DNA of 64,000 nt from Streptomyces paludis (GTDB lineage Bacteria; Actinomycetota; Actinomycetes; Streptomycetales; Streptomycetaceae): the NCBI RefSeq assembly GCF_003344965.1, contig NZ_CP031194.1, positions 992,001 to 1,056,000 of the forward strand. The letters run 5' to 3'. The translations under genes and the position numbers were made by a program. Shown piece after piece: positions 1-64,000 of the stretch. The notes beneath the pieces were generated by a model, which saw nothing but the letters and a program-made list of their open reading frames with translations, was not told the origin of the DNA and searched no databases. Position 1 is the first letter of the stretch, and each line of letters begins with the position of its first letter.

Positions 1-1572
1 GCGCTCCGGGGCCATACGGCGCTGGACGCGTCGTCGGTGCGCACCGCGCTCGCCGGGCACGCGGTGCCCGACCCGGACGAGGCCGTACGGCACGCCGTCG
101 CCGAGGGGGCCGTGCTGGTGTTCCGGGAGGGCGCCGACGACCTCGGCGCCGATGACTTCGAGGCCGACGGCTTCGAGTCCGGGGACAGCGAGGAGACGGC
201 CGAGGAGCCCCACGGCACGGACGGGACCGGGGCCGCCGACGGAGGCGGGGCCGGGGACGCCCCGCCCGCGCCGGTGCTGCTGGGCCTCGACCGGTACGCG
301 CTCGCCGAGGAGAGCCTCGCCGACGGGCTCGCGCGGCTGGTGAAGACCGCCCGGGAGACCTCCGGGGCGGCCCGGGGCGGCGCGGCATGGGCGGAGGCCG
401 CCGCGGGGGCCCCCTCGCCCTCGGCCGCCGAGCTGATCCGCGCCGTCGCGGACCACGGGCTGGTCCTGCACACCGGCGGCGAGGCGGCGCGCGCCGAGCC
501 GGTCGCCCTGGCCGCCGCGGCACGCGCGCTCGGCCTGCGCGCGGTGGTCGCGGCCCACAGCGAGAACGGCCGCGCGCGGCTGGACCCGGCCGGCGGCGCC
601 GGGACCGGCGTGGTCACCGTGGCCGGGCTGCTGGCCGGCGCGGAGGGCCCCGGTCGGGACGCGGACGGCGCCTTCGCGCTCGATCTCCTCGTGGTGCTGG
701 ACGCGCCGCAGCTGGACGTGGAGACGGCCGCGATGCTCGTGGAGTCCCTGCCGGACGGCGGCCGGCTGGTGCTCAGCGGCGACCCCGGGGTGCTGTGGTC
801 GGCGGGCGCCGGGCGGGTCTTCGCGGATCTGCTGGCGGCCGGGGTGTGCCCGCGCGTCGCTTCCCGTACACCCGATCCCGGCCCGCTGGGCGAGCTGGTC
901 TCGGGGATCGGCGCCGGTGAGCTGGCTCCGGTGGAGGCGCCCGGCAAGGAGGTCGTGATCGTCCCGGTGCGGGACGCCGGCGAGGCGGTGCACCGGGCCG
1001 TACAGCTGGTGGCGGAGTCGGTGCCGCGCGCCTTCGGCGTGGCCGCCGGCGAGACCCAGGTGATCACCGTGGGCCACGGCGGCCCCTGCGGGACCCGCGC
1101 GCTCAACGCGGCGCTCAAGCAGCGGCTCAACCCGGGCCCGGGCGCGTTCGGCGGCTTCGACCCCGGGGACAGGGTCGCGTACGTACCGGCGCCGGGCCGG
1201 GCGCTCCAGGGCGCGGTGGTCTCGGCGGACGCCGAAGGGCTGCGGCTGGACTGCGCGGGGACACCGGTCGTCGTGGCGCGGGACCGGGTCGAGCGGGCCG
1301 TACGCCACGGCTGGGCGCTCACCGCGCACCAGGCGGCGGGGATGCGCTGGCCGGCGGCGGTCGTGGTGCTCCCCGGCGACGCGGCACAGGGGCTGAACCG
1401 GCCCTGGGTCTATACGGCGTTCAGCCGGGGGGACCGGCATCTGTCGGTCGTCCACGGCGTCGACCAGGCGCTGGCGCGCGCGGTGACGGACATCCCGTCC
1501 GAGGAGCGTACGACCAGGCTGCGCCCGCTGCTGACGGCCCTGCTGGCGCCGGTGGCGGTGCCGCAGGGGTGA
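1..1572 (+). CDS. RecD-like helicase-family protein, 5' truncated, ATPase motifs decayed
   Basis: The frame is open from base 1, so the N-terminus lies outside the window; 523 residues are visible. The C-terminus resembles the UvrD_C_2 domain of RecD-type helicases: GWALTAHQAAG (about nt 1309-1341), then WVYTAFSRGDRHLSVV (about nt 1405-1452). The region where Walker A should lie reads LHTGGEAARAE, with no GKT/S, and the Walker B position reads VVLDAPQLD rather than DE. As far as can be seen both ATPase motifs are degenerate, so ATP hydrolysis is doubtful. An acidic, Gly-rich insert spans roughly nt 140-270. In actinomycetes such proteins are usually annotated as helix-hairpin-helix or AAA proteins. 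Its role is unknown; a non-catalytic DNA-binding function is my inference. Confidence 0.75.
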   Translation, partial: ALRGHTALDASSVRTALAGHAVPDPDEAVRHAVAEGAVLVFREGADDLGADDFEADGFESGDSEETAEEPHGTDGTGAADGGGAGDAPPAPVLLGLDRYALAEESLADGLARLVKTARETSGAARGGAAWAEAAAGAPSPSAAELIRAVADHGLVLHTGGEAARAEPVALAAAARALGLRAVVAAHSENGRARLDPAGGAGTGVVTVAGLLAGAEGPGRDADGAFALDLLVVLDAPQLDVETAAMLVESLPDGGRLVLSGDPGVLWSAGAGRVFADLLAAGVCPRVASRTPDPGPLGELVSGIGAGELAPVEAPGKEVVIVPVRDAGEAVHRAVQLVAESVPRAFGVAAGETQVITVGHGGPCGTRALNAALKQRLNPGPGAFGGFDPGDRVAYVPAPGRALQGAVVSADAEGLRLDCAGTPVVVARDRVERAVRHGWALTAHQAAGMRWPAAVVVLPGDAAQGLNRPWVYTAFSRGDRHLSVVHGVDQALARAVTDIPSEERTTRLRPLLTALLAPVAVPQG

Positions 1573-1582
1573 GACGGCCGGA

Positions 1583-1624
1583 GTGACACGACCGGCGTGA
1601 CACGAGCAGCGTGACACGAGCGGT
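1583..1624 (+). repeat. Three tandem 14-bp repeats (GTGACACGA core)
   Basis: Three head-to-tail units of 14 bp begin at 1583, 1597 and 1611. All share GTGACACGA and differ only in the last five bases. They sit between the stop codon of the RecD-like gene and the following terminator hairpin, overlapping its first four bases. Confidence 0.8.
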
Positions 1625-1677
1625 CCGGAAACCTCGGGGACGCGGGAGTCTCCCCGCCCCCGGAGGTTTCCGGACCG
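1621..1677. terminator. Bidirectional terminator hairpin between convergent genes
   Basis: Fifteen bases at 1621-1635 are perfectly complementary to 1663-1677, and the loop can form a smaller GGGGA/TCCCC stem. It lies between two convergent genes (stops at 1572 and 1681). There is no T-run on either side, as is usual for high-G+C actinomycete terminators. Confidence 0.85.
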
Positions 1678-1680
1678 GCC

Positions 1681-2331
1681 TCAGGCGTCCTGTTCCTCCA
1701 GGTCGTCGAGGTCGGCGTCGAGGTCGTCCTCGTCGAAGACGGCGCTGACGTCGAACCGGCAGACCACCTGCTGGGGGTCGGCGTGGTCGAAGGGCGCCGA
1801 CAGCCACTCCCCCGGCTCCGGGAGGTCGTCCGCCGCCGCCACCCAGAGTGTGGAGTCGCCCTCCTCCAGGCCGAACTCCTTGTGCCGGGAGGCGATCTCG
1901 TCGGGTTCGTACTCACCGAAGAGCACACCGAGCGCGGCATGCACACTGCCGCCCGCGATCGCTCCGCGGTCGCCCTCCCCCTCCACATCGGCGATGCGCT
2001 GTGCCTGTGCGAGCAGCCGCGGCGGCTCCACCACCGCGTAATCGCGCCTGATCAGCACACTCAGGGCGTTGGGCTCCTCGGGACCGGTATAGGGCGGCAG
2101 GGAGTCGTCGGGGTCCGGGATCTCGAAGGGGGTGACTTCGTCATAACGGTGGTAGAGCCGCTCGTCGTAGACCTCGGCCGCGACGGCGAGAGCGTTGAAC
2201 GCGTCGGAGACCGCCGGATCGTCCTCACCCGTACGGTGTTCGACCGCTGCCAGATGGCGGTCCAGAGCGACCTTGACCGCCTCGGCGGCAGCGCGTACCT
2301 CGGCAGCGGTGGGCTGCGCAGCATCAGACAT
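1681..2331 (-). CDS. Conserved hypothetical acidic protein (216 aa)
   Basis: Start chosen at MSDAAQPTAAEV (2331) because upstream in-frame codons would run into the divergent promoter region; a start at 2370 is also open. The protein is acidic, with no signal peptide or membrane segment, and ends in a run of Asp/Glu (DEDDLDADLDDLEEQDA). I recognise no catalytic motif. The pattern of small cytoplasmic protein next to the DUF5703 gene and the chaplin locus looks like vertically inherited Streptomyces core DNA. Function unknown. Confidence 0.75.
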   Translation of the reverse strand: MSDAAQPTAAEVRAAAEAVKVALDRHLAAVEHRTGEDDPAVSDAFNALAVAAEVYDERLYHRYDEVTPFEIPDPDDSLPPYTGPEEPNALSVLIRRDYAVVEPPRLLAQAQRIADVEGEGDRGAIAGGSVHAALGVLFGEYEPDEIASRHKEFGLEEGDSTLWVAAADDLPEPGEWLSAPFDHADPQQVVCRFDVSAVFDEDDLDADLDDLEEQDA

Positions 2332-2378
2332 AGTGCAGACGCTATCCGTACCGGGCCGCTGCACGCACAATAGATGCG

Positions 2379-2567
2379 ATGCCGGAATACGAATTTGTCG
2401 ACGTGTACGTGCCGCGCGGAGTCTCCCGCAAGGATGCGGCCCGTCTGCTCACCGACCATGCCGAGTACGGACACTGGGAACTGGACCGTCTGAGCCTGCA
2501 CCGGGACGGCAGCCGCAGGGTGCGGCTGCGCCGGCGCATCATCCGTCAGGTGCGCGCCACCTGGTGA
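2379..2567 (+). CDS. DUF5703 family small protein (62 aa)
   Basis: A 62-residue basic protein starting MPEYEFVDVYVPRGVSRK and ending RRRIIRQVRATW, which I recognise as the DUF5703 family of actinomycetes. There is no signal peptide. It is divergent from the acidic protein gene, with only 47 bp between the two starts. No Shine-Dalgarno sequence is visible before the ATG, and an A+T-rich ACAATAGAT stretch lies just upstream, so a leaderless mRNA is plausible. A hairpin terminator follows 12 bp after the stop. Function unknown. Confidence 0.85.
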   Translation: MPEYEFVDVYVPRGVSRKDAARLLTDHAEYGHWELDRLSLHRDGSRRVRLRRRIIRQVRATW

Positions 2568-2579
2568 CCACGGTGGAAC

Positions 2580-2601
2580 GGGCCCCGCTGCTGCGGGGCC
2601 C
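2580..2601 (+). terminator. GC-rich hairpin terminator after DUF5703 gene
   Basis: A perfect 9-bp stem (GGGCCCCGC / GCGGGGCCC) with a TGCT tetraloop lies 12 bp after the stop. It may also serve chpC, which converges from the right. Confidence 0.85.
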
Positions 2602-2663
2602 GCCCTTGTGGTCCCTCCGGACGCGGCCGGTACGCGGCCTCCGCGCTGTCCGTGCCCGGCCGG

Positions 2664-3527
2664 TTACGCCGCGGCGCGGGCGCGGCGGTAGAGGATGCTG
2701 CCCGCGAGCAGCAGTCCGGCGCCGGCCGGGATCGCGATCCCGAGTCCGCCCGCTCCGGTCGAGGCGAGGACCTCCTTCTCCTCCCCGGGCTTCGCGACGG
2801 AGTGGGTCTCCGGTGTGTTCGGTGTGCTCGGTGTGGACACCTGCTCCGGGGCCGGGGGCACCGCGCGGACCTCGGTCGGCTGACCGGGCCGGCCCGGTGT
2901 GACGGGGTGCTCCGGCCCCACCGGCGGGGTGACGACGGGCGTCTCGACGTTCGCGCAGCCGTTGCCGAAGACCGGGTTGAGCAGCCCGATGATGTCGATG
3001 CTGTTCCCGCACACGTTCACGGGGATGTCGATCGGCACCTCGACGCTGTTGCCGGAGCCGACACCGGGCGAGTTGGCCGTGGTGTTGCCCGCGTGGGCGC
3101 CGCCGCCGGCGTGTGAGCCGCCCGCCGGGACGGTGTGGGTGGCACCGGGGTGCGAGCCGCCCTCGTGGGGGCCGCCCGGCCGCGTACCGCCGTGCGGGCC
3201 GCCGTGCGACGGGGTGGTGGTGTGCGCGCCGCCGCCGTACGCGTCACCGTGTCCGCCGCCGGACTGCTGCTTGGCCGGGTGGCCCGACACATTGGCGCAG
3301 TTGTTGCCGAAGGCCGGGTTGAGCACTCCGACGACGTCGATGGTGTTGCCGCACACGTTGACCGGGACGTGTACGGGCACCTGGACGTTGTTCCCGGACA
3401 GCACGCCCGGGGAGTTCGCCGTGGTGCTGCCGGCTCCGGCGTCCGCCTGCGCGTAACCGCCGCCGAGCGCGAGCACGCCGCCCGCTGCCGCCACGGTGAC
3501 CAGGCTCTTGCGCGTGACCTGCCTCAT
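2664..3527 (-). CDS. chpC: Long chaplin, two chaplin domains and sortase signal (ChpC type)
   Basis: A 287-residue secreted cell-wall protein. An N-terminal signal peptide (about residues 1-30) is followed by two chaplin domains (about 37-82 and 148-195), each with the VNVCGN...LNP.FGN.CAN pattern and two cysteines. Between and after them are Gly/His/Pro-rich linkers. The C-terminus has the sorting signal LASTG (about residue 253), a hydrophobic helix and an RRARAAA tail, as expected for a sortase E substrate. Long chaplins anchor the hydrophobic amyloid coat of aerial hyphae and help display short chaplins. The pairing with a downstream-oriented short chaplin matches the known chpC-chpH arrangement. 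AGGAATCGAAGCA precedes the ATG. Two domains plus LAxTG separate it from short chaplins; ChpA/ChpB are the alternatives. Confidence 0.93.
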   Translation of the reverse strand: MRQVTRKSLVTVAAAGGVLALGGGYAQADAGAGSTTANSPGVLSGNNVQVPVHVPVNVCGNTIDVVGVLNPAFGNNCANVSGHPAKQQSGGGHGDAYGGGAHTTTPSHGGPHGGTRPGGPHEGGSHPGATHTVPAGGSHAGGGAHAGNTTANSPGVGSGNSVEVPIDIPVNVCGNSIDIIGLLNPVFGNGCANVETPVVTPPVGPEHPVTPGRPGQPTEVRAVPPAPEQVSTPSTPNTPETHSVAKPGEEKEVLASTGAGGLGIAIPAGAGLLLAGSILYRRARAAA

Positions 3528-3595
3528 TGCTTCGATTCCTGCCTTCTGCCTTGGGGGCTGCCCCTGGGCGTCGGTGCCGGGGCAGGATGCCCAGC

Positions 3596-3628
3596 GGCCC
3601 CGGAGCGCATGGCGCGCGCTCCGGGGCC
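3596..3628 (-). terminator. 13-bp perfect hairpin between chpH and chpC
   Basis: GGCCCCGGAGCGC at 3596-3608 pairs perfectly with 3616-3628 around a 7-nt loop. It lies 41 bp past the chpH stop and 69 bp before the chpC start, in the transcription direction. It would end or attenuate chpH transcripts, so that chpH is expressed more strongly than chpC. No T-run. Confidence 0.7.
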
Positions 3629-3668
3629 GGGGGCGGGCTCAGACCCTCACGGGTGAGCTACGACAACG

Positions 3669-3902
3669 TCACTTGTTGATGCAGGTGTTGCCGAAAGCCG
3701 GGTTCAGCAGACCGATCACGTTGATCGAGTTGCCGCACACGTTGACCGGCAGGTGGATCGGGACCTGGATGACGTTGCCCGAAAGCACACCGGGGGAGCC
3801 CACGGCAGCGGCGTGCGCGCCGGAGTCCGCGACGGCCATGCCCGCGCCCGCGAGCACGAGACCACCGGTGACAGCCGCAGCAGTGACGACCTTCTTGAGC
3901 AT
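3669..3902 (-). CDS. chpH: Short chaplin ChpH
   Basis: A 77-residue secreted amyloid-forming coat protein. The start at 3902 (MLKKVVTAAAV) is fixed by a GAGGAGGAAC ribosome binding site 5 nt upstream. The signal peptide ends near AVADSG, leaving one mature chaplin domain with VNVCGNSINVIGLLNPAFGN and a second Cys in NTCINK. It has the two conserved cysteines that mark ChpH-type rather than ChpE-type short chaplins. It lowers surface tension so hyphae can grow into air. Its 5' leader contains a long perfect hairpin (3920-3950). Confidence 0.95.
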   Translation of the reverse strand: MLKKVVTAAAVTGGLVLAGAGMAVADSGAHAAAVGSPGVLSGNVIQVPIHLPVNVCGNSINVIGLLNPAFGNTCINK

Positions 3903-3919
3903 TTGTTCCTCCTCGTAGG

Positions 3920-3950
3920 CATGTGCGGTCCCAGCCGCGGACCGCACATG
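3920..3950 (-). promoter_or_regulatory. Perfect hairpin in the chpH 5' leader
   Basis: CATGTGCGGTCC (3920-3931) is perfectly complementary to 3939-3950 around a 7-nt loop. The base of the stem lies 8 nt from the AGGAGG ribosome binding site of chpH. It could stabilise the mRNA 5' end or act as a protein or RNA control site; it might instead be a DNA operator. Confidence 0.65.
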
Positions 3951-4047
3951 TGTAACGAAGAGGGACGCGTGAGGCTACGACCGCCTGATCGCATTCACTC
4001 TTCTCAGTCACCAACGCACATATTGGCGAATTACGAGGTCGCCTCGG

Positions 4048-5397
4048 TCAGCTGTGATCGATGAAACGGTCAAGGACGCGCACCCCGAACTTCAGCCCGT
4101 CCACCGGCACCCGCTCGTCGATCCCGTGGAACATGCCGGCGAAGTCCAGCTCCGGCGGCAGCTTCAGCGGGGCGAACCCGAAGCCGCGGATACCGAGGTC
4201 GTCGAAGGACTTGGCGTCCGTACCCCCCGACAGCATGTACGGGACGGCCCGCGCGATCGGGTCCTCGGCGACCAGCGCGGTCTGCATGGCGTCCACCAGC
4301 TTCCCGTCGAAGCTGGTCTCCAGCGCCTTGTCGCCGTGCACGTCCTCGCGCCGGACGCGCGGGCCGAGGATCCGGTCGAGGTCGGCGAGGAACTCCTCCT
4401 CGTACCCCGGCAGGAACCGTCCGTCGACATGGGCGGTCGCCTGGCCCGGGATCACGTTCACCTTGTAGCCGGCGCCGAGCATGGTGGGGGCGGCGGAGTT
4501 GCGCAGGGTGGCGCCGATCATCTTGGCGATACCGCCGAGCTTGGCGAGGGTGGCGTCCATGTCCTCGGGGTCGAGCGGGGTGCCGAGCGCGTCGGACAGC
4601 TCGTCCAGGAACGACCGTACGGTCTTGGTCACCCGCACCGGCCACTGGTGCCGGCCGAGCCGCCCGACGGCCTCGCACAGCTCCGTGATCGCGTTGTCGT
4701 TGTTGGTCATCGAGCCGTGCCCGGCGGTGCCGTCGACGGTCAGCCGCATCCAGTGCATGCCCTTCTGGGCGGTCTCCACGAGATAGAGCCGCAGATTCTC
4801 GTTGACGGTGAAGGAGAACCCGCCGACCTCGCTGATCGCCTCCGTCACCCCGTCGAAGAGCCCGGGGTGCTTGTCGACGAGATACCGCGCGCCGTACGTG
4901 CCGCCCGCCTCCTCGTCGGCGAGGAAGGCCAGCACGATGTCGCGCGGGGGCTTGCGGCCGCTGCGCATCCGGTCGCGGACAACCGCGAGGGTCATCGCGT
5001 CCATGTCCTTCATGTCGACGGCGCCCCGGCCCCACACGCAGCCGTCCGCGATCTCGCCGGAGAACGGGTGGTGGCGCCAGTCCTCGGCGTTGGCCGGGAC
5101 GACATCGGTGTGCCCGTGGATGAGCAGCGCCGGCCGGGACGGATCCTCGCCCTCGATCCGGGCGACGGTGGAGGCGCGGCCCTTGTGCGACTCGAAGATC
5201 TTCGGTTCGAGCCCCACCTCCGCGAGCTTCTCCGCGACGTACTCGGCGGCGAGCCGCTCCCCCGGCCCCGAGTGGTCACCGTAGTTGCTGGTGTCGATCC
5301 GGATCAGGTCCCGGCAGAGGTCGACGACCTCGTCCTCGCCCGATACGGCCCTGCCCGCGTTCGGCTCGCCCACGCTGCTCACTCCCACGGTCGTCAC
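4048..5397 (-). CDS. M20/M25/M40 family metallopeptidase (dipeptidase-like)
   Basis: A cytoplasmic zinc peptidase of 449 residues from GTG at 5397. That start was chosen because GGGGGAG lies 7 nt before it; an ATG at 5415 is also open. Metal-site motifs appear in the family order: HGHTDVVPA, GRGAVDMKDM, DEEAGG, and a late FHGIDERV. The dimerisation lid contains GTAGHGSM. Members hydrolyse dipeptides or deacylate N-acyl amino acids; the substrate cannot be read from the sequence. It is transcribed toward chpH but separated from it by 145 bp that include the chpH leader, so co-transcription is unlikely. Confidence 0.92.
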   Translation of the reverse strand: MTTVGVSSVGEPNAGRAVSGEDEVVDLCRDLIRIDTSNYGDHSGPGERLAAEYVAEKLAEVGLEPKIFESHKGRASTVARIEGEDPSRPALLIHGHTDVVPANAEDWRHHPFSGEIADGCVWGRGAVDMKDMDAMTLAVVRDRMRSGRKPPRDIVLAFLADEEAGGTYGARYLVDKHPGLFDGVTEAISEVGGFSFTVNENLRLYLVETAQKGMHWMRLTVDGTAGHGSMTNNDNAITELCEAVGRLGRHQWPVRVTKTVRSFLDELSDALGTPLDPEDMDATLAKLGGIAKMIGATLRNSAAPTMLGAGYKVNVIPGQATAHVDGRFLPGYEEEFLADLDRILGPRVRREDVHGDKALETSFDGKLVDAMQTALVAEDPIARAVPYMLSGGTDAKSFDDLGIRGFGFAPLKLPPELDFAGMFHGIDERVPVDGLKFGVRVLDRFIDHS

Positions 5398-5571
5398 TGT
5401 TGGTCTCCCCCTCATCCTCCCGCGATCCGCCCCCACACCCAAGACCGGACCCCACCTGTCATACGCCCGTCACACAGGACCGCCCCCGATCGGCCGCGTG
5501 ATCGGGCACCCCCGAATGTTTGCTATGGTTTTCCACGTCGGAACGCCGCGAGGCACTCCGGCGGACACCCG

Positions 5572-5659
5572 GTCCGGGTGGCGGAATGGCAGACGCGCTA
5601 GCTTGAGGTGCTAGTGCCCTTTATCGGGCGTGGGGGTTCAAGTCCCCCCTCGGACACCA
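5572..5659 (+). tRNA. tRNA-Leu (anticodon GAG), CCA encoded
   Basis: Acceptor GTCCGGG (5572-5578) pairs with CTCGGAC (5649-5655) with one G-U. The anticodon stem CTAGC / GCTAG encloses the loop TTGAGGT, giving anticodon GAG, which reads CUC. A long variable arm (GCCC..GGGC) marks a class II tRNA, and the T-arm has GGTTCAAGTCC. The discriminator A is followed by an encoded CCA (5657-5659). A TATGGT sequence about 45 bp upstream could be its -10 box. Confidence 0.95.
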
Positions 5660-5678
5660 AGGTCATACGACCAAGCAG

Positions 5679-5720
5679 AGCCGGTCAGAACGACGTTACG
5701 TCGTTCTGACCGGCTTTTTT
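5679..5720 (+). terminator. Intrinsic terminator of tRNA-Leu (17-bp stem, T-run)
   Basis: 5679-5695 is perfectly complementary to 5699-5715 with a TTA loop, followed by a run of T through 5720. This is a textbook factor-independent terminator and rare in such a G+C-rich genome. Confidence 0.95.
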
Positions 5721-6574
5721 GCTGTGGCGGACGCGATCCGACCCGCCACGGGTCCGGGGACTCCCCCACGGTTTCACCCCCGGGGGCCACGACCACTCCC
5801 CCAGCAGCGGACGCCCCGCCGACTCTTCCATTTGAGTGAATGTTGCCCCGAATGTGCCTTCAGAGCAATCCACACCGCCCTCCGCGCCGAATTCCATCAC
5901 GAGCGGGGACGAGGAAGGCGCCCCCGAATCGAATGGCCCGGATACCGGGACAGGGAGCCTTGTCGGTTCCCATGGAAACGCATGCCCTTTTTCGAGCAAT
6001 TGGGTCATTTAATTGGGTCCGGAAAGTTCCTTTGCCGGATCCCGTCCCCGGTAATTCGGGTGATACAGCCGGCCGGCTGCCGACTGCCCTCCAGGTAGAG
6101 GCAGTTCGTCCAGTGGTTGACGGGGGTTGTACCCCCTCCCCGGATGCGGACCCGTCGGCCGGGGAGCCTTCGGGAGCCGTAACAGCGGTGGGGATTATCC
6201 CGTGAATTTCGAGGAATCGATTCGGCAACGGATGGCCGTCGACCACCTCTCCCCTTGATGCAAATCATGCGCAATAAGGCCGAGTGGTATCGGTTGGCCT
6301 AGTCCACGCCTTCGTGTCGGATCGTTTCTCGACCGATCTCGCCCGGGCTTTCCGCGTACTTCACCTGCGGTTCTTCTTGGGCGTACCGAAAGGGAGGGAA
6401 TCAAAACGGAAGCGCACCGGCCTTTACGGCCCGTTCTTCGTGCTTCTCTGTTTTCCGCGCATCACATCTCCGGTGCGCGGTGATGTCCGACCGGTCAGGT
6501 GCCTTCGCAGAAGCCGCCAGGACGCGTTCCGCTGTTCGCCGGGCGAACCTCATGTCTCCCCGTCCGACCCCCTT
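5721..6574. other. Non-coding, A+T-enriched stretch downstream of tRNA-Leu
   Basis: About 850 bp without a convincing gene. Short open frames exist on both strands, but none shows the third-position G/C bias of its neighbours or a recognisable domain. Visible features are a 9-bp direct repeat AATTGGGTC at 5998-6006 and 6011-6019, a GGGGG-TTGTA-CCCCC hairpin near 6123-6137 and a CATCAC/GTGATG inverted repeat at 6460-6485. The last part must contain the promoter for the DUF4331 operon. I cannot exclude a small RNA. There is no integrase and no second copy of the tRNA 3' end. Confidence 0.6.
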
Positions 6575-6607
6575 GTGTCCCCGTACGGCCCCGCCGTATC
6601 CGGACAC
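6575..6607 (+). promoter_or_regulatory. Hairpin in the 5' leader of the DUF4331 operon
   Basis: GTGTCC (6575-6580) pairs with GGACAC (6602-6607), and inside a 2x2 internal loop GTACGGC pairs with GCCGTAT (one G-U) around a CCC loop. It ends 26 nt before the ATG, upstream of the GAGAGGAC ribosome binding site, and may control translation or stability. Confidence 0.5.
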
Positions 6608-6633
6608 GGGGAACTTCGCAGTGAGAGGACTTC

Positions 6634-8208
6634 ATGAAGCCCCCTTCGGTACGGCCTCGTGCCCGCCGTGTCCTGGACCGTTCCCTGCTCGTGCTGGGTA
6701 CGGGTGCGCTGGCCACCGGGCTCGGCGCGCTGACCCTGGCGCCGGGCGTCAGCTCGGCCTCCAGCCACCGGGAGGCGCCGCTGATCGCCGGTGATCCCCG
6801 GGCGGACAACACGGACGTGTACGCGTTCACCAGCCCGGACAGGTCGGACACGGTGACCCTCGTCGCGAACTGGATTCCGTTCGAGGAGCCCAACGGCGGC
6901 CCGAACTTCTACGCGTTCGCCGATGACGCGCGGTACCACATCAAGATCGACAACACGGGTGACGGACGCCCCGACGTCACGTACACCTGGTGCTTCCGCA
7001 ACATCGTCCGGGACGCCGCGAACCAGTTCCTGTACAACACCGGTCCCGTGCGCACGATCGACGACCCGAATCTCAACTTCCGTCAGGTGTACGACCTGAC
7101 CGTGACCGAGAACGGCCGCGCCCGCACCCTGCTGAAGGACGCACCGGTCGCGCCGTCGCGGGTGGGCCCCGCCTCGATGCCCGACTACAAGCGCCTGCGC
7201 GACCAGGCCGTACGGGACGTGCCCGGCGGCGCGAAGGCGTTCGCCGGACAAGCCGACGACCCGTTCTTCGCCGACCTGCGGGTCTTCGACCTCCTCTACG
7301 GCGGCAACCTCAGCGAGACCGGTCAGGACACCCTGGCCGGCTACAACGTGAACTCCGTCGCCCTCCAGATCCCCAAGAAGGCCCTGGCCCTGCGCGGCAA
7401 TCCGGCCCGCAACCCGGTCGTCGGCATCTGGTCCACGACCGAACGCCAGGGTGCGGCCGTCACCGACAGCCGCGCGAAGGACAAGAGCGCCGCCCCCGGC
7501 TGGCGTCAGGTCTCCCGGCTGGGCAACCCGCTGGTCAACGAGGTCGTCGTACCGCTCCAGTACAAGGACGCCTTCAACGCGCTCTCCCCGGACCAGGACC
7601 GCACCGTGCAGCCGGTCGTCGACAAGGTCTACGACCCGATCCTGCCCAAGGTGATCCAGCAGGTGTACGGGATCCCCGCGCCGAAGACGCCGCGCGACGA
7701 CCTCGCCGAGATCTATCTGACCGGTATCTGCAAGGCGTGCGGCCCGATCAAGGCCGACCTCAACGCCCACAGCCTCAACCGGGACGCGAACCCGCGGCAG
7801 ATCGTCCCGGCCGAGGAACTCCGGCTCAACATCACGGTGCCGCCGACGGCCAAGCCCCAGCGGCTCGGCGTCCTCGCCGGCGACCTGGCCGGATTCCCCA
7901 ACGGCCGACGGCTGACCGATGACGTCATCGACATCTCCCTCCAGGCTGTCGAAGGCGCCGCACAGACCGGTGTGCTCGTCCCCGCCCTGAAGGACGGCGA
8001 CAAGGTCAACGCCAACGATGTCGGCTTCGGAAGCGTCTTCCCGTATCTGGCGCTGCCTCACACCAAGGCCGTGAACTCGCCCCGGACGGGGACCCAGCGG
8101 TCCTCGGTCCTCCATCCCGACAGCGCCGCGGCGCTCGGCGGAGTGGGCGCGCTGCTGCTCGGCGCGGGCGGGTTCCGCGTCTGGCGCCGCCGGGCCACCA
8201 CGGCCTGA
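6634..8208 (+). CDS. Secreted DUF4331 family protein, membrane-anchored
   Basis: 524 residues. The start is supported by GAGAGGAC 5 nt upstream of ATG. An N-terminal signal peptide (about residues 1-40) is followed by SSHREAPLIAGDPRADNTDVYAF, written here as SSHREAPLI and DNTDVYAF, the signature opening of DUF4331. The domain fills most of the protein. A C-terminal segment (about residues 490-515) is hydrophobic and is followed by WRRRATTA, so the protein is probably anchored outside the membrane. No function is established for DUF4331. The conserved Ser-His-Arg-Glu and Asp-Asn-Thr-Asp clusters could bind metal, which is inference, prompted by the nickel/cobalt transporter gene two places downstream. 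It is the first gene of a three-gene set. Confidence 0.9.
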   Translation: MKPPSVRPRARRVLDRSLLVLGTGALATGLGALTLAPGVSSASSHREAPLIAGDPRADNTDVYAFTSPDRSDTVTLVANWIPFEEPNGGPNFYAFADDARYHIKIDNTGDGRPDVTYTWCFRNIVRDAANQFLYNTGPVRTIDDPNLNFRQVYDLTVTENGRARTLLKDAPVAPSRVGPASMPDYKRLRDQAVRDVPGGAKAFAGQADDPFFADLRVFDLLYGGNLSETGQDTLAGYNVNSVALQIPKKALALRGNPARNPVVGIWSTTERQGAAVTDSRAKDKSAAPGWRQVSRLGNPLVNEVVVPLQYKDAFNALSPDQDRTVQPVVDKVYDPILPKVIQQVYGIPAPKTPRDDLAEIYLTGICKACGPIKADLNAHSLNRDANPRQIVPAEELRLNITVPPTAKPQRLGVLAGDLAGFPNGRRLTDDVIDISLQAVEGAAQTGVLVPALKDGDKVNANDVGFGSVFPYLALPHTKAVNSPRTGTQRSSVLHPDSAAALGGVGALLLGAGGFRVWRRRATTA

Positions 8209-8218
8209 CGCTCACGGA

Positions 8219-8269
8219 CCCGGGGGCAGGTCGGGGCTCTCCCACCGAGGACCCCGGCCTGCCTCCGGG
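8219..8269 (+). terminator. Long imperfect hairpin between DUF4331 and TPR genes
   Basis: CCCGG (8219-8223), GGCAGG (8225-8230) and CGGGG (8232-8236) pair with CCGGG (8265-8269), CCTGCC (8258-8263) and CCCCG (8252-8256). It sits 11 bp after the DUF4331 stop and 40 bp before the next start. It could be a partial terminator that lowers expression of the downstream genes, or an mRNA stabiliser. Confidence 0.55.
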
Positions 8270-8308
8270 CGGACGCCCCCCGTAACCGTCATCCCTCGAA
8301 GGAGGACT

Positions 8309-9679
8309 GTGTCCCAGCCGGCCAGCCACCCCGGTCCCCAGCCGCATTTCCTGCCGCCCGACGCGCGGCCCGACGCGCAGGCCGGTGGCAGCGGCCGAAG
8401 ACGGCTGCGCGGCGGGGTCGTCGCGCTGGCCCTGGGCGCGACGTTCTTCGCCGTGGGCGCGGTCGGGCTGACGGGACGGGACACCGCTCCCGCCGGGGGA
8501 AGCGCGACAGCGGCCGTACGGCCCGGATCTCCCGAAGCGATGCGGGAGCGGCTGCGCCGACTGCCCGAGGACGCTCCGGGCTGGGCCGCCCTGGGCATGG
8601 CCTATGTACAGCAGGCCCGTACCACCGCCGACCCGGCCACCTACGACAAGGCCGAGACCGCGCTGCGGACCTCACTGAAAGTCCAGCCGCGGGACAACTA
8701 CGCCGCCCAGACCGGGATGGGCGCACTCGCCGCCGCGCGGCACGACTTCGCGGCGGCTCTGGACTGGGGCCGCCGGGCCGTCGCCACCAATCCCGCGGGG
8801 TCCGGGGCGTACGGGGTGCTCGCCGACGCCCACACCCAGCTCGGCCAGTACGAAGCCTCCTACCAGGACGTCCAGCGCATGACCGACCTGCGGCCCGACA
8901 CCTCCTCGCTCGCCCGCGCCTCGTACACCTGGGAACTGCGCGGCGACATCCCCCGCGCCCGCGCTCTTATGGAACGCGCGCTCAACGACGCCCCGACACC
9001 CGGAGACCAGGCGTTCACCCGCGCCCATCTCGCCACCCTGGCAACGGAATCGGGGGACGCGCGCACCGGCCTGCGAGAGGCGGAGTACGGCCTGCGCGCC
9101 GCCCCCGGCGACCCCCAGCTGCTGGAGGCACGGGCCCGCGCCCACCGCGCGCTCGGCGACAGCGGGCGCGCCGTCGCGGACTACACGGCGGCGGTGGCGA
9201 TCACCCCGCTGCCCCAGTACGTCCTGGGCCTCGGCGAACTCCAGCAGTCCCTCGGCCGTACAGCCGCCGCCGAGGAGCAGTACGCGCTCCTTCGCGCACA
9301 GGAACGGCTGCGGGTGGCCGCGAAGACCCCGGCCGATGTCGATGCCATCCTCTTCGAGGCCGATCACGGCGACGCCCGGCGCGCCGTCGGCATGGGCCGT
9401 ACCGCTGTGGAGAGCCGGCCCTTCATCGCCGTACAGGATGCCTACGCCTGGGCTCTGCACCGAGCCGGACAGGACGCGCGGGCGCTGCCGTACGCGGACC
9501 TGGCCCTGGCGCTCGGCACCCGCAGCGCGCTCTCCCACTACCACCGGGCCATGATCGAACGGTCACTCGGCGACCTCGCGGCGGCCCGCCGGGACCTGGA
9601 GACCGCCCTCGCGATCGACCCGCACTTCCATCCCCTGCACGCACCCGCCGCACGGACCGCTCTGCGTGCGCTCAAGTGA
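8309..9679 (+). CDS. TPR-repeat protein with N-terminal membrane anchor
   Basis: 456 residues from GTG at 8309, with AAGGAGG just upstream (short 3-nt spacing). One hydrophobic segment at about residues 32-50 (VVALALGATFFAVGAVGL) suggests an inner-membrane anchor with the rest outside the cell. From about residue 80 onward there are repeated helix pairs with TPR spacing (AWAALGMAYVQQAR, AYGVLADAHTQLGQYE, LEARARAHRALGDSGRA, HYHRAMIERSLGDLAAA). It presumably scaffolds an interaction with the DUF4331 protein or the transporter. The stop overlaps the next start by 4 bp (GTGA), so the two are translationally coupled. Confidence 0.85.
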   Translation: MSQPASHPGPQPHFLPPDARPDAQAGGSGRRRLRGGVVALALGATFFAVGAVGLTGRDTAPAGGSATAAVRPGSPEAMRERLRRLPEDAPGWAALGMAYVQQARTTADPATYDKAETALRTSLKVQPRDNYAAQTGMGALAAARHDFAAALDWGRRAVATNPAGSGAYGVLADAHTQLGQYEASYQDVQRMTDLRPDTSSLARASYTWELRGDIPRARALMERALNDAPTPGDQAFTRAHLATLATESGDARTGLREAEYGLRAAPGDPQLLEARARAHRALGDSGRAVADYTAAVAITPLPQYVLGLGELQQSLGRTAAAEEQYALLRAQERLRVAAKTPADVDAILFEADHGDARRAVGMGRTAVESRPFIAVQDAYAWALHRAGQDARALPYADLALALGTRSALSHYHRAMIERSLGDLAAARRDLETALAIDPHFHPLHAPAARTALRALK

Positions 9680-11355
9680 ATCGGCTCCGCCTCATGAACA
9701 ACCGCAGGTTCCCCGGGATCCGCCGCGCCGCCGCACTCTGCGCCCTGACGGGGGCCCTGGCCGCCACGTCCGCCGCTGTGGCCGCCGCGCACCCTCTGGG
9801 CAACTTCACCGTCAACCACCACACAGGTCTCAGGCTCTACCCGGAGCGTGTCGACGTGACTCTCGTCGTCGACCGGGCCGAGATCGCCGCCGCGCAGGAG
9901 CGCGTACATGTCGACCGCGACTCCGACGGCACGGTCGACACGGCGGAAGCCCGCGCCCACGCCCGGCAGGAGTGCGCCGCCGCGGCCGGGCGGCTGCGGG
10001 TGGAGACCGGCGGCCACCGACTGAAATGGACACCTTCGAGCAGCTCCTTCACCTACCACCCGGGCGAGGCCGGACTCACCACGAGCCGTCTCACCTGCGC
10101 GCTCACCTCGGCGGCCGACCTGCGCCACCCGTCGGACGTCACCGTGCGCACCGGATACGACACCAGCCGGATCGGCTGGCAGGAGATCACCGCCCGCGGT
10201 ATCGGTGTCACCCTCACCCACGCCGACGTACCGGCCCGTTCGGCCACCGACGAGCTGCGCCACTATCCCACCGACCCACTGGCCGACCCGCTCGATCAGC
10301 GGTCCGCCGCACTGCGCACCACGCCGGGCGACGGGGGCGAGGCGCCGGGCGTATCGGCGGTCCTGCCCGGTGCCGGGCCCCTCACCACAGCCCTGGACCG
10401 GGTCTCCGGGGTATTCGACTCCCTCGTCGGCAGCCGCGAACTCACCGTGCCCGTGGGGCTCCTGGCGCTGCTCCTCGCCGTGGTCCTCGGCGCCTCGCAC
10501 GCGGCACTGCCGGGCCACGGGAAGACCATCATGGCGGCATACCTCGCAGGCCGGCGAGGCACCCCGAGGGACGCGGTCACGGTGGGAGCCACCGTCACCC
10601 TCACCCATACGGCCGGAGTCCTGGTCCTGGGTCTCGCCCTGCCCGTCGCCACCACACTCGCCGGCGAAACCGTACTGACCTGGCTGGGAGTGGCCAGCGG
10701 CCTCCTCGTCACCGGCATCGGCCTGTGGCTGCTGCGCGCCGCACTGCTGAACCGCCCCACCCACGGACACCACCACCATGGACACGGACACAGCCACGAC
10801 CACCCTCACGGGCACGGGCACGGGCACAGCCACGGGCACCATCACCATGGCGATGCCGGACTCCGCCCGCGCGCTGAACGGACGGAGCGGTTGCCCGGCC
10901 AGGGCCCGGCACTCGCCGTACTCACAAAGCCGCACCCTCACGAGCCGCACAGCCACCCGCCGCACCCTCACGAGCCGCACAGCCACCCGCCGCACAGCCA
11001 CCCGGCTCCCGCCGCGGTGACACGCGGCGGACTGATCGGCATGGGCATCGCGGGCGGGCTCGTCCCCAGCCCCTCCGCCCTGGTCGTCCTGCTGGGCGCC
11101 GTCGCCCTGGGCCGCACGGCCTTCGGCATCCTCCTGGTCCTGGGCTACGGACTCGGTATGGCCACCACCCTCACCCTCGCCGGCCTCATCCTCGTACGCC
11201 TGCGCGACCGTATCGACCGCACCGCGCATACGAGCGCCGCCCCCCGCCGCGCCCTCCTTCGGCGGCTGGCCCGGATCGGTCCTGTGGCCACCTCCGCCCT
11301 CGTGCTGCTCGTCGGCATCGGACTGACCCTGCGGGCCGCGGCAGGCCCCTGGTGA
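9676..11355 (+). CDS. NicO-family nickel/cobalt transporter with His-rich loop
   Basis: 559 residues. GTG at 9676 overlaps the TPR stop; an ATG at 9694 is an alternative. A signal-like N-terminus (about 1-40) leads to an external domain of about 220 residues beginning AHPLGNFTVN. The NicO membrane part has helices at about 257-277, a conserved HAALPGHGKTIMAAYL, then two more helices. A His-rich loop (about 361-391 and 417-441) follows, and three C-terminal helices start with the GGLVPSPSALVVLLGA motif. RcnA-type members export Ni/Co and others import; direction cannot be told here. The second His block is made by a perfect 30-bp tandem duplication. Linkage to DUF4331 suggests a shared role in metal handling. 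Confidence 0.88.
   Translation: MNRLRLMNNRRFPGIRRAAALCALTGALAATSAAVAAAHPLGNFTVNHHTGLRLYPERVDVTLVVDRAEIAAAQERVHVDRDSDGTVDTAEARAHARQECAAAAGRLRVETGGHRLKWTPSSSSFTYHPGEAGLTTSRLTCALTSAADLRHPSDVTVRTGYDTSRIGWQEITARGIGVTLTHADVPARSATDELRHYPTDPLADPLDQRSAALRTTPGDGGEAPGVSAVLPGAGPLTTALDRVSGVFDSLVGSRELTVPVGLLALLLAVVLGASHAALPGHGKTIMAAYLAGRRGTPRDAVTVGATVTLTHTAGVLVLGLALPVATTLAGETVLTWLGVASGLLVTGIGLWLLRAALLNRPTHGHHHHGHGHSHDHPHGHGHGHSHGHHHHGDAGLRPRAERTERLPGQGPALAVLTKPHPHEPHSHPPHPHEPHSHPPHSHPAPAAVTRGGLIGMGIAGGLVPSPSALVVLLGAVALGRTAFGILLVLGYGLGMATTLTLAGLILVRLRDRIDRTAHTSAAPRRALLRRLARIGPVATSALVLLVGIGLTLRAAAGPW
10931..10990 (+). repeat. Perfect 30-bp tandem repeat in the His-rich loop
   Basis: 10931-10960 and 10961-10990 are identical, each encoding PHEPHSHPPH-type residues in frame, and a partial third copy follows. 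Copy-number change here would alter the number of metal-binding histidines without a frameshift. Confidence 0.9.
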
Positions 11356-11370
11356 GTGGGCGAACGCGTG

Positions 11371-11401
11371 GGCCCGGTCGTTGTGATCGCTTCACCGGGC
11401 C
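11371..11401. terminator. Hairpin between convergent NicO and hydrolase genes
   Basis: GGCCCGGT (11371-11378) pairs with ACCGGGCC (11394-11401), loop 15 nt. It lies between the stops at 11355 and 11440 and may serve both directions. Confidence 0.55.
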
Positions 11402-11439
11402 TGGGCCGCCGGCTTCAGGGACGCCGTCTCCGACCGTAT

Positions 11440-12489
11440 TCACTCGCCCGCGAGCAGTGCGCGGACCGACTCGTCGGGTACGGCGGCGGGTGAGGGGTGG
11501 GTCCATCGGGCGTCGCGGGTCTTGTCGACCAGGACGGCCCGGACGCCCTCGGCGAAGTCGGGTTCGTGTACGAGCCGGGACGCCACCGCGAGGTCCCGGC
11601 GCAGACAGCCGATGAGGTCGTCGCGGGCGCCGAGGCGGAGCAGTTCGTCGGTGAGGCGCAGGCTCAGCGGGGAGGCGGCGGCCAGCAGCGCGAGCGTACG
11701 GCGGGCCCACTCGGCGCCGCCGTCGGTCCCGTCACCGCCGTCGCCGGGGGCGGCCTCCCGTACCCGGGTGCGGAGACGCTCCTCGATCTCGCCCAGGGAG
11801 CCGGGTGCGAACACCGCGTCCACGGCCGCGCGCAGGCCGTCCGGCGCGGCCGGTACGGGCCTGGCGGTCTTGGCCAGCAGGTCGTCGAGCCCGACCGTGC
11901 CCAGCGCGGCGATGAAGTCGGGGAGTTCGGCCGAGGCGACGAAGTGGGTGGCGAGCCCGGCCGTCACCGCCCGGGGGCCGTCCAGCCGGGCGCCGGTGAG
12001 TCCGAGGTAGCGGCCGTACGCACCAGGAAGACGCGGCAGGAAGTAGCAGGCCCCCACGTCGGGGACGAACCCGATCGCGGTCTCCGGCATCGCGAACACC
12101 GCCCGCTCCGTGGCCACCCGGACCGCTCCGTGGACGGAGATGCCGAGCCCGCCGCCCATGGCGACGCCGTCGATCAGGGAGACATAGGGCTTCGGATACC
12201 CGGCGATCGCCCGGTTGAGCGCGTACTCCGCGCGCAGGAAGCTGTGCGCGGTCCAGCGTTCACCCCGCAGCGCCGCGGCGCGGAGCGCGCGGACGTCGCC
12301 TCCCGCGCAGAACGCCTTGGGCAGCGCGCTGCGTACGACGACCGCGTCGATGTCCGGGTCGTCGCGCCAGCGGAACAGCGCGGCCCGCATGAGCGCCACC
12401 ATCTCCTCGTCGAGCGCGTTCAGGGCGGCGGCCCGGTCGAGCACCAGATGCGCGACGCCCGCGCGCACCGACGTGGTGACACCAGTCAT
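11440..12489 (-). CDS. 3-hydroxyisobutyryl-CoA hydrolase-like crotonase protein
   Basis: 349 residues from ATG at 12489, with AGAGGA 7 nt upstream. Crotonase-fold motifs are present: KAFCAGGDVRAL (oxyanion hole, about residues 62-73) and DGVAMGGGLGISVHG. The Glu in MPETAIGFVPDVGACYFLPRLPG, quoted here in the parts MPETAIGFVPD and GACYFLPRLPG, is typical of 3-hydroxyisobutyryl-CoA hydrolase in valine catabolism rather than of short enoyl-CoA hydratases. The C-terminal region (about 230-340) also fits the longer hydrolase subgroup. It stands alone, divergent from the helicase gene. Enoyl-CoA hydratase is the alternative annotation. Confidence 0.85.
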   Translation of the reverse strand: MTGVTTSVRAGVAHLVLDRAAALNALDEEMVALMRAALFRWRDDPDIDAVVVRSALPKAFCAGGDVRALRAAALRGERWTAHSFLRAEYALNRAIAGYPKPYVSLIDGVAMGGGLGISVHGAVRVATERAVFAMPETAIGFVPDVGACYFLPRLPGAYGRYLGLTGARLDGPRAVTAGLATHFVASAELPDFIAALGTVGLDDLLAKTARPVPAAPDGLRAAVDAVFAPGSLGEIEERLRTRVREAAPGDGGDGTDGGAEWARRTLALLAAASPLSLRLTDELLRLGARDDLIGCLRRDLAVASRLVHEPDFAEGVRAVLVDKTRDARWTHPSPAAVPDESVRALLAGE

Positions 12490-12788
12490 CGGGAATTCCT
12501 CTCGGCTGGAGGGCCTGCCCGGCTCGGGGCCGGCCCGTTCGTCCTCTCGTCCTCGCATGCTCTCCCGGGCATCGGGCGCCGGTCACACCGGCCTGTCACA
12601 TCGCCCGGGGGCGGGCCGGGGACGCGCGAGCGCCCCCTCCGTACGCCCCTCTGTACCACCGGCGCTCCGCGGGAGCCGACGGAATGGCCAACTCCGCTCC
12701 GCCGCGGCGGCCGGAGCGCTACGGTACGTGACAGGAATGTCACTCGTTCCGAAACTCTTTCCGACTTCTCCGCTTGAGGTGATCCCCC
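12490..12788. other. Divergent promoter region, no gene seen
   Basis: About 300 bp between two divergent starts. No conserved open frame is evident. The right end carries a nearly complete anti-16S match (GAGGTGATC at 12776-12784), which serves the next gene. Confidence 0.5.
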
Positions 12789-15407
12789 ATCAGCGCGACT
12801 CCCGGCTCCTCGCTGGCCGTCTGGCTGCACACCCTCGACACCGAGCGCCTCCGCCGGGTGCTGGCCGCGCGGAGCGACGCCGTGCGCGAGCCCGCCCCGC
12901 GGTCGCTCGGGGAGGCCGCCGAGCGGATGGGGCGGCTCGAATCGGTGGTGCTCGTCCTGCCGTTGCTGCCCCGGCCCGTACTCCAGACCACCGAGGCGCT
13001 GGCGGCGCTGGGCACGCCCGCGCCGGCCGGGGCGCTGGAGCGGCTGCTGGGGGTGCCCAGCGACCGGGGGCCGCTGGCCTCGGTGCTGCGCACCCTGGCC
13101 GACCACGCGCTGGTGTGGCCGTCGGGCGACGGGCGGCTGCGTATGGTGTCCGCGCTCCACCAGTGGTGGACGTCGCCGCTCGGGCTGGAGGCCCGGCTCG
13201 GCGCCCTGCTCTCCGACAAGAGTTCCGAGGAGCTGCGCCGGATCACCGAGAATCTGGGCCTGGGGGCCGGCAAGACCAGACAGGAGCGGCTGGACCGGAT
13301 CCTGGAGCACCACCGGGACCCCGCGCGCGTGCGCGAGGTGGCGGACGCGGCGCCCGAGGGCGTACGGACGCTGCTGTACGGGCAGGCCGGTGTCCCGGCC
13401 GCCGGAGTCGCCGGCGTTACGGGTGTTACGGGTGTTACGGGGGTCACCGTCGGAGGGGGCGCGCGGTACGCGGACGAGCGCTGGGCCACGGATCGCGCGC
13501 TGCTGGTGCGCCGTCACTACGGTTCGCACGCCGCCATGCCCGGCGAGGTGACGCTGGCCCTGCGCGGCCCCGACTGGCGCGCGCCCTTCGACCCGCTGCC
13601 GCCGAGACCGGATCTGCGTCCGCTGACCGCCGTCGACGTGGAGCGGGAGGCTGCGGCCGTCGCCGCCGAGCTGACCGGGCACGCCGCCGCGCTTCTCGCC
13701 GAGTGTGCCCGGCGGCCCCCGGCGCGGCTGCGGACCGGCGGGATCGGCCCGCGCGAGCTGGTCCGGCTCACCAAGGCGGCGCAGTGCCCGGAGGATGTGG
13801 CGCGGCTCGTCCTCGCGTGCGCGTACGCGGCCGGGCTGTTGGCGCGGGACGGCGAGACGCTGCCGGTCACCGGGGCGTACGACGAGTGGGCGGAGCGGGA
13901 GCCGGCCGAGCAGCTCGTCCGGCTGCTGCGCGCCTGGTGGACGCTGGGCCGTACGCCCACCCACGCGCACGACGCGGAGGGCCGGCCCCGGCCGGCGCTG
14001 GACACGGCGCCGCCGTCGCCGGAGTGCGTCCGGGACCGGCACGCGCTGCTGGCGGCGGCCGCGCGGCTGCCGGTCACCCATGGCGTGCGCGATCCGGCGG
14101 GCCTGGGGCGGCTGGTGAGCTGGCACCGGCCGCTGGCCGCCGCGCATCCGCAGGACCGGACGCCGTTCGCGGCGCTGGTACGGGAGGCGTGCCTGTTCGG
14201 GGTGCTGGCGCGCGGCGCTCTCTCACCGCTGGGCGCGGCGCTGCGCGCGGCCGGGCCGGGCGGGGTGGGACCGGGCGGGGGCGGTGACCGCGAGAGCGAC
14301 CGGAGCGGCGGAAACGATACGGCCGCGGGCGCGGCCGGGGGCGCGGGCGACGGCTCCGGTTCGGGCGACGGCTCCGGCCCGGCCGGGCTGGCGGAGTGCG
14401 CGCGGCGCCTGTTGCCGTCGGCGCTGGACCGGGCCCGTATCGGCGCGGATCTGACCGCGGTGGTCCCGGGCGTGCCCTCCGCGCGGCTGGCGGGTGTGCT
14501 GGACTCCGTCGCCGTCCGGGAGGCGCGCGGTACGGCGTCGGTCTGGCGGTTCGGCCCGGACTCGGTGCGCGGGGCGCTGGACGCGGGCCGTACCGCCGAG
14601 GAGATCACCGCCGAGCTGGCGGCCGTCGCGGAGTCGGACGCGCTGCCCCAGCCGCTCGTCTATCTGATCGCGGACACCGCCCGCCGGCACGGTCAGGTGC
14701 GGGTCGCCGGGGCGGGCTGTGTGATCCACGGCGTACAGCCCGCGCTGCTCACCGAGATCGCCTCCCACCGGCGGCTCTCCCGGCTCGGCATCCGGCCGCT
14801 CGCGCCGTCCGTCCTGCTCTCCGGGATGCCGCTGGAGGAGACCCTGACGGCGCTGCGCGCGGAGGGGTACGCGCCGGTCGCGGAGGAGAGCGACGGTACG
14901 GCGCGGGCCGAGCGGCAGGCGAGACCGCGCGCCCGGGCGGGCGCGGGCGCCGGGGCCGGTGAAGGGGCGGCCGGCAGGGCGGCGCGGGCGCGGGCCTCGG
15001 CCGTACCGCGTCCTCGGGGCGCGCGGGCGCGGGCCGGCGGGTCCCCGGCCGTCCCCGATCTGGCCGAGCTGGCGACGCTGCTGCTCGCCGCCGCGCGCGA
15101 TCCGCTGGACGGCGCGCCGTATCTGAGCCGGACCGAGGAGACGCTCGCGCACCGCTGCCCGCCCCGGCTGAGCCGGACCGAGCTGCGCAGGCTCGCCGTC
15201 GCGCTCGAAGCGGAGTCCCCGGTCACCATCGAGTACGCGGACGACGAGGCCGGGGGCGAGGGCGGTGACGGCGACGGCGAGGGGCGGACCGTTTATCTGC
15301 TGCGCGAGCCGTTCCTCGACCCGCCGGAGCTGATCGGACACTGCCCGGGCGAGCGCGGTGAGCGCTCCTTCGCGCTGTCGCGCATCCGGTCCGTCCCGCC
15401 CACGTGA
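12789..15407 (+). CDS. Helicase C-terminal-domain protein, apparent ATC start
   Basis: About 872 residues. Codons from 12789 read I/M-SATPGSSLAVWLHTLD, which looks like a real N-terminus, and GAGGTGATC, almost the full anti-16S complement, sits 4 nt upstream. There is no ATG, GTG or TTG between the stop at 12780 and GTG at 12858, so the likely start is ATC (12789) or CTG (12813). Starting at 12858 would delete a plausible conserved helix. The C-terminal third (about 610-700: PLVYLIADTARRHGQVRV, GIRPLAPSVLLSG) matches the Helicase_C_3 domain of XPB/Ssl2-like actinomycete proteins. No helicase N-terminal ATPase half is present, so catalysis is unlikely. Low-complexity inserts lie near nt 14260-14400 and 14920-15050. 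Confidence 0.85.
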   Translation: MSATPGSSLAVWLHTLDTERLRRVLAARSDAVREPAPRSLGEAAERMGRLESVVLVLPLLPRPVLQTTEALAALGTPAPAGALERLLGVPSDRGPLASVLRTLADHALVWPSGDGRLRMVSALHQWWTSPLGLEARLGALLSDKSSEELRRITENLGLGAGKTRQERLDRILEHHRDPARVREVADAAPEGVRTLLYGQAGVPAAGVAGVTGVTGVTGVTVGGGARYADERWATDRALLVRRHYGSHAAMPGEVTLALRGPDWRAPFDPLPPRPDLRPLTAVDVEREAAAVAAELTGHAAALLAECARRPPARLRTGGIGPRELVRLTKAAQCPEDVARLVLACAYAAGLLARDGETLPVTGAYDEWAEREPAEQLVRLLRAWWTLGRTPTHAHDAEGRPRPALDTAPPSPECVRDRHALLAAAARLPVTHGVRDPAGLGRLVSWHRPLAAAHPQDRTPFAALVREACLFGVLARGALSPLGAALRAAGPGGVGPGGGGDRESDRSGGNDTAAGAAGGAGDGSGSGDGSGPAGLAECARRLLPSALDRARIGADLTAVVPGVPSARLAGVLDSVAVREARGTASVWRFGPDSVRGALDAGRTAEEITAELAAVAESDALPQPLVYLIADTARRHGQVRVAGAGCVIHGVQPALLTEIASHRRLSRLGIRPLAPSVLLSGMPLEETLTALRAEGYAPVAEESDGTARAERQARPRARAGAGAGAGEGAAGRAARARASAVPRPRGARARAGGSPAVPDLAELATLLLAAARDPLDGAPYLSRTEETLAHRCPPRLSRTELRRLAVALEAESPVTIEYADDEAGGEGGDGDGEGRTVYLLREPFLDPPELIGHCPGERGERSFALSRIRSVPPT

Positions 15408-15415
15408 CGCGCCGC

Positions 15416-16285
15416 CTACGTGACGCGCCGGGGCCCGGGCGGCGCGCCGGCCGCGAGGGGCGAGCGGGCCAGCTCCAGACAGCCGGCGGCGATCAGCGCT
15501 ACGGCGGCGAGTTCGGGCAGGAGCCACCAGCCGGTGCGTACGGTCTCGCCGAAGAGCGTGACCCCGTACGCGATGCTGATCAGCGCGTCCCCGAGGGTGA
15601 GCATCGGCTGCGACGCGGCCAGGGAGCCAGCCTGGAGAGCGTTCTGGAGCAGGAAGAGGGCGCCCACCCCGGCGACGGCCATCCCGTAGAGCTGCCAGGA
15701 CGTGAGGACCGCGCCGATGCCGCCGGGGTCGAAGCGGGCGACGGCGTCCTTCATCAGGGCGGCGGTCAGCGCGTATCCGCCGGCCGCGGCGAGGCCGAGG
15801 AGCGCGGCCCGCGCGTTGCCGCGCAGCCGGAGCGACCAGAGGATCAGGCCGGCCTCGGCGGCGCCGGTGATCAGCAGCGCGGGGATCCAGGCGGCCGGCC
15901 GTACGGTGTCGGTGCCGCCGCCGGGGGCGGCCGTGGCCATGCCCAGCGTCAGACCGAGCGTCACCGCGGCCACCCCGTACCAGGTGGAGCGGGCGAGCCG
16001 GGTGCGGAAGAGGTAACTGGCGATCAGCAGGGTGGAGGGCAGCTCCAGTACGAAGATCGGCTGCACGACGGCGATCGGTCCGGTCGCGAGGGCGACGGCC
16101 TGACACGCGGCGGCCACCAGCACGAGCCCGATCCCGGCCAGCCACACCTTCTGCCGCAGCAGCCGCCCGATCAGGGAGAGGCGCATGGCCTCGGTGTCGG
16201 GGACGGTGGCGGCGGCGCGGCGCTGGAGCACCGCGCCGGAGCCGTTGCTGATCGCGGTCAGGATGGCGAACAGGACACTGATCAC
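15416..16285 (-). CDS. DMT-superfamily (EamA-like) permease
   Basis: 289 residues with about ten hydrophobic helices in two repeats of five, starting MISVLFAILTAISNGSGAVLQRRAA. The QPIFVLELPSTLL and GDALISIAYGVTLFGE motifs sit at the equivalent positions expected for EamA/DMT proteins. The Gln-Arg after helix 1 and the lack of a long loop fit the actinomycete DMT proteins related to magnesium- or small-metabolite transporters; the substrate is unknown. Its stop lies 8 bp from that of the convergent helicase-domain gene, with no obvious terminator. Confidence 0.85.
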   Translation of the reverse strand: MISVLFAILTAISNGSGAVLQRRAAATVPDTEAMRLSLIGRLLRQKVWLAGIGLVLVAAACQAVALATGPIAVVQPIFVLELPSTLLIASYLFRTRLARSTWYGVAAVTLGLTLGMATAAPGGGTDTVRPAAWIPALLITGAAEAGLILWSLRLRGNARAALLGLAAAGGYALTAALMKDAVARFDPGGIGAVLTSWQLYGMAVAGVGALFLLQNALQAGSLAASQPMLTLGDALISIAYGVTLFGETVRTGWWLLPELAAVALIAAGCLELARSPLAAGAPPGPRRVT

Positions 16286-16453
16286 CGGGCCATCATGCGG
16301 GCGGTACGGGCGCGAACCGGTCTCATCGGGGCGGGCGGGGCCGTCGGTCCGGACCGAATGGGGTACGCGAGCGGGTGCGCGGGGGCGCGAGTACGCGGGC
16401 GCGCGGAGTGACGCGGGGCGCCGAGTGACGCGGGGGCCCGGGGTGACGCCCCG

Positions 16454-18568
16454 TCAGCGCGTCCGCACGCCCGCGGCGCGGTGCAGCGCCTCGGTGGCCA
16501 GCCGGATCGCGCCGGCGCGGGTGTCGGGGGCGAGCAGGGAGGTCAGCACCGGTCCCCCGGCGGCGAGATGACGGTCGTACGGTACGACCACGACCGGTAC
16601 CCCGGTCTCCTCCAGATGGCGGGTGGCCGCCTTCACCCCGAAGGCGGCGTCCGGCGAGGAGACGGTGAGCGCGATGACGGTGCTGGCCAGGACGGGCCGG
16701 GGCAGCCCGGCCATCCAGTCGAGCACCGCGCGGGTGCTGCTGACGCCCTCCAGGGTGGCCGGCGCGACGAGCACGCGCGCGTGCGCGGTGTCCACGGCGG
16801 TACGGGCCACTTCGCCGGGGAGCGACTCACAGTCGACGACGGTCACACCGAAGTGGCAGCGCAGCGCGACCATCACCGTGCGGTACGCGGGGACGGTCAG
16901 GGGCGCGCCGATCCGCCCCTGACTGCCGGGCAGCAGCCAGCCGCCCTCCAGCGGGACGAGATAGCCGGTGATGTCGGTCAGCTGCATGGCCGCCGGGTCG
17001 AGGATCGCCGCGAGATCCGCGCAGCTCCAGCGCACGGTCTCGGCGCCGAGCCGGACCGGGAGCGTGCCGAGCGCGGCGTCGGCCTCGACGGTGACGACCG
17101 GGTCGTGGCGGTAGTGGTTGAAGGTACGGCTGAGCAGCGCGGTGACCGTGGTCTTCCCGGCGCCGCCCCGGATGCTGGTCACGACGATCTGCCGCCCGGA
17201 GGCGACGGGCAGCCGCAACTCCTCCGCGACCCGGTCGTCACCCCCACCGTCCCGCCCACCGGCCCCAAGCAGCCCCCGCGCGGCCCGCGTCGAGCGCCGC
17301 ACCAGCGACTCACCCCGCCGCGGCCTCGCCGCGGCGGCGGCGAGGGCGGGATCGGTGACGGCAACGGACTCGGGCGCGGGCATACGCACCACGGAAACCC
17401 CCGACCCCGCCACAGCCCCGGACACCACCCCGGGCCGCCCCGCCGGCACAGCAGGCGCCGACGCCGTGGGCGGCATCCCAGGCGCGGGCGCAGGCGCGGA
17501 CCGCCCGAACGGAGCGACCGGGGGACGCGGCGGCCCCTCGACTCCGGGCACAGGCGCGGCCGGTGGCTGGGCAACCGGCATGACCGGGGCGGGCCCGGCC
17601 GGGGCCGGCGGGGTCGACCACACACCAGCCCGAGGTACGGGGGCAGGCGCCGGGCCCGGCGCGGCCGGTGGCTGGGCAACCGGCGCGGCCGGGGCCGGAG
17701 ATGCCTGCGGCGGCACGGCAACGGGCGCGGGGGCAGCCAGCGCCTGGGCGGCGGAACTCGGCGCGGCCACCGGCCGTTCGGCCTGTGGAACGGTTGGTGC
17801 CGCAGGGAACGGCGGCACCACAGCAACGGGCTGGCCCGTCGCGAGGTACTCCGGCGCCCCAGGCATGGGAACCGGCACGGCCAGGGCCGGTGGGAGTAGC
17901 GGCGCGCCGGGCGGAGCCGCAGGCCGGTCGGTCGCCGCGGTTGCCGCCGGGACCGGCGGCGACCCGGGCGCGGGCACGGGACCCGCCGCGGCCGGTCGCT
18001 GGGCAACCGGTGTGACCGGGGCCGGAGATGGCTGCGGCGGCACGGCAACGGGCGGGCCTGACGGAACAGCCGAGGGGACCCGCGCCGCCACGGGCCCAGC
18101 CCCTGCCGCAGGCTGGGCGGGCGGAGCCGAAGGGGTCGGCAGCGCCGCGGGCGCGGGGGCGGCCAGAGGCTGGGCGGGCGAAGGCGCCGAGTAAGCCGGC
18201 GGCGCCGCTGGCGCGGGAACCGGCACGGCCGGCGCGCCGGGCGGAGCCGCAGGCCGGTCGGTCGCCGCGGTTGGCGCCGGGACCGGCGGTGACCCGGGCG
18301 CGGGCACGGGGCCCGCCGCGGCCGGTGGCTGGGCAGGCGGCGTCACCGGCGCGGCCATCGGCTGTTCGGACTGCGAAGCAGTCGTCGGCAGACCCGGCGC
18401 GGCACCCGGCGCAGCCGCTGGACTGGGCGGGGCGCTTGCCGCCGGGGGCATTACGGGTGGTGGGACGCTTGCGGCCAGTGGGATGACCAGGGGTGTCGTC
18501 GGTGGTGGGGTGTGGTGGTGGGGCGGGCCGGGACGGCCGTTGTTTTGTTGCCGGTCCTGACCGGACAT
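16454..18568 (-). CDS. Orphan MinD/ParA-like ATPase with long Pro/Ala-rich N-terminus
   Basis: 704 residues. About residues 1-420 are disordered Pro/Ala/Gly sequence; the last 260 form a MinD/ParA-like ATPase. The deviant Walker A is SIRGGAGKTTVTAL (about residues 462-475), followed by a VTVEADAALGTLP stretch and VTVVDCESLPGEVART as the Walker B region. GGGGGAT before ATG 18568 supports the start. The architecture matches EspI-like ATPases linked to type VII secretion and related actinobacterial MinD/ParA-family proteins. No EsxA/B, EccC or other ESX gene is nearby, so it is an orphan here. The Pro-rich part contains a duplicated block (17901-18334). Possible roles are membrane positioning or regulation of a secretion system elsewhere. 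Confidence 0.85.
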   Translation of the reverse strand: MSGQDRQQNNGRPGPPHHHTPPPTTPLVIPLAASVPPPVMPPAASAPPSPAAAPGAAPGLPTTASQSEQPMAAPVTPPAQPPAAAGPVPAPGSPPVPAPTAATDRPAAPPGAPAVPVPAPAAPPAYSAPSPAQPLAAPAPAALPTPSAPPAQPAAGAGPVAARVPSAVPSGPPVAVPPQPSPAPVTPVAQRPAAAGPVPAPGSPPVPAATAATDRPAAPPGAPLLPPALAVPVPMPGAPEYLATGQPVAVVPPFPAAPTVPQAERPVAAPSSAAQALAAPAPVAVPPQASPAPAAPVAQPPAAPGPAPAPVPRAGVWSTPPAPAGPAPVMPVAQPPAAPVPGVEGPPRPPVAPFGRSAPAPAPGMPPTASAPAVPAGRPGVVSGAVAGSGVSVVRMPAPESVAVTDPALAAAAARPRRGESLVRRSTRAARGLLGAGGRDGGGDDRVAEELRLPVASGRQIVVTSIRGGAGKTTVTALLSRTFNHYRHDPVVTVEADAALGTLPVRLGAETVRWSCADLAAILDPAAMQLTDITGYLVPLEGGWLLPGSQGRIGAPLTVPAYRTVMVALRCHFGVTVVDCESLPGEVARTAVDTAHARVLVAPATLEGVSSTRAVLDWMAGLPRPVLASTVIALTVSSPDAAFGVKAATRHLEETGVPVVVVPYDRHLAAGGPVLTSLLAPDTRAGAIRLATEALHRAAGVRTR
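17901..18334 (-). repeat. Direct repeat of ~104 bp inside the Pro-rich ATPase tail
   Basis: 17901-18004 and 18231-18334 are near-identical (a few mismatches) at an offset of 330 bp, in frame. Each encodes TAATDRPAAPPGAP plus the flanking AAGPVPAPGSPPVPA. It points to recent intragenic duplication. Confidence 0.85.
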
Positions 18569-18666
18569 CTCGGATCCCCCTCCGGGCCGACACCGCGTCG
18601 GGGCGGCTCCGCGCCTCCCCCACCCTCGCCAACTGATCCGAACCTATCATCGGACCCTCAGGACCC

Positions 18667-19170
18667 TCAGCCTTCGGCCAGCCCCAACAGACGTCGCATC
18701 CGGAGGTACTTCGCCGTCAGGCGTTCCCTCGTAGCGGGAGCCAGCACGGCCAGCCTCGCGGGATCCGCGTTGTGCGCGAGGTCGGCCTCCTTGATCAGGC
18801 GCGCGCCGGGGACGGCGAGGATCCGGGCGGCGTACTCCTCCGGCGGTTCGGCCGGGTGTTTGGTCAGCGCCAGCACCATGTCCTTGACGGCCGCCGGCAG
18901 CGGCGCCGAGTCCAGCCAGGCGCGGGAGAGCGCGTCGTCCTCGATCGCGTCGTGCAGCCAGGCCGCGGCGATCTGTTCGTCGCTGCCGCCCCGCCGGGCG
19001 ACCCCCTCCGCCACCGCCGCCAGGTGCTCCGCGTACGGCCGTCCCGCCTTGTCCGTCTGCCCCGCGTGCGCCCGGCGCGCCAGGGCCGCCACCTCGGGCA
19101 GGGGGAGGGACAGGGGGAGGGGGGAAGGGGTGTTCTGATTCGGTTGGGCTTTGGGGGCTTCGGCTTCCAT
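18667..19170 (-). CDS. HD-domain phosphohydrolase (167 aa)
   Basis: A small cytoplasmic protein resembling the HD domain of RelA/SpoT-like ppGpp hydrolases (HD_4 type): ARRAHAGQTDKAGRPYAEHL, AAAWLHDAIEDD (HD pair) and LIKEADLAHNADPARL are in the expected order. There is no synthetase domain, TGS or ACT domain, so it is a stand-alone hydrolase, perhaps a Mesh1-like small alarmone hydrolase or another nucleotide phosphohydrolase. The start at 19170 is the first ATG ahead of the domain; its ribosome binding site is poor. It is divergent from the pseudouridine synthase, with 46 bp between the starts. Confidence 0.85.
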   Translation of the reverse strand: MEAEAPKAQPNQNTPSPLPLSLPLPEVAALARRAHAGQTDKAGRPYAEHLAAVAEGVARRGGSDEQIAAAWLHDAIEDDALSRAWLDSAPLPAAVKDMVLALTKHPAEPPEEYAARILAVPGARLIKEADLAHNADPARLAVLAPATRERLTAKYLRMRRLLGLAEG

Positions 19171-19216
19171 GTGGGGATGATCCCTCTCGTCCGTCCGGTC
19201 GGTACACTCCCGGCCC

Positions 19217-20152
19217 GTGGCCCGTCGACACCGTCCCCCGCCGCCCGCCCCGCTCCCCCAGCGCGCCGGGATCGATCCCGTACGGCTGCGGCTGCCCGCG
19301 GATCCCGGCGGGGCGTGGGCGACCGTCCGGGACCATCTCGTGGCGCGGTTCGGCGCGGCCGTCGGGGTGGCGCGGGTCGAGGCGATGCTGCGGGACGGGC
19401 GGTTCGTGGGGGTGGACGGGGCCGCGGTCGGGGGCGGGGAGCCGTACACCGCCGGGCGGTACGTGTGGTTCCACCGGGACTTCGCCGCCGAGGAGCGGGT
19501 GCCGTTCGAGGTCGGGGTGGTCCACCGCGACGAGCGGATCGTCGTCGCCGACAAGCCGCACTTCCTGGCCACCACCCCGCGCGGCGGCCATGTCACCGAG
19601 ACCGCCCTCGCGCGGCTCCGCGACACCCTCGGGCTGCCGGAACTCCAGCCCGCGCACCGGCTGGACCGGCTGACCGCCGGGCTGGTGCTCTTTGTCGTAC
19701 GGGCCGGGGACCGGGGCGCGTACCAGACGCTGTTCCGGGACCGGGCGGTGCGCAAGGAGTACGAGGCGATCGCGCCGTACGACCCTGCCGTGGCGCTGCC
19801 CGTCACCGTGCGGGACCGGATCGAGAAGGAGCGCGGGGTGCTCACCGCGCGGGTGGTGCCGGGTGAGCCGAACGCCGAGAGCCGGGTCGAACTCGTCGAG
19901 CGCCGGGGCGCGTTGGGCCGCTACCGGCTGCTGCCCGCCACCGGCCGCACCCATCAGCTGCGGGTGCATATGAACGGTCTGGGGCTGCCGCTCCTGGACG
20001 ACCCGCTCTATCCGGTCGTCCAGGACCGCGCCCCCGATGACTACACGCGCCCGCTCCAACTCCTCGCCAAGGTACTGGAGTTCACCGATCCGGTGACGGG
20101 CGCGCCGTGCCGTTTCGAGAGCCGGCTGCGGCTGGCTCAGTGGCCGCGCTGA
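19217..20152 (+). CDS. RluA-family pseudouridine synthase
   Basis: 311 residues. An N-terminal RNA-binding (S4-like) portion (about 35-95) precedes the catalytic domain. Visible RluA motifs are PAHRLDRLTAGLVLFVVR (catalytic Asp in HRLD, about residue 140) and GRTHQLRVHMNGLGLPLLDDPLYP near the C-terminus, here quoted as GRTHQLRVHMNGLG. It should isomerise uridine in rRNA or tRNA; the target position is not predictable. The 3' end overlaps the convergent MBL gene by 16 bp. Confidence 0.93.
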   Translation: MARRHRPPPPAPLPQRAGIDPVRLRLPADPGGAWATVRDHLVARFGAAVGVARVEAMLRDGRFVGVDGAAVGGGEPYTAGRYVWFHRDFAAEERVPFEVGVVHRDERIVVADKPHFLATTPRGGHVTETALARLRDTLGLPELQPAHRLDRLTAGLVLFVVRAGDRGAYQTLFRDRAVRKEYEAIAPYDPAVALPVTVRDRIEKERGVLTARVVPGEPNAESRVELVERRGALGRYRLLPATGRTHQLRVHMNGLGLPLLDDPLYPVVQDRAPDDYTRPLQLLAKVLEFTDPVTGAPCRFESRLRLAQWPR

Positions 20153-20766
20153 ATCCACTCCGCCAGCTGCGGCGCCTCGGCGCCCACCGTCGTGCTGTCG
20201 CCGTGTCCCGTCCGGACGACCGTCTCCGGCGGCAGCGCGAGCAGCCGGTCGCGGATCGAGTCGATGATCGTCGGGAAGTGCGAGAACGACCGGCCGGTGG
20301 CGCCGGGGCCGCCCTGGAAGAGCGTGTCGCCGGTGAAGACCGTCCCCAGCTGGGCCGCGTACAGGCAGACCGCGCCCGGCGCGTGCCCGGGGGTGTGCAG
20401 CACGGTCAGCGTGGTCCCGGCGACGGAGAGCGTGCCGCCGTCGGTCAGCTCGCCGTCCGGCAGCCGCTCGGGGTGGGTCTGCTTCCACAGCGGCAGGTCG
20501 TCCGGGTGCAGGAGGACGGGCGCGCCGGTGGCGGCGGCGAGCGCGGGGGCCGCGTCGATGTGGTCGTTGTGCGCGTGGGTGCAGACGATGGCGCGCAGTG
20601 TGCGGCCCGCGAGCGCGGCCTCGATGGCGGCGGCGTCGTGGGCGGCGTCGATGACGATCGCCTCGGTGTCGTCGCCGACGATCCAGACGTTGTTGTCGAC
20701 GTCCCAGGTGCCGCCGTCGAGCGAGAAGGTGCCCGAGGTGACGAGATGGTCGATGCGTACGGTCAT
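20137..20766 (-). CDS. MBL-fold hydrolase coupled to mscR (candidate S-formylmycothiol hydrolase)
   Basis: 209 residues starting [14 protein letters not shown]. It is a glyoxalase II-like metallo-beta-lactamase with THAHNDHID (metal site, about residue 66), HTPGHAPGAVCLY, FTGDTLFQGGPG and a late TGHGD. The ATG shares one base with the mscR stop, so the two are translated together. Established: mycothiol-dependent formaldehyde dehydrogenase gives S-formylmycothiol, and an MBL protein is encoded next to it in mycobacteria too. Inference: this enzyme hydrolyses S-formylmycothiol to formate and mycothiol. Confidence 0.9.
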   Translation of the reverse strand: MTVRIDHLVTSGTFSLDGGTWDVDNNVWIVGDDTEAIVIDAAHDAAAIEAALAGRTLRAIVCTHAHNDHIDAAPALAAATGAPVLLHPDDLPLWKQTHPERLPDGELTDGGTLSVAGTTLTVLHTPGHAPGAVCLYAAQLGTVFTGDTLFQGGPGATGRSFSHFPTIIDSIRDRLLALPPETVVRTGHGDSTTVGAEAPQLAEWIQRGH

Positions 20767-21851
20767 CAGAGCGCCACCACCGAGCGCAGGACATCGCCCT
20801 CGTGCATCCGCGCGAACGCCTTCTCGACGTCGCCGAGTCCGATGGTCTCGGTGACGAAGGCGCCGAGGTCGATCCGGCCCTGCTGGTGCAGGTCGATCAG
20901 CATCGGGAAGTCGCGGGACGGCAGGCAGTCGCCGTACCAGGACGACTTGAGCGCGCCCCCGCGGCCGAACACGTCGAGCAGCGGCAGTTCGAGCTTCATC
21001 TCCGGGGTGGGGACACCGACCAGGACGACCGTCCCGGCCAGGTCGCGGGCGTAGAACGCCTGCTTGTACGTCTCGGGGCGGCCGACCGCCTCGATGACGA
21101 CATCCGCGCCGAAGCCGCCGGTCAGCTCGCGGATCGCCTCGACGGCGTCGGTGGAGCGGGAGTTGACGGTGTGGGTGGCGCCCATCGCCTTCGCCGTCTC
21201 CAGCTTGCGGTCGTCGACGTCGACGGCGATGATCCGGGCCGCGCCCGCGAGCCGCGCGCCGACGATCGCCGCGTCCCCGACACCGCCGCAGCCGATGACG
21301 GCGACGGAGTCGCCGCGGCCGACCTGTCCGGTGTTGATGGCGGCGCCGATGCCGGCCATCACCCCGCAGCCGAGCAGTCCGGCGACAGCCGGGGAGACGC
21401 TCGGGTCGACCTTGGTGCACTGGCCGGCCGCGACCAGGGTCTTCTCGGCGAAGGCGCCGATACCGAGGGCCGGGGACAGCTCCGTACCGTCGGTCAGGGT
21501 CATCTTCTGCTTGGCGTTGTGCGTGTTGAAGCAGTACTGGGGCCGCCCGCGCAGACAGGCCCGGCAGTTGCCGCACACCGCACGCCAGTTGAGGATGACG
21601 AAGTCGCCGGGGGCGACCTCGGTGACACCCTCGCCGACGGACTCCACCACACCCGCGGCCTCATGGCCGAGGAGGAAGGGGAAGTCGTCGTTGATGCCGC
21701 CCTGCTTGTAGTGCAGATCGGTGTGACAGACGCCGCACGCCTGGACCTTCACCACGGCCTCACCGGGCCCCGGGTCGGGGATGACGATCGTCTCGACCCG
21801 CACCGGCTCGTTCTTGCCGGGAGCGATGACCCCTTGCACCTGCTGCGCCAT
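20766..21851 (-). CDS. mscR: S-(hydroxymethyl)mycothiol dehydrogenase
   Basis: 361-residue zinc-dependent medium-chain dehydrogenase. It oxidises S-(hydroxymethyl)mycothiol, the adduct of formaldehyde and the actinobacterial thiol mycothiol, with NAD. Catalytic zinc ligands are in [15 protein letters not shown] and [15 protein letters not shown]. The structural zinc loop is [15 protein letters not shown], and the Rossmann motif is [15 protein letters not shown]. The [16 protein letters not shown] segment is characteristic of this clade rather than of general alcohol dehydrogenases. It is the first gene of a two-gene formaldehyde detoxification operon. A mild ribosome binding site (CAGGT) lies upstream of ATG 21851. 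Confidence 0.93.
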
Positions 21852-21913
21852 GCCAGGACCTGCCTTTCCTCGTACCTCGGGAACCTCACGAATGTACGTC
21901 AGGAGGCGGCGGC

Positions 21914-22615
21914 TCAGGGCGCCAGTACGTCGAGTTCGTGCAGGGCGCCCACCGCGATCTCCCTGGTCAGCTCCTCCGCGCGGGCCGCGTCGCCCGCGCG
22001 GATGGCCTCGGCGACCCCCACATGGAGGGTGACGGCGGCGGGGTCCGGGTCCGGGAACATCACCTGGTGCTGGGTCCGGCCGGTGAGGACCTCCGCGACG
22101 ACATCGCCGAGCCGGGCGAACATCTCGTTGCCCGACGCGTTGAGCACCACGCGGTGGAAGGCGATGTCGTGGACGAGGTACTCCTCCAGCCGGCCGCCCC
22201 GGGAGGTGGCGACCATGCCGAGCGTCTGCTCGGTGAGCGCCGCGCACTGCTCGGGCGTGGCGTGGCGGGCGGCGAGCCCGGCGGCGACCGGTTCGACCGC
22301 GGAGCGCAGGGTGGTCAGCGAGCGGAGCTGGCGGGGGCGGTCGGTGCCGGCGAGGCGCCAGCGGATGACGCGCGGGTCGTAGACGTTCCACTCCTCGGTG
22401 GGGCGTACGGTCACGCCCACCCGGCGCCGGGACTCCACCAGATGCATGGACTCCAGGACGCGGACGACCTCGCGGACAACGGTGCGCGAGACGTCGAAGC
22501 GCTGCGCGACCTCGTCGGTGCGCACCACGCTGCCCTGCGGGTATTCGCCGGCGGTGATGGCGAGACCGAGGGTGTCCAGCACATGGGTATGCAGGCCCCG
22601 GCCTTCAGTGGTCAT
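21914..22615 (-). CDS. gntR: GntR/FadR-family regulator of gluconate genes
   Basis: 233 residues: an N-terminal winged helix (about 10-70; [27 protein letters not shown], quoted as [15 protein letters not shown]) and a C-terminal all-helical FCD ligand domain (about 95-220) with metal-binding residues in HDIAFHR and a late HVGVAEA. It is divergent from gntK-gntP, and the gap contains two inverted copies of a GTNNNAC-type operator. Expected to repress gntKP and itself until gluconate or 6-phosphogluconate binds. Confidence 0.9.
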
Positions 22616-22647
22616 GGGGACAGCCTACGGGGCACGGTCCGGCAACA

Positions 22648-22694
22648 ATAAGTACGACATTTATGTCACAGCCTCTTGAATAAGTCGTACCTAA
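22648..22694. promoter_or_regulatory. Two inverted GntR operators in the gntR-gntK gap
   Basis: Site 1, AAGTACGACAT (22650-22660), and site 2, AAGTCGTACCT (22682-22692), are inverted copies of one motif, AWGTCGTACYT. They contain the FCD-GntR signature GT-N3-AC and are centred 32 bp apart, about three helical turns. This places both on one DNA face and suits a dimer-of-dimers or loop. Confidence 0.75.
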
Positions 22695-22764
22695 TGGGTT
22701 TCAGTAGCGCGACGGACTCGTGTCCGTCGGTGAACCGATGTCGAGGAAGACAGCGAGGCAAGCG

Positions 22765-23274
22765 ATGAGCACCCCCCACGTCGTCGTGGTGATGGGCGTA
22801 GCAGGGACCGGGAAGACCACGGTCGGGCCCCTGCTCGCCGAGGCACTGGGCGTCCCGTACGCCGAGGGCGACGACTTCCACCCGCCGGCGAACATCGCCA
22901 AGATGTCCGCCGGTACGCCGCTGGAGGACGCCGACCGGTGGCCCTGGCTGGACGCGATCGGCGCGTGGGCCCATGGCCGGGAGGCGCTGGGCGGGGTGGC
23001 GAGCAGTTCCGCGCTCAAGCGGGTCTACCGGGACCGGCTGCGGGCCGGGGCGCCCGGGATCGTCTTCCTCCACCTCACCGGTGACCGGTCGCTCGTCGAG
23101 CGGCGGATGTCGGAGCGCAAGGGACACTTCATGCCCACCGCGCTGCTGGATTCGCAGTTCGCCACCCTGGAGAACCTGGGGGCCGACGAGGCGGGCGTGG
23201 CCGTCGATGTGTCGGGCACGCCGCAAGAAATAACCGAACGGGCCGTCGCCGCGCTGCGCCGGCTGGAAAACTGA
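22765..23274 (+). CDS. gntK: Gluconokinase
   Basis: 169 residues starting MSTPHVVVVMGVAGTGKTT; the start at 22765 is supported by GAGG 6 nt upstream, and the P-loop is GVAGTGKTT. GDDFHPPANIAKMSAGTPL, DRWPWL and SSSALKRVYRDRLR are the gluconokinase signature elements, and ERKGHFMP lies in the lid. It phosphorylates gluconate to 6-phosphogluconate for the pentose phosphate pathway. It is followed 10 bp later by gntP. Confidence 0.95.
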   Translation: MSTPHVVVVMGVAGTGKTTVGPLLAEALGVPYAEGDDFHPPANIAKMSAGTPLEDADRWPWLDAIGAWAHGREALGGVASSSALKRVYRDRLRAGAPGIVFLHLTGDRSLVERRMSERKGHFMPTALLDSQFATLENLGADEAGVAVDVSGTPQEITERAVAALRRLEN

Positions 23275-23284
23275 AGGAACCCCC

Positions 23285-24691
23285 GTGACACCCCTGAGCA
23301 GTCTCAGCGTCGAGACGCTGGCAGCGGGCGCGACCGAGCCGATCACTTCGGCGGGCAACGCGCATCTGGGTCTGGCGGTCGTCGGCGGTATCGCCGTGAT
23401 CGTCCTTCTCATCACCGTCTTCAAGCTGCACGCGTTTCTTGCCCTGACCCTGGGCTCGCTGGCCCTGGGCGCCTTCGCGGGCGCCCCGCTGGACAAGACC
23501 ATCGCCAGCTTCACCGCCGGTCTCGGCTCGACGGTGGCGGGTGTCGGTGTGCTGATCGCGCTCGGCGCGGTCCTCGGCAAGCTGCTGGCGGACTCCGGCG
23601 GCGCGGACCAGATCGTCGACACGATCCTGGCGCGGGCCAGCGGCCGGGCGATGCCCTGGGCGATGGTGCTGATCGCGTCGGTGATCGGGCTGCCGCTCTT
23701 CTTCGAGGTCGGCATCGTGCTGCTGATCCCGGTGGTGCTGCTGGTCGCCAAGCGCGGCAACTACTCCCTGATGCGGATCGGTATCCCCGCGCTGGCCGGG
23801 CTCTCCGTGATGCACGGGCTGATCCCGCCGCACCCCGGTCCGCTGGTCGCGATCGACGCCGTCGGCGCCAACCTCGGCGTCACACTGGCGCTGGGCATCC
23901 TGATCGCCATCCCGACGGTGATCATCGCCGGTCCGCTCTTCTCCCGGTACGCCGCGCGCTGGGTGGACCTTCCGGTCCCCGAGAACATGGTCCCGGAGCG
24001 CACCTCCGACGATCTGAAGACCCGGCCGAGCTTCGGCGCGACCGTCGCCACCGTGCTGCTGCCCGTCGTGATGATGCTGGGCAAGGCGCTGGTCGACATC
24101 ATCGTGGACGATCCGACGCACACGGTCCAGCGGGTCGCCGATGTCGTGGGCTCGCCGCTGATCGCGCTGCTCTCCGCCGTCTTCGTCGGTATGTTCACGC
24201 TCGGCCGGGCGGCCGGGTTCAGCAAGGGCAAGCTCTCCACGACCGTCGAGAAGTCGCTCGGCCCGATCGCGGGCGTGCTGCTGATCGTCGGCGCGGGCGG
24301 TGGCTTCAAGGGGACGCTGATCGACTCGGGCGTCGGCCAGATGGTGCTGGACATCTCCAAGAACTGGTCGATCCCGGCGCTGCTGCTGGCCTGGCTGATC
24401 GCCGTGGTGATCCGGCTGGCCACGGGCTCCTCGACGGTGGCGACGATCTCGGCGGCGGGTCTGGTGGCGCCGCTCGCGGCGGACATGTCCACGACGCACG
24501 CGGCGCTGCTGGTGCTGGCGATCGGTACGGGCTCGATCTTCTTCAGCCATGTGAACGACGCCGGGTTCTGGCTGGTGAAGGAGTACTTCGGAATGACCGT
24601 CGGACAGACGATCAGGACCTGGTCGGTGATGGAGACACTGATCTCGGTGACCGGGATCATCTTCGTCCTGCTGGTGTCGCTGGTGTTGTAG
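23285..24691 (+). CDS. gntP: Gluconate:H+ symporter, GntP family
   Basis: 468 residues from GTG 23285 (GAAGGA 6 nt upstream), with 12-13 hydrophobic segments. GntP family traits include GLPLFFEVGIVLLIPVV, HGLIPPHPGPL, ATGSSTVATISAAGLVAP and SHVNDAGFWLVKEYFG, all present. It imports gluconate with protons and forms an operon with gntK, presumably controlled by the divergent gntR. A strong hairpin follows. Confidence 0.95.
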   Translation: MTPLSSLSVETLAAGATEPITSAGNAHLGLAVVGGIAVIVLLITVFKLHAFLALTLGSLALGAFAGAPLDKTIASFTAGLGSTVAGVGVLIALGAVLGKLLADSGGADQIVDTILARASGRAMPWAMVLIASVIGLPLFFEVGIVLLIPVVLLVAKRGNYSLMRIGIPALAGLSVMHGLIPPHPGPLVAIDAVGANLGVTLALGILIAIPTVIIAGPLFSRYAARWVDLPVPENMVPERTSDDLKTRPSFGATVATVLLPVVMMLGKALVDIIVDDPTHTVQRVADVVGSPLIALLSAVFVGMFTLGRAAGFSKGKLSTTVEKSLGPIAGVLLIVGAGGGFKGTLIDSGVGQMVLDISKNWSIPALLLAWLIAVVIRLATGSSTVATISAAGLVAPLAADMSTTHAALLVLAIGTGSIFFSHVNDAGFWLVKEYFGMTVGQTIRTWSVMETLISVTGIIFVLLVSLVL

Positions 24692-24712
24692 CGATCCGTC
24701 CGTACGCGTGAC

Positions 24713-24753
24713 GCGGCCGCCCGCTCCCGATGTCCGGGGGCGGGCGGCCGCGT
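24713..24753. terminator. 13-bp perfect terminator hairpin between gntP and APC permease
   Basis: CGCGGCCGCCCGC (24713-24725) pairs perfectly with 24741-24753, and the loop can close further through CCCG/CGGG. It serves convergent genes and has no T-run. Confidence 0.88.
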
Positions 24754-24798
24754 ACCGTACGTGCGTAATCCGGCGGGGCCGGCCAGGGGTATGTCCGG

Positions 24799-26361
24799 TC
24801 AGACGGGGGTGCGTTCCGACTCGGCCTCGGCCACGGCCTTGTCCAGCTGGAACGCCTCGTTGCCCAGCCCGATCCGGGCGTGCACCTCCGGCTTGACGGA
24901 GCGCAGCACCAGTCCGTAGACGAGTCCGACGGCGAGCGCGAGACCCATCAGACCGGGCAGGATCCAGCGGAGCGCGGAGCCGGGGCCCGCGTCGATGAGC
25001 ACACCGAAGTCCTTGACGGTGTAGAAGGCGATGGTCACGAGCGCGACGATCGCGAGCCCGGAGGAGATCAGCCGGGGGGCGTGGGTACGGCCCGCGCCGC
25101 GCCGCAGGAAGAAGACGATGACGGCGAGGGACGCCAGCGCCATCAGGGTGATGACACCGAGCGCGCCGACACTGCCCATCCAGGTGAACTGCCGCAGCAC
25201 CGGCGCCGTCGGGTCGCCGTGCGGCTTGTCGTCGGTGACCGCGAAGGCGGCGATGGCGCCCACCGAGATCAGGGTCTGGAGCACGGAACCGTACGCGGGC
25301 GCGCCGCTGTTCCTGGTGGTACGGCCGAAGCCGTCGGGCAGCAGGCCCTCGCGGCCCATCGCGAAGGCGTAGCGCGCGACCACGTTGTGGAAGCTGAGCA
25401 GCGCGGCGAACATGCCCGTCACGAAGAGGATGTGCAGCAGGTCGGCGAAGGTGCTGCCGAGCCGCTCCTGGGTGAGCCCGAAGAGCAGTCCCGGGCCCTG
25501 CTCCACCGACAGGTTGACGATGGAGCCGGGCCCGGCGGCGACGGTCAGCGCCCAGGCGCTCACGGCGAGGAAGACCGAGGCGTAGCCGACGGCGAGGAAC
25601 ATGACGCGGGAGACGACGATGTGCGGCCGGCTCGTCTCCTCCGCGTACACCGGGGCCTGCTCGCAGCCGACGAAGGCGGCGACGCAGAAGCAGAGCGCGG
25701 TGCCGAGCCCCGCGCCCGTCAGGCTGGCCGGGTCGAAGGCGGCCATGGACAGGCCCTCCGGGCCCGGCTCGGCGACGACCGCGATGTCGAAGATCACCAC
25801 GAGGACGCACTCGATGGCCAGCAGGACGCCGAGGACCTTGGCGTTGAGGTCGATCTTCAGCCAGCCGAGGACGGCGATGCCCGCGCAGGCGGCGAGCGCG
25901 GGCACCCACCACGGTATGGCGAGGCCGAGATACTGGTCGAAGATCGCGGAGACCTCGAAGCCCAGCAGGCCGTAGACGGCGAACTGCATGCAGCTGTAGG
26001 CGACGAGGGCGAGGATCGAGGCGCCGGCGCCGAAGGTCGGGCCCAGGCCGCGGGCGATGTAGGCGTAGAAGGCGCCCGCGTTGTGGATGTGCCGGCTCAT
26101 CTCGGCGTATCCGAAGCTGAACAGGATCAGGATGACGCCGAGGATGAGATAGAGCAGCGGCTGCCCGACGATGCCCATCACGCCGAAGACGCTGGGCATG
26201 AGTCCGGCGACCACCAGCATCGGCGCGCTCGCCGCCATCACGGAGAGCAGCAGGCCCACGGTGCCGAGCCGGTTGGCGCGCAGCGCCCGTTCATGCCCCT
26301 TGTACGTGTTGATCTCGCCGGTACGCGAACTGCCGCTCGTACTCGAACTGCCCGTCGACAT
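24799..26361 (-). CDS. APC-superfamily amino acid permease
   Basis: 520 residues with about 12 transmembrane helices. It starts with a Ser/Thr-rich cytoplasmic tail, then GTVGLLLSVMAASAPMLVVAG, of which AASAPMLVVAG is the first-helix APC motif. FSFGYAEMSRHIHNAGAFYAY and EQAPVYAEETSRP are also typical of APC permeases of the EutP/ethanolamine-like or YhdG-like actinobacterial branch. Substrate unknown (amino acid or amine). The upstream TPR gene ends 57 bp away on the same strand and is probably co-transcribed. Confidence 0.9.
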   Translation of the reverse strand: MSTGSSSTSGSSRTGEINTYKGHERALRANRLGTVGLLLSVMAASAPMLVVAGLMPSVFGVMGIVGQPLLYLILGVILILFSFGYAEMSRHIHNAGAFYAYIARGLGPTFGAGASILALVAYSCMQFAVYGLLGFEVSAIFDQYLGLAIPWWVPALAACAGIAVLGWLKIDLNAKVLGVLLAIECVLVVIFDIAVVAEPGPEGLSMAAFDPASLTGAGLGTALCFCVAAFVGCEQAPVYAEETSRPHIVVSRVMFLAVGYASVFLAVSAWALTVAAGPGSIVNLSVEQGPGLLFGLTQERLGSTFADLLHILFVTGMFAALLSFHNVVARYAFAMGREGLLPDGFGRTTRNSGAPAYGSVLQTLISVGAIAAFAVTDDKPHGDPTAPVLRQFTWMGSVGALGVITLMALASLAVIVFFLRRGAGRTHAPRLISSGLAIVALVTIAFYTVKDFGVLIDAGPGSALRWILPGLMGLALAVGLVYGLVLRSVKPEVHARIGLGNEAFQLDKAVAEAESERTPV

Positions 26362-26417
26362 GACAGGGATGTCCTTTCAGGAGGATGCGGAGAGGAGAGA
26401 AGAAGTGGGGCGGCCCT

Positions 26418-27380
26418 TCAGACGGAGCCGAGCGCTTCGTTGCGCGCGGCGATGAACGCCTGGTGCGGGTCCCGGTCCGGGTAGGACCAGGGGGCCGGGG
26501 TGATATGTCCCCCGATGCGCTGGAAGAGGGCGGCGGCCTCGGCGACCCGCCCGTCGTGGAACTGCGCGTGGGCGAGGAAGTTGAGGTCCACGCGGTTGCG
26601 CGGATGCTCGGCGGTCTCCCACTCCAGCCACCAGTTGAACGCCACCTTCAGCACCTGCCGGGCGCGCCGCCCGGTCCAGTGCCCCGAGGAGGCGGGGTCG
26701 GCGGGCTCGTGCCCGGCGGCGGCGAGCACGCGGTAGCGCTCGGCGTGGGCGACGACGGGCAGGATCGCCAGCGGGGAGTCCGCGGGGGCCTGCTCGGCGG
26801 CCCAGGACGCGAAGTCGTAGACCTCGTGGAGGGGGTCCTGCCCGGCGTCGGCGCGGCGTTCGGCGAGCCGCGCGGCCATCAGGTGATGGGCGTGGTGGTG
26901 GTCCGGGTGGCGGGTCCTGACCTCGTCGAAGAACCGGGAGGTCTCCTCCTCGGTGCCGATGGAGCGGGCCAGCAGCAGCAGTCCGAGCCAGGGGGTGGGG
27001 TCGGCGGGTGCCAGGAGTACGGCGTCCCGGCACGCGGCCCGGGCCGGGCCCTCCTTCGCCTTGCCGTTCAGTACGCCGTACACCTTGGCGCAGGCGAGCA
27101 GGGTGGTGGCGTCGGCGCTGCCGGGTTCGGCGAGCAGCCAGTCCCCGCTCCAGACGGCGGCGCCGGACGCCTGCGCGAGGACGAGGACGCGGTGGCCGCG
27201 ACGGTCCCAGTCCGGTCCGGTAGCGGCGAGCAGGGTACGCGCCTCGGACCAGCGGCCCTGGGCCAGCTGATCTCTTGCGGCGGCGAGTTCGACGTCATCC
27301 AGGGCCGGGTCGAAGAAGTGCTCGGGGCGTGAGCCCCGTCTTCGCAAGCGGCCCAGGGGTGGCGGCGGAGGCGGGGACAT
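26418..27380 (-). CDS. TPR-like conserved hypothetical protein (320 aa)
   Basis: The start at 27380 (MSPPPPPPLGRLRRRG) is supported by GGAGGAA 9 nt upstream. It is a soluble, helix-rich protein: repeated Ala-rich pairs such as ARDQLAQGRWSEARTLL, ADATTLLACAKVYGVL and LARSIGTEEETSRFFDEV resemble degenerate TPRs, and HHHAHHLMAARLAERRAD is a conserved His stretch. No catalytic motif. It precedes the APC permease on the same strand and may be functionally linked to it. Confidence 0.75.
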   Translation of the reverse strand: MSPPPPPPLGRLRRRGSRPEHFFDPALDDVELAAARDQLAQGRWSEARTLLAATGPDWDRRGHRVLVLAQASGAAVWSGDWLLAEPGSADATTLLACAKVYGVLNGKAKEGPARAACRDAVLLAPADPTPWLGLLLLARSIGTEEETSRFFDEVRTRHPDHHHAHHLMAARLAERRADAGQDPLHEVYDFASWAAEQAPADSPLAILPVVAHAERYRVLAAAGHEPADPASSGHWTGRRARQVLKVAFNWWLEWETAEHPRNRVDLNFLAHAQFHDGRVAEAAALFQRIGGHITPAPWSYPDRDPHQAFIAARNEALGSV

Positions 27381-27449
27381 CCGCGGGATTCCTCCAGGCA
27401 CGTGAACGAGCGATGATCGCGGATAGCCAATCGGTAGCCAACACCTCAC

Positions 27450-27467
27450 GTCAAGTGCTGACTTGAC
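27450..27467. promoter_or_regulatory. 18-bp palindromic operator candidate
   Basis: GTCAAGT-GCTG-ACTTGAC is a perfect 7-bp inverted repeat with a 4-bp centre, about 70 bp upstream of the TPR/APC start on the minus strand. It lies in a locally A+T-rich stretch that probably contains that promoter. The cognate regulator is unknown. Confidence 0.5.
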
Positions 27468-27604
27468 ACGGAACGGCGTCAACTCGCCTTAACAGCACGG
27501 AGATTACTCTGCGGTACAAATGAAGGCGCGTCCGCCGCGCCCCGGACACGGAGCGTGGCGAACGCGCGGAACCGTCGCGGTGCTACCCGCGTCACACCGT
27601 GCCC

Positions 27605-29260
27605 TCAGCGCACCGCCTGCGCCGCCGCGCGGCCCGCCGTACGGCCCGAGAAGACACAGCCGCCGAGGAAGGTCCCCTCCAGCGAGCGGTAGCCGTGCAC
27701 CCCGCCGCCGCCGAAGCCGGCCGCCTCGCCCGCCGCGTAGACGCCGGGCAGCGGGTCGCCGCCGTCGGTCAGGACCCGGGAGGACAGATCGGTCTCCAGG
27801 CCGCCGAGCGACTTGCGCGTCAGGATGTTCAGCCGTACGGCGATCAGCGGGCCCGCCTTCGGGTCGAGGATCCGGTGCGGGGTGGCCGTACGGATCAGCT
27901 TGTCGCCCAGGTATCTGCGGGCGCCGCGGATCGCCGTCACCTGAAGGTCCTTGGTGAACGGGTTGGCGATCTCCCGGTCCCGCGCGGTGATCTCGCGGCG
28001 CAGCTCGCCCTCGTCGATCAGCTGCTCGCCGGTGAGCTTGTTCATGGCGCGCACGAGCGCGCCCAGATCCTTCTCGACGACGAAGTCGACGCCCTTGTCC
28101 ATGAACGCCTTCACCGGCCCCGGCACGTCCGCGCGCGCCCGCCCGAGCACATCGCGGACCGACTTGCCGGTCAGGTCGGGGTTCTGCTCGGAGCCCGAGA
28201 GCGCGAACTCCTTGCCGATGATGCGCTGGTCGAGCACGAACCAGGTGTACTCGTGGCCGGAGCGCATGATGTGCTCCAGCGTGCCGAGTGTGTCGAAGCC
28301 GGGGAAGAGCGGCACGGGCAGCCGGCGCCCGCGCGCGTCCAGCCAGAGCGAGGACGGGCCGGGCAGGATCCGGATGCCGTGCCGCGCCCAGATCGGGTTC
28401 CAGTTCTCGATGCCCTCGGTGTAGTGCCACATCCGGTCGCGGTTGATGTGACGGGCGCCGGCCGCCTCCGCGACGCCGAGCATCAGCCCGTCGACATGCG
28501 CGGGCACCCCGGAGAGCAGCTTGCGCGGCGGGGTGCCGAGCCGCTCGGGCCACTGCGCGCGGACGAGGTCGTGGTTGCCGCCGATACCGCCCGAGGTGAC
28601 GATCACGGCCTGCGCGCGGAGCGAGAAGTCCCCGCTGACCGTACGGCTGCTGGCGGTGCCGCGCGCGGCGTCGCTGGGCTCCAGGACCTCGCCGGTGACG
28701 GTGTCGACCGTACCGGCGGTGCTGGCCAGCCCGGTGACGCGGTGCCGGAAGCGCAGCGTCACCCGGCCCCTGGCGACGCCCTCGCGCACCCGCCGCTCGA
28801 AGGGCTCGACCACACCGGGGCCGGTGCCCCAGGTGATGTGGAAGCGCGGTACGGAGTTGCCGTGGCCGGTGGCGTCGTAACCGCCGCGCTCGGCCCAGCC
28901 GACCACCGGGAAGAAGCGCACGCCCTGCCCGTGCAGCCAGGCGCGCTTCTCACCGGCCGCGAAGTCCACGTACGCCTCGGCCCACTTGCGCGGCCAGTGG
29001 TCCTCGTCCCGGTCGAAGCCGGCCGTACCGAGCCAGTCCTGAAGGGCGAGGTCCCGGCTGTCCTTGATGCGCAGCCGGCGCTGCTCGGGCGAGTCCACGA
29101 GGAAGAGCCCGCCGAACGACCAGTGCGCCTGCCCGCCGATCGAGCGCTCGGGCTCCTGGTCGAGGACGATGACGGAGCGGCCCGCGTCGGCCACTTCGGC
29201 GGCGGCGACCAGTCCCGCGAGCCCCGCCCCGATCACAATCACGTCAGCGTCGTACGCCAT
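27605..29260 (-). CDS. FAD-binding dehydrogenase (KstD/fumarate-reductase-like)
   Basis: About 551 residues. ATG at 29260 was chosen because AAGGA lies 8-9 nt before it; ATG 29269 is also possible. The N-terminal FAD-binding motif is VIVIGAGLAGLVAAAEVADAG. GGQAHWSFGGLF, a central SGGIGGNHDLVR and a C-terminal GVYAAGEAAGFGGGGVHGYRSLEG region (GVYAAGEAAGFGGGG) fit the flavoprotein family including 3-ketosteroid delta-1-dehydrogenases. Substrate not certain. It is cytoplasmic and a single gene. A CAACTGGTTG palindrome lies upstream in the 145-bp gap to the divergent Nudix gene. Confidence 0.88.
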   Translation of the reverse strand: MAYDADVIVIGAGLAGLVAAAEVADAGRSVIVLDQEPERSIGGQAHWSFGGLFLVDSPEQRRLRIKDSRDLALQDWLGTAGFDRDEDHWPRKWAEAYVDFAAGEKRAWLHGQGVRFFPVVGWAERGGYDATGHGNSVPRFHITWGTGPGVVEPFERRVREGVARGRVTLRFRHRVTGLASTAGTVDTVTGEVLEPSDAARGTASSRTVSGDFSLRAQAVIVTSGGIGGNHDLVRAQWPERLGTPPRKLLSGVPAHVDGLMLGVAEAAGARHINRDRMWHYTEGIENWNPIWARHGIRILPGPSSLWLDARGRRLPVPLFPGFDTLGTLEHIMRSGHEYTWFVLDQRIIGKEFALSGSEQNPDLTGKSVRDVLGRARADVPGPVKAFMDKGVDFVVEKDLGALVRAMNKLTGEQLIDEGELRREITARDREIANPFTKDLQVTAIRGARRYLGDKLIRTATPHRILDPKAGPLIAVRLNILTRKSLGGLETDLSSRVLTDGGDPLPGVYAAGEAAGFGGGGVHGYRSLEGTFLGGCVFSGRTAGRAAAQAVR

Positions 29261-29340
29261 GGCATCCATCCTTCGCGGGCTTCACGGGCGGGCCGGGTTG
29301 AGTTGAGTGGTCCGATCTTCCGTACGGGCGAGTAACGAGT

Positions 29341-29350
29341 CAACTGGTTG
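29341..29350. promoter_or_regulatory. Possible TetR-type half-related operator CAACTGGTTG
   Basis: A perfect CAAC-TG-GTTG palindrome between divergent starts (29260 and 29405). It resembles the CCGAC-TG-GTCGG element at 33031 but differs in both arms, so shared control is uncertain. Confidence 0.3.
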
Positions 29351-29404
29351 GATGGACCGGATGGAGATCGCACGGACGATCGGATGGACGAAGGGATGGA
29401 CGAC

Positions 29405-29950
29405 ATGTTGAGCGATACGCCGGACCCCGCCGACGAGATCCTGGACTTCGTCGACGAGGACGACCGGGTCCTGGGGCAGGCGCCGCGCGGCGAGCTGTAC
29501 GCGAAGGGGCTGCGCCACCGGTGCGCCTTCGTGCTCGTCCGGGACCCGGCGGACCGGATCTTCGTCCACCGCAGGACCGCGCGGAAGCTCGCCTTCCCCT
29601 CCCTGTACGGCATGTTCGTGGGCGGGGTCCTCGGCGCGGGCGAGAGCTACGACGAGGCGGCGCTGCGGGAGGCGGAGGAGGAGCTGGGGGTGTCGGGCCT
29701 GGAGCGGCCCGTACCGCTGTTCCCGTTCCGCTACGACTCCCCCGACGGAAGGTTCCGGGAGCACGCGTACGTGTACGAGGTGCGCTGCGCGCTGCCGGTG
29801 CGCCCGCAGCCGGAGGAGATCGCCTGGCACGCCTTCCTGCCGGAGGAGGAGCTGGTGCGGCGGCTGGTCGAGTGGGAGTGGGTCCCGGACGGGCTGGTCG
29901 CGTACGAGCGGCTGCGGGCGCTCCGCGCCGGGGGCGGCGGCCCCGCGTAG
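29405..29950 (+). CDS. Nudix hydrolase (181 aa)
   Basis: The start is ATG 29405, with AAGGG 9 nt upstream (29391-29395); in-frame ATGs at 29384 and 29396 lie too close to or before this site. The Nudix box has the pattern G-x5-E-x7-REAEEELGV at about residues 79-101. Preceding motifs (DEDDRVLGQAPRGELYAKGL, HRTARKLAFPSLYGMFVGG in part) place it with the isopentenyl-diphosphate-isomerase-like and YfcD-type Nudix hydrolases. Likely acts on a nucleoside diphosphate derivative. Followed 10 bp later by two DUF202 genes. Confidence 0.9.
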   Translation: MLSDTPDPADEILDFVDEDDRVLGQAPRGELYAKGLRHRCAFVLVRDPADRIFVHRRTARKLAFPSLYGMFVGGVLGAGESYDEAALREAEEELGVSGLERPVPLFPFRYDSPDGRFREHAYVYEVRCALPVRPQPEEIAWHAFLPEEELVRRLVEWEWVPDGLVAYERLRALRAGGGGPA

Positions 29951-29960
29951 GGTGCGACAT

Positions 29961-30353
29961 GTGATCGATTTCGTACGGAACCTGCGGCTGTGGTTCGCGC
30001 CCCAGCGTGTCGCCGAGGAGGGCGACACCCCGGACTACCGCTTCTCCCTCGCCAACGAGCGCACGTTCCTGGCCTGGATCCGTACGGCGCTCGCCCTGGT
30101 CGGCGGCGGTTTCGCGGTCGACCAGTTCCTGCCGGACCTGCGCTGGGGGGTCCGGGTCGGGCTCGCGGTGACGCTGCTCGCGGCGGGCGCGCTGTGCGCG
30201 CTGCGCGCGGTCAGCCACTGGATCCGCTGCGAGCGCGCGATGCGCCGCAAGGAGGACCTGCCGGTCTCCGCCTTCCCCACGCTGCTGAGCCTGGCGGTGG
30301 CAGTGGTGGCGCTGGCGATGCTGGCGTTCGTGGCGCTGGGGCGGGCGGGCTGA
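29961..30353 (+). CDS. YidH-like DUF202 membrane protein
   Basis: 130 residues from GTG 29961 (AGGGT about 8 nt upstream); GTG 29952 is also in frame. DUF202 signature: DYRFSLANERTFLAWIRTALALVGGG. Three hydrophobic segments (about 45-62, 68-90, 108-128) separated by short charged loops indicate an inner-membrane protein. Function of YidH proteins is unknown. The stop TGA shares its last base with the next ATG. Confidence 0.92.
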   Translation: MIDFVRNLRLWFAPQRVAEEGDTPDYRFSLANERTFLAWIRTALALVGGGFAVDQFLPDLRWGVRVGLAVTLLAAGALCALRAVSHWIRCERAMRRKEDLPVSAFPTLLSLAVAVVALAMLAFVALGRAG

Positions 30354-30700
30354 TGCCGGCGGGCACGGCCCCTGGCACCGCCGGCGACGCCGACCGTGAC
30401 CCCGGCCTCCAGCCGGAGCGGACCCGGCTCGCGTGGCGGCGTACGACACTGACGTGCACGGTGGTGCTCGTCCTCGCGGTACGGCAGGCGGTACGGAGCG
30501 GGACGACGACGGCGGCGGGGCTGACGGTGGTGGCCGTGGGCCTGCTGGTGTGGCTCGCGTTCCTGTGGGTGGCGCAGCGCCGCATAACGGCACTGAGCAC
30601 GGCCGCGTCCGCACCGCGCGTCCTCGGAACGGGCACCGCGATCGCGCTGACGGCCTGCACGCTGCTGCTGGCGCTGTGCGCGGTGGCGGTCACGGGGTGA
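30353..30700 (+). CDS. Second DUF202 membrane protein
   Basis: 115 residues. LQPERTRLAWRRTTLTCTVVLVLAVRQ matches the short DUF202 type (LQPERTRLAWRRT core), followed by two further hydrophobic helices. It is translationally coupled (TGATG) to the longer DUF202 protein; the pair probably forms one membrane complex. The 225 bp after it, up to 30926, hold no gene that I can support. Confidence 0.9.
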   Translation: MPAGTAPGTAGDADRDPGLQPERTRLAWRRTTLTCTVVLVLAVRQAVRSGTTTAAGLTVVAVGLLVWLAFLWVAQRRITALSTAASAPRVLGTGTAIALTACTLLLALCAVAVTG

Positions 30701-30925
30701 GCGGGACGGCGGGCTGGGCCTGGGCCTGGTCCGCGCCGGTGGTCCGCTCCGTGGTCCACGCCCACGGCGGCAGCGCGTCGGGCGCGGCGGCGCGCGTAGT
30801 GCCGTGCGGCAATGCTTCCCCGGAAGGCGCGCCCGCCGCGGTGCGTGCGTAACGGAGCCACCTGGGCTTTTGGCCAACGCGGCGAGCGTGCGCGCTGGGC
30901 GTCGCGACGGCGCAAAGCCGCCCGG

Positions 30926-31867
30926 TCAGCCCGGGCCTGCCGTGACGACCACCTTGCCGCCGGTCCCGCCCGCCTCGGCGTGGCGGAAGGCGTCCGCCGT
31001 CCGTTCCAGGGGGTATGTCCGCGCGATCTCGACCTCCAGCACGCCCTGTTCGGCGAGGGCGGCGAGCGTCGCGAGGTCGGTGGCGTCGGCGCGGGCGAAG
31101 GCGTAACGGCCGCCCAGCTCCGTCACTCCGCCGTCCGCGACGGAGGCGAGCCGGCCGCCGGGCGCGAGCAGCGGCGGGGTGGCCCGCAGCAGGTCGCCGC
31201 CGATGATGTCGAACGCCGCGTCCACCCCGTCCGGCGCCAGCGCGCGCACCTGCGCGCCCAGTTCGTCCGGGCCCGCCCCGTACCGTACGGGCTCCCCGCC
31301 GAGCGCGCGGACGCGCTCCTGCCCGGACTCGCGGGCCGCGCCGATGACCCGGGCGCCGAGATACCGGCCGAGCTGCACGGCCATCGAGCCGACGGCGCCC
31401 GCCGCCGCGTGCACGAGGAGGGTCTCCCCGGCGCGCACCCGCAGCACCCGGTGGAGCACCTGGTACGCGGTGAGTCCCGCCAGCGGCAGCCCGGCCGCCT
31501 CGGCGAAGCTCAGCGCGCTCGGCTTGCGGGCGAGCGTACGGACGGGGGCCGCCACGTACTGCGCGAATGTCCCGCGCGAGAGGAAGTCCTCCCGTACGTA
31601 TCCGATGACCTCGTCCCCGGCGGCGAACTCGGTGACGGCCGCCCCGGGGCGTACCACCACTCCGGCGACGTCCCAGCCGGGGATCACCGGGAAAACGGTG
31701 TCGAGAATCCCGTCGAGGTACCCCTCGCGGCACTTCCAGTCGACGGGATTCACCGCCGCCGCCCGTACCTCCACGAGGACGGTGTCGGGCCCGACCTTGG
31801 GCTCGGGGCGGTCGCCGTACTCCAGGACGTCGGCTCCGCCGTAGCGGCGGTACGTCACGGCCTTCAT
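30926..31867 (-). CDS. NADP-dependent quinone oxidoreductase-type alcohol dehydrogenase
   Basis: 313 residues. The start at 31867 (MKAVTYRRYGGADVLEYGD) has GGAG 7 nt upstream; ATG 31873 is 6 nt earlier. It is a medium-chain dehydrogenase without catalytic zinc ligands: AAAVNPVDWKCREGYLDG and PVIPGWDVAGVV at the N-terminus, and the nucleotide motif LLVHAAAGAVGSMAVQLGRYLGA (AAAGAVGSMAVQLGR). Likely reduces quinones or alpha,beta-unsaturated carbonyls using NADPH. Divergent from the MBL gene. Confidence 0.92.
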   Translation of the reverse strand: MKAVTYRRYGGADVLEYGDRPEPKVGPDTVLVEVRAAAVNPVDWKCREGYLDGILDTVFPVIPGWDVAGVVVRPGAAVTEFAAGDEVIGYVREDFLSRGTFAQYVAAPVRTLARKPSALSFAEAAGLPLAGLTAYQVLHRVLRVRAGETLLVHAAAGAVGSMAVQLGRYLGARVIGAARESGQERVRALGGEPVRYGAGPDELGAQVRALAPDGVDAAFDIIGGDLLRATPPLLAPGGRLASVADGGVTELGGRYAFARADATDLATLAALAEQGVLEVEIARTYPLERTADAFRHAEAGGTGGKVVVTAGPG

Positions 31868-32048
31868 CGTCATGCTCCGACACTCCGACGCCCCGGGCCC
31901 GGCCGCAAGCCGAGCGGGGAAGAACGCGAGCCCGCGGCGGCAATGGGGCGGGACCGGCCAGGACGTACGGCCGGGGACCCGCTTCCGGCGGTGCCTCGTC
32001 AGCTGAAAGGCTCGGGGCGACCATTCGTACCGACCCCCGGGAGCCCCC

Positions 32049-32960
32049 ATGCCCGCGACCGACCCGTACACCGTCCGTCTCGCGCCCGATGTGTACGCCT
32101 ACGTCCAGCCGGACGGCGGCTGGTGTCTGAGCAACGCCGGTTTCGTCAGCGACGGGGAGTCCACCCTGCTGATCGACACGGCGGCCACCGAGCGGCGGGC
32201 GCTGGCGCTCCGGGAGACGCTGCGGGCGGCCGGGGCGCCGCTGCCGCGTACCGTCGTCAATACGCACCACCACGGCGATCACACGTACGGCAACGGGGTG
32301 TTCGTGCCGGAGGCGACCGTGGTCGGCCACGCGGCGTGCCGCAGCGAGCAGGACGCGGCCGGGCACCAGCTCCATCTGGTCTGGCCCGAGACCGACTTCG
32401 GCGACATCACGATCACCCCGCCGACCATGACGTACGACGACCGGCTCACCCTCCACGCGGGCGGGACCGAGGTCCGGCTGATCCACCCGGGGCCGGCGCA
32501 CACCATCGGGGACTCGATCGTGCATCTGCCGGAGCGCGGGATCGTCTTCACCGGGGACCTGATCTTCCGGGGCGGGACGCCGTTCGTCCTCATGGGGTCG
32601 CTGCGGGGCTCGCTGCGGGCGCTGGACCTGCTGCGCTCGCTCGACGCGACCCATGTCGTACCTGGCCACGGTCCGGTCGGGGACACCTCGGTGTACGACG
32701 CGACGGAGCGCTATCTGCGGTACGTCACCGAGCTGGCCGCCGAGACCCATGCCAAGGGTCTGACGCCGCTGGAGGCCGCGCAGGGCGCGGACCTCGGGGA
32801 GTTCGCGGAGTGGCGGGAGAGCGAGCGGCTGGTGGCCAATCTGCACCGGGCGTACGCGGAACTGGACGGGCTGCCGGACGGTTCGCCGCTCGACGTGGTC
32901 GAGGCGTTCGCCGACATGACGACGGTGAACGGCGGTGTGCCGGTGGCCTGTCACGCCTGA
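32049..32960 (+). CDS. MBL-fold metallo-hydrolase (303 aa)
   Basis: Starts MPATDPYTVRLAPDVYAYVQ. The metal site NTHHHGDHTYGN is at about residues 76-87, followed by HPGPAHTIGDSIVHLP, VFTGDLIFRGGTP and a late VVPGHGP. This order is that of the class B beta-lactamase/SoxH-like hydrolases. There is no signal peptide, so it is not a secreted lactamase; substrate unknown. It lies 161 bp before the phosphotransferase gene, with an operator candidate in between, so it is probably a separate transcript. Confidence 0.9.
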   Translation: MPATDPYTVRLAPDVYAYVQPDGGWCLSNAGFVSDGESTLLIDTAATERRALALRETLRAAGAPLPRTVVNTHHHGDHTYGNGVFVPEATVVGHAACRSEQDAAGHQLHLVWPETDFGDITITPPTMTYDDRLTLHAGGTEVRLIHPGPAHTIGDSIVHLPERGIVFTGDLIFRGGTPFVLMGSLRGSLRALDLLRSLDATHVVPGHGPVGDTSVYDATERYLRYVTELAAETHAKGLTPLEAAQGADLGEFAEWRESERLVANLHRAYAELDGLPDGSPLDVVEAFADMTTVNGGVPVACHA

Positions 32961-33030
32961 GGCCCGACGGCGGCCAGGTGGCGGACGGGTGGCGGATGGG
33001 GTGCGGGAGCGGAACAGGTACTGGACGACA

Positions 33031-33046
33031 TACCGACTGGTCGGCA
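33031..33046. promoter_or_regulatory. TetR-type operator candidate upstream of kinase-ACAD operon
   Basis: TACCGACTGGTCGGCA contains CCGAC-TG-GTCGG, a perfect inverted repeat, 75 bp before the start of the phosphotransferase. The sequence TACCGACTGGT recurs at the SDR start (49569-49586, minus strand). The TetR gene at 35453-36046 is the obvious candidate binder. Confidence 0.6.
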
Positions 33047-33120
33047 TCATGGGGACACGGCCGGCCACCACGCCCGCGCCCGCCCGCACCCACCCGCATC
33101 CGCCCCCGGAGGTACGCCCG

Positions 33121-34197
33121 ATGAGCGCTCCCGCCGCCGCACCGCCACCGGGCCCGCCGGACCCGCCGGACTCCCCTGACCGGTCCGACCCGCCCGGGCT
33201 CGACACCCAGCGGCTGCGCGCCCACCTCGACGGCGCGCTGCCCGGCCCGGTGGGCGGCCCGCTCGACGCGCGGCTGATCGAGGGGGGCCGGTCGAATCTG
33301 ACGTACACGGTCACGGACGGCACCGCCCGCTGGGTGGTGCGCCGGCCGCCGCTCGGCCATGTCCTCGCCACCGCCCACGACATGACGCGCGAGTACCGGG
33401 TGATCGAGGCGCTCCACCCGACCGCCGTCCCGGTGCCGGAGCCGCTGCTGCTCTGCGCGGACGCGTCGGTGCTCGGCGCGCCGTTCTACGTGATGGAGCA
33501 CGTTCCGGGCACCCCGTACCGTACGGCCGAACAGCTGGCCCCGCTCGGTCCCGAGCGCACCCGGGCCGCCGTCCTCGCGCTGGTGGACACACTGGTCGAG
33601 CTGCACTCCGTGGACCCCGCGGCGGTCGGCCTGGCGGACTTCGGGCGGCCGGACGGCTTCCTCGACCGGCAGTTGCGGCGCTGGGGCAAGCAGCTGGACG
33701 GGTCGCGCAGCCGCCCGCTGCCCGGCATCGACGCACTGCACACCGCCCTCGGCCGGTCGCTGCCCGGCTCGCCCGCGCCCGCCGTGATCCACGGCGACTA
33801 CCGGCTCGACAACGTACTCCTCGGCGACGACGACCGGATCAACGCCGTGCTCGACTGGGAGATGTCCACGCTCGGCGATCCGCTGACCGATCTCGGGCTG
33901 CTCGTGATGTACAGCGTGCCGCTCGGTCTGCCGGGCTCCCCGGTCGGTACGACGGCGGGCGCGCCCGGGCATCCGGCGCCCGCCGAACTGATCGAGCGGT
34001 ACGCGGCGGGCTCGGGCCGGGACACCTCGGCCATCGCCTGGTACACGGCCTTCGCCTGGTTCAAGCTCGCCGTGATCCTGGAGGGCATCCACTACCGCTA
34101 CACGCTCGGGCAGACGGTGGGGGCGGGCTTCGACCGGATCGGCGATCTCGTCCCGGTCTTCATCGAGCACGGTCTGACCACCCTCAAGGAAGGCTGA
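33121..34197 (+). CDS. APH-fold phosphotransferase, acyl-CoA-dehydrogenase-associated
   Basis: 358 residues; ATG 33121 has GGAGGTACG upstream. Kinase-fold motifs: RWVVRRPP (ATP-lysine region replaced by VVRRPP as in this family), VIHGDYRLDNVLLGDDD (catalytic loop HGDYRLDN, about residue 222) and NAVLDWEMSTLGDPLTDLG (metal Asp). The family is the one fused to acyl-CoA dehydrogenases in eukaryotic ACAD10/11, which phosphorylate 4-hydroxyacyl-CoAs. It is followed 9 bp later by an acyl-CoA dehydrogenase, the same pairing. Inference: the pair degrades 4-hydroxy fatty acids. Confidence 0.92.
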   Translation: MSAPAAAPPPGPPDPPDSPDRSDPPGLDTQRLRAHLDGALPGPVGGPLDARLIEGGRSNLTYTVTDGTARWVVRRPPLGHVLATAHDMTREYRVIEALHPTAVPVPEPLLLCADASVLGAPFYVMEHVPGTPYRTAEQLAPLGPERTRAAVLALVDTLVELHSVDPAAVGLADFGRPDGFLDRQLRRWGKQLDGSRSRPLPGIDALHTALGRSLPGSPAPAVIHGDYRLDNVLLGDDDRINAVLDWEMSTLGDPLTDLGLLVMYSVPLGLPGSPVGTTAGAPGHPAPAELIERYAAGSGRDTSAIAWYTAFAWFKLAVILEGIHYRYTLGQTVGAGFDRIGDLVPVFIEHGLTTLKEG

Positions 34198-34205
34198 GTA
34201 CGCCC

Positions 34206-35420
34206 ATGGACTTCGCATTCGACGCCCGTACCGAAGAGCTGCGAGACCGGCTGCTCGCCTTCATGGACGAGCACGTGTACCCGGCCGAGCCGGTCGCCCA
34301 CGAGCAGCGCCAGGCGCTGGCCGACCCCTGGGGCACGCCCGCGATCGTGCCGGAGCTGAAGGCCGAGGCGCGCCGCCGGGGCCTGTGGAACCTCTTCCTG
34401 CCCGACGCGGAGTACGGCGCCGGGCTGACCAACCTCCAGTACGCGCCCCTCGCCGAGATCACCGGCCGCTCCCCGCACCTGGCGCCGACCGCGCTGAACT
34501 GCGCGGCGCCGGACACCGGGAACATGGAGGTGCTCGCCCAGTTCGGCTCTGAGGAGCAGCGCAAGCAGTGGCTGGAGCCGCTGCTGGCGGGCGAGATCCG
34601 GTCGGCGTTCGCCATGACCGAGCCCGAGGTGGCGTCGTCGGACGCGACGAACATCCGGACGCTGATCCGGCGCGACGGCGACGACTACGTCATCAGCGGC
34701 CGCAAGTGGTACATCTCCGGGGCCATGAACCCGGACTGCGCGGTCTTCATCGTGATGGGCAAGACCGACCCGGACGGTACGGACCCGCGCCGCCAGCAGT
34801 CGATGGTCCTGGTCCCGCGCGACACCCCCGGGGTGACGGTCCGCCGCGCGATGCGGGTGTACGGCTACGAGGACCACGCCCACGGCGGCCACGCCGAGGT
34901 GATCTTCGACGACGTACGGGTCCCCGCCGGCCATCTCGTCGGCGAGGAGGGCGGCGGCTTCGCCATCGCCCAGGCGCGGCTGGGGCCCGGCCGGATCCAC
35001 CACTGCATGCGGCTGATCGGCATGGCGGAGCGGGCCATCGAGCTGATGTGCCGGCGCGCCGTGTCCCGTACGGCGTTCGGCAGGCCGATCGCCCAGCAGG
35101 GCGTCGTACAGAACTGGATCGCGGATGCCCGGGTGACGGTCGAACAGCTGCGGCTGCTGGTCCTCAAGACGGCCTGGCTGATGGACACCGTCGGCAATCG
35201 CGGCGCGCACACCGAGATCCAGGCCATCAAGATCGCGACACCGCGCGCGGTGGCCGGGATCATCGACTCGGCGGTCCAGCTGCACGGCGCGGGCGGGGTC
35301 AGCCAGGACTTCCCGCTGGCCGAACTCTGGGCCGCCGCCCGTACGTTGCGCCTCGCGGACGGGCCGGACGAGGTGCACCAGCGCTCGCTGGCGCGCCGGG
35401 AGCTGAAGAAGTACGTCTGA
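34206..35420 (+). CDS. Acyl-CoA dehydrogenase family protein
   Basis: 404 residues starting MDFAFDARTEELRDRLLAFM. FAD/substrate motifs: AFAMTEPEVASSDATN (about 138-153), RKWYISGAMNPDC, GRIHHCMRLIGMAERAIELM and a C-terminal QLHGAGGVSQDFPLAELWA. It is closest in motif pattern to the ACAD11-like branch. In an operon with the APH-fold kinase; together they may remove the 4-hydroxyl group from acyl-CoA by phosphorylation and elimination (inference from the ACAD10/11 work). Confidence 0.93.
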   Translation: MDFAFDARTEELRDRLLAFMDEHVYPAEPVAHEQRQALADPWGTPAIVPELKAEARRRGLWNLFLPDAEYGAGLTNLQYAPLAEITGRSPHLAPTALNCAAPDTGNMEVLAQFGSEEQRKQWLEPLLAGEIRSAFAMTEPEVASSDATNIRTLIRRDGDDYVISGRKWYISGAMNPDCAVFIVMGKTDPDGTDPRRQQSMVLVPRDTPGVTVRRAMRVYGYEDHAHGGHAEVIFDDVRVPAGHLVGEEGGGFAIAQARLGPGRIHHCMRLIGMAERAIELMCRRAVSRTAFGRPIAQQGVVQNWIADARVTVEQLRLLVLKTAWLMDTVGNRGAHTEIQAIKIATPRAVAGIIDSAVQLHGAGGVSQDFPLAELWAAARTLRLADGPDEVHQRSLARRELKKYV

Positions 35421-35452
35421 GGAGTACGTCTGATCCTAGAGGTACCCCGGCG

Positions 35453-36046
35453 CTACGGGCGCAGCGCCCGCAGCAGCAGGTCCGCGAGGTGGTCGGCGAC
35501 CTGCTGCGGGGTGAGCGGGCCGTCGGGGCGGTACCAGGTGGAGAGGTGGTGGACGGAGCCGAAGTGGTAGTCCACCACCAGATCGGCGGGGGTCGCCGTG
35601 GAGAAGACGCCGGTGCGCTGGCCCTCCTCCACCAGGGCGCGGAAGCGCTCGTGGTAGCGGCGGCGCTCGGTCCGTACGCTCTGGTTCTTCTCCGGGCTCA
35701 GATGGTGCATGGAGCGGAAGAAGATCGCGGCGTCGTCCAGGTTGTCGATGGTCGTCACGACGACATCGGCCGCCGCCGCGCGCAGCCGGTCGGCCACGGG
35801 CTCGTCCGCGTCCGCGAAGGCGTCCAGACGCTCCTGCTGGAGCCTCAGGACGCGGGCGTAGACCTCCTGGAGGAGATCCTCCTTGGAGCCGAAGTAGTGG
35901 TAGAGCGCGCCTTTGGTGACCCCCGCCGCCTCCACGATCTCCTGGACCGAGGTGCGGTCGTAGCCACGTTCGGCGAAGAGCCGGGTGGCGGCGGCCAGCA
36001 GCCGCCGGGGTACGGGGGTACCGTCCCCGTCCGTAGTCCTGGCCAT
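35453..36046 (-). CDS. TetR-family regulator
   Basis: 197 residues from ATG 36046 (GTG 36055 is also in frame). The N-terminal helix-turn-helix spans about 12-60 (TRLFAERGYDRTSVQEIVEAAGVTKGALYHYFGSKEDLLQEV, of which VTKGALYHYFGSKEDL is diagnostic). The C-terminal ligand domain has an FRSMHHLSPEKN segment typical of acyl-CoA-responsive TetR proteins next to fatty acid catabolism genes. It converges on the acyl-CoA dehydrogenase with 32 bp between stops. Probably represses the kinase-dehydrogenase operon through the 33031 site. Confidence 0.92.
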   Translation of the reverse strand: MARTTDGDGTPVPRRLLAAATRLFAERGYDRTSVQEIVEAAGVTKGALYHYFGSKEDLLQEVYARVLRLQQERLDAFADADEPVADRLRAAAADVVVTTIDNLDDAAIFFRSMHHLSPEKNQSVRTERRRYHERFRALVEEGQRTGVFSTATPADLVVDYHFGSVHHLSTWYRPDGPLTPQQVADHLADLLLRALRP

Positions 36047-36242
36047 GTCGGCCACCCGCCTTTCCGGTCCGTGCGCCGCCGTGTCCGGCGCTCCCCCTTG
36101 GGGCACCCACGGCTGGGGAACACCGTTCCCGTCCCAGGATCTTCCCACTCGTGGTCCCGGGCGGCTCGGGCAGTGTCCCGGCCTCGCGCGGCCGTGGCGC
36201 GGTGCCGGCCGCCCCGGCGGGAGCGACCGGCACCGCCGGCGG

Positions 36243-37013
36243 TCACAGTACGGCGAACACGGTTCCCCTGCGCCGGAGTTGGCCGAGGGCCGTGTCGAGC
36301 GCGGCCACCGTCCCCGACCGGTCGCCGCCGCCGTCGTGGCAGAGCACGATGTCACCGGGGCGCGCGCGCAGCACGGTCCGCGCGATACGGGCCGCCGGCG
36401 GGGCGCGCCAGTCCTTGGGGTCCACGCTCCAGTCGACGGGCGTGAGTCCCTGTTCGCGCGCCGCGCCGAGCACGGTACGGGACCAGCCGCCGGCCGGGGC
36501 GCGGAAGAGGGCCGGGGTGACCCCGGTCGCGTCGGTGACCACGCGCTGGGTACGGCGGATCTCCTCGTGGATCCGTGCGGGCGGCAGGGCGGCGAAGGGC
36601 TGCGGGTGGCTGTACGTGTGGTTCCCGAGCGTGTGTCCCGCCGCGAGGATCCTCCGCAGCAGCTCCGGATGCCGGGCCGCGCGTTCGCCCACCACGAAGA
36701 ACGTCGCCCGTACGCGGTGGGCGTCGAGCACGTCGAGCAGGAGCGGGGTCCAGCGGGGGTCCGGGCCGTCGTCCACGGTCAGGGCCACCGGACGGGAAGG
36801 CGCGTCCGGGCGGGGAGACGCGTCCCGGCGGGGAGACGCGTCCGGGCCCCGCCCGCCGGCCGCCGGGACCCCGTACAGCGGTCCGTGGGCCAGCAGCGGG
36901 CGCCGGCCCGTACGCCCGGGGCCCCCGGCCCGCCCGGCGCCGCGCCAGACCTCAGCCCGGCGTACAAGGCTCCAGGCCGCCTGGGCGAGGTGGGCGCGTA
37001 CGGGATCAGACAC
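36243..37013 (-). CDS. Polysaccharide deacetylase (NodB domain)
   Basis: 256 residues from GTG 37013 with GGAG 6 nt upstream; it overlaps the upstream GT2 gene by 8 bp. NodB motifs: VALTVDDGPDPRWTP (metal Asp pair, about residue 75), LGNHTYSHPQPF (His ligands), FRAPAGGWS and IVLCHDGGG. Members remove N- or O-acetyl groups from sugars, or N-formyl groups from lipid-linked amino sugars (ArnD). There is no clear signal peptide: the N-terminus is Arg-rich, so a cytoplasmic or membrane-face location is possible. Last gene of the nine-gene minus-strand run. Confidence 0.9.
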   Translation of the reverse strand: MSDPVRAHLAQAAWSLVRRAEVWRGAGRAGGPGRTGRRPLLAHGPLYGVPAAGGRGPDASPRRDASPRPDAPSRPVALTVDDGPDPRWTPLLLDVLDAHRVRATFFVVGERAARHPELLRRILAAGHTLGNHTYSHPQPFAALPPARIHEEIRRTQRVVTDATGVTPALFRAPAGGWSRTVLGAAREQGLTPVDWSVDPKDWRAPPAARIARTVLRARPGDIVLCHDGGGDRSGTVAALDTALGQLRRRGTVFAVL

Positions 37014-38121
37014 CGCGGGCTCCGGTGCCGCGCGGACCGGCCGACGGGGAGGAGCCGGTGGCGGTCGAGGAGCCCGCGGCGGTCGTGGGGCGGGGCGCCC
37101 GGCCGGCCGGCGTACCGAAGTCGCGGTCGAAACGGCTGCGCACCCAGCCGGTCGCCGCGCCCAGCGCGATCTGTACGTTGACCAGCAGATGGAGGCCGAC
37201 GAAGAGCGGTACGAAACCGATCCCCCGCTTACGGCGGACGAACCCGAGGAGCGCCGGGTCCGCGGCGGCGAACGCGGCCACCCCGAGCACCGGGATCGGC
37301 GCCAGCGCGGGAACGAAGAGGGCCACGGGCGCGGTGACGGCGGTGAGGAGCGCCGCGGCCACGCCGAGTTCGCTGTTGGCCCGCAGCGCACCGGGGCGCC
37401 GGCGGTGCGCGGCGGCGAACGGAAGCAGGTACTGGGCGCGGCGGAACTGTTCGCGGAGCATCCGGCCGAGCCGGTGCTCCTCGTCGTGGGCCGCGACGAT
37501 CCGGTCGGTGAGGAGGATGCCGTGGCGCGCGGCCAGGCGTTCGCTGTACTCCACGTCCTCGCTGTCCCGCAGCGCGGGCTCGAACGGGCCCACCTCCTCG
37601 AAGACGGCGCGGGGCATGGCCGCCGCGGCGAAGTACGCCGTGGGGGTCGGGCCGACACCCTTGAGCCGCCAGTGGTGTGCGTGCAGGGTGCGGTACCACT
37701 CCACCGGGCCGTCGTCCACGAGGGGTTCGGCGGCGATGATGCCGTGCACACAGCCGAGCCGCGGGTCCGCCGACAGCAGGTCGACCGCGTTCTCCAGCGC
37801 GTCGGGGGCGAGCGCCTGGTCCGAGTCGAGGAAGAACAGGATGTCGCCGCGGGCGGCGGCCGCTCCGGCGTTGCGCGCCATGGAGACGCCGCCGTTGCGT
37901 TCGGCCCGTAACACCCGGCAGTCGAAGCGGCCGGCCACCTCCACGGAGTTGTCGGTGCTGGCGTCGTCCGAGACGATCACTTCGAACGCCGGAAGGGTCT
38001 GCGCGGCCAGGGAGGCGAGGCACAGCTCCAGCGTCGCGGCGTAGTTGTAGTTGGGGATGACGACGGAGACCCGCGCCGGGGAGCGGGGACGGTCGGCGGC
38101 GGGCACGGAGGACGCGGTCAC
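37006..38121 (-). CDS. GT2 glycosyltransferase with C-terminal membrane helices (TTA codon)
   Basis: 371 residues from GTG 38121. GT-A domain: VSVVIPNYNYAATLELCL, VIVSDDASTDNS, FFLDSDQALAPDALE (DxD-like), then VGPFEPALRDSEDVEYSERL as the acceptor/ED motif. Three hydrophobic helices follow (about 245-330). It is clearly a paralogue of the GT2 at 40608-41690. Codon 71 (37911-37909) is TTA, which requires the bldA tRNA. It overlaps the deacetylase gene downstream. Likely transfers a nucleotide-activated sugar to a polyprenyl-phosphate or glycan acceptor at the membrane. Confidence 0.9.
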   Translation of the reverse strand: MTASSVPAADRPRSPARVSVVIPNYNYAATLELCLASLAAQTLPAFEVIVSDDASTDNSVEVAGRFDCRVLRAERNGGVSMARNAGAAAARGDILFFLDSDQALAPDALENAVDLLSADPRLGCVHGIIAAEPLVDDGPVEWYRTLHAHHWRLKGVGPTPTAYFAAAAMPRAVFEEVGPFEPALRDSEDVEYSERLAARHGILLTDRIVAAHDEEHRLGRMLREQFRRAQYLLPFAAAHRRRPGALRANSELGVAAALLTAVTAPVALFVPALAPIPVLGVAAFAAADPALLGFVRRKRGIGFVPLFVGLHLLVNVQIALGAATGWVRSRFDRDFGTPAGRAPRPTTAAGSSTATGSSPSAGPRGTGARGV

Positions 38122-38280
38122 GGTGACACCTTCGGGACGGGGACCGGGGTCGCGGTCGGACGGACGGGCGAACGGGCGGGGGGAAAAGAGACAGACGGGG
38201 CGGTGTGTCCGCCCGGCCGGATCGCCGGGCGGACATGCGTCACCGGGGCGGCCCCGGTCACGCGTCGGGGCGGGACGGGA

Positions 38281-39234
38281 TCAGACGGCCTCGTCGAGGA
38301 TCCGGCGCAGCTCCGCCGGCAGCTCCAGCTCCGCGCCCACGAGGCACTCGTCGAGCTGGGCCACCGAGCTGACCCCGACGATCGGCACCACGGCGGGCTC
38401 GCCGCCGGTCAGCCAGGCCAGGACCACCTGGACCGGGGTGACGCCCAGCTCGGCGGCGACCTTGGCGAGCGCGCGCAGCCGGCGCTCGGTGCCGGGGTGC
38501 GCGTAGTACTCGGGAAGGGACTCCTCCGGGCGGTTGTAGGCGCCCCAGAGCAGCGAGGTGTACGCGAAGAAGGTGAGCCGGTGGGTGCCCACGTAGTCCA
38601 GCAGATCGTCGGTCGCGTGGACATGGCCGCCCTCGGGCAGGGTGGTCCCCGGCCGGGGCCGCAGATACGAGTAGCGCTGCTGCACGGCCGCGTACGGGGT
38701 CCAGCCGCGCCGCTCGGCGAGCGAGCGGGTCTCGGCGAGCCGCCAGGCGGGGTGGTTGCTGGCGCCCAGCGACCGGGCCTTTCCGTCGGTCACGGTCCGG
38801 TGGAAGGCGGCGAGGGTCTCCTCGTCGGGGGTGGTCCGGTCCTCGCGGTGCGCGTAGTAGAGGTCCACATGGTCGGTGCCCAGTCGGCGCAGGGTCCCCT
38901 CCAGCTGCTCCTGGATCACGGCCGGCGCGAGCCCTTCGGCCTGCCCGTCCGGCCCGGGGCCCGAGCCGACCTTGGAGGCGAGGGTCAGTCCGTCCCGGCC
39001 GCCCCGGTCCTTCAGCCAGCGGCCCAGCACGGCCTCGCTCTCGCCGCCGCTGCCGCCGGGCACCCAGAACGAGTAGCAGTTGGCGGTGTCGATGGTGGTT
39101 CCGCCCGCCTCCACGAACCGGTCCAGGATCGCGAACGATGTCTCCTCGTCGACCGTGGTGCCGAAGGGCATGGCCCCCAGACACACCGTGCTGACGGGGA
39201 TACCGGTGTCCTGGCCCATGGATCGCTGTCGCAT
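38281..39234 (-). CDS. Aldo/keto reductase
   Basis: 317 residues; GGAGGAAAG precedes ATG 39234. Aldo-keto reductase motifs: GGTTIDTANCYSFW (catalytic Tyr, Asp region), LTLASKVGSGPG (catalytic Lys), DHVDLYYAHREDRTTP (active-site His) and SLGASNHPAW. Uses NADPH to reduce carbonyls. It sits inside the minus-strand cluster but has 171 bp of upstream non-coding sequence with A+T-rich GTTTTAAAG, so it may have its own promoter. Its link to the pathway is plausible but unproven. Confidence 0.93.
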   Translation of the reverse strand: MRQRSMGQDTGIPVSTVCLGAMPFGTTVDEETSFAILDRFVEAGGTTIDTANCYSFWVPGGSGGESEAVLGRWLKDRGGRDGLTLASKVGSGPGPDGQAEGLAPAVIQEQLEGTLRRLGTDHVDLYYAHREDRTTPDEETLAAFHRTVTDGKARSLGASNHPAWRLAETRSLAERRGWTPYAAVQQRYSYLRPRPGTTLPEGGHVHATDDLLDYVGTHRLTFFAYTSLLWGAYNRPEESLPEYYAHPGTERRLRALAKVAAELGVTPVQVVLAWLTGGEPAVVPIVGVSSVAQLDECLVGAELELPAELRRILDEAV

Positions 39235-39405
39235 CTTTCCTCCGGGATTCCGGTGGGGTGCGCGGGAGTGTGTTTCCGCTCAACCCACTTGTTTTAAAGG
39301 GGTGTTGACCACACCGTAGAGGGGGCCGTGGACAGGCCGGAACGCGTACCCGGCGATGTGGGAGTTTCGGCGAGCGGGGCGTACGACCTTTGTGCCACGC
39401 CCCGG

Positions 39406-40611
39406 TCAGCCGCCGGGGACCGACAGGACGAGCGCCTGGGCCCGGTGGTCGGACATGCCCCGGCTGTCCACCGTCCGGTACTCGTGGACCGTGACCGATT
39501 CGCTGGTGAACGCCCAGTCGAGCCGCCACAGCGCCGGTCCGCTCGCCGGCCAGGTCCCCGGGTACAGCAGGCCGCTCGCGGGCAGCGCGTCCTTCAGCCG
39601 GCCGCCGAGCCGGCGCACCTCACCCATGGCCGAGGTGCCGTTCATGTCGCCCGCCACCACCACGGGCAGCCGGTTCTCCGCCAGATCCCGCTCCAGCGCC
39701 CGGTAGTGGGCCTGGCGCCGGACCTCCTGGGCCCGCATGAACTCAGGGAACCGCGCCGAGAAGGGATCCATCGAGACATCGAGCTGTACCGGGACATGGA
39801 TGTTGTAGAACGTCATCACCCGCCCGTCGACCCGCAGATCGGTGCGGAGCACCTTGTACCGGTAGTACTCCGGGAACCCTCCGTCGGGCGGCTTCCCGAT
39901 ACCGGGATCGGACAGGTACGGCCAGCTGTCCAGCGCGCGCCACTCCTCGATCGGATACCGGGACATCGTCAGCACCTCGCCGACCGCCACAACATGGAAC
40001 CCCGGGAAACGGGCGCGGAGTTCGGCCACATGGTCCACCCGGACCGGCCGGTGTCGCGCCAGGTCCCAGGAGACATGCTCCTGAAGCAGATAGACATCGG
40101 CCCGCTGCGCCTTCAGATACGCGTAGAACTCCTCGGGGTCGTCGCTGTCGTCCCAGTACTCGGTGTTCCACGAGAACACCCGAGGCGCCCCCGGCGGTGC
40201 GGCCGTCGTACCGCCGAGGCCCGGCAGCGCGTGCGCGTTCAGTCCCGCCAGGGGCAGACCGAGCAGCAGAGCGCAGAGCGCGGCGACGGACAGCCGGCCC
40301 CTGGCCCCGCGCGCCGCCGGGGTGAGCGCCAGCAGGAGCAGCGGCACCACCAGGAACGTCAGGGGAGGCAGCAGCTCCACCGGCCGCCACCACCAGTGCT
40401 CGCCGGTGAGGAGCAGGAACGCCACCAGGAACACCGTCCACAGCGCGACGGCCACGGCGAGCGTCCGGGTCATCCGGCCCGCCGCCCGGCCGGCCGTCCG
40501 TCCGGCCGCCTCCCCGGCCGCCGGTGGCCGGGGAGGCACCGGCGCGCGGGGCTCGCCGGCTCCCCCGGCCGCCCGCACCTCGTCCACGGGCACGGGCACA
40601 GGCACGCTCAT
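39406..40611 (-). CDS. Membrane-anchored endonuclease/exonuclease/phosphatase-fold protein
   Basis: 401 residues; ATG 40611 overlaps the upstream GT2 stop (ATGA). After a Pro/Ala-rich tail, three N-terminal hydrophobic helices (about 52-72, 78-100, 108-130) anchor an EEP domain. Catalytic residues: FSWNTEYWDDSDDPEE, LLQEHVSWDLARH (Glu), VVAGDMNGTSAMGEV (Asp-x-Asn) and SDHRAQAL (Asp-His) at the end. The catalytic domain is expected outside the membrane. In a glycolipid-type cluster it more likely removes a phosphate (for example from a lipid-linked phosphosugar) than cuts DNA; this is inference. Confidence 0.88.
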   Translation of the reverse strand: MSVPVPVPVDEVRAAGGAGEPRAPVPPRPPAAGEAAGRTAGRAAGRMTRTLAVAVALWTVFLVAFLLLTGEHWWWRPVELLPPLTFLVVPLLLLALTPAARGARGRLSVAALCALLLGLPLAGLNAHALPGLGGTTAAPPGAPRVFSWNTEYWDDSDDPEEFYAYLKAQRADVYLLQEHVSWDLARHRPVRVDHVAELRARFPGFHVVAVGEVLTMSRYPIEEWRALDSWPYLSDPGIGKPPDGGFPEYYRYKVLRTDLRVDGRVMTFYNIHVPVQLDVSMDPFSARFPEFMRAQEVRRQAHYRALERDLAENRLPVVVAGDMNGTSAMGEVRRLGGRLKDALPASGLLYPGTWPASGPALWRLDWAFTSESVTVHEYRTVDSRGMSDHRAQALVLSVPGG

Positions 40612-41690
40612 GCCGTCATCCCGGGATTCCGTACGGTCGGCTCCCCCGGCGCGCCGGAGATCTCCTCCCGGGCGGTCTCCTCCCCAGCGGTCAGCCACTG
40701 GGTCTCGTACAGCCGGCGGAACCGGCCGGACAACAGCCAGTAGACGGCGCCCACCGCGATGCCCGACGAGATGGCGACGTTGGTGGCGAAGGCCACCGAG
40801 GTGAAGACCGCGAGAAAGCGCGCGCCCCGGCGCTTGAGGACATAGCGGTACATCGGCAGATCCCCGGCGACCGAGAGCCCGGCCAGGGCCACCGGCGCCA
40901 GGAGCCACCACGGGCCGAGCAGGGCGAGCGGCAGGGCGGCCACCGCGCCGAGGGCCGCCACCGCGGCCATGGACCGGGACGCGGTCTCGAACCCCTTGGC
41001 GAAGCGCCGGCGCCGGGCGAACAGCGGGACCCTCAGCCGGGCCCGCCGGAACAGCTTGCGCAGCAGGGCCGACAGCTTGTCGTCGTCGTCATGGCGGCCC
41101 AGGACATGAGGGGTGACCATGATCTCGTAGCGCGCGGACATCCGTTCGCCGTACTCGACCTCCTCGGTCTGCCGCAGCCGCGGGTTGAACGGGCCGATCT
41201 CCTGGAAGACCTTGCGCGGGATCGCGGTGAGCGAGGAGAAGAGGAAGCTGACCGTACCGAGCGAGTCCATCCGCCAGCAGTACGCCTGCAGCACCCGGCA
41301 CTCCTCGACGACGCTGTCCCGGATCAGCGGCTGGTCCTCGTAGATGCCGCAGACCGCGCCGTACCCCGGATTGGCGAGCAGCTCCTCGACCGCCTTCTCC
41401 ACCGCGTCCGGGCGCAGCGCCACATCGGAGTCGACGAAGAACAGGATCTCGCCGCGCGCCGCCGCCGCGCCGGTGTTGCGGGCGACGGCGACGCCGCTGT
41501 TGCCGGGGGTCTGGAGGACGGTCACATCCCGGCTGCGGGCGATCTTCAGGGAGTCGTCGGTGCTGTGGTCGTCGACCACGATCACTTCGAGCGGGGCGTA
41601 CGTCTGGCGCAGCGCCGCGTCGACACAGAGCCCTATGGAGTTCCGGTAGTTGTAGTTGGGGATGACGACCGACACGAGAGGTCGGGGCAC
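40608..41690 (-). CDS. GT2 glycosyltransferase with C-terminal membrane helices
   Basis: 360 residues from GTG 41690, preceded by AGGAGGATC. Motifs: LVSVVIPNYNYRNSIGLC, VIVVDDHSTDDSLK, FFVDSDVALRPDAVEKA and EIGPFNPRLRQTEEVEYGER. Two to three hydrophobic helices near 245-315 suggest it works at the cytoplasmic membrane face. It is a paralogue of the 37006-38121 gene; both keep PNYNY and the E-(D/E)-VEY motif. Coupled to the EEP gene by a 4-bp overlap and 101 bp after the prenyltransferase gene. Confidence 0.92.
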   Translation of the reverse strand: MPRPLVSVVIPNYNYRNSIGLCVDAALRQTYAPLEVIVVDDHSTDDSLKIARSRDVTVLQTPGNSGVAVARNTGAAAARGEILFFVDSDVALRPDAVEKAVEELLANPGYGAVCGIYEDQPLIRDSVVEECRVLQAYCWRMDSLGTVSFLFSSLTAIPRKVFQEIGPFNPRLRQTEEVEYGERMSARYEIMVTPHVLGRHDDDDKLSALLRKLFRRARLRVPLFARRRRFAKGFETASRSMAAVAALGAVAALPLALLGPWWLLAPVALAGLSVAGDLPMYRYVLKRRGARFLAVFTSVAFATNVAISSGIAVGAVYWLLSGRFRRLYETQWLTAGEETAREEISGAPGEPTVRNPGMTA

Positions 41691-41791
41691 AGTGATCCTC
41701 CTGAGAGGGTGACCGGTCGTGGGCGGACCGGTGGCGGGCGGACTGGTGGCGGAGGGGCTCGTAGCGGGTGGGCCAGGAGCGGGCGGGCTGG

Positions 41792-42955
41792 TCAGTAGCG
41801 GGCGGCGAGCAGGGTGCCGCCGAGCAGCAGCGCCCAGAGCAGGAAGTTGACGACCATGGCGCGGTCGCGCAGCAGGATGCGGGTCGGCTCGCCGCCGTCG
41901 CCGTCGACATGCAGCAGTTGCAGATAGCGGGCCATGGCGAAGAGCGCGAACGGCGCCGAACCGAGAATCGCCAGGTCGGTGTGCGGAGCGCCGACCGACT
42001 CCTCCAGGTTGAGCAGGAAGGTGATGACGGTGACCCCGGCGCACAGCGCGATCAGATGGTCGAGGAACGGGACGGAGTAGCCGCGCAGGGAAGGACGGTG
42101 GGAGACACCCCCGGCCGTCATCTCGTGCCGGCGTTTGCCCAGGACGAACACCAGGCAGAGCGAGAACACCGAGACCAGCATCCAGCCGCGGACCGCCGTA
42201 CCGCCGGCCAGATGGCCCTGGACCACGCGGAGGGCGAATCCGATGGCCACGATGAAGACGTCCAGCAGGGGAACGTGCTTCAGCCCGCGGCTGTAGGCGA
42301 GGTTGAGGGCGAGATAGACGGCGATCGGCCACCAGTCGGTGACGGGGCCGTACAGCGCCGCCGCCGTCAGCAACAGCGCGAGCCCGGTGCCGAGGGCGAG
42401 GGCGGCGGACACACTCACCTGCCCCGAGGCGATCGGACGGTGGCGCTTGTCGGGGTGCAGCCGGTCGCGGTGCCGGTCGGAGAGATCGTTCAGTACGTAC
42501 ACCAGGGACGAAGCGAGGGTGAACAGCAGGACGGCCCAGGCGGTGCGGGCCGCCAGCCCCTGCGGCGCCGTCTGCGCGTCGAGCAGCGCGAGCGGCACCA
42601 CCAGCAGGTTCTTCGGCAGCTGCCCCGGGCGTACGAGGGACAGCAGCGCCCGCGGCAGGCTCCGGGAGGGGCGGGGGCGGGGCGGGGGCTCCGTGGGCGG
42701 AGCGGTGTTACGGGGCCGGGTGTCGCCGGTCCGGGTGTCGTCCTCGGTCCGGTCGTGGACCGTCACGTCATGGACCGTCAGGTCGTCGCGAGGCCGGTCA
42801 CGTAACCGCCGGGGCGGCGGCGCGTCGGGCAGAGCGGCGTTGAGGGCGGTGGTGTCGAGGGAGCTGGTATCGAGGGTGGTGGTGTCGAGGGGGCTGGTGT
42901 CGAGGCTGGTCTTGAGGGGGCTGGTGTCGAGGGGCTGGTCGGCACTCGTCGTCAC
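41792..42955 (-). CDS. UbiA prenyltransferase, decaprenyl-phosphate phosphoribosyltransferase-like (TTA codon)
   Basis: 387 residues from GTG 42955 (GGGAG 6 nt upstream). About 95 N-terminal residues are low-complexity, with repeated LDTS/LDTT units and a charged stretch; codon 51 (42805-42803) is TTA. Nine or so membrane helices follow, with the UbiA motifs NDLSDRHRDR and HPDKRHRPIASG and a second Asp motif near LNLAYSRGLKHVPLLDV. The HPxKRxRPIASG form is typical of enzymes that join PRPP to polyprenyl phosphate (Rv3806c-like), the first step toward polyprenyl-phosphate pentoses. A different acceptor is possible. Confidence 0.88.
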   Translation of the reverse strand: MTTSADQPLDTSPLKTSLDTSPLDTTTLDTSSLDTTALNAALPDAPPPRRLRDRPRDDLTVHDVTVHDRTEDDTRTGDTRPRNTAPPTEPPPRPRPSRSLPRALLSLVRPGQLPKNLLVVPLALLDAQTAPQGLAARTAWAVLLFTLASSLVYVLNDLSDRHRDRLHPDKRHRPIASGQVSVSAALALGTGLALLLTAAALYGPVTDWWPIAVYLALNLAYSRGLKHVPLLDVFIVAIGFALRVVQGHLAGGTAVRGWMLVSVFSLCLVFVLGKRRHEMTAGGVSHRPSLRGYSVPFLDHLIALCAGVTVITFLLNLEESVGAPHTDLAILGSAPFALFAMARYLQLLHVDGDGGEPTRILLRDRAMVVNFLLWALLLGGTLLAARY

Positions 42956-42968
42956 GTCGGTCTCCCGG

Positions 42969-44012
42969 TCAGAAGAAGGCTTTGGCCAGGCCCAGCGCGC
43001 CCTGTTTCCACGGCTCTTGGCTGGTCCGGCCCGTGGACGCGGTCGCTTCGGAGGTGGTTCTGGTGGTGCGCCACCACGCGTAGGTCTGGAGAATGGCGTC
43101 CCTGTTGGAGTGGCGGGGCGACCAGCCGAGCACCTTCTGCGCCTTGTCGATGCTGACGTAGGAGTCCGCGCGCAGCTTGTGCACCAGCCGGCCGTACACC
43201 GGGGAGAGCCTGAGCCGGCTCAGCAGATCGAGGGTCAGGACCGCGGGCGCGGCGGGTACGGAGATCACCCGCTTGCCGTGTCCGGCGGCGTCCAGTACGG
43301 CCTGGAAGTCCTCGCGCAGGGTGCCGAACTCGGCCGCCGCCAGATTGAACGTGTCGTCGGCGGCCTCCGCCGGCGCGGCGAGCGTGGTGGCGACGGCGTC
43401 GACCAGATCGTCGACCGAGAACATCTGGATACGGACGTCCCCCCGCCCGAGGACCGGGAAGTTGCGGCCCTCCTCCGCCCATTCGAAGAGCATGGCGAAC
43501 AGCCCCATCCGGCCGGGTCCCACGAAGGTCTTGGGCCGCAGGACGGGAACGCACAGTCCGCGGGCGCGGAACTCCTCGGCGACCTCCTCCGCCCCGGCCT
43601 TGGCCCTGCTGTAGGCGTCGACCGGACTGCGCGGATAGTCCTCCGTGGTCGGGACCGTGTCCGGCAGCCCGTACACCGCCGTGGAGGAGATGTGCACCGC
43701 GCGTTCCAGCCCGGCGTCGGCGGCGGCCCGCAGGACTGTCCGGGTGCCGTCGACGATGATCGAGCGGATCTCGGCCTCCGGGTAGCTGGGCAGCGCCGCC
43801 GCGGTGTGCACCACCGCGTCGGCCCCGGCCAGTGCGGCCCGTACGCGGTCCAAGTCCCGTATGTCCGCGGTCAGATGGTCCACGCCGGGCACCCGCTCGG
43901 CGGGCGGCCGTACATCGAGACTGCGTACCCGGGTCCCGGCCGCGGCCAGCGACCTGACCAGATTCCCGCCCAGCATGCCGCTGCCGCCCGTCACCACCAC
44001 GGTCCTCACCAC
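42969..44012 (-). CDS. NAD-dependent epimerase/dehydratase (extended SDR)
   Basis: 347 residues. GTG 44012 overlaps the aminotransferase stop by 7 bp (GTG 44009 also possible). Motifs: RTVVVTGGSGMLGGNLVRSL (NAD binding), HISSTAVYGLPDTVP and DAYSRAKAGAEEVAEEF (catalytic YSRAK). PVLRPKTFVGPGRMGLF and QMFSVDDLVDAV are typical of sugar or steroid-type extended SDRs. It could oxidise or epimerise the pentose made by the adjacent prenyltransferase, or act on an NDP-sugar. Confidence 0.9.
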   Translation of the reverse strand: MVRTVVVTGGSGMLGGNLVRSLAAAGTRVRSLDVRPPAERVPGVDHLTADIRDLDRVRAALAGADAVVHTAAALPSYPEAEIRSIIVDGTRTVLRAAADAGLERAVHISSTAVYGLPDTVPTTEDYPRSPVDAYSRAKAGAEEVAEEFRARGLCVPVLRPKTFVGPGRMGLFAMLFEWAEEGRNFPVLGRGDVRIQMFSVDDLVDAVATTLAAPAEAADDTFNLAAAEFGTLREDFQAVLDAAGHGKRVISVPAAPAVLTLDLLSRLRLSPVYGRLVHKLRADSYVSIDKAQKVLGWSPRHSNRDAILQTYAWWRTTRTTSEATASTGRTSQEPWKQGALGLAKAFF

Positions 44013-45433
44013 AGCGACGACACCTTCTCGCGGACGAAGCGGGTGACCAGACGGGGCAGTCCGACGGCGAGGGTGCGCTCCAGGCGCTCCAGGAAGATCT
44101 CCACCTCGTCCGGGGTGGCGACCAGGGGCGGGCCGACGACCAGCGGGTTCTTGCCGTTGAGTGTGTAGTAGGCGTAGATGTCGTGGTCCTGGTACAGCGC
44201 GTTGATGACGGCGCAGGTGACCACCTTCGTACCGAACTGCGGGTCCTTGGCCAGCCCGCCGGGGGCCAGTTTGGCGACGAGGTCGAGGATGCCGGGGCTG
44301 CCCAGGAAGGCGCCCCACAGCGCGCCGGCGCCGCGTACGTCCGTGACGATGTCGGAGTGCTCCTTGGCGATCCGTTCGAGGCCGGGGCCGAGGACGCTCT
44401 CGATCGCCCTGGCGCGCGCCGGGAAGTCCTCCTCCACGGCGATGTTGATCGCCTCGATGGCGGTGGCGCACTCCTCGCCGAACCCGTAGTAGGTGGTGCT
44501 GGTGCTCTGGAGCAGCGCGTCCCGCAGATTGTCGTACGCCTTGCGGAAGACCGGCCGGCGGGCCACGTACGCGGAGATGGAGGACTTGCCGCCGCCGAAG
44601 GACTTCGATGTCGTCACCACATCGGGTATGAGCCCGGGGTAGCGCATGAAGTAGAACATCGTGCCGGTCTTGCCCCAGCCGCTGTAGATCTCGTCGAAGA
44701 TGAGGATGATGTCCTCCTTCGTGCACAACTCCCGCACTCCGCGCAGGAACTCCTCCGAGCACCACCGGATGGTGGAGGCGCTGAACGGTTCGATGAGCAG
44801 GGCGTAGACATCGGCCCGGCCCTTGCTGTCGCGGGTCGCGTCCACGGCGGCCCGTACGGAGTCCAGATCGTCGTAGGTGAAGGTGGAGACACCGGGGATC
44901 CCGGGAAAGGCGAAGTGGTTCTGCGCGCCGCCGGTGAGGCTGCCCGAGCCGAGGAGCTTGCCGTGGAAGCTGATGTCGCTGCGGAGCACACTGTTGCGTT
45001 TGCCGCCGTGGTACTTGTACGCGAGCTTCACCGCGCCCTCGACGGCCTCCGCGCCCGAGTTGGGCAGGAAGGACATGTCCAGGTCGCCCGGGAGGACGGC
45101 GGCCAGATTGTGGGACAGCGCGGCCAGGTAGGGGGAGAAGTAGGTCTTGTGGACCTCCATCCGCCCGTTCTCGGCGAACCGTCGGCGGGCTTCGAGGATC
45201 CGTGGGTGGTTGTGGCCGTGGTTGAGGACGCCGACACCTCCGGTGAAGTCCAGGATCCGGCGGCCGTCCTTCGTATGGACGTACGCGCCCTCGGCCCGGT
45301 CGACCAGTTCCCGGCCGAAGCCGAAGGAGGTCATCAGGGACACCTGGCTCTTGTTCACGTACTGGCGGTACAGGTCGTGCACTTGGCCGACGGACATGGC
45401 TTCGGCGTCGTCGATGCTCAGGAGTTCTGTCAT
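44006..45433 (-). CDS. Class III PLP-dependent aminotransferase
   Basis: 475 residues; ATG 45433 overlaps the upstream stop (ATGA). Fold type I, class III: NSGAEAVEGAVKLAYKYHG (PLP phosphate site), IFDEIYSGWGKTGTMFYF (Asp for the pyridine N) and VVTTSKSFGGGKSSISAY (PLP lysine in TSKSFGGG). The MSVGQVHDLYRQYVNKSQ N-terminus and KVVTCAVINALYQ C-terminus are not those of ArgD or GabT. Substrate unknown. In this setting an amino group might be placed on a lipid-linked carbonyl sugar; it could also supply an amine building block. Confidence 0.9.
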   Translation of the reverse strand: MTELLSIDDAEAMSVGQVHDLYRQYVNKSQVSLMTSFGFGRELVDRAEGAYVHTKDGRRILDFTGGVGVLNHGHNHPRILEARRRFAENGRMEVHKTYFSPYLAALSHNLAAVLPGDLDMSFLPNSGAEAVEGAVKLAYKYHGGKRNSVLRSDISFHGKLLGSGSLTGGAQNHFAFPGIPGVSTFTYDDLDSVRAAVDATRDSKGRADVYALLIEPFSASTIRWCSEEFLRGVRELCTKEDIILIFDEIYSGWGKTGTMFYFMRYPGLIPDVVTTSKSFGGGKSSISAYVARRPVFRKAYDNLRDALLQSTSTTYYGFGEECATAIEAINIAVEEDFPARARAIESVLGPGLERIAKEHSDIVTDVRGAGALWGAFLGSPGILDLVAKLAPGGLAKDPQFGTKVVTCAVINALYQDHDIYAYYTLNGKNPLVVGPPLVATPDEVEIFLERLERTLAVGLPRLVTRFVREKVSSLW

Positions 45434-46476
45434 GCGATGGTCCCCTTTCGGAGGGAGGCGGTAAGGACCCGGCGGTCGCGGAGCGCGACCCCACCCAGGG
45501 CGGTGCCCGAGGTGACGAGTTCGGCGACGAGCGTGAGCACCCTGCTGCCGAGGGCGGTGGCGATGGCGGCGGGCAGCGGCAGGACGGAGGCGAGGGCGGG
45601 CACCAGCAGCAGTTCGCGGACGCCGACGCCATCGGGTGCGAACACCACGAGCGTCCCGGCCACGGTGGCGAGGGCGAACCCCCCGACCGAGGCGGTCAGC
45701 GCGGGCAGCGGCGCGGCGCCGAGCAGCACCGCGAGCACCCAGACATGCAGGCCCGACAGCACCCAGGCGACCGTCTGGTACGCGACGGCCCGGCGCAGGG
45801 CGCCCGGCCGGCCGGGGGACGGCGGTGGCGGCGGCCGGCGGCCGATCCGGGCGGCGAGCCCGGCCAGCCCGTGGATCAGCTCGGGCCGGGCCACGAGAAC
45901 CGCCAGCGGAACCAGGGGCAGCAGCAGCCACCACACTCCGTGGGGCAGCAGCGCCGGCGCGACCAGCATGCCGACCAGACCGCCCGTGAGCAGGACGACG
46001 ACCAGGTTGACCAGGTACGTCCCGGCCATCTGGGCCTTGGTGGCGCCGGCCCGCTCGCCCATCCGGATCTGCGCGATCAGCCCCCAGACCCGGCCCGGCA
46101 CGAACTTGCCCAGGAAGCCGACGAAGAACATCCGTATCCCGGTGCCGGTGGGTACGGGGAGCGCGATCGCCGACAGCGTCAGCAGCCAGGAGCGGGTGCC
46201 GCACAGCAGGCCCGCCGCGCTGATCACAACGGCGCCGAGCAGCGCCGCGGCCGAACCGCCGTGGAACAGCCCGGCGAGCACGGACCAGTCCTGTCCGCGC
46301 AGGGCGAGACAGATACCGGCCACCACCGCCACCGCGAAGAGCGCGGCCAGCGAGCGGCGCCACACCGCGCTCGGCACGCGGGTCTTCTTGTAGGGGGTCT
46401 TCGTGCAGGGGGAGCCGGGAACAGGGACGAGAACCGGCACTGCCGTCTTTTCCGTGGTCATGTGGGGGTCCGTCAT
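45430..46476 (-). CDS. LPG-synthase-TM (UPF0104/AglD-like) membrane protein
   Basis: 348 residues, about eight hydrophobic helices after a 35-residue cytoplasmic tail. RMFFVGFLGKFVPGRVWGLIAQIRMGERAG (FLGKFVPGRVWG core) and VFAPDGVGVRELLLVPAL (PDGVGVRE) are hallmarks of the lysylphosphatidylglycerol synthetase membrane-domain family. It lacks the soluble aminoacyl-transferase domain, so it is a stand-alone membrane half, of the kind proposed to flip or transfer lipid-linked substrates. ATG 46476 or 46461 may be used; neither has a strong ribosome binding site. First gene of the nine-gene run. Confidence 0.9.
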   Translation of the reverse strand: MTDPHMTTEKTAVPVLVPVPGSPCTKTPYKKTRVPSAVWRRSLAALFAVAVVAGICLALRGQDWSVLAGLFHGGSAAALLGAVVISAAGLLCGTRSWLLTLSAIALPVPTGTGIRMFFVGFLGKFVPGRVWGLIAQIRMGERAGATKAQMAGTYLVNLVVVLLTGGLVGMLVAPALLPHGVWWLLLPLVPLAVLVARPELIHGLAGLAARIGRRPPPPPSPGRPGALRRAVAYQTVAWVLSGLHVWVLAVLLGAAPLPALTASVGGFALATVAGTLVVFAPDGVGVRELLLVPALASVLPLPAAIATALGSRVLTLVAELVTSGTALGGVALRDRRVLTASLRKGTIA

Positions 46477-46830
46477 GTGAGGTCCGATGCTTTACGGCGG
46501 GCGAGGCAGGCGGGACGGGCGAGGCGGATACGGACGGTGGGGCGGAGGCACGGACCGCACGCTACGGACCCGCCACGGCCGGGCGGGAGTAGCGACCGCC
46601 GATCCCGCCGGGGTTGTCGGCGAAGGTGGAAGACGGGGCTACGACCATGGGCGTACCGGGGTGCAGGGCGTCGTGTACGCATGGCTACGCGTGGGCCGGC
46701 ATACCGATTCGCCCCTGATCCATTCCGGTTCCGCCGTCACGGCCCTCACTCGGGCGCCGCCCGCCGTTTACAGAGCGTTGATCTCCGAGCCTGGCGGAAG
46801 GCAGGGGGAGGGCTTAATCTGACGACCGGC

Positions 46831-46874
46831 GAATTGCGCTCGCTTTGCGCTCGCTTTGTGTTCGGTTTGCGCTC
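46831..46874 (+). promoter_or_regulatory. Four tandem 11-bp direct repeats (consensus GSTTTGCGCTC)
   Basis: Units start at 46831, 46842, 46853 and 46864 with no gaps. Units 2 and 4 differ by one base; unit 1 begins GAA and unit 3 ends GTGTTC. The 11-bp period puts every unit on the same DNA face. Such arrays are the binding sites of SARP activators and of PhoP-type response regulators in Streptomyces. The array ends 13 bp before a possible -10 (CAGAGT, 46888), which suits an activator at the -35 position of the histidine kinase gene. Confidence 0.75.
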
Positions 46875-46931
46875 AAATCCTTAGCGGCAGAGTCCGTATC
46901 TGCGGCGAATTGGATGTCCGGGGCATAAGTT

Positions 46932-46945
46932 TGGGAGCGCTCCCA
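46932..46945. promoter_or_regulatory. CebR-box palindrome TGGGAGCGCTCCCA
   Basis: A perfect 14-bp palindrome identical to the consensus operator of CebR, the LacI-family repressor released by cellobiose/cellotriose in Streptomyces. It lies 31-43 bp before the kinase start, inside the probable leader and just downstream of the 11-bp repeat array. A repressor here would block transcription of the two-component genes. Confidence 0.8.
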
Positions 46946-46987
46946 CACTTGTGCGAGCTGAGAGGGATTCGTCAATTGTCCGCTTTG

Positions 46988-48022
46988 ATGGCACACACCG
47001 ACCCGAACCGCGGTTCCGCCGTCCATCAGGAGATCGATACCTCGATCCGCCGAGCGCTGCGCCGCGCGGGCCTGGAGCCGGCCATCCGGCCCGAGGCCGT
47101 CGATGAACTCACCGTCCACGCCTGCGCCCTCTTCGACGAAGTCATCGCCGTCGCCGAGACCGGCGGCCCGCTCGGCATGGTCACCGCCGGTGGCGCCGAG
47201 TGGAGTCAACCGGACATGGACTGGGCGCTGTTACTCCGGGCAGGAACCACACTCTTCGAGGTGGTACTGCCCATAGCCCTCCGCGAGCTGGCCCCTCCGG
47301 ACAGCGCCGCCGCCAGCCGGGTCAGCGCACTGCTCCACCGCGGGATCACGGCCCTCGTCGTCCGCGGTTCCCTGACCGAGCCGCCCTCCCCGCGCGAGCT
47401 GATCCTCAGTTCGCGGCGGGACGAACGCCGCCGTATGGCACGGGAGTTGCACGACCGGGTGCTGCACGGCATCGGCCTGGCCCTGCACAGCCTCGACCTG
47501 CACCGATACCACGCGGAGTCCTCCCCCGTACTGGCCCGCGACAAGGTGGACTCGGCGATCGACCAGCTCTGTCAGGCCGTGCACACCCTCCAGCAGTTCT
47601 CCGGGGAACTGCGCCGGTCGGTGGGGCCCGGCGATCTGGAGCCGGCGCTGCGCTCCTATCTGGCGGACCATGTCGAACCGTCGGTGGAGGTGGCGATGCG
47701 TACGAGAGGGAATCTCGCCTCGCTCCCCGCGGACATCGGCGAGGAGGTCTATCTGATCGTGCGCGAGGCCGCCCGCAACGCGGTGCGCCACGCCTCGCCC
47801 GTCCAGCTGGACATCGCCGTCGAGGTGAACGACCGGACGATACGCGCGACGGTGACGGACGACGGTTGCGGCACCGACGCCGACGCCTCCCGGCCCGGCG
47901 GCGGCCTGTCCTCCATGCGGGAGCGCGCCCTGCTCCTGCGCGGGCAGTTCGTCTGGACCAGCGCGCCCGGCGCCGGCACCCTGGTCGCGGTGCGGGTCCC
48001 GCTCGGGGAGAACCGCCGATGA
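46988..48022 (+). CDS. Cytoplasmic NarL-type sensor histidine kinase (TTA codon)
   Basis: 344 residues from ATG 46988. A TTG at 46976 is better spaced from GAGAGGG, so the true start is uncertain. There are no membrane helices. An N-terminal all-helical sensor region of unknown type (about 1-140) is followed by HisKA_3 with RMARELHDRVLHGIGLALHS (phospho-His in ELHDR, about residue 155). The HATPase has VREAARNAVRHAS (N box) and VTDDGCG (G1). Codon TTA at 47231-47233 makes translation depend on the bldA tRNA. Stop overlaps the response regulator start (ATGA). Confidence 0.92.
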   Translation: MAHTDPNRGSAVHQEIDTSIRRALRRAGLEPAIRPEAVDELTVHACALFDEVIAVAETGGPLGMVTAGGAEWSQPDMDWALLLRAGTTLFEVVLPIALRELAPPDSAAASRVSALLHRGITALVVRGSLTEPPSPRELILSSRRDERRRMARELHDRVLHGIGLALHSLDLHRYHAESSPVLARDKVDSAIDQLCQAVHTLQQFSGELRRSVGPGDLEPALRSYLADHVEPSVEVAMRTRGNLASLPADIGEEVYLIVREAARNAVRHASPVQLDIAVEVNDRTIRATVTDDGCGTDADASRPGGGLSSMRERALLLRGQFVWTSAPGAGTLVAVRVPLGENRR

Positions 48023-48723
48023 GTGTCCCGCCGGACCCGCCCGCGGTCCGTATCTGCCTCGCCGACGATCACACCCTGATGCGCGACGGTCTCAAGGAAG
48101 TCCTCCACACCGCCCCGGGATTCACCGTGGTGGGTGAGGCGTCCACCGGCACCGAGGCCATGGCGCTCGTGGGACGGCTCCGTCCCGATGTGCTCCTCCT
48201 GGATGTCGAGATGCCCGGCCCGCATCCCGCCGAGACCATCCAGCAGGTCGCCCGGATCGCTCCGGAAACCGCGGTGCTCGTCCTGACGATGCATGACGAT
48301 CCGCACATGGTGCAGGAGCTGCTGGAGGCGGGGGCCTCCGGCTATCTGCTCAAGTCCATCCTCCGGGAGGAACTGATCGCCGCCGTCGGCTCGGTGGCGC
48401 ACCGTACCTCCGGCAGCGTGGTGCTGATCGTCTCCCGCCGTACGGTGGGGCAGTTGCACCGGCAGAAGCCGCGCGACCGCAAGACTCAGTTGACGGACCG
48501 TGAGCTGGTGCTGCTGCGGCTGGTCGCGGAGGCCCTGAGCAACGCCCAGATCGCGGCGCGGCTCTTCATCACGGAGGCCACGGTCAAACGGCATCTCACC
48601 AACGTGTACGCGAAGCTGGGGGCGGTGTCCCGGGTGGACGCGCTGCGCAAGGCCACCGCGGCCGGGCTGATCGGCGACGGGAGACCGGGCCACGCCGGGC
48701 CGCTGCACGGCGCCCCTCCGTGA
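48019..48723 (+). CDS. LuxR/NarL-family response regulator
   Basis: 234 residues: receiver domain (about 8-125) with DDHTLMRDG, phospho-acceptor in LLLDVEMPGP, and the Thr/Lys switch residues in LTMHDD and LLKSILREE. The C-terminal LuxR helix-turn-helix (about 160-220) reads LTDRELVLLRLVAEALSNAQIA then TEATVKRHLTNVYAKLG. Coupled to the histidine kinase. The obvious candidate target is the divergent nine-gene run and its own promoter. It converges with the SDR gene, 33 bp apart. Confidence 0.95.
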   Translation: MSVPPDPPAVRICLADDHTLMRDGLKEVLHTAPGFTVVGEASTGTEAMALVGRLRPDVLLLDVEMPGPHPAETIQQVARIAPETAVLVLTMHDDPHMVQELLEAGASGYLLKSILREELIAAVGSVAHRTSGSVVLIVSRRTVGQLHRQKPRDRKTQLTDRELVLLRLVAEALSNAQIAARLFITEATVKRHLTNVYAKLGAVSRVDALRKATAAGLIGDGRPGHAGPLHGAPP

Positions 48724-48756
48724 CCTGCCGTACGGCCGGGGCGCGCGGAGCACCGG

Positions 48757-49563
48757 TCAGGAGCCGCCGCTCGCCCCTCTCTCCGCGCTCTCCCCGCCCT
48801 CCCACTTCCGCTGCACCCTGTTCATCGAGTCGAGCCAGCGCTCGGGGTCATCGGCGCGCGCCCGGTAGAGTCCGGCGGCCTCGGGGTGCGGCAGGACGAG
48901 GAACCGGTCCTCCGCCATGGCCGTGAACAGGGCGTCGGCGACGGCCTCCGGCTCGATGGCGGTGCGCGCGAGGACCAGCTCCCCGGCGCTGCCCGTCGCG
49001 GCGAGCATGTCCGTACGTACGCCCTGCGGGCAGATCGCGTGGACCTTGAGGCCGCGGTGCCGGTAGGTCAGCGAGAGCCACTCCGCGTACGCCAGCGCGC
49101 CGTGCTTGGTGACGCTGTAGGCGGGCTCACCGATCATCGTGAGCAGTCCGGCGGCCGATACGGTGGAGACGAACCGGCCGGCACCGCGCTCCAGCCAGCC
49201 GGGGATCAGCTCCCGGCTCGCCCGTACGTGCGCCATCACATTGACGTCCCACGCGGTCGACCAGACGTCGTCGCCGGGCAGCTCGTGGCCGGGCGGGAAG
49301 CCGACCCCGGCGTTGGCGCAGTAGATGTCGACCGCGCCGCCGAGCGCGGCGCGGGCGTCCCCGACGATCAGCGAGGCGTCCCCGGGGACCGCGACGGCCC
49401 CTATCGCGTCGGCGACGGCCGCGGCCTTCGCCGCGTTCAGGTCGTTGACCACCACCCGGGCGCCCTCGGCGGCGAACCGCCGCGCGAGCGCGGCGCCGAT
49501 CCCGCCCCCGGCCCCCGTGACCACCACTCCGGCACCGCGCACCGTATTCAGCACCGTATTCAT
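48757..49563 (-). CDS. SDR-family oxidoreductase
   Basis: 268 residues. Classical SDR: VVVTGAGGGIGAALARRFA (cofactor), NAGVGFPPG, STVSAAGLLT and YSVTKHGALAYAEWL (catalytic Tyr-x3-Lys, about residue 157). NAD(P)-dependent alcohol/ketone dehydrogenase of unknown substrate. No ribosome binding site precedes ATG 49563. The palindromic GACTAACCAGTC lies 7 bp upstream, so the mRNA may be leaderless. The operator resembles the one at 33031, suggesting control by the same TetR and a role in acyl catabolism. Confidence 0.92.
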   Translation of the reverse strand: MNTVLNTVRGAGVVVTGAGGGIGAALARRFAAEGARVVVNDLNAAKAAAVADAIGAVAVPGDASLIVGDARAALGGAVDIYCANAGVGFPPGHELPGDDVWSTAWDVNVMAHVRASRELIPGWLERGAGRFVSTVSAAGLLTMIGEPAYSVTKHGALAYAEWLSLTYRHRGLKVHAICPQGVRTDMLAATGSAGELVLARTAIEPEAVADALFTAMAEDRFLVLPHPEAAGLYRARADDPERWLDSMNRVQRKWEGGESAERGASGGS

Positions 49564-49568
49564 ACGGA

Positions 49569-49586
49569 CAGACTAACCAGTCGGTA
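49569..49586 (-). promoter_or_regulatory. TetR-type operator at the SDR start
   Basis: Read on the minus strand, TACCGACTGGTTAGTCTG shares TACCGACTGGT with the 33031 site and carries the inverted repeat GACT-GGTT-AGTC. It ends 5 bp before the SDR ATG, where it would overlap the transcription start. Confidence 0.55.
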
Positions 49587-49667
49587 TGGAGCGGGGAAGA
49601 TACCCGCAGAGCACCGGTCGGAGCACCGATCGGAGCGTCGATCACCGAGGCAAACGGAGGTGGCGGA

Positions 49668-50948
49668 GTGAGTCTGTCCAGACGGGATCTGCTGAGCGCG
49701 GGCACAGTCGCGGGAACGGGGGCCGCGCTGGGGGCACTTGCCCCGGCCGCCGCCCTCGGCGCACCGGCGGGGGTCCCCCATGCGGAGGCCCCGGGCGCGC
49801 CGCGCGTGCGGACCGGGTTCGAGCGGCTGGCCGCCGACGGGTACCGGGCGCTGGCCGGGCAGCGGGTCGGTGTGCTCACCAATCCGACCGGCGTCACCTC
49901 CGGCGTACGCCACATCGTGGATGTCATGCACGCCGACGACCGGGTGGACCTGGTCGCCGTCTTCGGCCCGGAGCACGGCTTCCGGGGTACGGCGCAGGCG
50001 GGCGGGTCCGAGGGGCGCTACGACGACCCGGCGACCGGCCTGCCGGTCCACGACACGTATCTCAAGAGCGGGCGGGCGCTGGCGGACATCTTCACCGCGG
50101 CCGGTGTCGACACCGTCGTCTTCGACATCCAGGACGTGGGCGCCCGCTTCTACACGTACATCTGGACGCTGTACGACGCGATGGAGGCGGCGGCGCTGGC
50201 CGGTCTGCGCTTCGTGGTCCTCGACCGCCCGAACCCGACGGGCGGGCGCCAGGCGCTCGGTCCCGTACTGCACCGGGAGTTCGCCACGTTCGTCGGGCGC
50301 GAGCCGATCGCCCAGGCGCACGGGATGACCGTCACGGAGCTGGCGCGGCTGTTCAACGGCGAGTTCCTGGCGACGCCCGTACGGCTCGACACCGTCCCCA
50401 TGTCGGGCTGGCGGCGCGGCGACCTCTTCGACACGACGGGACTGCCCTGGGTGCCGCCGAGCCCCAACATGCCCACCCCGGACACCGCGCTCGTCTACGC
50501 GGGCACCTGCCTCTTCGAGGGCACGAACCTGTCGGAGGGCCGCGGCACGACCCGCCCGTTCGAACTGCTCGGCGCGGAGGGCATCGACGGCGCCTGGGCG
50601 GAGGCGGCGAACGCCCAGGGACTACCGGGCGTGCGCTTCCGCGAGGCGTACTTCACCCCGACGTTCTCGAAGTTCCAGGGCCGCACCATCGGCGGCGTAC
50701 AGCTCCATGTACACGACCGGAACGCCTTCGATCCCGTCCAAACCGCGATCGCCCTGCTGGTGACGGCGAAAGCGACATGGAACGGCTTCGCCTGGCGCGC
50801 CGACCACTGGATCGACCGCCTGACGGGCTCCACATCCGTCCGCACCCTGATCGACGCGGACGCACCCCCGGCCGAGATCGCCGGAGCCTGGCAGGACGAC
50901 CTGACCACGTTCCGCACCGTAAGAAAGCAGTACCTGCACTACCACTGA
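49668..50948 (+). CDS. Exo-beta-N-acetylmuramidase NamZ-like (DUF1343), Tat-exported
   Basis: 426 residues from GTG 49668 (AACGGAGGTGG upstream). The twin-arginine signal MSLSRRDLLSAGTVAGTGAA ends near residue 35, so the enzyme is exported folded. DUF1343/NamZ signatures: RVGVLTNPTGVTSGVRH, FGPEHGFRGTAQAGG, DIQDVGARFYTYIWT, LDRPNPTGG, PSPNMPTPDTALVYAGTCLFEGTNLSEGRGTTRPFE (in part: GTNLSEGRGTTRPF). The characterised B. subtilis member releases MurNAc from non-reducing ends of peptidoglycan. Gene is alone on its strand. Confidence 0.93.
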   Translation: MSLSRRDLLSAGTVAGTGAALGALAPAAALGAPAGVPHAEAPGAPRVRTGFERLAADGYRALAGQRVGVLTNPTGVTSGVRHIVDVMHADDRVDLVAVFGPEHGFRGTAQAGGSEGRYDDPATGLPVHDTYLKSGRALADIFTAAGVDTVVFDIQDVGARFYTYIWTLYDAMEAAALAGLRFVVLDRPNPTGGRQALGPVLHREFATFVGREPIAQAHGMTVTELARLFNGEFLATPVRLDTVPMSGWRRGDLFDTTGLPWVPPSPNMPTPDTALVYAGTCLFEGTNLSEGRGTTRPFELLGAEGIDGAWAEAANAQGLPGVRFREAYFTPTFSKFQGRTIGGVQLHVHDRNAFDPVQTAIALLVTAKATWNGFAWRADHWIDRLTGSTSVRTLIDADAPPAEIAGAWQDDLTTFRTVRKQYLHYH

Positions 50949-50972
50949 CCACCCCGCCCACCGCGCGGCGCC

Positions 50973-51419
50973 TCAACGCCCAAGCAGCACCCGCGTCTCA
51001 TCACTCACGTTGGGCAGCTCGCCGCGGTCCGCCCACATCGCGCCGTCGTGCTCGGTGAGTTCGACCGGTCCATGCTCCTCGACCGTTACGGAGAAGGTGA
51101 ACTGACGAGTCATCAAGCCGCTGCCTGAGGCGTAGTCAAAGGCCCCGGCATAACCGGTGACCTCGGCAAGCGCGAGACCGGTCTCCTCCGCGACCTCCCG
51201 GCTCAGCGCCTCCCCCACCCCCTCGCCCGGCTCGACACCGCCACCGGGCAGCTCCCACAGCCCACCGAGAAAATCGTCGGGCTTCCGCCGCAACAGCAGA
51301 ACCCGACCGGCCTCATCACTGATCAGCGCGCCCACGACGAACTGCCCGATACCCGCCTCCGCGGCCTCGGCCAGAAGGCCGGGGACCAAGTCGGGTTCGC
51401 TGGCGAAGAGGGAGGTCAC
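50973..51419 (-). CDS. Nudix hydrolase in the Gfo-DegT operon
   Basis: 148 residues from GTG 51419, overlapping the aminotransferase stop (GTGA). Nudix box: GGGVEPGEGVGEALSREVAE then ETGL, following LWELPGG. LRRKPDDFLGGLWELPGG-type surroundings resemble MutT/NUDT-like hydrolases. Third gene of a tightly overlapping operon. It may clear or release a nucleotide-sugar intermediate. The 3' end faces NamZ with 24 bp between stops. Confidence 0.92.
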   Translation of the reverse strand: MTSLFASEPDLVPGLLAEAAEAGIGQFVVGALISDEAGRVLLLRRKPDDFLGGLWELPGGGVEPGEGVGEALSREVAEETGLALAEVTGYAGAFDYASGSGLMTRQFTFSVTVEEHGPVELTEHDGAMWADRGELPNVSDETRVLLGR

Positions 51420-52669
51420 AGCAGCTCCTTGTAGTGCTCGGTCACCTTGCGGGCCGCTCGTACGTACTGATCGACGAGCGGAAGATCCTCGCCACGATGC
51501 CAGACGGGAAGCTTGATCGTGTGCCGGTAGCTGTGCTCGGCGAGTGGAAAGTCCCCCTCCGCGTAGCGACGGTGGGAGAGCGGATGGCCGGGGAACAGCG
51601 GACCGGGCTGCCGGTACAGCGACAGCCGATTCATCGGGCAGGTCGAGCCGGGCCGGTCGAACTCGGTCGCGCCTTCCGCCAAGAGCGCTTGATGGAACCT
51701 CTCGATGCCCAGCCCACCGAGCTCCTCCGGCCGGTAGATGAGCGTCAACCCGTACCAGGACGGAATCACCCCACAGGGCATCGGGACGGCATGCAGGCCG
51801 GGCATGTCGGCGAACCGATCGCCGAGGTGTCGGGCGATCTCGGCCCGGCCTGCGAGATAGCCGTCAAGGCGGCCGAGCTGGTCGTGCGCGAGGGCGGCGG
51901 CAAGCGGATGGATACGGAGTTTGAGTCCGGCGCCGGTGACCGCGTACCGCGCGAGCGGATGGTCCGCCGGGATCTCCGACTTGGCCCGCTTGTTGTAGTG
52001 CGCGAAGGTCAGCACCCGGTAGTACGTGTCGTCATCGTCGGTCAGGACGAACCCGCCCTCACCGCCGGACAGCGGCTTGGGGCCGTTGAGGGAGAAGGCC
52101 CCGGCGAGGCCGAATGTCCCGGTCTTCTGCCCGCCGAGGGAAGCGCCGTGAGCGTGGGAGCCGTCCTCCAACAGGGCCAGGTCATGCGTCTCGGCGATCG
52201 CCCGGAGCGCGCCCGTGTCGGCAGGTCTGCCCCAGAGGTGAGTCACCATGACGGCCCGCGTCCGGGGAGTGATCAGCTCCTCCACCCGGGTCGGGTCGAT
52301 GTTGCCGTCCGGGCCGGTCTCGCAGAGCACCGGCACGGCTCGCAGGTGGAACAGCGGAGAGGCCGTGGCATGAAAGGTCCAGGCCGGGACGATCACCTCG
52401 TCCCACGCGTTGACGTGGGCGGCCCAGTAGGCGGCGTGCAGCGCGGCGGTACCGGAGCTGAGGGTGATCGCGTGCCGCACCCCGAAGTATGCCTGCAGGG
52501 CGTCCTCCAGTTCGGCGACGATGCCGGACCGGCCGGGGAGGGAGATCGCGGTGTCCAACTGGGCCGCCACCCTGGCACGGGTGGTGTCGTCGATCGGCGG
52601 CCACGCGAAGTGCGTGCCGGTAGCGGTTACCGCCGGCCGACCGCCGAGCAGCGCAAGGGGAGAGGTCAC
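51416..52669 (-). CDS. DegT/DnrJ/EryC1/StrS aminotransferase
   Basis: 417 residues from GTG 52669 (GTGA overlap with the oxidoreductase stop). Sugar-aminotransferase motifs: SSGTAALHAAYWAAHVNAWDEVIVPAWTFHAT (in part: SSGTAALHAAYWAAH), VMVTHLWGRPAD, LLEDGSHAHGASLGG (Asp, His) and NGPKPLSGGEGGFVLTDD (PLP lysine). It transfers an amino group to a keto-sugar or keto-cyclitol. Paired with a Gfo/Idh dehydrogenase that could make the ketone, as in kanosamine and aminocyclitol pathways. Confidence 0.92.
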   Translation of the reverse strand: MTSPLALLGGRPAVTATGTHFAWPPIDDTTRARVAAQLDTAISLPGRSGIVAELEDALQAYFGVRHAITLSSGTAALHAAYWAAHVNAWDEVIVPAWTFHATASPLFHLRAVPVLCETGPDGNIDPTRVEELITPRTRAVMVTHLWGRPADTGALRAIAETHDLALLEDGSHAHGASLGGQKTGTFGLAGAFSLNGPKPLSGGEGGFVLTDDDDTYYRVLTFAHYNKRAKSEIPADHPLARYAVTGAGLKLRIHPLAAALAHDQLGRLDGYLAGRAEIARHLGDRFADMPGLHAVPMPCGVIPSWYGLTLIYRPEELGGLGIERFHQALLAEGATEFDRPGSTCPMNRLSLYRQPGPLFPGHPLSHRRYAEGDFPLAEHSYRHTIKLPVWHRGEDLPLVDQYVRAARKVTEHYKELL

Positions 52670-53658
52670 GCCATCTCCTTCGGGTCGATGTAGCGCCCGG
52701 CCTTCTTCGACTCGTAGCAGGAGGCGACGAAAGCAGCGTGGGCAAGGTGTGCGTCAGGACCGGAGATGTTGGGGCGCCGGCCGTCCAGGACCCGGCAGAA
52801 GTGGTCGATCTGGGCGGCCGAGGCGCTCACCGGAGCCTGCGGCCGGGACAGCTCTTCCACCACCGTGCCGTCCAGGGCAAGGCGCTGGACCCGGCCCTTC
52901 GTCAGCAGCACCGCGCCGCGGGTACCGACGACGTGCAGCTTCTCGGTCCTGGGTGCCATCCAGCGCGAGAGCAGAAGGGAACCGTAGAGGCCGTTGTCAT
53001 AGCCGAGTTGGATGACCGCGGTGTCCTCGGCGTCATAGCCGCCGCCGGGTACGGCGGAGGCCGAGAGTTCGGCGAGCACCCGGGTGGGCATGCCGAAGTA
53101 CCACAGCAGCAGGTCCACCAGGTGGTAGCCCATGTCGATGATGCACCCGCCACCCGCCCGGTTGACGTCCCCGCGCCAGCCGCCGCCGGGGTCGGCGGTG
53201 TGGAAGGTGTACTGGCCGTCGATCAGGAAGGGGGTACCGATCTGGTCCAGCAACTGCGGTACTGAGGTGTACAGAGGGTTGAAGCGCCGCTGAAGGGTGA
53301 CCATCAGCTCCACTCGGCCCGCCGCACAGATCGCCGCGAGGTCGCGGGCCTCGGACAGGGACGTGGCGAACGGCTTCTCCTTCATGACGTGCACGCCTCT
53401 GGCGGCGCAATCCTGGATCACGGCGCGGCCCGCGTGGTGCGGTACGGCGACGATCACGAAGTCCGGCCGCACCGTGTCCAGCAGGTCGGCTGCGCGGGTG
53501 AACCCCGGCACCTTCAGCACATCCTGCTCGGTCCGCAGGACATTCGGTTCGCTGTCACAGATCGCGACCAACTCGGCCATGCCGGAGCTGAGCAGGCCGG
53601 GCAGGTGGTCTTCGAGCGCCTGCCGGCCGAGGCCGATGACTGCGGCTCGACGTTTCAT
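52666..53658 (-). CDS. Gfo/Idh/MocA-family oxidoreductase
   Basis: 330 residues from ATG 53658 (AAGGAG 7 nt upstream). Rossmann start AVIGLGRQALEDHLPGL, then VAVPHHAGRAVIQDCAARGVHVMKEKPFA (EKPFA catalytic Lys region), GGGCIIDMGYHLVDLLLWYFG and a mixed-sheet substrate domain. Uses NAD(P) to oxidise or reduce a sugar or inositol hydroxyl. First gene of the oxidoreductase-aminotransferase-Nudix operon, divergent from the XRE regulator; the 155-bp gap between them is the shared promoter region. Confidence 0.92.
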   Translation of the reverse strand: MKRRAAVIGLGRQALEDHLPGLLSSGMAELVAICDSEPNVLRTEQDVLKVPGFTRAADLLDTVRPDFVIVAVPHHAGRAVIQDCAARGVHVMKEKPFATSLSEARDLAAICAAGRVELMVTLQRRFNPLYTSVPQLLDQIGTPFLIDGQYTFHTADPGGGWRGDVNRAGGGCIIDMGYHLVDLLLWYFGMPTRVLAELSASAVPGGGYDAEDTAVIQLGYDNGLYGSLLLSRWMAPRTEKLHVVGTRGAVLLTKGRVQRLALDGTVVEELSRPQAPVSASAAQIDHFCRVLDGRRPNISGPDAHLAHAAFVASCYESKKAGRYIDPKEMA

Positions 53659-53813
53659 GAGCAGACTCCTTCCGCTTCGTGTGAGGACTTGTCGATGCGT
53701 GTCGAGTACAGCCCAACGAACAGTCACCGCACAGACATTGTCCGTAGTCCCGAGGTGGTCCCGCCCTCGCGCGCAGTAGCCTTGCCGTCACTGTCGATGA
53801 TGGAATTGGGCCC

Positions 53814-55127
53814 GTGGACGACACGATCCGGCACCCCCTCGCGTACGCACGCGACCTGCGCGGTTGGTCTCAGTCGGACCTCGCCCTGCGCATGGACCGG
53901 GCGGCCCGGGAACAGGGGCTCCGCTCCGGTGCGGACAAGGCCGCCGTCAGCAAGTGGGAGAACTGGCGCAAGGACCCCAGCACCGAGACCCAGGGCTGGA
54001 TCGCCGCCGCCTTCGAGGTCCCGGCCGAGGACGTTCAGGTCTTCGGCTGGCCGGACTGGCTGCCGGGCCATGACATTCCCCTGCCGCTGGGCTCCGCATA
54101 TACCGTTCAGGCACTTCGAGAGGCCCAGAGAACCGCGATGGACCGCCGCAACTTCATGACCCTCAGCGCTGTCTCCCTGGCCGGCCTCGCATCCCAGTGG
54201 GCCCGCATCGAACCGGACCGTCTGACGACGGCCCTCAACGGCAAGCGCGTGGATGGCGAACTGATCAACTGGCTGGAGGACACCAGCGCGAAGCTGACAG
54301 CCCTGCCGACCGAACAGCGACAGCACACCGCCCGGCTGATGGACGCGCATCTCGCGACCGTCACCGATCTCATCGAAGAGGGCCGCTACAGCGAGCCGAC
54401 CGGGCAGCGCCTGCACATCCTGGCCGCGTCCCTCGCCACCACGTGCGGCTGGCACCGCTTCGACCAGAGTCGCCACTCAGCCGCAGGCCGCCTGTGGACC
54501 TCCGCCCTGCACAGCGCCCATGCCGCGGGCGCACGGGACTTCGGGGCCGGAGTCCTGTCCGATTTCGCCTACCAGTCGAACTGGCTCGGCAAGCCCAGCA
54601 TCTCCCTTAACCTCCTCGGCGACGCGCTCTCGCGTACCGAGCACCCCACCGCCCGTTCGCTTCTCTTCCTTCGCCGGGCACGCGCGCACGCCGCACTCGG
54701 TGAACGCTCCGGCTGTTACCGCGACCTGACGGCCGCCGAGGCCGAGCTGTCGGCCACTCCCTCCGACCCGGCCCCCGGCTGGTGCGCGTGGATGAGTCCG
54801 GCAGACCTCGCCGTCGACTCCGGCCAATGCATGCTCGATCTCGGGCAGACCGACCTCGCACTCGCCCGTATCACCGAAGGGATGAGCCTGCTGCCACGTG
54901 CCCGGGACAAGACACGCGGCATCTTTCTCACCTACGAGGCCCGCAATCTCCTCAAGGCCCGGCAGGTCGAACAGGCCCTGGCCGTCACCAACGAATCCCC
55001 CGACCTCGCCGCCCGTATCGGCGCCGAGCGATGCGTCTCCCTGGTCCGCGATCTCGCGCCGGCCTTCAAGCCCTATCAGCGGGTGGACGGTGTGCCCGAG
55101 TTACTGGAGCGCCTCAGGGCCGGCTGA
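53814..55127 (+). CDS. XRE-family regulator with TPR-like C-terminus (TTA codon)
   Basis: 437 residues from GTG 53814. Helix-turn-helix at about 7-75 (LAYARDLRGWSQSDLALRM, AAVSKWENWRKDPS), then a DRRNFMTLSAVSLAGL segment often seen in this Streptomyces family, and about 280 residues of helical repeats. This resembles NsdA-like and other XRE/TPR regulators of development and antibiotic production. The fourth-last region contains a TTA codon (55101-55103), so full-length product depends on bldA. Probably controls the divergent Gfo-DegT-Nudix operon. Confidence 0.88.
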   Translation: MDDTIRHPLAYARDLRGWSQSDLALRMDRAAREQGLRSGADKAAVSKWENWRKDPSTETQGWIAAAFEVPAEDVQVFGWPDWLPGHDIPLPLGSAYTVQALREAQRTAMDRRNFMTLSAVSLAGLASQWARIEPDRLTTALNGKRVDGELINWLEDTSAKLTALPTEQRQHTARLMDAHLATVTDLIEEGRYSEPTGQRLHILAASLATTCGWHRFDQSRHSAAGRLWTSALHSAHAAGARDFGAGVLSDFAYQSNWLGKPSISLNLLGDALSRTEHPTARSLLFLRRARAHAALGERSGCYRDLTAAEAELSATPSDPAPGWCAWMSPADLAVDSGQCMLDLGQTDLALARITEGMSLLPRARDKTRGIFLTYEARNLLKARQVEQALAVTNESPDLAARIGAERCVSLVRDLAPAFKPYQRVDGVPELLERLRAG

Positions 55128-55146
55128 GCGCCGGCTCCCGGATCCC

Positions 55147-55199
55147 CGAACGAAGAGCAGGCCCCGGGGGCTGGTGCCCCGGGGCCTGTTCGTCGTTCG
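55147..55199. terminator. Extended bidirectional terminator
   Basis: CAGGCCCCGGGG (55158-55169) pairs perfectly with 55177-55188, and an outer stem CGAACGA/TCGTTCG (55147-55153, 55193-55199) closes it. Between the convergent XRE and penicillin acylase genes. Confidence 0.92.
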
Positions 55200-55218
55200 G
55201 TGGCTGGATGTCAGCGTG

Positions 55219-58098
55219 TCAGCGGTGTGAGCGGAACTCGACCACCTGCTGGTACGTCGGCCTGTTCTGCCAGTTCACCGTGGGGTGGGAGATGCCTCCC
55301 AGTGCGCGGTGGATGATCGCGTCCGTGCACCACTGGTCGCCGGCCGAGCAGCTCTCGTCGCCCGGGTAGACCTCCTTGACCGGTACGGCCGCCGCCGTCT
55401 TGAGGGAGGCGAGGAGCGTGTCGCGGCAGGCGGTCAGGGAGCCGTTGCCGCAGTACGTCTCCGGGGTGCGGGCCTGGACGGGGTCGCCGAGGGCCTGGCG
55501 CAGGTCCTTGTCGACGTAGCCCCACCAGCCGTACTGGAAGGACGAGCCGCTGTGCGCGCCCGTGGGCCCGTGGCTCGACGCCGGGGACTCGTCGATCGCG
55601 AGCGAGGCCGTGAGCGCGTTGTAGAGGCTGTCCCCGAGCCCCGGTTTGAACTGCGCCTCGACCAGCCGGGGCCACCACGCGTCCATGATCCGTACGGCGG
55701 CGGCGTGGGTGTAGGTGCGTGAGCCCTGTCGGGTCTCCTTGCGCTGGGAGCCGGCCGTGCGCCAGGTCTCCAGTTGCTGGACGACGGTGTTCAGCGCCGA
55801 GTCGGTGACCGGCGCCGAGCGGATCACCTTGAGCAGGGCGGGCAGCACCTGCTCGCCGCGCAGGTCGGTGACGGCCGCCTCGGCCATCGCGCGGGTGAGC
55901 GACGCGCGGGTGACGCCGCCCCGGGCCACCAGCGCCTTGACCCGGTCGTCGAGCAGATCGCCGCGGTGCACGGCGCCGTAGCCGAAGCCGGCCGCGTCGT
56001 AGTCCTTGGCCTGCCGGTTGTTCCAGGAGATGTAGTAGTCCTGCCCGATGGACTGCGGGTGCTGGGCGAAGGGGGTGTACGAGGCGGTGTTGGCCGTGGG
56101 GTCGAAGCCCTGCCACTCGTAGGCCCGCTCGGCCTTGACGGGCAGCGACGCGTCGACGTCGGCCGCGCGCACCGGGTTCAGGCCGCTGTTGTAGTAGCCG
56201 GCGGTGCGGGAGTCCGCGTAGAACCAGTTGAAGGCGTAGCCGATGTGGTGGGCGGCCTGCTGGAAGGAGGCGGCGTCCTTGACGTACGAGGGGTCGTTGA
56301 ACATCTGGAAGCCGATGATCGAGTCGGCCTCGTGCCGGTAGGTGGTCCGCAGTGAGGTGTACGCGACGGGCTTGCCGCCGACGGTCGCGCGGTGGGTGAC
56401 CATGCCGTACTTGGTGCGCCAGACCTGGAGCCGGTACGAGCCGGCCGCCGTGGAGTCCGCGGTGGTCGGCTTCCAGGAGTTCTTGCGCTCCATCTTCTCC
56501 ATCGGGGTGCAGACGGAGCGGTAGAGGTACGACGTGGACGCCTTGGTCGGGGCGGCGCCGCTGGGCTCGCACAGCTCGACGGCGTACGTGTCGGTGATGT
56601 CCTGCATGGACGAGGTGGCGCTCCAGGCGTAGTCCTGGCCCCGGCCCATCTGGACATACATGCCGACGCCGGCGAAGGAGACACCGCGGGCGGAGATACC
56701 GGGGCCCTGAAGCTCCTGGAGCATCATCAGCTGTGGCGCGAAGTAGCCGGTTTGCGGGCCGAATACGGCGATCGGGTTGCCACTCGCGGTGTGCTGTCCG
56801 GAGACGAGGAGCGCGTTGGACATCCCCTTCTTGGCGGAGAGGGTGCCCTCCGGGAGGACTCCGTCGTCGAAGATCCCCCGGGCCGGCTCCAGCTCCTCCG
56901 GGACGCTGACGGCCGCCCGGGCGGCGGTGACGGCGGAGCCGGTGCGGTCGTACACGAGCGGTTCGGCGGTGACGGAGCCCGCGTCGGGCAGGGCCGTGCC
57001 GCGCGGGTTGGCCGGCTTCACCGCGTACGGGAAGCTGCTGCCGTCGTGGAGGGTGAGGACGGCCTCGGGGTCGTTGCGCTGGCGGAACGACTCCCAGACC
57101 TCGGTGCCCTTGACCACGCCGTACTTCTGCTGCGCGGCCAGCAGCGAGAGCGCGGCCTGCACCTCGCCGCCCCCGCCGCCGCCGAACTGGCCGCCGACGA
57201 CGGACGCGATGGAGATCAGGTCGGTGAGCTTGAAGGGCTCGATCTCGCCGACGTTGGTGATCGAGTCGATCTTGCCGGTGAGGACGTACTCGCCGGGGAA
57301 GTAACGGCCGTTCTTGGCCTTCTGGCGGTAGTCGTTGATGCCGTCCACATACGCCTGCGCGTCGGCCATGGCCTGCTCGCCGCGCGCGCCGTGGGTGGTC
57401 CGTATGTAGGTGATCTGGGCCTCGTACTCGGCTTCCGTGTACGGGGCGGCGGGCCAGAACTGCTGCTCAAGGCCCTGGTTGGCGAGCGCGCCGCCGGCGA
57501 AGGAGGTGAGTTCGCCGCGGCCGATGTGCCGGAAGAGGTCCATCATCCAGAGGCGGTCCTGGCCCGCCGCGTAACCGGCGCCGAACTCGGTGCCGTAGCG
57601 GGTGGTGCCCTGGATGTGCGGGACGCCGGTCTTCTTGTCACGGGTGATCGTGACATCGGGGCGCGGGGAGATGACGGACTCGACCTGGTTCGCGGGGACG
57701 CCGAAGGAGGCGTCGTTGAAGAAGTCGGTGATCTTGGCGTCGGTGAGTCCGCTCTGCCCGGCCACCAGCGAGTCGTACCGGCTCAACTGGTCGGAGGCAT
57801 GGGCGGGGAAGGTGCCGAAGATCTTGTTGCCGAGGATGTCGGCGAGGGTGGCGTTGCCGTTCTGGCCGGGCGGCAGGATGTCGGCGCACTGGCCCTGACA
57901 GTGGTCGGTGACGGGGTCGGCCGCGACGGCGGCGGCCTGCTGGACGGTCGCGGGGGACTGGGCGGCGGCGGGGGACTGCGGGGACAGCAGGGCCGCGCCG
58001 AGCGCGAACGCGCCCACGACGGCGGTGGCGGCGACTGCTCCGGCACGGGTACGGACGGTTCTTCCGGCGCGGACGGCTCGTCCGACGGGTGATCGCAT
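55219..58098 (-). CDS. Secreted penicillin acylase-family Ntn hydrolase
   Basis: 959 residues. Signal sequence of about 48 residues, with Arg-rich start and ATAVVGAFALGAALL core, ends near PAAAQS. The alpha part has GVPHIQGTTRYGTEFGAGYAAGQDRLWMMDL (GAGYAAGQDRLWMMDL is the family motif). Self-cleavage is expected before Ser in KKGMSNALLVSG (about residue 428-436), which frees the nucleophilic Ser of the beta subunit. Late motifs include QDYYISWNNRQAKDYDAAGF. Members cleave amide bonds of penicillins, cyclic lipopeptides or acyl-homoserine lactones; this one is long and the substrate is open. Confidence 0.92.
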   Translation of the reverse strand: MRSPVGRAVRAGRTVRTRAGAVAATAVVGAFALGAALLSPQSPAAAQSPATVQQAAAVAADPVTDHCQGQCADILPPGQNGNATLADILGNKIFGTFPAHASDQLSRYDSLVAGQSGLTDAKITDFFNDASFGVPANQVESVISPRPDVTITRDKKTGVPHIQGTTRYGTEFGAGYAAGQDRLWMMDLFRHIGRGELTSFAGGALANQGLEQQFWPAAPYTEAEYEAQITYIRTTHGARGEQAMADAQAYVDGINDYRQKAKNGRYFPGEYVLTGKIDSITNVGEIEPFKLTDLISIASVVGGQFGGGGGGEVQAALSLLAAQQKYGVVKGTEVWESFRQRNDPEAVLTLHDGSSFPYAVKPANPRGTALPDAGSVTAEPLVYDRTGSAVTAARAAVSVPEELEPARGIFDDGVLPEGTLSAKKGMSNALLVSGQHTASGNPIAVFGPQTGYFAPQLMMLQELQGPGISARGVSFAGVGMYVQMGRGQDYAWSATSSMQDITDTYAVELCEPSGAAPTKASTSYLYRSVCTPMEKMERKNSWKPTTADSTAAGSYRLQVWRTKYGMVTHRATVGGKPVAYTSLRTTYRHEADSIIGFQMFNDPSYVKDAASFQQAAHHIGYAFNWFYADSRTAGYYNSGLNPVRAADVDASLPVKAERAYEWQGFDPTANTASYTPFAQHPQSIGQDYYISWNNRQAKDYDAAGFGYGAVHRGDLLDDRVKALVARGGVTRASLTRAMAEAAVTDLRGEQVLPALLKVIRSAPVTDSALNTVVQQLETWRTAGSQRKETRQGSRTYTHAAAVRIMDAWWPRLVEAQFKPGLGDSLYNALTASLAIDESPASSHGPTGAHSGSSFQYGWWGYVDKDLRQALGDPVQARTPETYCGNGSLTACRDTLLASLKTAAAVPVKEVYPGDESCSAGDQWCTDAIIHRALGGISHPTVNWQNRPTYQQVVEFRSHR

Positions 58099-58143
58099 GG
58101 GGGCTCCTCGGAAGGGCGGGTGGCCGGATGTTACCGCTGGTAT

Positions 58144-58153
58144 GACTCGCGAG
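58144..58153. promoter_or_regulatory. Palindrome ACTCGCGAGT upstream of penicillin acylase
   Basis: A perfect 10-bp palindrome with A/T-rich flanks (TGACTCGCGAGTAA, 58142-58155), 46 bp before the acylase start. It fits a TetR-like operator. No regulator gene lies next to it. Confidence 0.4.
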
Positions 58154-58349
58154 TAAGGTGAACATCAGTCACCTTTTCGCAACCCGCCACCCGGCTCGGC
58201 GCCGCGGTTCCTGTGAATCCGTTACGAAAACTGGTCGAAATCAACTGAATTGCCGGATTCCATGGGTGCCATCTGTTTTTTGATGGAGCCGAATGGGGCA
58301 GGCGTACGTCCATTCCTCAACGCAGAAGAAGCGACGGAGGTGGCATGCG

Positions 58350-58979
58350 ATGGCCGGGTTCCGGAGTCTCGCGAGACAGGTGCGCGATCCACGGTGCGAT
58401 CTGGCCTTGCGACGGTATTCACTGCGCAAGTGCCTGGAACGATTCGCCCCTTACGGGCACCGGGCGACCTGGGATCATCTGTGCGCGAGGCACAGCATCG
58501 ATCCGGAGGACAGGGCGCCCGACCCGGCGCGGCTGACGGCCGCGCTGGACGAACTGGAGGACGCGCGGGCCGTCTGGCTCGCGTACGAGCTGGAGTTCGC
58601 CGAGCGCCGCCGGCGCGAGAAGCACGACGGGCTGCGGCGGCCCGGGAGCTTCGACGACTGGCACCGGCGGACCTGGGGCGGGAACGGTGTCGCGCGCTGC
58701 GAGGACCCGGCCGTCCATCCGTCCGCGTCGCTCGGCGAGGTGCTGCGCCGGCTGATCGCCGGACTGGAGACGGGCCCGGGGGCCGCCTGCCCGGTCTGCG
58801 CGGAGCGCGGGATCGTCTGGCGCCACGATCTGTCCTCGGCGCCGTGGTCGGGCCCGGTCTGCCTGGGCTGCGGCATCGTCGTACCGCCGCCCGTACTCAC
58901 CCGCGAGGCGCTGGCCCGGGCGAAGCGGGCCCTGCTGCGGGACCGGGGCACCGGTATGGGGCTGGCGTCGGTGGCCTGA
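58350..58979 (+). CDS. Conserved hypothetical protein with CxxC pairs (209 aa)
   Basis: ATG 58350 has GGAGG 9 nt upstream; an earlier in-frame ATG at 58293 lacks one. Basic, Arg-rich, with [20 protein letters not shown] at the start. The C-terminal part has CPVCAERG and CLGCG (about residues 150 and 180), suggesting a zinc ribbon, but no known domain is recognised. The 3' end overlaps the convergent soxR gene by 83 bp. Confidence 0.75.
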
Positions 58980-59610
58980 CGCCCGCGGGGGCGGTCCCCG
59001 AGCCGGGCGCCTCCGCGCCCGGCACCTTCGGGGCGGGCGCCTCGGGGGCGGGCGCCTCCGGGGCTGCCGTCTTGGGGGCGGGCGCCCCCACGGCCGGTGC
59101 CTTCGGAGCCGGTGCCTTCGGAGCTGCCGTCTTCGCAGCCGGCGCCTTCGGGGCGGGCCGCTCCGGGAAGAGCCGCGAACCCGTCATACGGTCGCCGAAG
59201 ACATCGCCGGGGTTGGAGAGCACACAGTTCTCCAGCGAGAGACAGCCGCAGCCGATGCAGTCCGTCAGATGGTCCCGCAGCCGGGCGAGCTGCCGGATCC
59301 GCTCATCCAGCTCCGCGCGCCACGCCTCGGAGAGCCGCGCCCAGTCCTCCCGGTTGGGGGTGCGCTCCTCCGGGAGTTCCGCCAGGGCGGTCCGGATCGT
59401 CGCGAGCGGAATACCGACCCGCTGCGCCGCGCGTACGAACGCGACCCGGCGCAGCGCGTCACGGCCGTAACGGCGCTGGTTGCCGCTGGTCCTGCGGCTG
59501 CTGATCAGCCCCTTGGCCTCGTAGAAGTGCAGGGCCGAGACGGCGGCGCCACTGCGCGCCGACAGCTGGCCGACGGTGAGTTCATGAACGGTCTCCGGAA
59601 TCTGTGGCAC
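58897..59610 (-). CDS. soxR: SoxR redox regulator with long Ala/Pro/Lys-rich tail
   Basis: 237 residues. The MerR-type helix-turn-helix (about 8-75) reads [25 protein letters not shown] (in part [19 protein letters not shown]). The [2Fe-2S] ligands are in [12 protein letters not shown] (about residues 117-128), the defining SoxR spacing. In Streptomyces SoxR responds to redox-active compounds and activates oxidoreductase and efflux genes. SoxR proteins are normally about 150-175 residues; this one continues for about 85 residues of [12 protein letters not shown] repeats, encoded over the 3' end of the opposite gene. The tail may be disordered or a frameshifted extension. Confidence 0.9.
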
Positions 59611-59674
59611 TCCAGAACACTAGAACAGCGGAGCGTACGACGTCGTTGACACGGAGCGGGCGCGCCCCACATGC

Positions 59675-59689
59675 TGAGCAAGCGCTTGG
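59675..59689. promoter_or_regulatory. TetR operator (TGAGCAAGCGCTTGG) upstream of maoC-like gene
   Basis: Contains the perfect palindrome CAAGCGCTTG, 53 bp before the MaoC start. The same 13 bases recur at 60943-60957 upstream of the TetR gene. A TTGACA (59646-59651) just upstream is a possible -35 box, so binding would block the promoter. Confidence 0.72.
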
Positions 59690-59741
59690 ACACCATCGGG
59701 GACAGCGTGCGTCATCAGCCGGAGAGGCAGGGAGCGAAGAC

Positions 59742-60224
59742 ATGGCCGAGCCGAGGATCTTCACATCGGTGGACGAGCTGCGCGCCGCGATCGGCGAACA
59801 GCTCGGGCCCGGCGAGTGGCTGGAGATCGACCAGAAGCGGGTCGACCTCTTCGCCGAGGCGACCGGGGACCACCAGTGGATCCATGTCGACCCGGACCGC
59901 GCGGCGACCGGCCCCTTCGGCACGACGATCGCGCACGGCTATCTGACACTGTCGCTGCTGCCGCTGTTCGTGCCGCGGCTCCTGCGCGTGGAGAACGTAC
60001 GGATGGGCGTCAACTACGGTACGAACAAGGTCCGTTTCCCGGCACCCGTGCCCGTCGGCTCCCGGCTGCGCGCGTCGGCCGTCCTGACGGAGGTCACCGA
60101 GGTCGCGGCGGGCCCCGCGGCCGGTGACGGGGGCGTACAGCTCACGGCCAGGGTCACGGTCGAGCGCGAGGGCGGCGACAAGCCGGTCTGCGTGGCGGAG
60201 TCGGTGTCGCGCTACTACTTCTGA
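59742..60224 (+). CDS. MaoC-like hot-dog dehydratase
   Basis: 160 residues; GGGAGCGAAG precedes ATG 59742. The hydratase signature reads AEATGDHQWIHVDPDRA and GPFGTTIAHGYLTLSLLP (catalytic Asp and His in D..H-x-D). NYGTNKVRFPAPVPVGSRLR is conserved. Likely hydrates enoyl-CoA intermediates in fatty acid or polyketide degradation. It shares an operator with the convergent TetR gene. Confidence 0.93.
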   Translation: MAEPRIFTSVDELRAAIGEQLGPGEWLEIDQKRVDLFAEATGDHQWIHVDPDRAATGPFGTTIAHGYLTLSLLPLFVPRLLRVENVRMGVNYGTNKVRFPAPVPVGSRLRASAVLTEVTEVAAGPAAGDGGVQLTARVTVEREGGDKPVCVAESVSRYYF

Positions 60225-60254
60225 CGCCCGCCGTCCCCCGCTCCCCCCTCCCCG

Positions 60255-60878
60255 CTACCGGGCGGAGACCATACGCAGGACGAGATCGGCGTAGAGCGCG
60301 CCGACCTCGTCGGGGGTGCGGGGGCCCGCCGCGTTGAACCAGCGCGCCACATCGATGCAGAGGGACAGCACCGCGAGCGTGGTGCCCGGCACATCGGGTA
60401 CGTCGAACTCGCCGTCCCGTACGCCGTCGAGCAGGATCCGCCGCACCGCCGCACCGCTGCCGCGCCGCAGCTCCACGATCTCCGCGCGGTGCTCGGCGCC
60501 GAGCGCGTCCAGCTCGTACTGCACGATGCGCGCGGTGTCGTGCCGCCCGGCGTGCCAGCGGACGAAGCACCGTACGGCCTCGGCGAGCCGCTCGGCGGCG
60601 GTGCCCTCGCCGTCCGCGGCGGCGGTCAGCAGCGCCAGCGCCCGCTCGTGGCCGATCCGGCTGATCCGGTGGAGCAGCTCTTCCTTGGTCTTGAAGTGGA
60701 TGTAGAGGGCCGCCGGGCTCATCCCGGCGCGCCCGGCGATATCGCGTGTGGTGGTGGCGTGGTAGCCGCGCTCGGCGAACGCTTCGACGGCGGCGACCAG
60801 CAGCTTTCTGGCCGCCTCCGGGGTGACCTCACCCCACGGCGGGTCCTCGCCGTCCGCCGTGTGCTCCGCCGTACGCAT
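60255..60878 (-). CDS. TetR-family regulator of the MaoC gene
   Basis: 207 residues from ATG 60878 with GAGAGGGG about 6 nt upstream. The helix-turn-helix is at about 20-66: AFAERGYHATTTRDIAGRAGMSPAALYIHFKTKEELLH (in part: RAGMSPAALYIHFKTKEEL). The C-terminal ligand domain is of the fatty-acid type. Operator copies at its own promoter (60943) and at maoC (59675) imply autorepression and control of the neighbouring MaoC gene. Confidence 0.93.
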   Translation of the reverse strand: MRTAEHTADGEDPPWGEVTPEAARKLLVAAVEAFAERGYHATTTRDIAGRAGMSPAALYIHFKTKEELLHRISRIGHERALALLTAAADGEGTAAERLAEAVRCFVRWHAGRHDTARIVQYELDALGAEHRAEIVELRRGSGAAVRRILLDGVRDGEFDVPDVPGTTLAVLSLCIDVARWFNAAGPRTPDEVGALYADLVLRMVSAR

Positions 60879-60942
60879 CGCACGCCCCTCTCGTTCGGCC
60901 GTCCATTCGACGGTTCGACAGGCGCACACCCTACCCCGAGGG

Positions 60943-60957
60943 TGAGCAAGCGCTTAG
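60943..60957. promoter_or_regulatory. TetR operator (TGAGCAAGCGCTTAG), autoregulatory
   Basis: Shares TGAGCAAGCGCTT with 59675-59687 and lies 65 bp upstream of the TetR start, between it and the YiaA-like gene. Confidence 0.72.
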
Positions 60958-60978
60958 TGCTCTGCCCGTGCTCCGCGC

Positions 60979-61266
60979 TCAGAGCTTCTGGAACGGGTCG
61001 TGCTCGGCGAGCATCTTCTCCAGCCGGGCCTGGTCGACCCGGCTGACGATCTGCCCGGCCTCCTGCCGGTCCCGGACCACCTTGGCCAGGGTGAACGCCG
61101 AGGTCGTCAGATAGAGGACGGCCACCGCGAGAAACCCGCGCACCCATGCGCTGGCCTCAAGCTTGGCGATACCGACGGCCAGGGCCGTCAGGGCGAGTGC
61201 GAAGGAGGCGACCGCCTGGGCGTAGTAGGCCGCGGTGTTCTGCTGCTTGACCGGTGTGTCGTTCAT
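60979..61266 (-). CDS. YiaA/YiaB-like two-helix membrane protein (95 aa)
   Basis: MNDTPVKQQNTAAYYAQAVA is followed by two hydrophobic helices (about residues 14-36 and 42-62) with a GIAKLEASAWVRGF turn, the YiaAB domain pattern. The rest is a short charged tail (LEKMLAEHDPFQKL). Start taken at ATG 61266; ATG 61302 is possible. Function unknown. Same strand as and upstream of the TetR gene, but the operator lies between them. Confidence 0.85.
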   Translation of the reverse strand: MNDTPVKQQNTAAYYAQAVASFALALTALAVGIAKLEASAWVRGFLAVAVLYLTTSAFTLAKVVRDRQEAGQIVSRVDQARLEKMLAEHDPFQKL

Positions 61267-61487
61267 GTGTGCCAGCATCGGCGGCGCGGGCAGGGACCAC
61301 ATCCGTACGGCTACTCAGTGCGCCTACTCAGTACGGTCCGGGCGGGCGAGCGGGAGTTGGGCGAGCGGCGGGGCGTCGAGCCGGCGGCACTGCGCTGAGG
61401 GGTGCTGAGGGATACCGCCGGGAGCCGGGAGCCGGGAGCCGGGATATTGCGGTGAGCGCCGAAGGGTTCTCCGCGTACGTTCCCGCT

Positions 61488-62432
61488 ATGACGCAATCGA
61501 CCAGTTCGGCAGAGGTGCCCGGGACAACGCCCGCACCGGAGGCCGCCCCGAGGGCCATGTCCTGGCTACCGCCCGCAGCCGCCGGAGTGACGGTTCTGCT
61601 CTGGGCCTCGGCCTTCGTTTCCATCCGTAGCGCGGGCGCCGTCTACTCCCCGGGGGCGCTGGCGCTCGGCCGGCTGCTCGCGGGCACGCTCGTACTCGGC
61701 GCGGTCTGTGCCGTACGGCGCGTGGGACTGCCGCCGCGCGCCGCCTGGCCGGGGATCCTGGTCTCCGGGCTGCTCTGGTTCGGCGCGTACATGGTCGTGC
61801 TCAACTGGGCCGAGCGGGAGGTCGACGCGGGGACGGCCGCGATGCTGGTGAACATCGGCCCGATCCTGATCGCGCTGCTCGGCGCCGGGCTGCTCGGCGA
61901 AAAGCTGCCGCCGCGGCTGCTCGCGGGCATGGCGGTGTCCTTCGCGGGCGCGGTGGCGGTGGGGCTGTCCATGTCGGGCGAGGGCCACGCCTCCGCCCTC
62001 GGCGTCGTGCTGTGCCTGCTGGCGGCGGTCGCGTACGCGGGCGGTGTGGTGGCACAGAAGCCCGCGCTGGCGCACGCCGGGGCGCTCCAGGTGACGGCCT
62101 TCGGCTGTCTGGTCGGTACGGTCGCCTGCCTGCCGTTCGCGGGACAGCTGATCCACGAGGCGTCGAGCGCCCCCGTCGGAGCCACCCTCAACATGGTCTA
62201 CCTCGGGGTCTTCCCGACCGCGCTGGCCTTCACCACCTGGGCGTACGCCCTGGCGCGTACGACGGCGGGCCGGATGGGCGCAACCACGTACGCCGTCCCC
62301 GCGCTGGTCGTGCTGATGTCCTGGCTCCTCCTCGATGAGGTCCCCGCCCTGCTCACCCTCGGCGGCGGCGCGCTCTGTCTGGCGGGCGTGGCGGTGTCCC
62401 GGTCCCGGTCCCGGGCGCGCCCTTCGCGCTGA
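61488..62432 (+). CDS. EamA-family DMT transporter
   Basis: 314 residues starting MTQSTSSAEVPG, with ten hydrophobic helices in two EamA repeats. FVSIRSAGAVYSPGALALGRLLAG and VLNWAEREVDAGTAAMLVNIGPILIALLGAGLLGE (in part AGTAAMLVNIGPILIALL) are the first-repeat signature, and ATTYAVPALVVLMSWLLLDEVP closes the second. Exports or imports an amino acid or other small metabolite. No ribosome binding site is obvious near ATG 61488. Confidence 0.9.
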   Translation: MTQSTSSAEVPGTTPAPEAAPRAMSWLPPAAAGVTVLLWASAFVSIRSAGAVYSPGALALGRLLAGTLVLGAVCAVRRVGLPPRAAWPGILVSGLLWFGAYMVVLNWAEREVDAGTAAMLVNIGPILIALLGAGLLGEKLPPRLLAGMAVSFAGAVAVGLSMSGEGHASALGVVLCLLAAVAYAGGVVAQKPALAHAGALQVTAFGCLVGTVACLPFAGQLIHEASSAPVGATLNMVYLGVFPTALAFTTWAYALARTTAGRMGATTYAVPALVVLMSWLLLDEVPALLTLGGGALCLAGVAVSRSRSRARPSR

Positions 62433-62454
62433 CCCGTAAGGCGGGGCGGCCCAA

Positions 62455-63852
62455 CTACTCGTCCAGGCCCGGCACTTCCCTCGGTGCCGGGCAGATTCTG
62501 CGGCCGTGGTGGTCGAAGACGTACAGGTGGGCCAGGTCGACCAGGAGCGGCACCTGCGCGCCCGTGCGCAGCCGCATGTCGGGGCCGGTGCGGACGACCA
62601 GGTCGCTCGCGGCGAGGGTGGCGCGGTCCGGCATGGACTCCCCCGGCGCTTCGCTCCCGTACGGTTCCCAGCGTCTGTCCCCGCCCCTGTCCCCGCCCCT
62701 CTCCTCGTCGTCCAGCACCACCACCGGCCCCACCGGGCCCACCGGACCCGTCCGCCCCGCCGTCCGGCCCGTGAGCCGCCGCAGCAGTCCCGGGCCCCGG
62801 CGTCCGCGCGAGCCGGAGCGTGGCCGGGGCGATTCGAGGTCGGTCACCACGGCGGGCCGGGAGCCGGTGTTGAGATGCACCAGCGCCTCGTGCCCCTGGT
62901 ACTCCATGTGCTCGACGATGCCGCTCAGCGCCACCTCACCGGGGCGCGCCTGGCTCGGCGGCGCGATCCGGGCCGCCTCCGACCGGAGTCCGACGATGAT
63001 CTGGCGGCCCTGCTGGATACGGAGCAACTGGTGGTCGGAGCTGAGGGGTTCGGGCAGCGGCAGCCGCTGCCGGCCGAGGTCGATCGCCATCCGGCCGTCC
63101 AGCGGCGCGTACACCACCGCCTCCAGCAGATTGATGCGCGGGGTCCCGATGAACGCGGCGACGAACACGTTCTCCGGCAGCGCGTACACCTCGCGCGGTG
63201 CGCTGACCTGCTGGAGCACTCCGCCGCGCATCACCGCGACCCGGTCGCCGAGCGACATCGCTTCGGCCTGATCATGCGTCACATACACCGTGGTGACGCC
63301 GAGTTCGGCCGTCAGCCGGGCTATCTCGGCGCGCAGATGGCTGCGGAGCTTCGCGTCGAGATTGGACAGCGGTTCGTCCATGAGGAAGGCCGAGGGCCGC
63401 CGGGAGATCGCCCGGCCCATCGCGACCCGCTGCCGCTCGCCGCCGGAGAGCTGGCTCGGATAGCGGTCGAGGACGCTCTCGATGCCGAGCATGCGCGCGG
63501 TGGCGTCGACGCGCGCGGTGCGGTCCTCGCGCGGGTTCTCCAGCCGGAGCGGGAAACCGATGTTGTCGCGGTTGGTCATGTTCGGATAGAGCGCGAAGTT
63601 CTGGAACACCATGGCCATCCGGCGCTCCCGGGGCGGCATGAGGTTGGCGTACTCGCCGTCGAGGATCAGGTCGCCCTCGGTGATGTCCTCCAGCCCCGCG
63701 ATCATGCGCAGAACGGTCGACTTGCCGCACCCCGAGGGGCCGAGCAGCACCAGGAACTCGCCCGGCGCGATATCGAGCGAGAAGCGGTCGACGGCCCGGG
63801 AAGCGCGTCCGTACGTCTTGCTGACACTGTGCAGAGAGATGGCGCGAGTCAT
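62455..63852 (-). CDS. Carbohydrate-type ABC transporter ATPase (MsiK/UgpC-like) with TOBE insert
   Basis: 465 residues, longer than the usual about 370. ATG 63852 was chosen because ISLHSVSKTYG begins the domain. Walker A GPSGCGKST, Q-loop MVFQNFALYPNM, signature LSGGERQRVAMGRAI, Walker B AFLMDEPLSNLDAKL and HDQAEAMSLG are intact. The C-terminal TOBE part carries a low-complexity Arg/Gly/Asp-rich insert of about 60 residues near 345-415. It energises import of an unidentified sugar or polyol. Its permease genes may lie beyond the right edge. Confidence 0.9.
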   Translation of the reverse strand: MTRAISLHSVSKTYGRASRAVDRFSLDIAPGEFLVLLGPSGCGKSTVLRMIAGLEDITEGDLILDGEYANLMPPRERRMAMVFQNFALYPNMTNRDNIGFPLRLENPREDRTARVDATARMLGIESVLDRYPSQLSGGERQRVAMGRAISRRPSAFLMDEPLSNLDAKLRSHLRAEIARLTAELGVTTVYVTHDQAEAMSLGDRVAVMRGGVLQQVSAPREVYALPENVFVAAFIGTPRINLLEAVVYAPLDGRMAIDLGRQRLPLPEPLSSDHQLLRIQQGRQIIVGLRSEAARIAPPSQARPGEVALSGIVEHMEYQGHEALVHLNTGSRPAVVTDLESPRPRSGSRGRRGPGLLRRLTGRTAGRTGPVGPVGPVVVLDDEERGGDRGGDRRWEPYGSEAPGESMPDRATLAASDLVVRTGPDMRLRTGAQVPLLVDLAHLYVFDHHGRRICPAPREVPGLDE

Positions 63853-64000
63853 GGATGGGTTCCGCCCGTGAGCCGTGTGCCGTATGTGTGCGCGTACGCG
63901 TATGTCGTGTGAACGCACGAAGGTAGCCGACTACGGGCGGCCGGGGAATGATCTGGGCGAACCTCTCACGGTGTATCGCACACGCTTCACACGCTTCCCA

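Follow-up and report, generated by a model that had tools for sequence, protein, structure and literature searches.

The window (the whole 64,000-nucleotide stretch of Streptomyces paludis DNA analysed, to which all positions refer) carries a nine-gene operon that may build a polyprenyl-phosphate-linked aminopentofuranosyl glycan, a proposal on which we are evenly divided and for which we infer the substrates, the order of the steps, the site of amination and the product. The gene unit, the orthology of its members and the retention of catalytic residues are established here. By analogy, the pathway is best read as one of the Rv3806c or three-component polyprenyl-phosphate pentofuranose kind, extended by amination, and a search of open-licence PMC literature found no description of such a cluster. 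In outline, a UbiA-type enzyme would transfer ribose-5-phosphate from PRPP to polyprenyl phosphate on the cytoplasmic side, an extended SDR (EPI) would oxidise one of the ring hydroxyls on the lipid-linked pentose and a class III aminotransferase (AT3) would turn the carbonyl into an amine, with an aldo-keto reductase (AKR), whose gene usually goes together with amination, supplying an additional redox step. Two GT2 enzymes (GTa and GTb) would then add sugars, a NodB-family enzyme in the window version would deacetylate a HexNAc probably attached by GTb, an LPG_synthase_TM protein (LPG-TM) would flip the lipid-linked sugar, and an extracytoplasmic EEP enzyme would take off a phosphate or cleave a phosphodiester.

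A conserved minus-strand gene block

ORF checks and Pfam reproduced the positions and families that the first-pass annotation had given for the nine minus-strand genes, which run in the direction of transcription from LPG-TM through AT3, EPI, UbiA, GTa, EEP, AKR and GTb to NodB, and the four overlaps it described are present (4, 7, 4 and 8 nt). UbiA and GTa form a fifth overlap of 7 nt provided that the TTG at 41798 is the GTa start, for which the gene caller prefers a later position. The gaps bordering the AKR gene are 171 and 159 nt, and a single transcript across the block is likely from the layout; a promoter scan of 35300-48900 found none, and the same region holds four terminator-like sites, compared with 2.3 (sd 1.7) in shuffled sequence. 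Adjoining the operon is a two-component system that had been overlooked: a divergent sensor histidine kinase (46856..48022, plus strand, HisKA_3/HATPase_c), for which 10 of the 51 fetched loci have a relative, and a response regulator with a LuxR/GerE DNA-binding domain (~48010..48723, plus strand, start approximate, Response_reg and GerE), whose family has a member in 11 of the 51. This pair probably controls the operon.

The comparison across genomes used a core set of eight genes (two GT2, LPG-TM, class III aminotransferase, SDR, UbiA, EEP and AKR) and 52 loci, 51 fetched plus the window. All eight are present in 41 of the 46 loci of at least 14 kb (window counted), the core genes are arranged in at least six different orders across the conserved loci, and the six window genes flanking the operon were found in none of the 51 (tblastn, 1e-8). 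AT3 at ≥71% identity occurs in 19 of 246 genomes of the window's genus, every one of which (19/19) also carries a cluster-type UbiA, with the two starts at most 5.2 kb apart in 18; AT3 adjoins EPI in all 48 loci where both were called, and an LPG-TM gene was called in 48 of 52 (window counted in both). The first-pass annotation had named conserved co-occurrence as its own test for a chance neighbourhood, and the unit holds together with its orthologues not scattered, a block of about eight genes being kept in several soil actinobacteria. Three related clusters (L073, L074 and L051) are without close AT3 or AKR and retain SDR-UbiA-GT2-EEP; L073 has genes for a 29%-identical aminotransferase and an AKR upstream on the opposite strand, so that an absence of amination there is not certain. 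L072 has AT3, EPI, UbiA, EEP and LPG with no GT2 or AKR match in its 20 kb, so that neither a GT2 nor an AKR is strictly required alongside AT3.

An uptake block beside 30 loci, which we take to be das-like, was rejected as part of the system, being absent from the window's 28001-58000 slice and from L002, L003 and L008; beyond the operon there is also a DegT gene (51416-52669). Other surroundings bear on a reading that we consider rather unlikely, in which the early steps are the same, the polyprenyl carrier is a mere scaffold and EEP frees a soluble amino-oligosaccharide (phosphate), a secreted specialised metabolite with an antibiotic or signalling role. The patchy spread (19 of 246 genomes), the location of the locus at ~1 Mb on a contig of 8.45 Mb, the SARP or LuxR-type regulators adjoining other cluster versions and an MMPL gene that lies downstream of AKR at 14 of the 51 loci (Pfam identification from L016) all suit such a product, but the window version has no MMPL gene and the Pfam-scanned subset of conserved neighbours held no PKS, NRPS or resistance gene.

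The UbiA enzyme and the proposed redox and amination steps

The preferred route to a lipid-linked aminopentofuranosyl glycan would open with the UbiA-family polyprenyl-phosphate phosphoribosyltransferase-like enzyme (41792..42955, minus strand, Pfam UbiA), whose family profile has its best match in the Rv3806c structure 8j8j (162 bits) and which carries the motif NDxxDxxxDRxHPxKRxRPIA. Its earlier description as DPPR-synthase-like is borne out, most PRPP residues of M. tuberculosis Rv3806c being kept: 10 of 12 tabulated PRPP/Mg/lipid-phosphate residues are identical, and R22, K28, Y70, N73, D77, K87, R90, Y138, K143 and K191 are invariant in the cluster UbiAs with a letter there (47-51 of 52 rows). 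The portion of PMC10994848 used here gives these ten as PRPP, Mg or lipid-phosphate contacts, with K28 and K191 contacting the polyprenyl phosphate and Q135 the ribose O3. Against the NCBIfam equivalog NF008978 the enzyme scores 191 bits, below the cut-off of 207. The Q135 position is N, S or T in all 51 cluster rows with a letter there and Q in 6/6 fetched paralogues of a second UbiA kind, so the donor may be other than plain PRPP; the Y157 position is F in the cluster enzymes, a residue found in some mycobacteria according to the same portion of PMC10994848, and the K208 position is P (read by eye).

EPI (42969..44012, minus strand, Pfam 123 bits) has TGGSGMLG (read by eye) and YSRAK, which fit the SDR pattern TGxxGxxG and YxxxK; the pattern is shared with ORF13, a characterised SDR acting on polyprenyl-P-ribofuranose (PMC11127046 section 11). 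Its best NCBIfam match is HpnA, at 99.9 bits for a cut-off of 367.65, which leaves it far from any named family. AT3 (44006..45433, minus strand, Aminotran_3, 212 bits) belongs to class III, with the PLP-site Asp and Lys motifs DEIYSG and TTSKS, and its closest solved relative is the putrescine aminotransferase 4uox; the AKR is encoded at 38281..39234 (minus strand, Pfam 179 bits). Class III aminotransferases mostly aminate aldehydes, so amination at C5 would fit better than at C2/C3, but the EEP domain is predicted to be extracytoplasmic (charge rule, by reading of the sequence), which counts against C5. The site would be C2/C3 if EEP acts after export, and C5 if dephosphorylation is cytoplasmic.

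It is unlikely that EPI and AT3 (with or without AKR) instead supply the GT2s with an NDP-amino sugar as donor, the UbiA product being a plain polyprenyl-P-pentose primer. Extended SDRs and aminotransferases commonly use nucleotide sugars, an AT3 relative (59-63%) lies between FAD oxidoreductases in a separate GT2-containing cassette without UbiA, and in L074, where AT3 is missing, UbiA has a nucleotidyltransferase-like gene and a GT4 as neighbours; on the other side, the nine window proteins include no nucleotidyltransferase, AT3 is of class III and not of the DegT type usual for NDP-sugars, and EPI lies directly beside UbiA in all three clusters without close AT3 (L073, L074, L051), which ties it to the UbiA product. 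The separate cassette with the AT3 relative is counted in favour of the preferred route as well. Quite unlikely, too, is a scheme in which UbiA moves a modified phosphopentose, or uses an acceptor lipid other than polyprenyl phosphate, towards a final amino-glycolipid, by a logic like that of hopanoid side chains (HpnA-like SDR, class III aminotransferase, GT2, deacetylase and RND/MMPL exporter). The replaced Q135, the match of EPI to HpnA and the MMPL gene present at 14 of the 51 loci point that way, whereas the invariant polyprenyl-phosphate contacts K28 and K191 argue against it, as does the lack of any hopanoid-type gene among the nine proteins; HpnH, HpnG and squalene-hopene cyclase were found neither among the operon proteins nor in the scanned flanking genes (27605-58098). 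A chance neighbourhood is practically dismissed, with nothing in its favour beyond the ordinary enzyme families and with synteny kept in several genera refuting it already.

Proposed extension, dephosphorylation and export

On the lipid-linked aminopentofuranosyl reading, extension would fall to GTa (40608..41798, minus strand, Pfam 110 bits, with C-terminal membrane helices and an uncertain start) and GTb (37006..38121, minus strand, Pfam 113 bits). The paralogy claimed for this pair stands, but the two genes are not neighbours, and the enzymes split into separate clades. Neither has the [QRE]xxRW motif of processive synthases, and structure matches of the GT2 model (GTa mean pLDDT 86) range over an archaeal mannosyltransferase, TarP and hyaluronan/cellulose synthases, in most cases at large rmsd, and do not settle the donor sugar. 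NodB (36243..37013, minus strand, Pfam 126 bits) has the motifs TVDDGP, HTYSHP, RAPAGG and LCHD, was seen only in the window, L002, L008 and L073 and goes with one GTb clade; it is an optional add-on, not core.

PAP2 and GtrA proteins belong to the mycobacterial parts list around an Rv3806c-type enzyme, and in L076 PAP2 and GtrA genes lie beside the genus's second kind of UbiA relative (34-41% identity); EEP and LPG-TM may therefore stand in for the phosphatase and the flippase here. EEP (39406..40611, minus strand, Pfam 65.5 bits, start uncertain) is predicted to be membrane-anchored by three N-terminal hydrophobic helices, and its catalytic columns are conserved, a few exceptions apart, across 23 aligned copies. 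Its predicted model (mean pLDDT 90) drew Foldseek matches to generic EEP nucleases, sphingomyelinases and one mannosyl-6-phosphatase (4c1r among the matches, an example of an EEP-family sugar phosphatase), so the substrate is not fixed; by sequence, PDB gave only chance-level viral capsid matches. EEP may be kin to VanJ. The function of VanJ is itself said to need elucidation in the part of PMC4790382 used. The stand-alone LPG-TM (45430..46476, minus strand, PF03706, 51.7 bits) had been put forward as the flippase and remains a candidate, its family being predicted to be flippases in the part of PMC5898192 used; the rest of the genome encodes five GtrA-family proteins, which leaves room for a flippase other than LPG-TM. 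The transfer to an envelope or secreted product that the first-pass annotation proposed is conjectural: no acceptor transferase was found in the cluster, and the nine proteins include neither a GT-C nor a ligase (Pfam).

More tentatively, as possible rather than probable, we propose a Gram-positive polyprenyl-phosphate route that aminates a pentofuranose derived from PRPP while the sugar is still attached to the lipid (the keto product of the SDR passing to the class III aminotransferase), lengthens it with two GT2 enzymes and sends it out through an MprF-like flippase. Such a route would be an amino-furanose counterpart of Arn, its UbiA retuned at the ribose O3 contact. If true, the phosphoribose-lipid route, which is known to serve arabinan in mycobacteria and, in Gram-negatives, pentofuranose side chains, would also feed amino sugars in soil actinobacteria, with phosphatase and flippase replaced, and a so far unknown cationic glycan or secreted amino-oligosaccharide would be made in, for example, S. 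griseus (L022) and S. anulatus (L025). The operon also offers a tractable way to learn whether PF03706 proteins of the stand-alone type act as flippases for lipid-linked sugars.

Comparison with known systems

With Arn (undecaprenyl-P-L-Ara4N) the operon shares the general plan of putting an amino-pentose on a polyprenyl phosphate, along with a GT2 and an enzyme of NodB fold, whereas its pentose is expected from PRPP and its NodB is optional. The hallmarks of Arn are the ArnA formyltransferase/decarboxylase, DegT-type ArnB and ArnT; membership was rejected, with no ArnA- or ArnT-like protein or DegT-type ArnB among the nine proteins (Pfam). The analogy that the first-pass annotation had drawn through a NodB deformylase falls because NodB is not core, and the aminotransferase is of class III where ArnB is of DegT type. 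The mycobacterial decaprenylphosphoryl-ribose/arabinose route (Rv3806c, Rv3807c, DprE1/E2, Rv3789) likewise has phosphatase, redox and flippase roles around a UbiA-fold phosphoribosyltransferase, most of whose active-site residues are the same; the operon has EEP for PAP2, LPG-TM for a GtrA-type protein, SDR, class III aminotransferase and AKR instead of DprE1/E2, two GT2 enzymes and no GT-C, and Q135 is changed.

Puromycin-type 3'-amination (Pur10, Pur4, Pur3), as described in the part of PMC11641026 used, aminates ribose with an NAD dehydrogenase and an aminotransferase, with a phosphatase in the set; the likeness is drawn at the level of roles, and the substrate there is a free nucleotide, not lipid-linked. 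The three-component pentofuranose systems (Citrobacter ORF12-15, PMC11127046) share with the predicted functions of the operon a PPPR synthase, an SDR acting on the lipid-linked pentose and a flippase. In contrast to them, the operon is without GT136/GT-C (nine proteins, Pfam) and the HAD phosphatase domain, has LPG-TM, with flipping predicted, instead of a MATE or SMR/GtrA-type flippase, adds amination and GT2 extension, and is found in Gram-positive hosts.

A conserved gene cluster with variable surroundings

The nine consecutive minus-strand genes that the first-pass annotation described at 36243..46476 were all recovered as stated by ORF and Pfam analysis (the window is bases 992001-1056000 within one contig of 8,454,852 bases). 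It had also called for a search for their co-occurrence elsewhere, and such a search shows the block to be a real conserved unit. A pattern scan of 84,980 species (one genome each), built on an alignment of 24 relatives of the DPPR-synthase-like enzyme (UbiA), returned 51 loci, from Streptomyces, Micromonospora, Actinoplanes, Actinosynnema and Streptosporangium. Gene calls on these and the window (52 loci), made by a simple codon-usage caller, found all eight core genes in 41 of the 46 loci of at least 14 kb, window counted: two GT2 glycosyltransferases (GTa and GTb), the LPG_synthase_TM protein (LPG), a class III aminotransferase, an extended SDR (NAD epimerase), UbiA, a membrane-anchored EEP phosphatase/phosphodiesterase and an aldo-keto reductase (AKR). 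L023 and L030 are incomplete, starting near LPG and leaving GTb not judgeable, L029 has a GTb detected by tblastn though missed by the caller, L050 encodes a single GT2 plus a GT4, and L051 only the SDR, UbiA, one GT2 and EEP.

The aminotransferase and SDR genes were neighbours in all 48 loci where both were called, overlapping in 40, and among the 52 loci GTa adjoined EEP in 47, LPG the aminotransferase in 45 and the SDR UbiA in 32; at least six gene orders occurred. As a control, tblastn at 1e-8 was run with six genes that border the operon in the window (TetR, acyl-CoA dehydrogenase, APH, metallo-beta-lactamase, another SDR and NamZ) and matched none of the 51 loci, searched with flanks of up to 10 kb, less at contig ends; one TetR-family protein in L047 gave a match over 65 residues (38%), weaker than that threshold. 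By clustering, extra families accompany the cluster: GT4 occurs in 15 loci, MMPL in 14 loci and an EryCIII-like glycosyltransferase in five, and many loci have an additional EEP; Pfam assignments come from example members. Among the papers listed by our literature searches, none was seen to describe such a cluster.

Histidine kinase and LuxR-type regulator genes lie divergent from the operon in the window, and recur in 10 and 11 of the 51 loci, respectively. In 30 of the 51 (including L014, L016, L022 and L043) genes for a GntR/UTRA regulator, a solute-binding protein and permeases adjoin the cluster, often with a GH3, in an arrangement that varies between loci; we take this block to be dasRABC-like, and its proximity may reflect either a functional link or a hotspot for insertions. 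Elsewhere in the window, NUDIX, DegT aminotransferase and GFO/IDH/MocA oxidoreductase genes are consecutive at 50973-53727 (-), near NamZ (49668-50948 +), and this row is possibly a separate amino-sugar set.

Distribution in the genus and phylum

In one even draw of 246 genus genomes, the aminotransferase (E to 1e-150) was present in 31. Nineteen of these, window genome included, shared 71-100% identity and all carried a cluster-type UbiA (E 3.1e-54 or better), its start 1,970 to 5,125 bases from that of the aminotransferase on the same contig in 18; in G178 the two were on separate contigs, UbiA at a contig end. Two genomes (G077 and G065) had a cluster-type UbiA and no aminotransferase at the survey threshold. 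The survey overlaps the species scan, five of the eight loci fetched from the 19 lying on contigs equal in length to those of L003, L025, L035, L036 and L040. The aminotransferase, SDR, UbiA, EEP and LPG were present in all eight, with two GT2 in six, one in L070 and none in L072, where neither a GT2 nor an AKR match occurred within its 20 kb.

The remaining 12 aminotransferases (59-63% identity, all fetched as L053-L064) sit in a second cassette of GT2 (11/12), amine-oxidase-like FAD protein (11/12), aminotransferase, small protein and GMC oxidoreductase (12/12), joined by an MFS family in half (6/12), with Pfam applied to the L053 and L064 members only. L062-L064 have a further gene in common, which in L064 encodes a haem-oxygenase-like iron protein. 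Phylum-wide, a strict aminotransferase search matched 3 of 296 genomes, all Streptomyces, despite the Micromonospora relatives of the species scan; the cluster is uncommon.

UbiA and its paralogue family

The UbiA family profile matches the structure of the M. tuberculosis counterpart Rv3806c (8j8j, 162 bits). Twelve of the residues contacting PRPP, Mg or lipid phosphate, taken from PMC10994848, were compared across 52 UbiAs, and at 10 of them every UbiA with a residue in that column agrees with Rv3806c. The Y157 position is F in cluster UbiAs, a natural state in some mycobacteria according to that paper, Q135 is replaced by N (36), S (14) or T (1), and K208 aligns by eye with P. The first step is fairly well supported; the chemistry that follows it we infer.

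Streptomyces also has another UbiA family (34-41% identity, E 8e-39 or weaker). In 86 of 246 genomes it is the sole kind, and all six fetched members keep Q135. These widespread DPPR-synthase-like proteins (L075-L080) adjoin PAP2, GtrA and BrkB-like genes, as at L076:7996-10826 where UbiA adjoins PAP2 and GtrA; clustering placed the PAP2 and GtrA families nearby in four of six each. The window genome has one UbiA in total, of either kind, and five GtrA-family proteins elsewhere. Comparison with this family suggests that EEP and LPG may fill the phosphatase and flippase places. Proteins of PF03706/COG0392, the LPG family, are predicted to be flippases in PMC5898192, which notes a deacetylase and glycosyltransferase context for archaeal members.

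By eye, four Micromonospora loci and L013 encode a second UbiA-like protein (NGLSDQVEDRR motif) near the kinase, and five Micromonospora loci a small protein resembling S-adenosylmethionine decarboxylase; listed jointly, these lie at about 2875-3977 (-) and 15761-16341 (+) in L009, L010, L012 and L044, at L013:4734-5624 and at L011:5943-6404.

Proposed extension and amination of the glycan

A GT2 tree (34 rows, 17 clusters) separates GTa from GTb, with one of each in 15 clusters, the long branches of L074 being doubtful; L013 encodes a second GTa beside its GTa-GTb pair, and L050 one GT2. The window GTb forms a clade with those of L002, L008 and L073 (support 100/100), GTb of other loci sharing 43-56% identity. 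Its members are those with NodB inside the operon, and no NodB match occurred in loci outside these four. Because the NodB operons coincide with this clade, the substrate of NodB is probably a HexNAc added by GTb.

No close aminotransferase or AKR was found in L073, L074 and L051, where the SDR directly adjoins UbiA. Both families have 29% relatives in L073, encoded upstream on the opposite strand, and in L074 UbiA adjoins a GT4 and a gene resembling a nucleotidyltransferase. Since these loci keep the SDR-UbiA pair, the SDR appears to be tied to the UbiA product, and the aminotransferase, usually accompanied by AKR (L072 excepted), to an added branch.

An alignment of 23 EEP copies shows no substitution at the catalytic E, H, D-x-N, D and last H. 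The first N is replaced by D in a single copy, and in place of SDH four copies have STH and two have SEH. The N-terminus has three hydrophobic helices, with arginines ahead of the first and between the second and third, from which the charge rule would place the catalytic domain outside, in conflict with a cytoplasmic 5-phosphatase step. This predicted topology favours amination at C2/C3, or a late phosphatase/phosphodiesterase role. Among known systems, the SDR has a characterised precedent in ORF13 of Citrobacter, which alters the C3 configuration of polyprenyl-P-ribofuranose (PMC11127046), and in puromycin-type pathways ribose is aminated by an NAD dehydrogenase and an aminotransferase, with a phosphatase (PMC11641026).
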